This document shows, in pieces, positions 1 through 29,393 of a stretch of 29,393 nucleotides of DNA (position 1 is its first letter; every line of letters starts with the position of its first letter). The notes under the pieces were generated by a model. The model had not been told where the DNA came from. It searched no databases and saw only the letters and a list, made by a program, of their open reading frames with translations. Location of the stretch: the IMG/VR virus record IMGVR_UViG_3300046543_000098, positions 1 to 29,393 of that record. The stretch is one strand, 5' to 3'. The DNA is from a virus. Both the position numbers and the translations under genes were made by a program.

Positions 1-1
1 A

Positions 2-106
2 AGGAAGATCAGGGAGATGGAAGAAGCGAATGCGGACCGTTCCGGGGTAAAAGGCTCCGGTGATGAGGTCAAGGACTCGCGGGCCGCTCCTAAAACTACC
101 CCATGA
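2..106 (+). CDS. 3' end of an unidentified gene (partial)
   Basis: An open frame runs in from the left edge and stops with TGA at 104-106. The visible 34 residues are charged and end in a Lys/Pro/Thr-rich tail (ending AAPKTTP), as in a disordered C-terminus. Its stop lies 29 bases before the preferred start of the RNA ligase gene and overlaps an alternative ATG at 103 in the ATGA manner seen throughout this operon. No family can be recognised from so short a piece; it could be chance coding. Confidence 0.4.
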   Translation, partial: RKIREMEEANADRSGVKGSGDEVKDSRAAPKTTP

Positions 107-123
107 CTGATCGCGTTGAATCT

Positions 124-130
124 AAAGGGA
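124..130 (+). promoter_or_regulatory. Ribosome binding site that sets the RNA ligase start
   Basis: AAAGGGA lies five bases before the ATG at 136. The ATG at 103 has no purine-rich site before it. The site therefore favours 136, which also places the protein start where related ligases begin, about 20 residues before the catalytic lysine. Confidence 0.7.
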
Positions 131-135
131 GTGAC

Positions 136-798
136 ATGGAATTTCTGCCTTTCCAGAAGATCCCCCGGCTGAGCCGGGAGTGCGTCGTCACCGAAAAGCT
201 CGACGGCACGAACGCGAGCGTCTACATCGGCGACAGCGGAGAGTTTCTTACCGGGTCGCGTACTCGCTGGATCACGCCCGAGGACGACAACTACGGCTTC
301 GCTCGGTGGGCGCAGGAGAACAAGGACGAACTGCTCAAGCTCGGGCCGGGGCACCACTTCGGAGAATGGTGGGGCGCTGGCGTGCAAAGGCGCTACGGGC
401 TTGCGGAGAAGCGCTTCAGCCTGTTCAACACCCACAGGTGGAGCGATGAGCTAGGCGCTCGCCCCGCGTGCTGCCACGTCGTTCCTGTGCTGTACCAGGG
501 GCCGTTTACGACCTACTTTGTCGAGGAAACGCTCAAGGCGCTGGCAGAGATTGGAAGCAAGGCAGCGCCTGGGTTCATGGACCCCGAGGGCATCATCGTC
601 TATCACGCGGCATCTGGCGCGCTGTTCAAGAAAACGGTCAAGGGAGACGAGGAAGGCAAGCACGCCGAAGCGCACCCGCCGCGACCGAAAGAGCCGCGCC
701 CGCCGAAAGACCCATCGAAGGGCGGGCGGCGCGTCGCGCAGTTGCCCTACGAAGGACCGGACAAACGGAAGGTGCGCGTGCTGGAGCCACAGACATGA
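136..798 (+). CDS. RNA ligase-like nucleotidyltransferase
   Basis: This 220-residue protein carries the ordered motifs of the covalent nucleotidyltransferase (ligase) superfamily, RNA_ligase/Rnl2-like branch. Motif I is EKLDGTN with the predicted AMP-accepting lysine at residue 21. SRTRW follows at 41, motif III (FGEWWGAG) at 75-82, FSLFN at 94-98, motif IV (EGIIVY) at 151-156 and motif V (FKKTVKGDEEGK) at 164-175. The family uses ATP to seal nicked or broken RNA, often to undo host tRNA cleavage. After motif V comes a basic, Pro-rich tail instead of a recognisable C-terminal specificity domain, so the enzyme is minimal and its substrate is unknown. The start at 136 is set by a strong ribosome site; an ATG at 103 would add 11 residues. 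It is the first complete gene of a coupled + strand operon. No polynucleotide kinase/phosphatase partner is seen in the window. Confidence 0.85.
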   Translation: MEFLPFQKIPRLSRECVVTEKLDGTNASVYIGDSGEFLTGSRTRWITPEDDNYGFARWAQENKDELLKLGPGHHFGEWWGAGVQRRYGLAEKRFSLFNTHRWSDELGARPACCHVVPVLYQGPFTTYFVEETLKALAEIGSKAAPGFMDPEGIIVYHAASGALFKKTVKGDEEGKHAEAHPPRPKEPRPPKDPSKGGRRVAQLPYEGPDKRKVRVLEPQT

Positions 799-974
799 AT
801 TGCACGGAAACGGCGAGAAAATTCCTCTGCGTCGAGGACGACCTCGGGAACATCAGCGGCAGGTGCAAGGTGCAATGCGCCGAGTGCCGCGATCTTGAGG
901 AACACGAAGCCTCCGGCATCCCGCCAGAGGACGACGGCGAGGATACGAATGTGGAGGACAGCTATGCGCGATGA
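795..974 (+). CDS. Small Cys-rich acidic protein, unknown function
   Basis: The ATG at 795 overlaps the stop of the RNA ligase gene (ATGA), implying coupled translation. The 59-residue product has an N-terminal half with five cysteines, including C-x3-C-x2-C around residues 24-31, which could bind a metal. The second half is strongly acidic (Glu/Asp-rich). No family is recognised. A longer reading of the same frame from base 468 is just the shadow of the ligase gene. Confidence 0.65.
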   Translation: MNCTETARKFLCVEDDLGNISGRCKVQCAECRDLEEHEASGIPPEDDGEDTNVEDSYAR

Positions 975-1629
975 TCAACGCGATGCCACATCGCGTTTAC
1001 TGAAGTTCGTAGCCGATGCGTTTGTAGCTACGCCGGACATGGCTAGTTCGGATCGTTTCGACGCCTTCAATGAGATCAAGGCGCGACTATCGGAGACGGT
1101 GTGCCCCAAGTGCGGCATCTCGGCCAAGAGTTACTTCGCGTGCGGTGGTCGTCCTGACTGTCCGAATCCATCCCAGGCCACGCCATCTGCCACACGAGAA
1201 AGCGTGGAGGAGATCGCCGCTACTGCCTGGGCGAAGTCTCCGCTGTCGCAAGGACTATCCCACGATAAGCACTCCGAGTCGAGCAAGCAGTCGAGCATCG
1301 AATCGAAGGCTGCGGCGTGGGACAAGATCATGGAGCGGCTGACCGAACTGACCGGCAGCGAGGACTGGCTTTGCAACCGCGATCTGAACGGCACGCAATG
1401 CGCCATCGCCGTCATTGATCGTTTCGCCGCGTCCGCAACACGCACGCTCATGACCGACGAGGATGTGATGCTGCGCCAGCAGGAGCGTATCGAGGTCTTG
1501 GAGGGCGAGCTGAGGAACATCGTCAACGCGGAGCGCTTCAACCGTGAGCGGTTCCGCAATGACACGGAGTTTGCAGACTGGGCGGTAAGCAGATGCCGCC
1601 ACAAGCTACCCGGATACGGTAGGGGGTAA
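964..1629 (+). CDS. Zinc-ribbon-like phage protein, unknown function
   Basis: The ATG at 964 follows GGAGG by seven bases and overlaps the end of the preceding gene by 11 bases. The 221-residue product has a putative zinc-binding cluster (CPKCG, then ACGG and PDC) near residues 47-68, a Ser-rich linker, and a C-terminal part with a helix of coiled-coil type followed by a Phe/Arg-rich stretch ending EFADWAVSRCRHKL. I recall that last type of sequence from small uncharacterised phage proteins. The Cys cluster suggests nucleic-acid or protein binding, but no catalytic motif is visible. An in-frame upstream ATG at 949 lacks a good ribosome site. Confidence 0.75.
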   Translation: MRDDQRDATSRLLKFVADAFVATPDMASSDRFDAFNEIKARLSETVCPKCGISAKSYFACGGRPDCPNPSQATPSATRESVEEIAATAWAKSPLSQGLSHDKHSESSKQSSIESKAAAWDKIMERLTELTGSEDWLCNRDLNGTQCAIAVIDRFAASATRTLMTDEDVMLRQQERIEVLEGELRNIVNAERFNRERFRNDTEFADWAVSRCRHKLPGYGRG

Positions 1630-1632
1630 GTC

Positions 1633-1722
1633 GTGAAACCCCAGCCGTGGCTGAAGCCGAAGAAGAGACAACCGCCGCCTTGGTGGATTTTTCCGCCGAG
1701 CGACATAGGGGGTAAAGGATGA
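1633..1722 (+). CDS. 29-residue Pro/Trp-rich basic peptide
   Basis: A short frame starts with GTG at 1633, six bases after AGGGGG, and stops with TGA overlapping the ATG of the next gene (ATGA at 1719-1722). The product is basic in the first half (KPKKR) and rich in proline and tryptophan (PPPWW). Evidence is the ribosome site plus the same stop-start coupling as its neighbours. Without it there would be an 89-base gap in an otherwise gapless operon. It may instead be a translated leader that delivers ribosomes to the next gene. Confidence 0.5.
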   Translation: MKPQPWLKPKKRQPPPWWIFPPSDIGGKG

Positions 1723-1946
1723 ATGTCCAGATGTGGACCGCGATCCGCGAATACGTCGCCGCCGAGATCGAGTTGTCGCACGTCCGGCGCAACCGCGAGC
1801 GCGTCAGGTGCGCGGCCTATATCGACAACCGGGACATTCAGCTGAAGGCGTCCGACGAGCGCATCGCAGAACTTGAGGCGCAATCGACTCGGATGGATTC
1901 CGAGGTTCGGCGGCTGTTCGACTCGTCGAGTGGAGATTCGCGTTGA
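1719..1946 (+). CDS. Small coiled-coil protein, unknown function
   Basis: The 75-residue product is mostly helical and highly charged. Residues about 35-68 follow a heptad-like pattern (QLKASDERIAELEAQ and on), indicating a coiled coil that may oligomerise. The ATG overlaps the stop of the preceding 29-residue frame and is preceded by AGGGGG. It ends in TGA overlapping the TTG start of the next gene. No enzyme motif is present. Confidence 0.75.
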   Translation: MNVQMWTAIREYVAAEIELSHVRRNRERVRCAAYIDNRDIQLKASDERIAELEAQSTRMDSEVRRLFDSSSGDSR

Positions 1947-2233
1947 TTGATACCCGCTGTCTGCTCCAAGAATTTCACACCCTCGTCAGCGAGTATGCCG
2001 ACAAGCTGCCCATGACCACGATGTACCGCGACAGCCTGATCCGCCGCATCGAGGCCGAGCTACAAGCTACGCCACCGGAAGTAGTAGCGCCTGAGGATGT
2101 GCGCGACGACATCCGCGACATCCTGGCGGAAGGTCTTGACGACCACTGGCGCACGTACCCGAAGCACATGGCTACGATTGCCCGCGTTCATACGTGGCTA
2201 TCCCCACAACTCCTCTCTACGGAGAAGAAATGA
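1943..2233 (+). CDS. Small phage protein with TTG start, unknown function
   Basis: The start is TTG at 1943, overlapping the previous stop (TTGA), with GGAG seven bases before it. The 96-residue product is predicted helical, with an acidic middle (PEDVRDDIRDILAEGL near residues 50-66) and a Trp/His-containing C-terminus. No family is recognised. The position inside a run of overlapping genes makes it a real gene despite the rare start codon. Confidence 0.7.
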   Translation: MIDTRCLLQEFHTLVSEYADKLPMTTMYRDSLIRRIEAELQATPPEVVAPEDVRDDIRDILAEGLDDHWRTYPKHMATIARVHTWLSPQLLSTEKK

Positions 2234-2619
2234 AGCACACCGTCGAATGGATCGACCGAGGCCGCGAGCCACAGGTCTCGCCCAACCCGGACTATCCGAA
2301 TGGCAAGCCGCTGCGCCTCACCGACATCGTGAAAGCGAAGGTGAAGCACTGCAAGGTGGACGTGCCATATCCGGCGAAGCGCTGCGGCGTATACGTCATC
2401 AAGTGCAAGCAGTGCGGCCTGAGCGTCGGCGTGACGACCGCCGGGCGACCGGATGATCCTACCTACGTCGAACTCGCCTGCGGGCAAGACACGGCTCTAC
2501 AGCTCGCCGGGCGCGGCATGGAGCCGTACATCCAGGATGGTCAGGTATCGGTCGGCCAAAGCACAATCGACGATGAAGGCCGCGTCATACCACGCGAACC
2601 TCAGAACGGCGAAAGATGA
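2230..2619 (+). CDS. Conserved Cys-containing phage protein, unknown function
   Basis: The ATG at 2230 overlaps the previous stop (ATGA) and follows GGAGAAG. The 129-residue product has cysteines spaced as in a small metal-binding fold: HCKVDVPYPAKRCG and then IKCKQCGLS, roughly residues 44-65. This is followed by a TTAGRPDDP-type stretch that I recall from small hypothetical proteins of many proteobacterial phages. The remainder is hydrophilic. A GTG at 2194 could add 12 residues but lacks coupling. Role unknown. Confidence 0.75.
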   Translation: MKHTVEWIDRGREPQVSPNPDYPNGKPLRLTDIVKAKVKHCKVDVPYPAKRCGVYVIKCKQCGLSVGVTTAGRPDDPTYVELACGQDTALQLAGRGMEPYIQDGQVSVGQSTIDDEGRVIPREPQNGER

Positions 2620-2882
2620 ACAACCAATCACTCTACATAGTCGTCCGGCTTGCAGCAGAGGGTTCCGACTGGAAGCGCGACCAGGGGGAGACTCTTTCGG
2701 CGTGGGCTGAACGAACCCTGCGCCACAATCCGGAGATGGTGATGGTGCCGAGATCCGATCTGGAGTGGATGGTTACGAGATATGAACCTGGACACATCTC
2801 CACCATAGAAGCGGCTGACTATGGCTACTCGGCGTACAGCCATGTTCGCAAGTGGCTAGCCGACCACAAGCAACGCGCCTGA
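2616..2882 (+). CDS. Small phage protein ending the + strand operon
   Basis: The 88-residue product starts at an ATGA overlap with the preceding gene; the ribosome site (GAAAG) is weak. It is a mixed alpha/beta hydrophilic protein with several Trp and Tyr residues and no recognised motif. It is the last + strand gene. Its final 27 bases overlap, tail to tail, the 3' end of the Rz gene on the - strand. Confidence 0.7.
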   Translation: MNNQSLYIVVRLAAEGSDWKRDQGETLSAWAERTLRHNPEMVMVPRSDLEWMVTRYEPGHISTIEAADYGYSAYSHVRKWLADHKQRA

Positions 2883-3347
2883 GTTCCTTAGTTGCAGTTC
2901 CCACAGTTCGCGGTATTTCGCTAGTTCCCGGTCGCCGGCTTCAAGGATTGCAGTAACTCGGCTTTCGACTTCTGCCAGGAATCGAGCATTGGCGTCGGGC
3001 TGGCTAGGACTTCCGGTGCAGGAGCCAAGGCTTGGGGCGGCGCTGGATAGGGAGGGCACTGGACTGCTACCGGCACTGGTGCGCAGGACGCGATAGCGAG
3101 CGTTAAGAGCATCGTAGCGGGTCTGTAGGTCACTGAGTACCTCCTGAGCGTTCTTGGCCTTCCTAGCCTCATCCTGAGCAGCCGCAACCTTGGCCTTGGC
3201 CGCTTCGGATTCCACATCCGCCCGGAATTGGGCGAGATCGGTCTGCGCTTGCTGCTTCTCTAGATTCTGGACCTTGGCGTAGATGCCAGTAGCGACAAGG
3301 GCGGCTCCGAGCCACACGCGAAGGTCTAGGAGTAGCGCCCAAGGCAT
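2856..3347 (-). CDS. Rz: Rz-like inner-membrane spanin (i-spanin)
   Basis: The 163-residue product has one N-terminal membrane segment (about residues 4-22) followed by a long Ala/Lys/Gln/Glu-rich coiled coil (about 25-90) and a periplasmic C-terminal helix. That is the Rz plan: an inner-membrane anchor that joins an outer-membrane Rz1 lipoprotein and fuses the membranes in the last step of lysis. The identification rests mainly on the nested Rz1 frame and the lysis context. The start shares a base with the stop of the endolysin candidate (TGATG). The 3' end converges on and overlaps the last + strand gene. Confidence 0.85.
   Translation of the reverse strand: MPWALLLDLRVWLGAALVATGIYAKVQNLEKQQAQTDLAQFRADVESEAAKAKVAAAQDEARKAKNAQEVLSDLQTRYDALNARYRVLRTSAGSSPVPSLSSAAPSLGSCTGSPSQPDANARFLAEVESRVTAILEAGDRELAKYRELWELQLRNSGALLVVG
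2921..3133 (-). CDS. Rz1: Rz1-like outer-membrane spanin lipoprotein nested inside Rz
   Basis: A 70-residue frame lies wholly inside Rz in another reading frame. With a GTG start at 3133 it has a short basic n-region, a hydrophobic stretch (MLLTLAIAS) and a lipobox cysteine at residue 17 (AIASC). A Pro-rich segment follows (CPPYPAPPQALAPAP). Lipobox plus proline-rich periplasmic part is the Rz1 signature. A perfect AGGAGGT lies five bases before the GTG. The ATG at 3112 would leave only nine residues before the cysteine, too short for a signal peptide; an upstream ATG at 3172 is possible but lacks this site. Partner of Rz. Confidence 0.85.
   Translation of the reverse strand: MTYRPATMLLTLAIASCAPVPVAVQCPPYPAPPQALAPAPEVLASPTPMLDSWQKSKAELLQSLKPATGN
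3139..3145 (-). promoter_or_regulatory. Perfect ribosome binding site for nested Rz1
   Basis: The - strand reads AGGAGGT, fully complementary to the 16S anti-Shine-Dalgarno, five bases before the GTG at 3133. It lies inside the Rz coding frame. This decides the Rz1 start in favour of GTG over the later ATG. Confidence 0.75.
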
Positions 3348-3709
3348 CAGGCGACCACCAGATCACGGTCGGCAGATACCCAAATCTTCTCGCGGACTGT
3401 TCGCGGCATGATGATGCACCCCTCGGATGCCGTCCCCGGATGGACTACCGAGTCGCCATGAATCAGGAAGCCTGAGCGTCCGAACATCTCATTTGCCGGG
3501 TCTGGCGTGAGGTGCAGCACATAGGGGCCGTGCGTCTTTGTATCGCTCGGCTCGCCTATCGTGTATTGCCCGACTGGAATTGGGCCGATGTTGTGAACGT
3601 CCTGCTGAGCGGGATTATTCTTTCCCTCGCCAGCTCCAGAATATCCTTCAGCCACATTCTCGCCATCGTGGGCTAGCCAGCCGGTTGCTTGCGCGTAACG
3701 CCAAGTCAT
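3347..3709 (-). CDS. L,D-transpeptidase-like / Tlde1-like (DUF2778) endolysin candidate
   Basis: The 120-residue product has GPIPVGQYTI near residues 42-51, then GFLIHGDS (His84) and ASEGCIIM (Cys98). A His followed by SxGC is the active-site pattern of L,D-transpeptidase-fold enzymes. The GPIPVGxY block is typical of the DUF2778/Tlde1 group, whose members act on peptidoglycan stems. No signal peptide is visible, so export would need a holin. It sits between small membrane proteins and Rz/Rz1, exactly where an endolysin is expected, and no lysozyme, amidase or transglycosylase appears in the window. The ATG overlaps the previous stop (ATGA). Enzyme class well supported; use as the endolysin is inferred from position. 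Confidence 0.75.
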   Translation of the reverse strand: MTWRYAQATGWLAHDGENVAEGYSGAGEGKNNPAQQDVHNIGPIPVGQYTIGEPSDTKTHGPYVLHLTPDPANEMFGRSGFLIHGDSVVHPGTASEGCIIMPRTVREKIWVSADRDLVVA

Positions 3710-3894
3710 TTATGACCAATCGTAGGATTCGGCACATATCCGACGAAGAGGCTCAAAAGCCAGATCACGAGCACGATCACGACCGCGACGTTAAGGATCG
3801 ACTTCACTTGCGCCTGCATGGGAATGAAAGAATTGATCGCCCAGAGCACGACGCCGACGATGACGAGAATGATGATGAGCGAGAAAAGGTCCAT
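3706..3894 (-). CDS. Two-helix membrane protein, holin candidate
   Basis: The 62-residue product is almost entirely hydrophobic, with two membrane helices at about residues 4-23 and 33-52 separated by a short loop (INSFIPMQAQVKS). It resembles a widespread small membrane family of phages and proteobacteria (Thivi_2564-type, from memory). Immediately before the endolysin candidate, with overlapping stop and start, it is a good class II-like holin candidate. GGAG precedes the ATG by nine bases. Confidence 0.75.
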   Translation of the reverse strand: MDLFSLIIILVIVGVVLWAINSFIPMQAQVKSILNVAVVIVLVIWLLSLFVGYVPNPTIGHK

Positions 3895-3925
3895 GTTTAT
3901 TTCTCCAGTCTCCCTTGGTTTCCCA

Positions 3926-4231
3926 TTACCCCATCCTTGCCCGAAACATGAAAGCGATTGCCGCTGCCTGAAGCGCCATGTACGGAGTCGCTACAGCCGC
4001 GATGATGGCCGCAGCTTCTACACCGGACTTCTCGACATGCGTTTCTGCGTAGGTCATAGACCATGCGACAATTTCGATGGTGCCGTAGAGAATGGCGAGC
4101 GCGACGAATCGCTCGAAAATCTGTCTCTTGTCGATCCATTCCCACGTCTCAGACGCCCGCACGGCAAGCCAGCACATCACTCGCGGCCATCCTGTGGCAT
4201 CTGTGGCGCGACGGTGCTTGAGGACGGTCAT
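3926..4231 (-). CDS. Small membrane protein in the lysis block, holin candidate
   Basis: The 101-residue product has a basic N-terminus and two predicted membrane segments: about residues 42-59 (FVALAILYGTIEIVAWSM) and 71-94 (Ala-rich). It lies between another candidate holin and a coiled-coil/membrane protein in the lysis block. Its ATG overlaps the previous stop (ATGA). It could be holin, antiholin or accessory; the sequence alone does not decide between it and the 62-residue neighbour. Confidence 0.7.
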   Translation of the reverse strand: MTVLKHRRATDATGWPRVMCWLAVRASETWEWIDKRQIFERFVALAILYGTIEIVAWSMTYAETHVEKSGVEAAAIIAAVATPYMALQAAAIAFMFRARMG

Positions 4232-4518
4232 TTCCAGAACTGGAGTGCGGCTCTAGCCCCATGCCAAAGCGATAGGCCGGCAGCACCAGTCACAGCCCCC
4301 CATTTAGTGAGACTCCCAACCACCTTGAAGGCCGAAAGTAGTTCCCGCACTTCCTCGGTCACTTCCGTGCTAGCGGCGACTGCATTCTTCAGTTTCTCCA
4401 AGCAATCGTGCTGATGCGTGAGTTGCCCGATGACGTATTCCTGATTGCTCAGAATCGTGGCATGGTCAGCCAGCACCGTTAGTATCTGTCGGTCCATCTC
4501 GCGTCGATCATGGCTCAA
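4228..4518 (-). CDS. Coiled-coil protein with C-terminal membrane-like segment, lysis block
   Basis: The frame encodes 96 residues from a TTG at 4518 that overlaps the tailspike stop (TTGA) and follows AGGCAGGGA. An ATG at 4545 (105 residues, 31-base overlap) and an ATG at 4497 (89 residues) are alternatives with poorer ribosome sites. The N-terminal two thirds is helical and charged; the C-terminal 27 residues are hydrophobic and glycine-rich (WGAVTGAAGLSLWHGARAAL), likely membrane-associated. With the two membrane proteins that follow it, it may regulate or form the lysis hole. No family assigned. Confidence 0.65.
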   Translation of the reverse strand: MSHDRREMDRQILTVLADHATILSNQEYVIGQLTHQHDCLEKLKNAVAASTEVTEEVRELLSAFKVVGSLTKWGAVTGAAGLSLWHGARAALQFWK

Positions 4519-6206
4519 TCGTCCCTGCCTCTGCGGTCGAACCATCCGAGCGTCGCCGCGCGCAGCGTGCAGTTTGCGTCCGAGGCAAGGGCGCGCGTGC
4601 GAACTTGCGCAGAGGTACTGGTTCGCGTCGTGATCTGATCGCCGCCATTCGCCGCATTACCGGCCGCAATGGCAATCGCCGCGAGGTTGTTCGTCAATGG
4701 CGCGGCGGTGAGGCTCGCCGCCTCGTCGGCTTGATCGAGCGAACTGACGTATATGCCGAAACTGACCGCGTTTGATGCGTTGGTCGGTTGCCAGTTAACG
4801 ACAGCCATGACCTTCACGCCAGTTGGTACGGAAAGCGTGCGAGATACAGCGCCCGTCCCTGGGTTATTCGCGTTCACATCGAGGATAGACGCGGACCAGA
4901 GGAATTCGTCTCCGTTCTGGCTGAATAGCAGCCAGTGAGCGGAGCCGTCAGTGAGGCCGGCTCCGATGCGCCGCTTGAAGATGTAGTTCGCCGGCATCGT
5001 CGGTGCGGTTGCCGACAGGCTGCAAAGAACGTCGACCACGCCGGTATCGGGGCGCATGATGAGGAAGAAGTGATACCACGTCGCATTGGCGATGACTCCG
5101 GTATCGAGGCCACCGGCAGCTGTACCGACAGACCATGAGCCGGTCGTCTTGGCGAGGCCGGATACGAGCGCCAGCATGATCGTGTTAGTGCTTTCCGTGG
5201 CGGAACCTGCGGCGATGCTCATCGTCGCCGAGCCGCCTGCGGTACTGAGAGCGCATCCCGCGAGGTAGGAGCGCGGCGGCATGAACGACATGCCGTTGCC
5301 GCGAGCGAAGGCGAGGACGCGCACGATGCTCGAAGCCTCGCCTCGCACGATGGCAGTGTCGCCAGCTATCGTGGTGATCGTGGTCTGCGAGACGAAGCCG
5401 AGGATCGAGGGGTTGCTTGAGATGCCCAGAGACGCTGCGAACTCAAGGGAGCGCACGCGCCCTGGTGCCAGCGTCACAGCGGTGATCGCGGTCGTGCCGA
5501 GAACCGAGGCGTAATCTCCTGTCAGGTTGTCGAGGTTCAGCGTCGCCGCCGAGGTGACGGAAGCCGCCGAGACTCCGGCGACCATGTAGCCATTGCCGAC
5601 GATGTTTAGCTGCGTGCCGTCATCTTCGAGAAGTAGCGGGATGCCTGCTCGAATCTCGCCGCCCGTCAGCGCCTGGCCGTTCAAGAAGATGTTGCGCGAG
5701 GTGAGGGCGGAAGAGCCGGAAGGTGTGAGAACGATGGCGGTCGCGCCCGTGTTCTGCGTGGACGGCACGATGCGGAACACTTGGCGAATCGCATAAGCCG
5801 TAACAGTCGCCGGGATAGCGCCTGTGATTGCATTCGCCGTACCGGCCACGCTGGTGACGGGAATGAAGCCCAGAGCTGCCGCCGTACTATCTGCGCTTAT
5901 CGGGGCGCTCGGATCGCCGATGCCGTAGAGGTTGTCATACGTGGCAATGGAGTTGCCGAGGCTATCGGTCAACTCGAATTTGTAGGACTGGGAAGCGATG
6001 AGCCATATCTCGCTCGGCGTCCTGCCGTCCGAATTTAGCTGGATCGGATTCGCGTTCTGGACGTTGCCGATATTCGTGGTGTAGGTCGCGGTCGGCGTCG
6101 TGGAGCCTGCGGCATAGGTGTTGAGGAAGCCGCCATTCAGGACGAGACCGCCGGAGGTGAAGAATTGGAATCCGTTCCCGATTGGCGAGAGGTATACGGT
6201 CGCCAT
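4515..6206 (-). CDS. Tailspike/tail fibre with P22-like head-binding region
   Basis: The 563-residue product begins with a region (about residues 10-95) that fits the head-binding domain of P22-type tailspikes: a Gly-rich opening, a GSTTPTATYT strand, NPIQLNSDGR, IWLIASQSYKFEL and a D-S-L-G-N turn. The middle (about 115-205) has a beta-rich shaft module common in phage fibres (VFRIVPSTQNTG, FLNGQAL). The C-terminal part (about 340-470) is a jelly-roll-like region of the kind that recurs in phage tail proteins (WYHFFLIMRPDTGVVDVL, DEFLWSASILDVN). No glycosidase residues are visible, so binding rather than polysaccharide cleavage is likely. It is at the end of the tail block, where P22 carries gene 9. 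Confidence 0.8.
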   Translation of the reverse strand: MATVYLSPIGNGFQFFTSGGLVLNGGFLNTYAAGSTTPTATYTTNIGNVQNANPIQLNSDGRTPSEIWLIASQSYKFELTDSLGNSIATYDNLYGIGDPSAPISADSTAAALGFIPVTSVAGTANAITGAIPATVTAYAIRQVFRIVPSTQNTGATAIVLTPSGSSALTSRNIFLNGQALTGGEIRAGIPLLLEDDGTQLNIVGNGYMVAGVSAASVTSAATLNLDNLTGDYASVLGTTAITAVTLAPGRVRSLEFAASLGISSNPSILGFVSQTTITTIAGDTAIVRGEASSIVRVLAFARGNGMSFMPPRSYLAGCALSTAGGSATMSIAAGSATESTNTIMLALVSGLAKTTGSWSVGTAAGGLDTGVIANATWYHFFLIMRPDTGVVDVLCSLSATAPTMPANYIFKRRIGAGLTDGSAHWLLFSQNGDEFLWSASILDVNANNPGTGAVSRTLSVPTGVKVMAVVNWQPTNASNAVSFGIYVSSLDQADEAASLTAAPLTNNLAAIAIAAGNAANGGDQITTRTSTSAQVRTRALASDANCTLRAATLGWFDRRGRDD

Positions 6207-6371
6207 CTATTTCACCACTCGAAGCGGCGCGCGGCGCTTGGCCGGCTCTTGATATTCGAGGCCCGCGCCTGGTTTCAGTATTTCGTAGACCTCATCGTCG
6301 TCATCTTGGAAGCGCTCGGTGATGAGGTAGCGATACTTCACGGCCATGATGACGATCAAGATGTAGATCAC
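6207..6371 (-). CDS. 54-residue membrane-anchored small protein
   Basis: A short frame starts with GTG at 6371, overlapping the stop of the large ejection-type gene (GTGA), with AAAGGA nine bases before it, and ends with TAG at 6207-6209, directly before the tailspike ATG. The product starts with a hydrophobic stretch (IYILIVIMAV), then Tyr/Arg, an acidic patch (QDDDDEVYEIL) and a basic Pro/Arg tail. An ATG at 6347 would remove most of the hydrophobic part. It fills an otherwise empty 161-base gap. One short membrane segment; function unknown. Confidence 0.65.
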   Translation of the reverse strand: MIYILIVIMAVKYRYLITERFQDDDDEVYEILKPGAGLEYQEPAKRRAPLRVVK

Positions 6372-8239
6372 TTGGCGATGTCCTTTAGCCGAATCCCGGC
6401 TCCTGACTGGAGAACATTCTCCAGCTCACGCTGTTCCATGTAGCGCCCTCCCAAGCGGCGAATCCATGTGCCCATCGGCACGCCGTGCGCTGCGACGTTG
6501 ACCGCGCCCTCGACGCCGCTCTTTGCGTGCTCGGCAATAGCCGCCGTCATGGTATTCGATGTATTCACGTAAGACCCGCGCGGCTGCTCCTGCGTCCAGC
6601 GTGAGACGCGCCCAAGGCGCTCGACCTGCTGGCCGTGTTCTGGATCGAAGATGACGCCTAGCTTCGGGCGTACCTGCTCCAACGCCTTGTTGTATCCAGC
6701 CTGGCTGAAGTTGCCGCTATCGTTGTCGAGAATCCCGGCGCTGCGCTTCAGTCGATCAAGCGTCCCTGCGGCCATCGCTTGCTGCGCGGTAGGATCGTGG
6801 GCGAGGTTGCGCTTCATCATCTCTACGTTCTTCAGGTCTGCGCCGATGACGTGCTTGTCGATGAACTTATCCGCAGACGCTTTCCCAGACACTACTGCCT
6901 TATAAGCAGGGTCAGATTCGATAGCGGCGAAGCGATCACGGGCCGCAGCCCTCGCCGTATCTGCGAGCTGCTTCAGCCCTTGGGCTTCCGGCAGTAGCGG
7001 CATGTCTTCGAGCGCTTGCCTGATGACACCAGCCGCCGCGCGCTCGTTGCCGTCCGCAGTTTGCGAGCGCTGGATGCGGGCAAGGTTCGTTCGCAGGGAC
7101 TCGAAGTTCTCGAAGCTCATCGTGTTGCCGAGGCGGTCCATGGTCTTGCGCACAGCGCCTGGAACGTGATCGAAGAGAAGTCCCTTGTGCAGCGCCTCGT
7201 CTGCAGCGGTCACGAATGCCTTCGCGTCGATGGGGAACTCGCCGCCGTTCGCTTCGCGGAGCGCCTGATAGCTCTTCGTGATGGCGGCATTGGCCGCTGC
7301 GTCTTTAGTCTTATAGGCGTCGATGATGATGTTACCGATCTCCGGCGCTGTGCGGACGTAGACATCCGGTGCGGCTGCTTCGCGGATCGCGTTCGTGTTG
7401 GCGATGAGTGCCTTGTTCTGCTCGTCGATGCGGGCGACGATCTGCGGCTGCTTGCCGCGTAAATTCTGCTCGGTCGAGATGAGCACCGGGTCTTGCGACG
7501 CTTGGCCGCGCATGAGATGGACTGGGACGGGCAGAGATTCGGCCTCGACGTGGCGCTCCAGCACCGCCGGGTTGACGCGCCCCGGCCCTAGCTTCTGGAC
7601 GAGCGCCTGCGTTTCTGGTGATGCGCGCTGGGCGAGAGCCGCCACCTGTTCTGCTGGAGTCGCCCCGGCAGCGCCTACGCTCGCCAGTTGGCGCGGTGCA
7701 GCAATAGTGGGGCGCACAGTTGCGGCAGGCTTCGCAGCCCGAGGCCCGGCCATGACCCCAGCAAGCGATACGCCCTCGACGGGGCCAAGACCGGCGAGCT
7801 TCGAGGTATCCAGCGCCTTGGCGATGTCGCCTACTGCTTCCTGGCCTTCCTCACCCCTCGGCTGGTAGGTCAGGTACTGGGCTACCTCTGCGGCTCTGGC
7901 AGAGGCTTCCCTGCCGCCCTCGGCTGTGCCGAACTTGCCGCCGGTCAGCCCACGGTAAAGCCCTGCGGCAGCACCTATGGGAGCCGCTACCGCGCCCGTG
8001 GCTAGCGTTCCGAGCGCTTCCAGCCCTCCGACATGCTGCGCGCCAAGACGCGCTAGGAACGGCTTGGAAGGCTTCGGCTCGGCTGTGCTCCGTTCTACGG
8101 AATCTGGCACCCATCGAGGGTCTTTCTCCTGCGGCCCCGTCAGGAAGTTGACAGCCTCGGATGGACTGAAGCCGGTGTCAGCGACAGGTTCACCCTTCAC
8201 CCCGAGGACATCGGCGGCGGCGTCGTACATGCCGGCCAT
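6368..8239 (-). CDS. Large internal virion / DNA ejection-type protein (P22 gp16 position)
   Basis: The 623-residue product is Ala/Gly-rich and mostly helical, with a hydrophobic glycine-rich stretch at about residues 75-100 (LATGAVAAPIGAAAGLY) that could insert in a membrane. Long soluble helices follow. No enzymatic motif is evident. It is the third of three consecutive proteins of this character, just before the tailspike gene, matching the P22 order gp7-gp20-gp16. Such proteins leave the capsid with the DNA and form a conduit across the cell envelope. Assignment is by position, size and composition. The start directly abuts the preceding stop (TAGATG). Confidence 0.65.
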   Translation of the reverse strand: MAGMYDAAADVLGVKGEPVADTGFSPSEAVNFLTGPQEKDPRWVPDSVERSTAEPKPSKPFLARLGAQHVGGLEALGTLATGAVAAPIGAAAGLYRGLTGGKFGTAEGGREASARAAEVAQYLTYQPRGEEGQEAVGDIAKALDTSKLAGLGPVEGVSLAGVMAGPRAAKPAATVRPTIAAPRQLASVGAAGATPAEQVAALAQRASPETQALVQKLGPGRVNPAVLERHVEAESLPVPVHLMRGQASQDPVLISTEQNLRGKQPQIVARIDEQNKALIANTNAIREAAAPDVYVRTAPEIGNIIIDAYKTKDAAANAAITKSYQALREANGGEFPIDAKAFVTAADEALHKGLLFDHVPGAVRKTMDRLGNTMSFENFESLRTNLARIQRSQTADGNERAAAGVIRQALEDMPLLPEAQGLKQLADTARAAARDRFAAIESDPAYKAVVSGKASADKFIDKHVIGADLKNVEMMKRNLAHDPTAQQAMAAGTLDRLKRSAGILDNDSGNFSQAGYNKALEQVRPKLGVIFDPEHGQQVERLGRVSRWTQEQPRGSYVNTSNTMTAAIAEHAKSGVEGAVNVAAHGVPMGTWIRRLGGRYMEQRELENVLQSGAGIRLKDIAK

Positions 8240-9691
8240 CTACAGCCCGCCCTGCTTGACCAGCGTTTCCATGTTCTTCAGCTTCGCGGCGAGCATGTGC
8301 GCCCCGGCTGAGTTCTTCCCGCCCACGGCCTTGACGATCTTATCGACCTCGGCCTTGTCCTTCGACTGGATCGCGTTATGCAGCATGATCGCTTGCGGGT
8401 CGAAGTTCTGCGACCAGGCGTTCTGGAAGTCGCGCACAGCGAGCACGTTCCCGCCGTTCTGTTTGATGGCCTTCTCCATCCCACGGTTGAAGAGGTCGAC
8501 GCCGGTCGCTAGAGCATCGTTCACCTTGGCGGTCGAGATGATCGCGTCCGGTGTCCACTTGGTGGAACCGCTGGCCTGCTCCGCGATGGCCCGCGCCTGA
8601 TCGGTTCCAGCCCCCATCGCGCTCGCGTTTGCCTGCGCCTGCAGCGCCATGAAGTGGCCGAGGCGCTGCATGTTCCCGGCGTGATCTCCGGGGAGCATCT
8701 GCACGCCGACTGCGGAGCCAAGTTTCGTCAGCGCTTCGCCACCAGTACCGGCGAGCGCTTCCGGGGCGAGCGCCATGATCTGCTTGTTGTTGAAGCGCTG
8801 CTCTGGCACCTTGGCTGCGGCCTGATTAACGGCGCTTCGCTGCTGCGTGAGGATAGGTATGGCCTGCGGATCTCCGGGCTGCAAATTGGGCACGCCGCCG
8901 CCAACCGGCGCTTGCGATACGTCTGTGACGCGCCCGGTGATGTCCTTCTTCGTCACCATCGGCGACTGCGTTACCGGGTTGATGCTCGCTTGCTCGCGCT
9001 CGCCGACAGGTAGCGTGGCAGCGATGGACGCATCCTGCCCCATTGCTTTCGCCACGGGGCTGACCTGCTCGTACGTCCCGCCGGTCGCAAGGTATTGCCC
9101 GGTCTTCGCACCAGTCTGTTCTGCAACGCTCGTCGTCGCCTGCGCGAATCTGTAGGCCGCTTCCTTCAATGCTGCTGGACCTTGCTTCGCTGCGGCCGTG
9201 AGTTGGCGCGCAGCGACCTTGCCCCAATCGCTCAAACCCGGATTTCCCTCAACAGCCGAGTTAATAATCCCAAGTTGCTTGTCAAGCGGCAGTTCGGCAC
9301 CAGCCGATACGGTTCTTCCGATAGCGGCTCGCTGAGACTCGTTCAGGTTCTGCAGGTTCTGCCGCGCCGCGACGTTCTCGACATGCGCTGCGGCGAAGTG
9401 TTTCACGAATTCTGTGCCATACTTCTGCGAGAGTTTGTTAGCGTCAGTGAGCATCCGGTTGAGATCAGGCTCGCCACTTTTAGTTTTGTAGTCCTCAAGC
9501 CGCTTGGAAAATTCCTGCAAGCGCAGCCGCTCTTGCAAGTCCATGCGCTCCTGTTGCGCCGCCATGCCGCCGCGTTGGATATCGATCTTTCCCTTCTGCA
9601 GATTCTGCGCTTGGTTCGCGGCATTCATCACGCTGCTCAAGCTCTGCATCGCATCCGGCGGGCGAATTCCTAGGGCGACTGGTTCAGGCAT
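8240..9691 (-). CDS. Internal virion / DNA ejection-type protein (P22 gp20 position)
   Basis: The 483-residue product is soluble, Gln/Ala-rich and predicted helical, with a coiled-coil-like N-terminus (about residues 25-70, many Gln, Arg and Leu) and a Pro/Gly-rich middle (about 240-280). No catalytic residues stand out. P22 gp20 is about 470 residues and similarly Gln/Ala-rich; the gene is second in the ejection-type trio. AGGCGGTG precedes the ATG by about seven bases. Function is inferred from order and composition. Confidence 0.65.
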   Translation of the reverse strand: MPEPVALGIRPPDAMQSLSSVMNAANQAQNLQKGKIDIQRGGMAAQQERMDLQERLRLQEFSKRLEDYKTKSGEPDLNRMLTDANKLSQKYGTEFVKHFAAAHVENVAARQNLQNLNESQRAAIGRTVSAGAELPLDKQLGIINSAVEGNPGLSDWGKVAARQLTAAAKQGPAALKEAAYRFAQATTSVAEQTGAKTGQYLATGGTYEQVSPVAKAMGQDASIAATLPVGEREQASINPVTQSPMVTKKDITGRVTDVSQAPVGGGVPNLQPGDPQAIPILTQQRSAVNQAAAKVPEQRFNNKQIMALAPEALAGTGGEALTKLGSAVGVQMLPGDHAGNMQRLGHFMALQAQANASAMGAGTDQARAIAEQASGSTKWTPDAIISTAKVNDALATGVDLFNRGMEKAIKQNGGNVLAVRDFQNAWSQNFDPQAIMLHNAIQSKDKAEVDKIVKAVGGKNSAGAHMLAAKLKNMETLVKQGGL

Positions 9692-9693
9692 GT

Positions 9694-10614
9694 CTATTCA
9701 CCGCCTAGGACTGCGGTGTTATCGGTGCTGGGACTCTTGGACATCTGCGAAAGCGCGTACCAACTGCCGGCGTTGTTCAGTCCCCCGGCAATGGCATTGG
9801 CTGAGCCGATTCTGCCTGCTGCAGCAGAGGCTCCGGCATTCATCATGGAATTAGCAATTCCGCCTGACATTGATGCTCCTGCTTGCGCCGACGTATTGTT
9901 CGCGGTCTGCCCCAGACCGGCAATGCTCGCAAGGCGGTTGAAGATGTTCGTTTGCTGAGAGCTGAAAATGTCATACGCCTGCCCATAGCCTTGCCCGGCA
10001 GCGCCAACGGAATAATCGACAAGGCCGCGCATCGTATTTCCGCTCTGCAGTCCGCCGCGCGAGTTCATGAAGTTCGCTGTCTGCCCCAAGCCCTGGTTGA
10101 GCATAAATTGATAGTTGGGCGACAGATACATATCCGGCGCGCTGAATTGCTGGGTGAGAAACCCGGACGGCATCCCACCGTCTGGCTGGTCTTGGGTGCC
10201 TTGCGTTGGCGGTGGTTTTTGACCAGTGGACTGCATCCAATTAGGAACCGAGATTTCGGTCGGAGGTCCGATCTGGTTGTCTATATTCGACTGCGTACTC
10301 CGCGCCCAACCTTCGTAGGCCGTCCGCTGGTCTGGGCTTAGTTGTTCTGGCGTCGCTGCGGAGAAGTTATCCGCAGGCTTTTGCGCAGGCTTTAGTCCAA
10401 GCCCCGTGCTCAACATCCCGAGCGCGGAAACGCCAGCTTCTCTATAGGGAAGACCCTGCGCATTGAGCGTATTGAAGATACGCATCTGCGCGTCTGTAGC
10501 GTTATTCGCGGCCTGCGCTTGCTGCTCTGCTGCAGCCTTAGCCGCTTCAGACTGCATGTAGCCAGTGATCAGGCTGGTCGCCATCTGACCAGCGGCTGCG
10601 TATCCCATGCCCAT
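9694..10614 (-). CDS. DNA transfer / ejection-type protein (P22 gp7 position)
   Basis: The 306-residue product starts with an Ala-rich helix (about residues 1-45), has a disordered Pro/Gln middle (about 105-145) and a characteristic Gly/Asn/Ser-rich part at about 160-240 (SPNYQFMLNQGLGQTA, GLVDYSVGAAGQGYGQAYD, NRLASIAGLGQTA). I recognise that part from proteins annotated as DNA transfer or internal virion proteins in podoviruses. It is first of the ejection-type trio. The stop of the cupin gene abuts its ATG (TAAATG). Confidence 0.7.
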   Translation of the reverse strand: MGMGYAAAGQMATSLITGYMQSEAAKAAAEQQAQAANNATDAQMRIFNTLNAQGLPYREAGVSALGMLSTGLGLKPAQKPADNFSAATPEQLSPDQRTAYEGWARSTQSNIDNQIGPPTEISVPNWMQSTGQKPPPTQGTQDQPDGGMPSGFLTQQFSAPDMYLSPNYQFMLNQGLGQTANFMNSRGGLQSGNTMRGLVDYSVGAAGQGYGQAYDIFSSQQTNIFNRLASIAGLGQTANNTSAQAGASMSGGIANSMMNAGASAAAGRIGSANAIAGGLNNAGSWYALSQMSKSPSTDNTAVLGGE

Positions 10615-10995
10615 TTATCGCGTCTCCAGTTTTGCGTAATCGAGCACCGATGGCTCGTTAACGCCGTGCGTGTTGTGGATGCAGGCGCATACCGTGTTGT
10701 CCTCCAGCGCGAGGAACACATGCTTTCGCCCGGCGGCTATCGAAATCATCTCGCCAGTTGAGTAGTCGCCCACCTCGTTACCGTTCAGAAATAACCGGAT
10801 CGCGCCGTAGGAAACGAGCGTTCCGTGTTCGTATTCGTGAGAGTGCTGCCCCATGAAGGTGCCAGCCTTGCGCGCGACGAAGACCTTCGTGTACACGCCA
10901 TCGATCAGGTAATGCGCCAGCGTCTCTACGGAATAGCCGATTACCCCCTCCCGGAGCGTTATTTGCTCCAGAGAGTGAATATCGCGCGGGTTCAT
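10615..10995 (-). CDS. Single-domain cupin protein
   Basis: The 126-residue product has cupin motif 1 (HSHEYEHG at 51-58) and motif 2 around GRKHVFLALEDNT (89-101), with His51, His53, Glu54/Glu56, His57 and His92 available for metal. Cupins are small beta-barrels used as enzymes or binding modules; no substrate can be named. It sits between the protein at the needle position and the first ejection-type protein, roughly where P22 has gene 14. It may be a virion or assembly factor rather than a metabolic enzyme. The ATG overlaps the previous stop (ATGA). Confidence 0.75.
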   Translation of the reverse strand: MNPRDIHSLEQITLREGVIGYSVETLAHYLIDGVYTKVFVARKAGTFMGQHSHEYEHGTLVSYGAIRLFLNGNEVGDYSTGEMISIAAGRKHVFLALEDNTVCACIHNTHGVNEPSVLDYAKLETR

Positions 10996-11807
10996 GCGAC
11001 CGGGTAGGCAAGTCCGAACTTCACCGTCGAACCGCTCAGTTGAACATTCGTCACCCCGACGAGCGTAGTCGAGATGTCGAAGTTCGCCGTCTGCGTCGCC
11101 TTCACTGGCACCAGCACCACGCTAAGAGCAGCGTTCGTCGCAACGATGGCCGGAACTTCCGCGTAGCCAGTATTCGCTGCCACCACAGGAAGCCCGGTAA
11201 TGGACGCGGCGCTGCCGTCAATCGTCACAGGAAAATCCAAGGTTGCATAAGCGAAAACCATGTTTCCTATTCTTGTGAAGTTGGCCGATACGTTTGCGAA
11301 GATAAGTCCTGCGCCGCTGTTATCTGTCGGCGTCCAGCTCCCGATTGTCTGCGGCGCGATACTAAGCATCGTCACGGCCTGGCTTACCGTGAGATCGAGA
11401 GGATTAGCCGTTCCGCCCGTGTTGTTACCCTTTAGCGTCACGGTCGCCATCTGCGCGAGTTTCGAGTTCGATACCGCATTCGCGGTAATCGTGATCGCGC
11501 CAGAGGAGACCATCACAGCATCGCCGCTCATCGTCTTGTATGCCGAAGGCAATCCCGTTGCCCCGACGATGATCTGCCCGTTCAGCCCCTGCGCGAAGTT
11601 CGTGATTGGTAGCGCGCCAGAGACTGTCGTCGTGAGATCGACTTGCGTATACCCGGCACCGCCGCCGTGCAGCACCTGATTCACGCCGCCCACGACGCCA
11701 TTGCCGATGGTCGTAAAAAGGCTATTCAGGAATAGATACCACTCACGATTAACTAGGCCAGTCTTATCGACAAACGGACTCTTCGGAATCGGGATGCCGA
11801 AGTTCAA
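10992..11807 (-). CDS. Fibre- or needle-like tail protein following the gp10-like gene
   Basis: The 271-residue product opens with a short conserved-looking region (PIPKSPFVDKTGLVNREWYLFLNSLF), which I recall from podovirus tail proteins, followed by Gly/Thr/Val-rich beta repeats. These include a fibre motif near residues 124-144 (LKGNNTGGTANPLDLTVSQA) and a beta-sandwich-like C-terminus. It sits directly after the gp10-like gene with an ATGA overlap, the place of the P22 tail needle gp26. Unlike gp26 it is not a coiled coil, so it may be a fibre that replaces the needle. Confidence 0.6.
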   Translation of the reverse strand: MNFGIPIPKSPFVDKTGLVNREWYLFLNSLFTTIGNGVVGGVNQVLHGGGAGYTQVDLTTTVSGALPITNFAQGLNGQIIVGATGLPSAYKTMSGDAVMVSSGAITITANAVSNSKLAQMATVTLKGNNTGGTANPLDLTVSQAVTMLSIAPQTIGSWTPTDNSGAGLIFANVSANFTRIGNMVFAYATLDFPVTIDGSAASITGLPVVAANTGYAEVPAIVATNAALSVVLVPVKATQTANFDISTTLVGVTNVQLSGSTVKFGLAYPVA

Positions 11808-13264
11808 TGCGCCCCCGCCGTCGCATTCAGGTTCGCCGATACGATCACGCGATACACCGGATCGGTTACGGCGACCTCGAAGATTCGATCACGCGCCCAA
11901 CCAAGCCTGCGCCAGATCGCGCGATTCTTGTACTTGCCCACCTGACCTATCGAAGTCCAATGCTGGTTACTCCACGTCGAGCCGCCATCATCTGACCATG
12001 TGAGCATCGCCTGCGGGTTTGAGCCTTGCCCGCTCTGCAGCCCCACGCCTGGCTGGAACTGAATCTGCAGGTCGTGGAAGAACTGATTCTTCAAGTCCGT
12101 CGTGATATGTGGGCATCGACGGATGCACGGAATCAGCTCGTCCGCGTCCGTGTAGGTGCTCTGCGACATCGCGTACAGTCGACCGTTCTCCCAGTCACCG
12201 ACGATGATTTGCCCTTGGAACACCGCACAGCAATTGGAGCGGTGCCGATGAAGATTGTTGTGTGCATCCCGGTACGCCCGGCGGTGCCAGAAGTCTGTCG
12301 CCAAGTCATAACACCAAGTCACGTCAGCGCTCGGGAATGACAGCATGTAGAACTCATGCCCAGCCTGCTGGTAGGTGTAGCCAATCGCATCCGAGACCGT
12401 GCCGTAGGTCGCAAATGCGGCTTCGACGGCATGGTTAGAAATGCGGATCGGCTGATAGCCATTCGTCCTGATCACCACGTTCTGGCCGCGCGTGTCATGC
12501 GAAAGCCACGCAGCACCCTCGCCGAGTCTCGCCACCGAGAATGGCGCGATACATCCGTGCTGCATGTTCGTGCCGGCGATCCTCTGGAACGGCACCGGGA
12601 AAAGGCCAGCATCACCCCAGACCTCGCACACGCTTTCCTTGATGAAGAACGCCTCACGGCTCACGACGATCAGGCTGACCAAGTTATCTGGCGATGAATC
12701 GGCGGATGCGAAGTTGAGCGCACCGCTGACAACCGATCCTACGTTCGTGTTCCCGAACTGCTGAGTTCCTGGGTTGTTATAGACCAAGAAGTTGTCAACG
12801 ATGTCGACCTTGGTCCCACCAGTGAACGCCCCGTCCGCCGCCGCGAGCTGCGCGAATACCCCTGTCGTCAGGTCATACGAGTAGCGATTACCGCCGTCGA
12901 CCAAGTACGCCGATAGGCCGTTGTCCGTCATCGATACCGGGCCGCCAGAGCTTGAAAGCGTTCCCTTCAGCGTCGCCGTGAACGATGCGTCGACCGAGTA
13001 GAAGCCGTTCCCGCATACCGCGAGCAGCGTCATGCCGCCCGGTACGGTCCACAGCGCCCGCACTGGCTGGCCTGCAGCGAGCGTACCTCTCAGCGCCAAC
13101 CCCGGCGTCGGATAGAGCGCGATCACACCACGCTTATCCTGCTCGGTGATTGCCTTCGCTTTCTTGTTCGGGTCGACCTCGCAGTACCAGTTGATCAGCG
13201 CCTGATCGTCCTGATAGATGCTTGCGGCCTCATATGCCGGACCTACGAAACCGAAGTCAGGCAC
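11804..13264 (-). CDS. P22 gp10-like packaged-DNA stabilisation / tail hub protein
   Basis: The 486-residue product begins FGFVGPAYEAASIYQDDQALINWYCE and continues with beta-propeller-like repeats ending in a Trp-rich C-terminal part (WSDDGGSTWSNQHW, RAIWRRLGWARD), as in the P22 gp10 stabilisation family; P22 gp10 is 472 residues. In P22 this protein forms a hexameric ring below gp4 that closes the filled head and carries the tailspikes. The start is GTG at 13264, sharing its G with the previous stop (TAGTG). Order gp4-like, small genes, gp10-like fits P22. Confidence 0.8.
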   Translation of the reverse strand: MPDFGFVGPAYEAASIYQDDQALINWYCEVDPNKKAKAITEQDKRGVIALYPTPGLALRGTLAAGQPVRALWTVPGGMTLLAVCGNGFYSVDASFTATLKGTLSSSGGPVSMTDNGLSAYLVDGGNRYSYDLTTGVFAQLAAADGAFTGGTKVDIVDNFLVYNNPGTQQFGNTNVGSVVSGALNFASADSSPDNLVSLIVVSREAFFIKESVCEVWGDAGLFPVPFQRIAGTNMQHGCIAPFSVARLGEGAAWLSHDTRGQNVVIRTNGYQPIRISNHAVEAAFATYGTVSDAIGYTYQQAGHEFYMLSFPSADVTWCYDLATDFWHRRAYRDAHNNLHRHRSNCCAVFQGQIIVGDWENGRLYAMSQSTYTDADELIPCIRRCPHITTDLKNQFFHDLQIQFQPGVGLQSGQGSNPQAMLTWSDDGGSTWSNQHWTSIGQVGKYKNRAIWRRLGWARDRIFEVAVTDPVYRVIVSANLNATAGAH

Positions 13265-13560
13265 TAGCCGTTCAGGATCGTAAATGCCGGACCGACTACA
13301 GCGGCACCGAATGCCAATCCGATGCGCTTCTTGATGCTGGCTACCTCCTCCGGCGTAAGCTCGACCTCACTGCCTGTATGCACTTTTTGCGCGATCATGA
13401 ACCGCTGGAACTTTGACTCGCCATTCTCGTCGCTGTCTTGCTCAAGAATCGCCATCATTGCCTGGATAGTGGCGTCTTTCAGCGTGAGGTCTTCCTTATC
13501 GGCCTTTTTATGTGGCTGTCCGTCTAGGTCGCATAACGCTACCGCAAAATTTATTTTCAT
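13264..13560 (-). CDS. Small conserved phage tail-region protein
   Basis: The 98-residue product from ATG 13560 (AGGA four to five bases upstream) begins with a strand (MKINFAVALCDLDG), followed by a charged helical region and a Lys-rich, Gly/Ala-rich end (EVASIKKRIGLAFGAAVVGPAF). Small proteins of this plan occur in tail regions of many phages (from memory) without known function. A longer frame from 13659 would overlap the upstream fibre gene by nearly 100 bases and is rejected. Confidence 0.7.
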   Translation of the reverse strand: MKINFAVALCDLDGQPHKKADKEDLTLKDATIQAMMAILEQDSDENGESKFQRFMIAQKVHTGSEVELTPEEVASIKKRIGLAFGAAVVGPAFTILNG

Positions 13561-13564
13561 TGTC

Positions 13565-14449
13565 CTATCCGAAGAGAGCGATATAGCGTGTCGTGCCGGC
13601 TGCATTTTTGACAGACGCCCATTCCAGTATCGAGATGCCGGACGATGCCGGGCCGACATTACTCACAGTCACTGTCTGGCCGTTGTTGGCCGCAATGCCG
13701 GTCGTGCCGAACTTGACCTTTCCCTCGAAGAAGTTGTCAGCAGAACCCGATGCGTAAAAGCCGAATTTCCCTGTACCGCTCGACATCTGCGAACGGAAAG
13801 CGGCAGTAAGCGGAGCGCCTGCCGTCATGTTTCCAGTGTCGTAACCAATAGCTTCAGCTGTGATCCGCGTCGCATGGCCCAGATCGCCAGTGCGAAAGCC
13901 GTACATGCTAGCGATGGTTCCGCTGCCGTCCTGCAGGTCAACGTCTCCCGCGTGATAGACGGTTGCGGTATTGATCGATCCGCCCACGCCCTCATGGGCA
14001 ATGTGGAAGTCCAGAGCGCGCAGCGTCGTCACGCTCCCTACCGTGCTGCTCGAAAGCCCTAACCGCGCATACCCTTGAAGCGTTCTCGCAAAGATCGCGG
14101 TCCCTGCGGTATGACGCAGTTCCAGTTGCGGATTCAGAACTACCGTGTTGGTCGTACTCTCTGACCCTGACAACGTTACTTGCGATTGAATGCCTCGCAC
14201 GTCAGCAAGCCCGTTGCCGCTGCCGCTACAGGTCGTCAGTTGCTGCCGAGCCTGAGCCGATCCTGTCACCACGCCCATTGCCCGCAACTCGGTGATATTG
14301 CTCCCGAGCACCCATGTACCGCTACTGAGCACCGCAGGAGTAATTGACGAAAGCGGTATCTGTCTCGTCACGCCAGCTTGCATGATGGCGAGAATGTCGG
14401 CCGCTGCGGTTGGCACAGCCACCGGGAGCTGGTCGAATCTCAGGCCCAC
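13565..14449 (-). CDS. Fibre-like beta-rich structural protein
   Basis: The 294-residue product has a short N-terminal region (LRFDQLPVAVPTAAADILAI), a pattern common at the start of phage fibre proteins, then Ser/Thr/Gly/Ala-rich beta repeats including a phage-shaft-like segment (FYASGSADNFFEGKVKFGT near 228-246). The start is GTG at 14449 with GGAG seven bases upstream; it overlaps the previous gene by ten bases. Probably a second appendage or baseplate fibre; the partner is unknown. Confidence 0.65.
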   Translation of the reverse strand: MGLRFDQLPVAVPTAAADILAIMQAGVTRQIPLSSITPAVLSSGTWVLGSNITELRAMGVVTGSAQARQQLTTCSGSGNGLADVRGIQSQVTLSGSESTTNTVVLNPQLELRHTAGTAIFARTLQGYARLGLSSSTVGSVTTLRALDFHIAHEGVGGSINTATVYHAGDVDLQDGSGTIASMYGFRTGDLGHATRITAEAIGYDTGNMTAGAPLTAAFRSQMSSGTGKFGFYASGSADNFFEGKVKFGTTGIAANNGQTVTVSNVGPASSGISILEWASVKNAAGTTRYIALFG

Positions 14450-14712
14450 AAGTCGACTCCATTCTCGGTCACTAGTGTCACGCCGTTAGGATTGCCGACG
14501 CCAGGGCTTGTCATCAAGGCATCGCCGTCATAGAGCCACGGAAACTGTGCCTGATAAGACTCGAATTGCTGGATCGCGCGTCCTGATTCGATCAACGCCT
14601 TCGCTTGCGCCTCGCTGGTGATGGGAATGTTGGTCAGTGTCTTGTAGAACAGGCCGTCGATGGAGAACACCGAGAAGCCATTCATTTTCCCCACGCTCTG
14701 CGGTAACGACAT
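14440..14712 (-). CDS. Small protein with SGRA...QFPW domain
   Basis: The 90-residue product contains SEAQAKALIESGRAIQQFESYQAQFPW (about residues 33-59, written here only as a location guide; key residues SGRA, Tyr, QFPW). The same pattern occurs in the small protein at 24368-24559, so the two are paralogues. The remainder is Gly/Asn/Thr-rich. The ATG shares a base with the preceding stop (TGATG). Function unknown; position between the gp4-like and fibre genes suggests a virion role. Confidence 0.7.
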   Translation of the reverse strand: MSLPQSVGKMNGFSVFSIDGLFYKTLTNIPITSEAQAKALIESGRAIQQFESYQAQFPWLYDGDALMTSPGVGNPNGVTLVTENGVDLWA

Positions 14713-14891
14713 CAGCCGTTCAACCGTCTTACGAGCAGTGCGCCGTTCACCTTAAACCACTCCTCGAATTGCAGCTTTTCCGTAGGCGGTAGAAGTCCGT
14801 GCGCGATCTGCAGCGCGCTATCCTCGGTAAGTGGCACAGCGGCTCGCAGGGCGGCTTCGAGTGCGTCATGCAGGTTAATTGAAGCCTCCAT
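14712..14891 (-). CDS. 59-residue helical protein, tail region
   Basis: The product from ATG 14891 is helical and Leu/Ala/Glu-rich (LHDALEAALRAAVPL, KLQFEEWFKVNGALLVRRL). Translation overlaps the 3' end of the gp4-like gene by 17 bases; an upstream ATG at 14912 would extend it by seven residues. The stop shares a base with the next ATG. No family recognised. Confidence 0.6.
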   Translation of the reverse strand: MEASINLHDALEAALRAAVPLTEDSALQIAHGLLPPTEKLQFEEWFKVNGALLVRRLNG

Positions 14892-15834
14892 GCAAGATCC
14901 AGCCTGCATCATTGCCGCGCTTCACGGTGAGCACATCATCGAAGCGCACCGTCTGCAGCGGCTGCATGTTGGTGCGCTTGATCATTGCTCGTCCCGCCGC
15001 CGCCTGCGCCATAATCATCGCCATCTGTCCCTGATCTGCTTTCCCGAACTCAGGCATCAGCAGCTCGGCAAGACCAAAGCGCATAGCTAGGTTGTATCCC
15101 TGCGGCAACGCGATGGTGTCGGTTAGGGTCGAGAACTGGTTCAGGATCGAATCGCAGTACAGGTGCATCTCCGTAACCTGATTCGGATTCGGCCAGTAGT
15201 TGAGTACGCCCATCGGGAGCGACGGCTGGTAGTACACGCAGCGCGGCCACGGCCCGGTGAGCGTCTTGATGCCGATCATCTCGTAGTCTTCGAGATTGAT
15301 GACGGCGACCGGGTAATCGAGGCTACCGGCGACGGATGTCGTGACGCGCACGATGGCGCTATTGATGCGAAGCGGACGCGGAGCGAAACTCTGTAGCGTA
15401 CCGCTTGCGAAGGCGTTGGGCAGGTTGAGGAAGTACGTTCCTAGCGCTCCGGTGCTATTGCCGCCGGTAGCAGTGCCGTAGGACGTGATGGCAGTGCCTG
15501 TCGTCACGCCAGTTGCATTGATCAACTGCCCGACAGAAAGCGCCCCGGACGTGATGCCAGTGACGGTGAGCGTATTCACGGCGATAGAGCCGGTAAAAAC
15601 GCAGCCGACATCCGCCCCGGCTTGACCGATGGTGTAGATGTACTGCCCCGAAACAAGTTCGTGCATGACCTCCTGCACGGCGTAGACCATCATCTTCTGA
15701 TTGCTCCACTGATCGAGCATGTCGTTCAGCATGACGAAGCAATCGTTAGCGGTGTCAGAATCTGGTGCCTCACCGACAGCGAGCGCTCCGATGCTTCGCA
15801 GTGCTCCCTTGATGATGTCTAGCGGCTGCGTCAC
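14875..15834 (-). CDS. P22 gp4-like head-completion / tail adaptor with inserted domain
   Basis: The 319-residue product matches the P22 gp4-type tail accessory family: an N-terminal helical part (DIIKGALRSIGALAVGE, NDMLDQWSNQKMMVYAV), then YTIG near 67-70 and PRPLRINSA near 152-160. The rest is helical (NLAMRFGLAELLMPEFGK). The family protein binds the portal and begins the tail. Here about 75 residues of Gly/Thr/Val-rich beta sequence (about 76-150) are inserted between YTIG-QAGAD and PRPLRI, which normally adjoin. It is longer than P22 gp4 (166 residues). The start is GTG at 15834, directly after the preceding TAA. Confidence 0.75.
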   Translation of the reverse strand: MTQPLDIIKGALRSIGALAVGEAPDSDTANDCFVMLNDMLDQWSNQKMMVYAVQEVMHELVSGQYIYTIGQAGADVGCVFTGSIAVNTLTVTGITSGALSVGQLINATGVTTGTAITSYGTATGGNSTGALGTYFLNLPNAFASGTLQSFAPRPLRINSAIVRVTTSVAGSLDYPVAVINLEDYEMIGIKTLTGPWPRCVYYQPSLPMGVLNYWPNPNQVTEMHLYCDSILNQFSTLTDTIALPQGYNLAMRFGLAELLMPEFGKADQGQMAMIMAQAAAGRAMIKRTNMQPLQTVRFDDVLTVKRGNDAGWILHGGFN

Positions 15835-16041
15835 TTACGCTTGCTTCTTCAGCGAGAGCGTCGGGCGCTTACCCATCAGTTTCGATAGATGATCGAAGCC
15901 TTCCTTGACCTTGGCGTCCTCTTCGGCGGCACTTCGCACGGTGACGGATTCGACCTTGCGCGCATGGATGTCGTTCCCTAGCTGCTGGAAGTCATCGTAT
16001 TGCTGCGCGGACTTGTAAAGAACCTTCGGATAGTCGCTCAT
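15835..16041 (-). CDS. Small basic hydrophilic protein, tail region
   Basis: The 68-residue product from ATG 16041 (ATGA overlap with the previous stop) begins SDYPKVLYKS and ends in Leu/Lys-rich KRPTLSLKKQA. It is charged and helical in the middle. Small proteins of this look are frequent beside head-completion genes (from memory), but no function is known. A longer frame from 16119 would only overlap the upstream gene. Confidence 0.65.
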   Translation of the reverse strand: MSDYPKVLYKSAQQYDDFQQLGNDIHARKVESVTVRSAAEEDAKVKEGFDHLSKLMGKRPTLSLKKQA

Positions 16042-16724
16042 ACGGTGATGTTTCCCACTCCTGCGAGGTAGTTGATGATCGTTCTGCGCGTTGCAGCGTC
16101 GTGCGCCCCGGCATAGCAAATAGCCTCTTTGATCTTGATGTTCGTTGGCGATGCGCCAGCATTGCTAGCGCCAATTGTTAATCCGCCTGCGTTCCCCGCT
16201 CCAGCGGCGCCAGTTGTCGGTGCGTTGTTATTGACTTGGAACACGGAAGAATTGCCATTGAACACAGCGGCCACGACGCCGTAGAAACCAACAATTAAAT
16301 TCGCGTCGGTAGCTAAGTTAGTTCCTGCTGTCATTCCGATAGTCGGCGAGGCGACCCTCTGGAACACATCGCTGCTCGCCACAGTGCCGGCCGTGAGCCG
16401 GTTGCCGGCCCCCGTCCATGTCACTTGTTGCACGAGCATGTATTGCGTCGCCGGCTGATTCCAGGTAAATGTCGCTTGCAGGAAATCATCCGATCCATCG
16501 AAGAGAATCGACTTATCCGCCTGAAGTAGTGGCTGCAGCGTTCCGGTCGCTTGAACCTGATGGTTCCCGTTCCCGCTCTGATCAGCCCACCGTGAAACTC
16601 CAGTAGCGATAGTGATCCCTAAACCTAGGCGATACCACGCCACAGGTTTCAGGCCGGCGACTACGCCTGCGCCGGCAGAACCTACGTTCTGCGCGTTCCT
16701 GCGCCCCACGCCTACGTGAAGCAT
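16038..16724 (-). CDS. Lectin-like jelly-roll (LamG-type) virion protein
   Basis: The 228-residue product carries a concanavalin-like/LamG pattern: VAWYRLGLG (about 28-36), WADQSGNGNHQVQ (46-58), ILFDGSDDFLQATF (73-86) and later strands with Asn/Gly turns. These folds bind glycans or serve as decoration. Neighbouring genes are virion-type proteins, so it probably sits on the capsid or tail. The ATG shares a base with the preceding stop (TAATG). Confidence 0.65.
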   Translation of the reverse strand: MLHVGVGRRNAQNVGSAGAGVVAGLKPVAWYRLGLGITIATGVSRWADQSGNGNHQVQATGTLQPLLQADKSILFDGSDDFLQATFTWNQPATQYMLVQQVTWTGAGNRLTAGTVASSDVFQRVASPTIGMTAGTNLATDANLIVGFYGVVAAVFNGNSSVFQVNNNAPTTGAAGAGNAGGLTIGASNAGASPTNIKIKEAICYAGAHDAATRRTIINYLAGVGNITV

Positions 16725-17050
16725 TACAGCCCTTCGCCGGCTGTGATCTCGAAAGCGGCCAGAGCGTCGGCCTTGACCCAGCAGTTAGGCGGCAGCACCA
16801 CGGTCTCCACGCTCAAGCCCGCGAAGCCCATCGTGTTCGCCGATGGAATGTTTGCCGATGGTGCCAACACCGTAATAGCCGGCGGCGCGGAAGTCGTCGC
16901 CTGCGGAACCCAGCTCAGGTATTGCCGCGTGGAAAGAATGTTGTTCACGCGGTAACTCGTCGGCATCCCGCCGTCGCTCGTGGCGACCAAGACCGCCGTC
17001 GTGCCCACGAGAACGGTCGGGCCTGTAGGATGGAACGGGCCGTCGTACAT
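16724..17050 (-). CDS. Small beta-rich virion-type protein
   Basis: The 108-residue product from ATG 17050 begins MYDGPFHPTGPTVLVG and has alternating Val/Thr/Ser strands, a YLSWVPQ segment and SANTMGFAGLSVETVVLPPNCW near 70-91. Small proteins of this plan occur after coat genes in phages (from memory) and may decorate the capsid. It starts four bases after the preceding stop. A longer frame from 17197 is an artefact of overlap with that gene. Confidence 0.65.
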   Translation of the reverse strand: MYDGPFHPTGPTVLVGTTAVLVATSDGGMPTSYRVNNILSTRQYLSWVPQATTSAPPAITVLAPSANIPSANTMGFAGLSVETVVLPPNCWVKADALAAFEITAGEGL

Positions 17051-17054
17051 GGCT

Positions 17055-17387
17055 CTAGACGGCGTTCGAGGGCATCGGACCCTCGGCGCGCAGCACGTTG
17101 ATGTTGTACACCGCGCTCGCCGGAGTGAGCGCGCCAGCCGTGGCATTGGAGAATTCCAGCGTGAGCGTATTGGCCGCAGAGACGCGCGCATTGCCAATAC
17201 TCAGGCCTGCGGTCTGCGCCGAGTTGCAATTCACGTCCACGAAGTCATTGACCTGCAGCCCCTGGATCGTGAAGTTCTGCTCGACTGCAGTCGATGCAGC
17301 GACCGAAACCGGCGTGAGCGTTACTTGCAGCATCCCATCGTAGAGGATATTTCCGCGACCGATGGTGCTTGAGAGCATTCCTGGCAT
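17055..17387 (-). CDS. Single-module paralogue of the four-module beta-repeat protein
   Basis: The 110-residue product resembles module B (about 160-240) of the 484-residue protein at 18240-19694: VTLTP, VAAST(x)EQ-FT, GLQV, QTAGLSIGNARV, N-TLTLEFSN and TPASAVYNI line up in the same order. It is thus one stand-alone copy of that beta-sandwich module. AGGAG lies seven to eight bases before the ATG. A glycosyltransferase gene separates it from its multi-module relative. Likely decoration or fibre unit; function inferred. Confidence 0.7.
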   Translation of the reverse strand: MPGMLSSTIGRGNILYDGMLQVTLTPVSVAASTAVEQNFTIQGLQVNDFVDVNCNSAQTAGLSIGNARVSAANTLTLEFSNATAGALTPASAVYNINVLRAEGPMPSNAV

Positions 17388-17400
17388 GTCCGTTCTCCTG

Positions 17401-18192
17401 TTAAGCGGCTAGTTTTTCGATGGCTTCGAGCGTTGATGGGATGGGTTGCATTACCGGCATCGGCTTCAGTTCGACGGCGGCGTGCTTCTGCAGGAACTCG
17501 CAGAAGTTCCCGGTCCATGTCTTGCGGCCGATGTGAGACATGGTGACGTTAGGATCGAGCCAGAGCTTTTTTCCGAGCGCGCACCACTGCTTGCAGAAGA
17601 TCAGGTCTTCTCCCCAGAACTGCCCGATCACTGCTGGATCGGCGTCCCAGATGATCTTCGCATCGAAGAAGGCGTAATGCAGCTTGTGGTTCCCGCCATC
17701 ACCTGGCGAGTAGCGGCGCGGGTAGGCCTTCATCATCTTTTCGATGGCGCTCCGCTTGATGGCGAGGAAGCCGGAGCCGATCTGACTAATGCGAAGAAGG
17801 CCGTTCTCCACGAAGCAACGGCCATCAGGATCGGTATCCAGCAGCACGTTGTTGAACGTCTGGATGCCGTTCTCCATGTCCATTTTCTTTGGCACCGCTA
17901 CGCCGATGACCTCGTGCGGGTCTTGGATGATTCGCAGGACGGAGTTCTCATCCCACGCCTGATCATCGTCGATAAAGAGCAGGATGTCCGCCGGGTAGGG
18001 CGTTGACCACGTTTCTATAAAGGACTGAACGATTCCGTTTCGTGCTTTGGAGACGAAGGCATCCCCGCCGACGAAGCACGTATCGAGAAAGTGCCCGTGC
18101 TGCATGAGCAGGTTCATCGTCCTGATGAGGCTCATGCTGTATTCGACGGTCGGTACTCGCGCAAGCGTTGGGGTGCCTAGCATCACTCGCAT
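17401..18192 (-). CDS. GT-A fold glycosyltransferase
   Basis: The 263-residue product has an N-terminal nucleotide-binding part (MLGTPTLARVP), SKARNGIVQSF near 49-58, and LLFIDDDQAWD (71-81) whose Asp triplet is the metal/nucleotide-sugar DxD motif. GSGFLAIKRSAIEKM lies near 139-153. GEDLIFCKQWCALGKKLWLD (194-213) and a metal-ligand-type His220 are typical of GT-A family 2-like enzymes. It would transfer a sugar from a nucleotide-sugar; acceptor unknown. It lies inside the head gene block after a hairpin, so it may glycosylate virion proteins or alter host surface polysaccharide. No membrane segment. Confidence 0.8.
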   Translation of the reverse strand: MRVMLGTPTLARVPTVEYSMSLIRTMNLLMQHGHFLDTCFVGGDAFVSKARNGIVQSFIETWSTPYPADILLFIDDDQAWDENSVLRIIQDPHEVIGVAVPKKMDMENGIQTFNNVLLDTDPDGRCFVENGLLRISQIGSGFLAIKRSAIEKMMKAYPRRYSPGDGGNHKLHYAFFDAKIIWDADPAVIGQFWGEDLIFCKQWCALGKKLWLDPNVTMSHIGRKTWTGNFCEFLQKHAAVELKPMPVMQPIPSTLEAIEKLAA

Positions 18193-18213
18193 CTCGGAAG
18201 TCCCTTATAGAAA

Positions 18214-18231
18214 CTCCCCCTTCCGGGGGAG
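18214..18231 (-). terminator. Stable GNRA-loop hairpin before the glycosyltransferase gene
   Basis: Both arms are visible: CTCCCCC and GGGGGAG form seven pairs around a four-base loop, which on the - strand transcript is GGAA. TTTCTAT follows, a poor U-run. It lies in the 47-base gap between the 484-residue protein gene and the glycosyltransferase gene. It could be a partial terminator or an RNA-stabilising element. Confidence 0.5.
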
Positions 18232-18239
18232 GGTTGAGG

Positions 18240-19694
18240 TTAGAAGCCTTGGAACAGTCCGACGCCGGCCAACGTGTTTCGCATCTCGTTGGTCAAGGCA
18301 ACCGACTGCACGTTGAGCGGACTCACCATCTGCTGCACGTAGTGGCCCACCCCGAACTGCGGCTTGAACGCCGCCACCGTGTAAATCTCGTTCGGTACGA
18401 CGACCGATGCGTTGGTCGGATTCCCGAGCGTGATACCGATGGTGGAGCCTGCCGCAGCAACCGACGAGACGCGCATCCCGAGAACCGCAATACCGGTCGT
18501 GAAACTCGGCTTCGAGACGAACACCGCGCAGCTCACCGTGATGCCAGTCACCGTCACACCGATCTCCGTGCAGGTATTCGGCCCGATCACGCCCACCGGC
18601 ATCGTCGCCGGATAGACCGTCATTGGAGCCTCGCAGTTGTACCGGATCATTGGCAGGAGCCAGGTATCCGTCGAGATCGCAGTCACCGTGAACGGAGCAG
18701 CGCCGCTGATGCTGTTCAGGAATTTCAGGCTCAGTTGGTTCGGAACCTGAGTCGAAACCTGCGCGCCGATCAGTTGCGGAGCGACGCCGGTGATGGTGAT
18801 GTTGTTGAAGATGATGTCCTGCCCGATACCGATCACTTGGTCGAGTGGCTGGATGCCAGTCACCGTGATGTTCGTCGGCGTTAACGGCCCGAGCGAAGTC
18901 ACAGTCACGACAGTGCCACTCATGTTGATGCCCGCGATGACCATCGGCGAGATAGGCGCGATGCCAGCTAGCCCGGAGTACAGATACGCTTCCGAGCTTG
19001 GCGTGACAGCTGTGTTACCCGTGTTGATGAAGGTAACGCCGAGCACGTTGTTGCTGACCACGCGCGTGCCACCGATGCCCAAGCCGGTTTGGTCTGACGG
19101 CTTCGAGAGCGGCACCACCATCCCTGGCGCGAGACCCGTCACCGTGAATTGCTGCTCCATTGTGGTCGTCGCTGCGACCACTGCCGGGGTAAGGGTGACG
19201 GTATTGACGATGGAGCCGCGCAGCGCCGTGATGATGTACTGATCGCCGGTCGGGGTAGTCGTCGAAAGACCCGAGATGTTCAGGTTCGCGCCCATCAGCG
19301 TGAAGATGGCAGTGTTGATGGCCGGGGAAGAAGTCGAGACCCGGACATTCGCAATGCCGAACTGAGCGAGAGGAACCTGCTTGTTGACGAACGCGAGATC
19401 GGCGCTTGAGACCATCGGCGCGCCGGTCAGAGTGATGAACATCGAGCTAATGTTTTGCGCGGTGAGCGTCGGCTCTTTCTGCGAGTTCGACTGGAAGATC
19501 GTCAGGTAGCCCGCCGTCTGGGAGACCGTGATGATTTGTTGGAATGCGGATTGCCGTTGCGTTACCGCACCGCCGCCGTAGGGGTCTTGGTAGAACCCGA
19601 GGGGCGAAGCAGAGGAAACGCCGAGGTAGGCAGGACCGCCGCCACCGCCAATGGGGTGCTCGGTGACTGAGGATGCAGGGCCAGGATTTGGCAT
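18240..19694 (-). CDS. Four-module beta-repeat virion-type protein (decoration or fibre)
   Basis: The 484-residue product has a Gly/Pro-rich N-terminus (about 1-50) and then four related beta modules at about 85-157, 160-240, 262-340 and 376-441, each with TVTG(L/I), Gly-rich, RV-S and (T/V)P-x-E-x-Y type elements. A C-terminal part follows (about 445-484: GHYVQQMVSPLNVQ, NTLAGVGLFQGF). The strongest pair is with the stand-alone protein at 17055-17387. AAAGGAG precedes the ATG by about seven bases. Placed directly after the coat gene, so an abundant capsid decoration protein is the likeliest role. Confidence 0.65.
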   Translation of the reverse strand: MPNPGPASSVTEHPIGGGGGPAYLGVSSASPLGFYQDPYGGGAVTQRQSAFQQIITVSQTAGYLTIFQSNSQKEPTLTAQNISSMFITLTGAPMVSSADLAFVNKQVPLAQFGIANVRVSTSSPAINTAIFTLMGANLNISGLSTTTPTGDQYIITALRGSIVNTVTLTPAVVAATTTMEQQFTVTGLAPGMVVPLSKPSDQTGLGIGGTRVVSNNVLGVTFINTGNTAVTPSSEAYLYSGLAGIAPISPMVIAGINMSGTVVTVTSLGPLTPTNITVTGIQPLDQVIGIGQDIIFNNITITGVAPQLIGAQVSTQVPNQLSLKFLNSISGAAPFTVTAISTDTWLLPMIRYNCEAPMTVYPATMPVGVIGPNTCTEIGVTVTGITVSCAVFVSKPSFTTGIAVLGMRVSSVAAAGSTIGITLGNPTNASVVVPNEIYTVAAFKPQFGVGHYVQQMVSPLNVQSVALTNEMRNTLAGVGLFQGF

Positions 19695-19706
19695 TTGTCG
19701 TCTCCT

Positions 19707-20963
19707 TTAAGACGTGACGCGGGTGCCCAGCTCTTGGTAGAGCGGTGCCCAGCCGTAGAGCACATCCAGTCGAGTCGGGATGGCGTCGTTGTTGATCGTG
19801 TACTGACGGACGACACGAATGGAAAGCCCGATTTCCTTATCCGAGGCTCGGCCCGCGAAATGCACGCCTTCCGGCAGTTCCAAGTCTGCGACGGCGAGCG
19901 TGTAGGCGTTGCGATGGAAGAGGATGTTCTGCGGCGCGGTGATGGCGTTCGCAGTGCCAGTGGCAAGCGAGGAAGCCGTAACCGCAGCGCCAGCACCGGG
20001 CGCGGCACTGACGTTCTGGAACTGCCCGCCTGAGATCACGGCCGGCGACACAACCACGTTGAAGTTACCCGCGCCTGTCTGCGTGACAGTCGAGGTAACG
20101 ACGAAGTTGCGGGTCCGGTTCTGACCGTAGGGCTGGCGGTTTTGCGGGTTGACTGGCTGCACTGCCGCGAACTGGATCACGTCTCCCTGGTTCAGCGTCA
20201 GCGTCTGAGTCGTCGCCAGGCTGATCGTGGAAGTAGCGGCCCAGCCGGTAGCGAGACCTTGGTTCGCGCCGTTAACCGTCAGAGCGCCGGCAACCGTTGC
20301 CCACGATCCGAAGGTCTGCGAAACGACGTTCTGGTCCATCTTCCAGTTCATCCCGCCTGAGTCGCGGCCCATCAGCCCTTTGCGATACTGCTCGGAGAGC
20401 TGGCTGTCGGGCACGAAAAGACCCTTCAGGGCATCGACGATGGTCGCGGAGGTGAAAGGCTCGATCACGACGCAGCGCTTGCCGTCGCGCGGCGCACCCT
20501 CGGAGTCGAGGAGCGCCTGCGCCTGCAGGTAGGTGAGTAGGCCGGTGGGCGGGGTGCCGACAGTGCCGATGATGTTGGCGGTGTTGTTCTTCGCCATCAC
20601 CAGGCCGTCGCGGTCCACCTTGTTTGCGATGGCCGCAACGCATGGCTTCAGCACCCGGTCGCTGAACATATCGAGCGAGAGCGCGAGGTCTTGCGTGGTG
20701 AACTGCGTGTCGACGTGGAACTGAGTCGTGAGAACGACGGGGACGGAGGTCTCGTTAAAGTCCTCCACGTTGAGCGCTGGGCCGGTCGTGCCGATGAATC
20801 GCCCCGGACGGCGGACGTTCACGGTGTTACCGATCTTTGCGCCCACGACTGCGAACTGATCGTCGTACTCCCGATTCACTTCGGAAGTGAACGTCAGCTC
20901 GTTTTCCAGAACCATCAACGCTTCGTTGGTGATCTTGGAAATGGTGAGCAGCGTGTTAGCCAC
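19707..20963 (-). CDS. Major capsid protein, P22 coat (gp5) family
   Basis: The 418-residue product begins ANTLLTISKITNEALMVLENELTF and contains GNTVNVRRPGRF, LSLDMFSDRVLKPCVAAIANKVD, and late beta segments (QTLTLNQGDVIQFA, NPQNRQPYGQ), as in the P22 coat family with an HK97 fold and an inserted domain; P22 gp5 is 430 residues. It forms the icosahedral shell around the scaffold. It follows the scaffold gene in the usual order. The start is GTG at 20963 with GGAG eight bases upstream. Confidence 0.85.
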   Translation of the reverse strand: MANTLLTISKITNEALMVLENELTFTSEVNREYDDQFAVVGAKIGNTVNVRRPGRFIGTTGPALNVEDFNETSVPVVLTTQFHVDTQFTTQDLALSLDMFSDRVLKPCVAAIANKVDRDGLVMAKNNTANIIGTVGTPPTGLLTYLQAQALLDSEGAPRDGKRCVVIEPFTSATIVDALKGLFVPDSQLSEQYRKGLMGRDSGGMNWKMDQNVVSQTFGSWATVAGALTVNGANQGLATGWAATSTISLATTQTLTLNQGDVIQFAAVQPVNPQNRQPYGQNRTRNFVVTSTVTQTGAGNFNVVVSPAVISGGQFQNVSAAPGAGAAVTASSLATGTANAITAPQNILFHRNAYTLAVADLELPEGVHFAGRASDKEIGLSIRVVRQYTINNDAIPTRLDVLYGWAPLYQELGTRVTS

Positions 20964-20992
20964 AATGTTTCTCCATGAGGTTTAGAAAAGGT

Positions 20993-21011
20993 GCGCCCGT
21001 AAAGACGGCGC
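20993..21011 (-). promoter_or_regulatory. Hairpin in the scaffold-coat intergenic gap
   Basis: On the - strand GCGCCGT pairs with ACGGGCGC (one bulged G) around a CTTT loop. It lies in the 122-base gap between the scaffold stop and the coat start, followed by GCACCTTTTCT. It could be a weak terminator, a processing site or an RNA-stability element that raises coat expression. No promoter is obvious in the gap and no other gene was found there. Confidence 0.4.
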
Positions 21012-21085
21012 TTCTCTGGGCCTGCGGCTCATGGACCCTGCACGGATGTGCCCTGCTTAACGCCCAGGTAGGCGACCCTTGCGGG

Positions 21086-22039
21086 TTAATGAATCTTTCC
21101 TGCCTTGCGTAGCGCCTTCCACTGCGCGTAGGTGCCGACATACTCACCCTGCGCATTGACCGGCGCTTCTAGCGGAGCCGATGCGCCCTTGAGTGGGTTA
21201 ATCGGTGCCGGTGCTTTCGAGATTTCTACCTCCGGTGCCTTCGGTTCGGCTTTCGGCTCGGCCTTGGGCGCTCCCTTGAGGTACTTCTCTTCGAGCTTGC
21301 CTATTTCCTTCAGCGCTCGCACTGCCGACATCCTGCCAAGCGCCTCTGCTTCTGCCTTGTTTTCTGCAAGATGCAACAACATGCGCGGCCCGACTTCTGA
21401 GTCGAGGATCGCGTCTCTCACATATGGCGCGACTTGGACCGGCGAGGCATCTATCTTCTCGGCAAAGTCAGGGACCGACTGCTTGATCGCAGTGACCTTC
21501 TCTGCCCAGGACGCTAGCACCTTCGTTTCCTCTGCCTTCGCTGTTGCTTCGCGCTGTTCCTTGTCGCGCTCGGCGAGCCGCACGTCGACACGGTGATCGA
21601 CTAGCGCCTTGCCGAACTCTTCGTCGTTGGCGAACTGCTCACGCTTTGGCTCTGTTGGTGCGTCCTTCGCCGGAGGGTTGAGCTTCGCTCGAAGATCGGC
21701 TGCTTCCCGCTCTGCTTTGTCGGCGCGCTCTTTCTCCTTGGCGGTTTCCGCCCGCGCTGCTTCGCGCTGCTGCGTCAGCTCGGAAAAGCGCTCCTTGATG
21801 GGATGCGTCTTCTCCTTCGGTTCCGCTTTCGGTTCTTCCTTCTTCGGTTCCTCGGCTTTCGGCTCGGCCTTGACCGGCTCGGCTTCGACCTTCGGTTCCT
21901 CTGCAACCACCACCGGCTCTGCGCTTTCCGCCTTCTGCGGCGCTGCGATATCCAGTTTCTTGTTCATGAACTCTGCCCGGTTCTCGCTCGTCACAACGAC
22001 GGTCGACGGACGCGGCTCTACCTGCTGTGCTTCTGGCAT
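21086..22039 (-). CDS. Scaffolding protein
   Basis: The 317-residue product is very hydrophilic and helical. An N-terminal Lys/Glu/Pro repeat region (about 45-80, repeated EPKAE-type units) is followed by a coiled coil (about 85-120), a central helical part and a short basic C-terminal segment (YAQWKALRKAGKIH). That C-terminus resembles the coat-binding helix-turn-helix end of P22 gp8 (303 residues). It lies between portal and coat genes, the standard place. It would guide coat assembly and leave before packaging. GAGGGATC precedes the ATG by about ten bases. Confidence 0.8.
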   Translation of the reverse strand: MPEAQQVEPRPSTVVVTSENRAEFMNKKLDIAAPQKAESAEPVVVAEEPKVEAEPVKAEPKAEEPKKEEPKAEPKEKTHPIKERFSELTQQREAARAETAKEKERADKAEREAADLRAKLNPPAKDAPTEPKREQFANDEEFGKALVDHRVDVRLAERDKEQREATAKAEETKVLASWAEKVTAIKQSVPDFAEKIDASPVQVAPYVRDAILDSEVGPRMLLHLAENKAEAEALGRMSAVRALKEIGKLEEKYLKGAPKAEPKAEPKAPEVEISKAPAPINPLKGASAPLEAPVNAQGEYVGTYAQWKALRKAGKIH

Positions 22040-22084
22040 TGGATTACGATCCCTCGGATAAGCCCGGCGAGCGGCCGGTACGCT

Positions 22085-24184
22085 TTACTGCAAAGTCGGT
22101 TCGGTCTCGGCGGACTTCGCCTCTAGCTGCTTGTCCTGCATGTTTACCTGATGCTCGAAAGTGGCAAGCAGTTCGCGCATCTTGTTCCCATGTTCGGTAT
22201 GGCTCGTCAAGATACGAACGATGCCATTGATCTCCGCGACGTTCTGGGCGGTGAGCGCGAAGACCTCGCTATCGTGCTGTTTCTGCGAACGCACTACTTC
22301 TCGCTCGTGCGCGTCGTTCGTCTCCTTCATCAGCGCCCGCTTCGTCGCGCCCTCTTCTTTCATCTGCTGGATGCCTTGGCGAGACTTCAACTCAATGCCC
22401 ATCGCCTGCATCTGCTGGCCTGCGTCCTGAAGCTGCTTCTGCAGCCCCTTGATCATCATCTGCACGCGCGGCGGAATGTCGGACTTCTCATCGATCTGCG
22501 CTAGCGGGTTGATCGCCGCCAGCCGATCAGCAATGACCTCCGCGCCGGGGAAATCCATATTCCTGAAGAGCAGGTCGCCGATCTGCTGCCAGAGCTGCGG
22601 GTTCCCCTGCAGCATCGTGGAAATCGCTTCGACCGACTCCTGCCGCTTCGTATTGAAGCCGGGCCCTGTATCCATCACTACGTCATACTCGGCCACCGTC
22701 ACATCGTTCTTGATTCTCTCAGCGCCGCTTTCTTGGTCAGCGCCTTTCTCGTTCAGTGTCACCATCGACGGCTTCCCATCGTCGCCGATGATGCGCGTCA
22801 TGCGCTGCACGTCATAGATCGTCGGCACCCAGCCGAGGATGATGCGCGCCCCGTGCTTTATCGAGCGAGTCAGGTTGTCGAAGTAGTTGTAATTCGTCTC
22901 TTCGGTCTGCATCGCCTCGCCGCGAATCGCCTTCCCGGACATCGGTCCAGGGTTACGCATCTGCGGGTCGTACACGCCGAGAACTCGCTTCAGGTTCTCG
23001 CTCGCAATCATCGCGTTCTGCAGTGCTGCTGCGTCCACTTGTGCAGGCTCTATCCTGATGGGCGGCGGTACTGGCTTGCCGTCCACATCCGTTGCCTTGT
23101 AGCGAAGCACCGGGTAGGCACTTACATTCGCGCGGGCGAACTCGTTCTCATGGCCTTCGTCCTGCCCTTCAGCGATCAGCCATTTAGCCTTCGGTGCCAT
23201 GCCAGCGCCCTCGGTGAGCGCCGTCTGCCAGAAGTTCACCATCGTCTGCGGGTCGCGCGCAAAGCGCACGAGGCCGAATCTCTTGCGCTTCCCGTCGAGT
23301 ACCACCTGTACGCCATACACCGGGATCACAGGAATGTAGCGCCCAGGAATGATCTTCTCTTCGAGAATCTCGAAGCCAGACTGCTTGCACCACTTCACCT
23401 TGCGCTTCCAACTCGGTCGAGTTCCCTTGATCGTTATTCCTGCCAACTCCAGCACCTGAGACGGCGGAAGGTCAGAGCCGTAAACCGTGGTCCCGTCCGA
23501 GAGCGTTACCAACTCGGCCTTGATACGGTCGACGTACATATACTCGGCAAGGCGGATGTCGTCTTTCGTCACCCACTCCTGCATGATCTCGCCCGAGCCC
23601 GTCTCGCGGAACCCTTGGTCCTGCGCGCCCGGATACGTCTTCCTGAATGCTTCCTTCCTCATCAAGTCTGTGATAAGGCACTTCTCTGAATCCGAGCCGT
23701 CAGGCTGCGCGCTGTTCGGGTCGAAGTACACCGTGAACGGATTCTCGATCTGGCCGACGTAGATGTCTTGATCGTTGGAATCGTCGCGCACGTAATCCGT
23801 GTAAAGCCTGAAGTAGCCGCGCCCCATCGTGACCGCGAAGGAGAACGCGAGATCGTAGGCGTTGTCGGCATCCGAGTTCACCTCGATATGGCGACACAGC
23901 CCTTTCAGCACCTTCGCTACCTCGACCGTCGCGCGCGACCCGGTAGGGTGCGGATTCATGCGCGGTCTTTGCTGGCGCTGCTGGTTCTCGATCTTCCTGA
24001 TGTATGCGTCGGTCTCGTTGATCGTGAGCGCCGGGCGACTTTCCAGCTTCCGGCTATTCACGATCTCCGCAGGCCACTGATCTCCGTAGCGGAAGCGCAA
24101 GTCCTGTTCTGCCTCGGAACGGTCGTTACTTTCCGCCTCTGTGACTAGCCGCAGGAAGTCGACTGCATCTTCGTGGCTAGCCAT
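22085..24184 (-). CDS. Portal protein, P22 gp1 family
   Basis: The 699-residue product from ATG 24184 (P22 portal: 725) shows the P22-type portal plan. The N-terminal region has RYGDQWPAEI, RPALTINETDAYIRKIENQQRQQRP and later FTVYFDPNSAQPDGSD. The clip/stem region has IPVIPVYG and ASENLKRVLGVYDPQMRNPG. The C-terminal part (about 560-699) is a long Gln/Lys/Glu-rich helical barrel-type tail. The dodecameric ring is the DNA entry and exit point and docks terminase. Its start overlaps the stop of the preceding gene by eight bases. Confidence 0.9.
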   Translation of the reverse strand: MASHEDAVDFLRLVTEAESNDRSEAEQDLRFRYGDQWPAEIVNSRKLESRPALTINETDAYIRKIENQQRQQRPRMNPHPTGSRATVEVAKVLKGLCRHIEVNSDADNAYDLAFSFAVTMGRGYFRLYTDYVRDDSNDQDIYVGQIENPFTVYFDPNSAQPDGSDSEKCLITDLMRKEAFRKTYPGAQDQGFRETGSGEIMQEWVTKDDIRLAEYMYVDRIKAELVTLSDGTTVYGSDLPPSQVLELAGITIKGTRPSWKRKVKWCKQSGFEILEEKIIPGRYIPVIPVYGVQVVLDGKRKRFGLVRFARDPQTMVNFWQTALTEGAGMAPKAKWLIAEGQDEGHENEFARANVSAYPVLRYKATDVDGKPVPPPIRIEPAQVDAAALQNAMIASENLKRVLGVYDPQMRNPGPMSGKAIRGEAMQTEETNYNYFDNLTRSIKHGARIILGWVPTIYDVQRMTRIIGDDGKPSMVTLNEKGADQESGAERIKNDVTVAEYDVVMDTGPGFNTKRQESVEAISTMLQGNPQLWQQIGDLLFRNMDFPGAEVIADRLAAINPLAQIDEKSDIPPRVQMMIKGLQKQLQDAGQQMQAMGIELKSRQGIQQMKEEGATKRALMKETNDAHEREVVRSQKQHDSEVFALTAQNVAEINGIVRILTSHTEHGNKMRELLATFEHQVNMQDKQLEAKSAETEPTLQ

Positions 24185-24371
24185 GCCCCGGCTCGAAATC
24201 TGATGCGTGGAAGCCTTGGAAGTTACGGTACGCCGTCGCCGACACAACCATACGCTTCGCCGCCATCTCGGTGCTGTCGCGGTTGCCGGCCTTCGCTATC
24301 TGGTGGAAGTTCTCCCACTTAGCGAAGAAGTCGCGCAGCAATTCCAGCTCCGCATTGATCTGTTCGCTCAT
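24177..24371 (-). CDS. Small helical protein between terminase and portal
   Basis: The 64-residue product from ATG 24371 (ATGA overlap) is helical and charged (EQINAELELLRDFFAKWENFHQIAK), with a second helical part (STEMAAKRMVVSATAYRNFQGFH). It may help portal assembly by position, but nothing in the sequence proves it. The last eight bases overlap the portal start. Confidence 0.65.
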   Translation of the reverse strand: MSEQINAELELLRDFFAKWENFHQIAKAGNRDSTEMAAKRMVVSATAYRNFQGFHASDFEPGHG

Positions 24372-24559
24372 TTCGGCGGCTTCGTCCACGGGAACTGATC
24401 AGCATAGGTCTTCACTTGCGGCGTAGCCCTCCCGCTCGCTACCAATTCTGCCGCTTCCTTCGTGGAAATGCGCTGCCCCGGAGGAACTGCCGAAGTGACG
24501 TATTCCACTCCTCCGACAGTGAAGATGGCCTTGTTCCCGCTCACGCCTCGGTTACTCAT
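24368..24559 (-). CDS. Small SGRA...QFPW protein next to terminase
   Basis: The 63-residue product from ATG 24559 (ATGA overlap with the terminase stop) has a strand-rich start (KAIFTVGGVEYVTSAV), then a helical/turn motif with ASGRA, a Tyr and DQFPW, as in the product of 14440-14712. So the phage carries two copies of this small domain, one near packaging genes and one in the tail region. Function unknown. Confidence 0.7.
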   Translation of the reverse strand: MSNRGVSGNKAIFTVGGVEYVTSAVPPGQRISTKEAAELVASGRATPQVKTYADQFPWTKPPK

Positions 24560-25971
24560 GCCTGCCATCCTCCTGATTGCACGATCTGGGGCCGCACGAG
24601 CGGCTTCGCCGCAGGGCGGATATGTTCAAGGCCGCGCCCGATCAGACTGAAGACATCGACCGCATCGTCAAGCTTCCCGGCCGGAAACTGCAGCAGTTGC
24701 TTCTCGACCTCTGCCCGCCACGGCGAATGCCGAGGCCATACGATGCTTTTCGTCGATGCTAGCGCCTGGATCGAGCGGGCGCGCTCTGTCTTCTTCGCCA
24801 GCGACGGCAACCACTCCAGCCTGCAAAATGCGCGCCTGTCGCTGATTCGCTTCATGAGGAATGGCTCAATCGCCCGGCGGATCGGCCCACCCTCGCCAAA
24901 CCAGCATTCCGGGTGATGCGCGACGATGAGATCGCATTGCTTCTCGATCCATACGTCGGATTGGGTCTGCCCTCGCCACCAGTCGAGCACGTAAAGATTC
25001 ATGTTCGTGTCGACGCCGAAAACACCGTGCTCGGTCCAGTCGCCAGCACCATCGAGCGTCGCGTAGTCCGATGCGCCGTAGATGCGCAGCGCCGGAATCT
25101 GGTCGTATTCGCTGAACCAGTCGCGCTTGAAGTAATCGCCCTCGTCAGGAACCGGGTCTTGCTGATACAAAGCGTTCCAGCTCCTCGTGTCTAGTTTCGC
25201 TGTGGCGATCATTTCCTCGGTGAACCACTCAGGCCACAGCCGCTCGCCAGGTTGGCGTCCGAGAACATCGTCGGCAACGGCGAGCATCGGAATCTTTATC
25301 ACGCGCCACTGATCGGCCTCGCGCGCGAGAATGCGCCCGCCGAGGTCGTCCTCGTGCCAGCGGGTCTGAATCAAAATCTGCCGAGCGCCGGGCTTTAACC
25401 GCGTGAGAAAGTCGTTCAAGTACCAATCCCAATGGGTCTGCCTCACCCGCTCCGAGTCGGCCTCTTGCCTCGTCTTGATCGGGTCATCGATAAGGCCTAG
25501 ATCAGCCCGGCGACCGGCAATCGCCGCTCCCATACCGGCGGCGAAGAATTCACCCCCTTTCTCGGTTTCCCAATTACCAGCGGCGGCGGAATCCTCCGAC
25601 ACGCCGAATCCGAAAATGCGCCTGAAATCCTGCCCGCCGACGATATTCCGCACGCGGCGCGAGAAGCGCTCGGCAAGTTCCGTGGTGTTCGATACCCCGA
25701 GCACCGAGTGCTCCATGTTCCTGCCCATGAACCAAGGCGGGAAGAGGATCGAGCTGTAGGTCGACTTCGCACTGCCTGGCGGCATGAAGACCATGAGCTT
25801 TCGCACATCGCCCCGCTCTACCGCTTCCAGCTCCCGCATCAGCCGCTCGTGATGCGCGGCGAACTCGTACCCGAACCCTAGCGACTCAATGAAGCTGCGA
25901 AGGCTTTTCCTCGCTGTCCGTCGAAGCAACAACTCCTTCGCTGCTTCCTGCCGCGATGTCTGCAAGCTCAT
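24556..25971 (-). CDS. terL: Large terminase subunit (packaging ATPase and nuclease)
   Basis: The 471-residue product has a Walker A-type loop (PPGSAKST at 64-71), Walker B (LGLIDDP at 158-164), coupling motif (QTRW, 202-205), the linker LYQQDPVPDEGDYF (268-281), and a nuclease domain with acidic clusters at SDYATLDGAGD (301-311) and GKLDDAVD (432-439). This is the phage terminase motor that pumps DNA into the procapsid through the portal and cuts it. It is the typical length. The first 86 bases of the gene overlap the end of the small-terminase gene. Confidence 0.92.
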   Translation of the reverse strand: MSLQTSRQEAAKELLLRRTARKSLRSFIESLGFGYEFAAHHERLMRELEAVERGDVRKLMVFMPPGSAKSTYSSILFPPWFMGRNMEHSVLGVSNTTELAERFSRRVRNIVGGQDFRRIFGFGVSEDSAAAGNWETEKGGEFFAAGMGAAIAGRRADLGLIDDPIKTRQEADSERVRQTHWDWYLNDFLTRLKPGARQILIQTRWHEDDLGGRILAREADQWRVIKIPMLAVADDVLGRQPGERLWPEWFTEEMIATAKLDTRSWNALYQQDPVPDEGDYFKRDWFSEYDQIPALRIYGASDYATLDGAGDWTEHGVFGVDTNMNLYVLDWWRGQTQSDVWIEKQCDLIVAHHPECWFGEGGPIRRAIEPFLMKRISDRRAFCRLEWLPSLAKKTERARSIQALASTKSIVWPRHSPWRAEVEKQLLQFPAGKLDDAVDVFSLIGRGLEHIRPAAKPLVRPQIVQSGGWQA

Positions 25972-26221
25972 CGTCGCTCAGTTCCTTGGTCGGGCGCGTA
26001 ACGCGCATGTCGAGCTGCTGTGTGGGCTTACCATCAAGCCGATCAGCGAGAAATTGTATTGCCCACTCTTCGCCAGCGCGGGCGAGCGCGTAGACCTTTT
26101 CCGCAATATCGCGCAGACCCTTCGCGCTGTCCTGCGCGATGACGCGCTCAAGCGCTGCGAGGAACTGCTTCTGCTTGACGACGCCATGCGGATTACCGGA
26201 TTGCCCTGGCTTAAACGGCAT
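25886..26221 (-). CDS. Small terminase subunit candidate (DUF5681-like)
   Basis: The 111-residue product begins MPFKPGQSGNPHG, the hallmark of the DUF5681 group, found ahead of large terminases. A helical middle (about 18-60), DRLDGKPTQQLD and an acidic C-terminal helix (ELSDDELADIAAG) follow. GGAGGAG precedes the ATG by about seven bases. Small terminases recognise the packaging site. Its 3' end overlaps the large-terminase gene by 86 bases, an unusually long overlap in which both frames look genuine. Assignment from family and position. Confidence 0.7.
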   Translation of the reverse strand: MPFKPGQSGNPHGVVKQKQFLAALERVIAQDSAKGLRDIAEKVYALARAGEEWAIQFLADRLDGKPTQQLDMRVTRPTKELSDDELADIAAGSSEGVVASTDSEEKPSQLH

Positions 26222-26222
26222 T

Positions 26223-26486
26223 TCAGCGCTCCTCCACGAAGCACACATCGGCCTCGGCAAGCACGAGGAAGCGCTCCCCGTTCGCGGCCTGCCATTCGGG
26301 ATACGTAAGGTAGCCCTCATCGGTGCCGAAGCGGATGCGATCACCGACGCGAACGCTATCGGCCTTTGGGCCGCAGGCGACCACTTCGCCGAGATTGTAC
26401 TTCTCGGCGTTCACCACGACGATAACCTCGCTCGCTTTCCGCTCAAGCGGTCGAACGACGAGACGGTCTCGAAGAGGGCGAAGCAT
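26223..26486 (-). CDS. GroES-like co-chaperonin (Cpn10)
   Basis: The 87-residue product fits Cpn10: PLRDRLVVRPL at the start, then GEVVACGP (33-40), VRVGDRIRFG (45-54), and GERFLVLAEADVCFVEE at the end. Cpn10 rings cap GroEL; phage versions such as T4 gp31 adapt the chamber for coat folding. The segment that should form the mobile loop (about 17-32, ASEVIVVVNAEKYN) is short and lacks the GGIVL pattern, so GroEL binding would depend on a VIVVV stretch. No GroEL gene is in the window. Next to terminase genes, a role in head assembly is likely. Start overlaps the previous stop (TGATG). Confidence 0.8.
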   Translation of the reverse strand: MLRPLRDRLVVRPLERKASEVIVVVNAEKYNLGEVVACGPKADSVRVGDRIRFGTDEGYLTYPEWQAANGERFLVLAEADVCFVEER

Positions 26487-26719
26487 CAGCCCTTCTTGTG
26501 CGTGTAGCAGGTCGACTCCGTGCGGCCGGTGTTGTACTCGCCCTTCTCGTGCCCGCCGTTCGAGCGCCCGGTCGCATCTGCCTTGCCCATGCCGACGCCG
26601 TTCACGGTGCCCTTCGATTTCGCGCCGCTCTTGTCGGACGAAGTAGCGCCGGCAGGTTCCTTCTCGCCGGATTCGTGCCGCGTGCCTTCGTTCGCGCCTG
26701 GATAGCCCTTGTTTGGCAT
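26486..26719 (-). CDS. First late gene: small disordered Gly/Lys/Ser-rich protein
   Basis: The 77-residue product is low in complexity (Gly, Lys, Ser, Glu, Asn) with no hydrophobic core and ends in GRTESTCYTHKKG. Similar short proteins occur near terminase genes in Burkholderia-type phages (from memory), without known role. AGGAG lies seven bases before the ATG. It is the first gene after the late promoter and terminator. Confidence 0.65.
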   Translation of the reverse strand: MPNKGYPGANEGTRHESGEKEPAGATSSDKSGAKSKGTVNGVGMGKADATGRSNGGHEKGEYNTGRTESTCYTHKKG

Positions 26720-26729
26720 TTCGTGCTCC

Positions 26730-26762
26730 TAGAAAAGAAAAAGCCCGAGGGGAATCGGGCTT
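26730..26762 (-). terminator. Intrinsic terminator in the late leader (tR'-like)
   Basis: On the - strand AAGCCCGA and TCGGGCTT pair perfectly (eight pairs) around TTCCCC, and TTTCTTTTCT follows. It lies between the strong promoter at 26828-26856 and the first late gene, about 60-90 bases after the expected transcript start. Such a site would stop most transcripts unless an antiterminator acts. Confidence 0.85.
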
Positions 26763-26799
26763 GAAAAGGCGACGCGAGTATGGCTAGGGGGAAAGAGGA

Positions 26800-26814
26800 G
26801 GACGCGCGTCGTCC
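26800..26814 (-). promoter_or_regulatory. Small hairpin at the start of the late leader
   Basis: GGACG-ACGCG-CGTCC on the - strand forms five G/C-rich pairs in roughly the first 8-22 transcribed bases. It could help pausing or polymerase loading of the antiterminator. Seen in sequence; role speculative. Confidence 0.35.
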
Positions 26815-26827
26815 GCAACGGATGTGA

Positions 26828-26856
26828 TTTGTAGGCTAAAGCGTTACGGCTGTCAA
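26828..26856 (-). promoter_or_regulatory. Strong sigma70-type promoter for the late operon (pR'-like)
   Basis: On the - strand a perfect TTGACA (26856-26851) is followed by 17 bases and TACAAA (26833-26828), four of six matches to the -10 consensus. Transcription would start near 26821 and read toward the terminase genes. The -35 box overlaps the stop codon of the Q-like gene, the same placement as pR' after Q in lambdoid phages. Confidence 0.8.
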
Positions 26857-27224
26857 GCATCGCCGAGCACTACGCCCCTCTGGCGAAGGCGAGGAACCAT
26901 CTCTTCCTCTGCCTCGTCGCACAGCCGGCGCAGCTCTTCGCGCGTCGACTTTGGTCCGGTAAGTGTTTCATTTAGATAGTATTGCCGCACCGCAGCCCGC
27001 TTTCTCGGCGGCAGGCTTTCTACCTCGGCATCGATGGCTCGCAGGATGAAGGAATCTACATTCGGATCGGCGTCGTCGCAGTTCCACGCTGGTGTAGGTG
27101 TCATGACCCCGAGCCAAGCGACGGAGGACGGGAAGCCGAGCGGCGCTCGCCACGCCCGGACCCATCCACGCCACGCGCGCAGGTAGTAGCGCAGCTCTTC
27201 GAGGGAGCGAGACATGACCCTCAT
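26853..27224 (-). CDS. Q-like late antiterminator
   Basis: The 123-residue product from ATG 27224 (ATGA overlap, AGGTG four bases upstream) has an Arg/Trp-rich N-terminus (LRYYLRAWRGWVRAWR), a Gly-Phe-Pro-Ser turn and a Trp-Leu segment. A sigma-region-4/helix-turn-helix-like part (VESLPPRKRAAVRQYYL) and a C-terminal helical part follow. This pattern fits phage antitermination protein Q of the Phage_antitermQ type. The Q class binds DNA in the late promoter and rides on RNA polymerase past terminators. The gene lies just upstream of a strong promoter and a terminator, the context of Q. Without a search the family call is moderate; context raises it. Confidence 0.75.
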   Translation of the reverse strand: MRVMSRSLEELRYYLRAWRGWVRAWRAPLGFPSSVAWLGVMTPTPAWNCDDADPNVDSFILRAIDAEVESLPPRKRAAVRQYYLNETLTGPKSTREELRRLCDEAEEEMVPRLRQRGVVLGDA

Positions 27225-27847
27225 CGCACACCTAGCGCCAGGCGGTAGTGGCAAAGCGGCCCGAAGCCGGTATGCACGACTTCATCGCTCATCCCGAACA
27301 TGAACACATGGCGATAGTGCTTCGCCATCAGCGCGCGAAGGTGCTCCTCAGTCTTGCAATTTACGTGGTTGTCGCGCGAGAAAGGCGAGGCGTACGGCTG
27401 TGATTCGAGCGACGGCATACCGATCACGGCGACCGGAGCGAGTTCCGCCGCCATCGACATGAATAGCCCCTCCTCGCTCGGGAGGACATGCTCCAGCACG
27501 TCCAGGCAATAGAGCGCGTCGAATCTCTGCCCGCCAACGGCGCTCATATCGCCAAGCACGTAGAGGATGTCCCACTTCGTGCTGGTTCGCTTCTTCGCGT
27601 CCTCGATCATCTGGCTATCGATGTCAAGAGCGGTGAGTTTCCCCACGCTTTGGCGCACGATGCGCGAACCGAAGGCGTCGGCGCAGCCCACTTCGAGCAC
27701 GTTCGCGTAGCCGGCGAGCATCTTCGCTACCCACTTATAGCGCGCGAGGACGAAGAGGATCGTCTTCGGGTCATGGTGCCAGCGGTACGACGCCATGAGG
27801 CCCATGTGCTCGTCGTGGATGTCGCCCGCGAAGTCGTGGTTGCTCAT
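27221..27847 (-). CDS. SAM-dependent class I methyltransferase
   Basis: The 208-residue product has the SAM-binding motif VLEVGCADAFG (50-60), an acidic end of strand 2 (LTALDID, 71-77), and the strand-4 motif FDALYCLDVLEHV (109-121). These are typical of class I methyltransferases with small-molecule or sugar substrates; no DNA-methylase DPPY/NPPY motif is present. The N-terminal YRWHHDPKTILFVLARYKWVAKML part matches a phage-typical version (from memory). It is coupled to the TPP enzyme operon and to the Q-like gene. Substrate unknown; a surface-sugar role is one possibility. Confidence 0.8.
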   Translation of the reverse strand: MSNHDFAGDIHDEHMGLMASYRWHHDPKTILFVLARYKWVAKMLAGYANVLEVGCADAFGSRIVRQSVGKLTALDIDSQMIEDAKKRTSTKWDILYVLGDMSAVGGQRFDALYCLDVLEHVLPSEEGLFMSMAAELAPVAVIGMPSLESQPYASPFSRDNHVNCKTEEHLRALMAKHYRHVFMFGMSDEVVHTGFGPLCHYRLALGVR

Positions 27848-27915
27848 AGCCAGAAATACCAGATAACTACAGCGGCCATGATGGTCAGCACGACGAGGGC
27901 CATAGGTTCGCTCAT
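27844..27915 (-). CDS. 23-residue single-span membrane peptide
   Basis: A short frame begins with ATG at 27915 overlapping the previous stop (ATGA) and ends with TGA overlapping the methyltransferase ATG (ATGA). The product, MSEPMALVVLTIMAAVV followed by IWYFWL, is one membrane helix with a short acidic N-terminus and aromatic end. Double coupling and a hydrophobic composition argue that it is translated. Function unknown; it could modulate a membrane protein or be a coupling leader. Confidence 0.55.
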   Translation of the reverse strand: MSEPMALVVLTIMAAVVIWYFWL

Positions 27916-28109
27916 TTCGCGCCCATCGATTCGTCTATGGCGGAATCGAGTTCGTCACCCTGTAGCAGTTGATCGCCAAGGTTGTAGATCGGGTCTCCCC
28001 ATAGAGCGTTTTTGTCCTGATTCTTCCGAAGCCACCGATACCGCTTCGCATCTCGGCAAGCGTTCTCCCACGCCTCCTGCTGAACGACGATTTCGCCTGG
28101 CATTATCAC
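27912..28109 (-). CDS. Small phage protein with RYRWLR motif
   Basis: The 65-residue product starts at GTG 28109 (GTGA overlap) or ATG 28103. It contains a DAKRYRWLRKNQD segment near residues 20-32; the DAxRYRWLR pattern is frequent in small phage proteins of unknown function. The C-terminal part is acidic with Gln/Leu. It links the TPP enzyme gene to the downstream genes by stop-start overlap. Confidence 0.65.
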   Translation of the reverse strand: MIMPGEIVVQQEAWENACRDAKRYRWLRKNQDKNALWGDPIYNLGDQLLQGDELDSAIDESMGAK

Positions 28110-29393
28110 GCCATGATCCTCTCAAGTTCCTCGCGCGGCAGCGCCGGGTCTGCGTCCTGCAGCAGCTTCCCCGCCCGCACCTGCGGCACGATCTGATAGT
28201 CGGGCTTGATCTCAAGTGAGAGGAACGAGGGGCCGCGATCAGCAAAAAGGCCCGTCAGCCCCTGCGACGCTTGCATCATCGTCTCGGCGCGGTAGGCCGG
28301 CAGGCCGTACGCTTCAGCCACAGCGTAGTAATCCGGCGTCGCTAGTCCTCCGTCGTGCGAGGTGGCAGGGTATTCGCCACCGAGCCACGTGCGTTGCGTC
28401 TGACGACACATGGCATGTCCGTAGTTGTTGAAGAGGATGGTTTTAATAGGCAATTCGTGCCTAGCAACCGTTGCAAATTCGGTAATGTTGACAGCCAGGC
28501 CTCCGTCGCCTGTGATAAGGACAATCCTCCTTCCAGATGCAAACGCCGCACCAACAGCGGCAGGAAGGCCGTACCCCATCGGAGTGTTGTTCCACGCATG
28601 AATGAACCTCTGCCCTGAGAATTTGAACGCCTGCATCATCCAGCCGAGCGCGCAGCCCGTGTCGGAGACGATCACATCATTCGGCCCGATCCACTTCCCG
28701 AGCATGTCTACAAAGCTGTATGGGTGCAGATCGTGGAACTTGTACTCCGGGCGCACCGGGTTATATTCGTCGCGCCACTTAGCGCACTGCTCGACCCACG
28801 CGCCAGATAGCACCTTATCCCAGTCCTGCCCGTCCAACGCATCGTTGTGCTCCGCGTACGCGCTCGATGCGTGCTCCATCTGCCGCAGGAACTGTGACGA
28901 ATCAGCCAACACCTGTCGATACAGCGGCCTGCCGATGCGGTCCATCTTCGCAAGTTCCGATGCGTCGATGTCGACCATGACGAGCTTCGCTTTCGGCGCG
29001 AATGCGCTCGCTGGGGAGCCTGTCGCCTTCGTGTCCAGGCGCGTGCCAACCGTGATGATGTAGTCCGAGTTCTGCACGATGAAGTTCGCAGCGCGTACGC
29101 CGTGCGTGCCGAATCCTCCGAAGCAAAGCGGATAGTCCGCGAACCTGTCCAGCGCTCCCCAAGTCGTCACGCAGGGTATACCGAGGTTAAACATGATCCG
29201 CTTCGCGTTCTCGACATCTCCCACCGCGCTCCCGAAGATGAATAGCGGGCGCTTCGCTCGGTTTAGCTCGCCCAAGATGTCGTCTACCGGCGCGTCGCTC
29301 TCGTAATAAGGCTCTGGCGCATCAATGACCGGCGGCAATACCGAACGGGCGCGCTGCAAATCATCTGGAATGTCTATTAGCACCGGGCCCGGT
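28106..29393 (-). CDS. Thiamine pyrophosphate-dependent enzyme, acetolactate synthase-like (5' end off window)
   Basis: The frame enters at the right edge; PGPVLIDIPDDLQ at the very start matches the end of the N-terminal TPP domain of acetolactate synthase-type enzymes. A central domain follows (KRPLFIFGSAV, GIPCVTTWGALDRFADYPLCFGGFGTHG, SDYIITVGTRLD). The C-terminal TPP-binding domain has NNTPMGYGLPAAVGAA and GDGG at residues 292-295 of the visible part, then 23 bases-of-protein spacing to NNYG at 319-322: the GDG...NN cofactor/Mg motif. The N-terminal domain with the catalytic glutamate is outside, so the reaction (pyruvate condensation or another decarboxylation) cannot be settled. It is unusual in a phage. 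It heads a coupled operon with a methyltransferase. Confidence 0.85.
   Translation of the reverse strand, partial: PGPVLIDIPDDLQRARSVLPPVIDAPEPYYESDAPVDDILGELNRAKRPLFIFGSAVGDVENAKRIMFNLGIPCVTTWGALDRFADYPLCFGGFGTHGVRAANFIVQNSDYIITVGTRLDTKATGSPASAFAPKAKLVMVDIDASELAKMDRIGRPLYRQVLADSSQFLRQMEHASSAYAEHNDALDGQDWDKVLSGAWVEQCAKWRDEYNPVRPEYKFHDLHPYSFVDMLGKWIGPNDVIVSDTGCALGWMMQAFKFSGQRFIHAWNNTPMGYGLPAAVGAAFASGRRIVLITGDGGLAVNITEFATVARHELPIKTILFNNYGHAMCRQTQRTWLGGEYPATSHDGGLATPDYYAVAEAYGLPAYRAETMMQASQGLTGLFADRGPSFLSLEIKPDYQIVPQVRAGKLLQDADPALPREELERIMA

Follow-up and report, generated by a model that had tools for sequence, protein, structure and literature searches.

A probable phage 21-type, Q-dependent switch for the late genes of an uncultivated phage

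Gene order and transcription signals ahead of the late genes

The window, i.e., the whole 29,393-nt stretch of DNA analyzed here (IMG/VR record IMGVR_UViG_3300046543_000098), contained a ~24-kb block of packaging, head, tail, and lysis genes on the - strand. A promoter-like site and an intrinsic terminator, ~65 bases apart, were both located between this late block and a small gene encoding a Q-like protein (Table 1). For the 77-aa product of the first late open reading frame (ORF), no significant family match was obtained in library searches. In the window and in most of the relatives L003 to L026, a GroES-like gene directly preceded the terminase genes, which would place it near the start of the late block. 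Upstream of the Q-like gene, genes for a methyltransferase (27221-27847) and an acetolactate-synthase-like TPP enzyme (28106-29383, cut by the contig end) were identified, which are unusual phage cargo. Further, an RNA ligase-like gene was found at the left end of the window on the opposite (+) strand (103-798).

Table 1. Positions of the transcription signals and genes at the late-gene junction and in the late block (window coordinates)
Feature	Position	Strand	Evidence or remarks
Q-like protein gene, 123 aa	26853..27224	-	ATG overlaps methyltransferase stop; profile homology; AF2 model
-35 element TTGACA	26851..26856	-	Sequence; best promoter-like site of the window
-10 element TACAAA	26828..26833	-	Sequence; 17-bp spacer to -35
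Predicted leader RNA, ~91 nt	26731..26821	-	Start inferred from promoter spacing
Leader hairpin	26768..26814	-	26811-26805 with 26776-26770; 26814-26813 with 26769-26768
CATACT, candidate -10-like (sigma pause) motif	26777..26782	-	Sequence; ~+40
Intrinsic terminator stem-loop, tR'-like	26741..26762	-	U-rich tail to 26731
First late ORF, 77 aa, low-complexity	26486..26719	-	AGGAG at 26730-26726; ATG at 26719
GroES-like co-chaperonin	26223..26486	-	PF00166, E 6e-6; phrog_3188; conserved upstream of TerL in relatives
Small terminase-like ORF (DUF5681)	25886..26344	-	Family match, synteny; true start probably inside
Terminase large subunit (TerL)	24556..25971	-	phrog_38, E 6e-93
P22-like portal protein	22085..24247	-	PF16510, E 1e-156
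Rest of late block	2856..22039	-	PHROGs: scaffold, major head protein, Hc3-like connector, ejection, tail fibre, Rz-like spanin

The promoter-like site overlapped the end of the Q-like gene, whose stop codon TGA (26855-26853) lies inside the -35 hexamer TTGACA (26856-26851). When scored with a sigma-70 matrix, the frequencies of which were approximate and taken from general knowledge, TTGACA-17-TACAAA was the highest-scoring site on either strand of the whole 29-kb window, and only one other site likewise matched 10 of the 12 consensus positions. The next best site on the - strand scored 9.0 and was inside a gene at 9285, and the window scan detected no promoter-like - strand site of comparable score downstream near the first late genes. 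Judging from promoter spacing, transcription would start at ~26821, the normal 7 bases past the -10 element. A simple scanner reported no promoter at this position; its result was rejected, since its rule required a -10 element ending in T and the element here ends in A. A -10 element ending in A, such as TACAAA, is weak for sigma-70, which counts against reading the locus as a switch. A search for direct repeats near the promoter, covering the -35 to -10 interval where a Q binding element would be expected, returned only chance-level repeats. The pairs at 26853/26825 and 26809/26779 were rejected as such an element, being at chance level in 100 bases.

The terminator stem (AAGCCCGA/TCGGGCTT) consisted of eight perfect pairs (26762-26741) enclosing the loop TTCCCC, was followed by the tail TTTCTTTTCT, and corresponded to +60 to +81 of the predicted leader. 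It was the best terminator-like site of the whole window on either strand, with a folding energy of -12.2 kcal/mol for the stem alone and a predicted pair probability of 0.76-0.89 within the leader. The first late ORF begins 12 bases past the terminator tail, so its expression from the promoter requires transcription to continue beyond the terminator, and this position ahead of the first late gene makes readthrough the natural control point. The layout given in the original prediction, TTGACA-17-TACAAA on the - strand at the 3' end of the Q-like gene followed by a perfect eight-pair terminator and the late block, was confirmed by the sequence and the window scans. Another good terminator-like hairpin (CTCCCCC-GGAA-GGGGGAG; 18231-18214, - strand) was found between late genes. 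Late transcripts would also have to pass this site, which fits a processive antiterminator.

The predicted leader RNA folded better than shuffled sequences (z -3.9). It had been proposed to carry a GC hairpin of its own; this hairpin (26814-26800, -7.3 kcal/mol) does exist and was predicted to form earlier in transcription, in short transcripts, but in the full leader it gave way after ~55 bases to the longer helix 26811-26805/26776-26770. The two 5' helices were mutually exclusive in folding and neither overlapped the terminator stem. The leader hairpin may act in pausing or protect the RNA. An attenuator was rejected because no structure in the leader competed with the terminator stem. In an Rfam scan of the leader, no family reached its cut-off, and the matches to RF02278, ar14, and Trp-leader were dismissed as terminator look-alikes far below the cut-offs. 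No -10-like pause motif was found at ~+6 to +25 of the leader, the sole candidate being CATACT, 46-51 bases past the -10 element. In relatives, CATA-type or similar -10-like motifs were seen by eye ~13-30 bases past the -10 element (~+6 to +25).

Homology and predicted fold of the Q-like protein

The Q-like protein had been described as small, basic, and Trp-rich. It contained 5 Trp, but as a whole it was not basic (pI 7.8; 19 K/R and 18 D/E), and the description as basic applied to its first 45 residues alone (pI 11.6). Direct searches of Pfam, PHROGs, NCBIfam, PDB sequences, and a phage collection returned no relative, and PF06530 (Phage_antitermQ) gave no match up to an E-value of 1. Positional homologues scored 18-21 bits against PF06530, for which the cut-off is 26 bits, and a PF06530 search over viral records gave weak matches only. 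The comparison with antiterminator families advised in the original prediction thus produced no direct Phage_antitermQ match, and homology was recovered through leave-one-out profiles, as described below. As the protein is below the family cut-off, it is referred to as a distant homologue and not as a curated PF06530 member.

Relatives were found by a TerL search, and in several of them the gene ahead of GroES encoded a small protein whose N-terminal part contained a W..W motif. Weak matches to PF06530 or phrog_79 (anti-termination protein Q-like) were given by the proteins in the Q position of several relatives, and in most cases these matches spanned nearly the full length. With a leave-one-out profile of 16 homologues encoded beside TerL, the Q-like protein was the top ORF of the window (13.9 bits, E 2.6e-4; next 0.71). 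A second profile, of 25 Q-type proteins and again without the window protein, was obtained by adding PF06530 loci of Burkholderiales together with the proteins of VarioGold and Aval. Against this profile, the Q-like protein scored 21.7 bits, with an E-value of 1e-6 among window ORFs (next 0.81) and 8.9e-5 when the ORFs of all loci were taken together, and the best of 2,000 shuffled Q-like sequences reached 10.7 bits. Residue W18 was invariant and W21 nearly invariant in the 16 homologues. The N-terminal W..W was followed by a G[FY]xS-like segment, and the window protein had LGF..S in common with the PF06530 members L214 and L217. In the helix-turn-helix (HTH) region, the stretch between YY and the conserved Ala in the last helix measured 22 residues, in contrast to 27 in PF06530 members.

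The AlphaFold (AF2) model of the Q-like protein (pLDDT 80.6, pTM 0.72) contained three helices after residue 58, and its C-terminal half was predicted to resemble sigma region 4. Foldseek ranked phage 21 Q (21Q) first, with a weak E-value of 0.89. In VIA-align, ranks 1-7 were occupied by all seven phage 21 Q entries (Z 7.0-8.3; 98-107 of 123 residues aligned), and sigma region 4 entries followed behind at Z 6.2 or less. Such Z-scores alone are modest for a helical protein, but the profile and the model together support 21Q homology. On this combined sequence and model evidence, the 123-aa protein is a distant Phage_antitermQ/21Q homologue that is detectable through intermediates.

Recurrence in relatives and comparison with known systems

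The order of Q gene, promoter, short leader, and terminator was repeated in relatives from Variovorax, Acidovorax, and Burkholderiales phages. It was seen in the Variovorax prophage L127, in phages VarioGold and Aval, at a PF06530 locus (L217) of a Burkholderiales genome, and on several viral contigs. The Q homologue of VarioGold is annotated as 'antiterminator Q protein'. The strongest -10/-35 pair near each Q-like gene end was compared with those at the ends of 146 other ORFs of the same loci, and promoter-like sites were enriched at the Q-like ends (Fisher combined p 3e-11, Mann-Whitney 8e-11). A strong terminator followed within 330 bases at 12 of the 30 Q-type genes, compared with 9 of the 162 control ORFs (p 2.8e-6). 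Some loci are closely related, and the p-values for promoters and terminators are therefore both optimistic. The clearest terminators had offsets of +121 (L127, Variovorax sp. JS1663), +109 (L187), +123 (L203), +95 (L205), +115 (L206), +64 (Aval), +254 (VarioGold), and +62 (L217).

Near the Q ends of the relatives, L024 carried exactly TTGACA-17-TACAAA, L021 TTGACT-17-TACACA, and L019 TTGACT-17-TAATAA. The nearest TerL relatives with Q-like genes (L016, L018, L019, L021, L024) all had promoter-like sites near the Q end, and no strong terminator was found within 330 nt of their Q genes. In L191, L199, and L200, an extra ORF lay between Q and the promoter, and promoter, leader, and terminator were shifted together as a unit, so the conserved element is this unit and not the Q coding end. 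The small ORFs between Q and the late promoter of L191, L194, L199, and L200 overlapped the Q stop and differed from one another, which would suit a favoured position for cargo genes.

With starts inferred, leaders beside PF06530-type Q genes measured from roughly 75 nt (Aval, L217) to 130 nt, with a longer one in VarioGold, and ~75-130 nt was the usual range (Aval, L217, L205, L127, L187, L203). A leader of ~91 nt is thus ordinary, and the proposal that its shortness may point to a different mechanism was not supported. In phage YA3, promoter and terminator are reported to be 224 bases apart (PMC7326022). The leaders of L127, L187, L195, L197, L191, L194, L199, L200, L203, and L206 had in common GCA(T/C)A(G/A), a GGAGGCGG block that preceded the terminator and was invariant, and, in most members, TGAGC soon past the -10 element. 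The last motif resembles the 21Q binding site TGAGCA (PMC6606751).

Among known systems, the window was compared with the Q/PR'/tR' region of phage 21 (PF06530). Both have a small all-helical Q with a sigma-4-like C-terminal half (predicted for the window protein) encoded directly upstream of the late promoter, with an intrinsic terminator soon after and then the late genes. However, aligned identity to 21Q was ~16%, the HTH of the window protein was five residues shorter than in PF06530 members, and the window lacked both a directly repeated TGAGCA in the -35 to -10 interval and a pause motif in the first transcribed bases. VarioGold (Variovorax) and Aval (Acidovorax) likewise have a Q homologue and a promoter-like site overlapping the Q stop, followed by a terminator 254 and 64 bases past this stop, respectively. 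Their promoters were of the form TTTAC[AG]-16-TA[GC]ATT, an HNH gene (plus terminase in Aval) comes next, in contrast to GroES in the window, and there was little sequence identity. The well-known Q/pR'/tR' system of lambda shares the overall logic, whereas its leader is longer (194 nt, the figure of the original prediction, versus ~91) and the window protein lacks a Pfam match. In the AlpA/PalpB/tB system of Pseudomonas (PMC9371919), an HTH antiterminator is loaded at the promoter and an intrinsic terminator lies downstream; it differs in controlling chromosomal lysis genes and in the two extra helices of AlpA relative to 21Q, and no match was seen.

Proposed late switch and alternative readings

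The best promoter and the best terminator of the window, the homology of the Q-like protein, and the recurrent order make a late switch well supported at the sequence level. The succession of Q-like gene, late promoter, early terminator, and late block put forward in the original prediction gained support from homology, predicted fold, and recurrence in relatives. We consider it probable that the locus works as a phage 21-type switch by which the late genes depend on Q. Host RNA polymerase would start at the promoter overlapping the Q-like gene end, make the ~91-nt leader, and halt at the intrinsic terminator, which would keep the packaging, head, tail, and lysis block off. Once the early transcript had yielded enough Q-like protein, Q would join the polymerase near the promoter and, at the RNA exit channel, block hairpin formation, so that the polymerase would pass the tR'-like terminator and later ones. 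Start site, termination, and Q loading are inferred, as is this nozzle mechanism, which is taken from 21Q (PMC6606751). That this is the sole late switch for the block is plausible from the window sequence.

In a possible but rather doubtful variant of Q antitermination, a Q with a partly lost DNA-reading HTH and without the usual early sigma pause would be loaded at a displaced site (~+10 to +45), with either the leader hairpin or a pause in a shifted position as the means of loading. The lack of a direct library match, the chance-level repeats, the short HTH, the displaced CATACT, and the terminator-less relatives also count against the phage 21-type switch; the last three may reflect either variation in mechanism or the limits of motif scanning.

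An alternative is that the terminator just ends the early transcript after Q, with TTGACA fortuitous and the late genes served by another promoter, host or phage-specified, in or after the first late ORF. Some relatives do lack a strong terminator past Q, so this element is not universal, and sigma-70 scans are blind to other promoter types. Nevertheless, the best promoter of the window is upstream of the terminator, no comparable - strand site was found near the first late genes, and the promoter-like sites enriched at Q-like ends recurred with the terminator as a unit; this alternative is therefore unlikely. Much less probable still, the leader RNA itself might control readthrough as an attenuator or put-like RNA, with an active 5' hairpin and a dispensable Q-like protein, as its better-than-shuffled fold and mutually exclusive 5' helices might suggest; against this, neither helix overlaps the well-paired terminator stem, no Rfam family reached its cut-off, and a Q homologue adjoins the leader. 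The sigma-region-4-like half of the Q-like protein would suit an initiation activator at the promoter, but such a role in place of antitermination is very improbable, as the antiterminator 21Q has the same half (PMC6606751) and activation alone would not get past the terminator.

The Q-dependent switch appears to be of a type already known, located in a phage lineage where it was previously unrecognized and with a Q too divergent for present libraries. It would give an uncultivated lineage of P22-portal, GroES-carrying phages an on/off control of late genes that can be tested, and would extend 21Q-type antiterminators past detection by Pfam, PHROGs, and NCBIfam models. For Variovorax, Acidovorax, and other Burkholderiales phages, the recurrent unit of Q, promoter, short leader, and terminator also offers a simple means of finding late promoters. 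In two of the relatives, tRNA-like genes were detected directly past the late terminator (L205:3518-3577 and L206:3134-3224), which may be phage tRNAs or prophage junctions.
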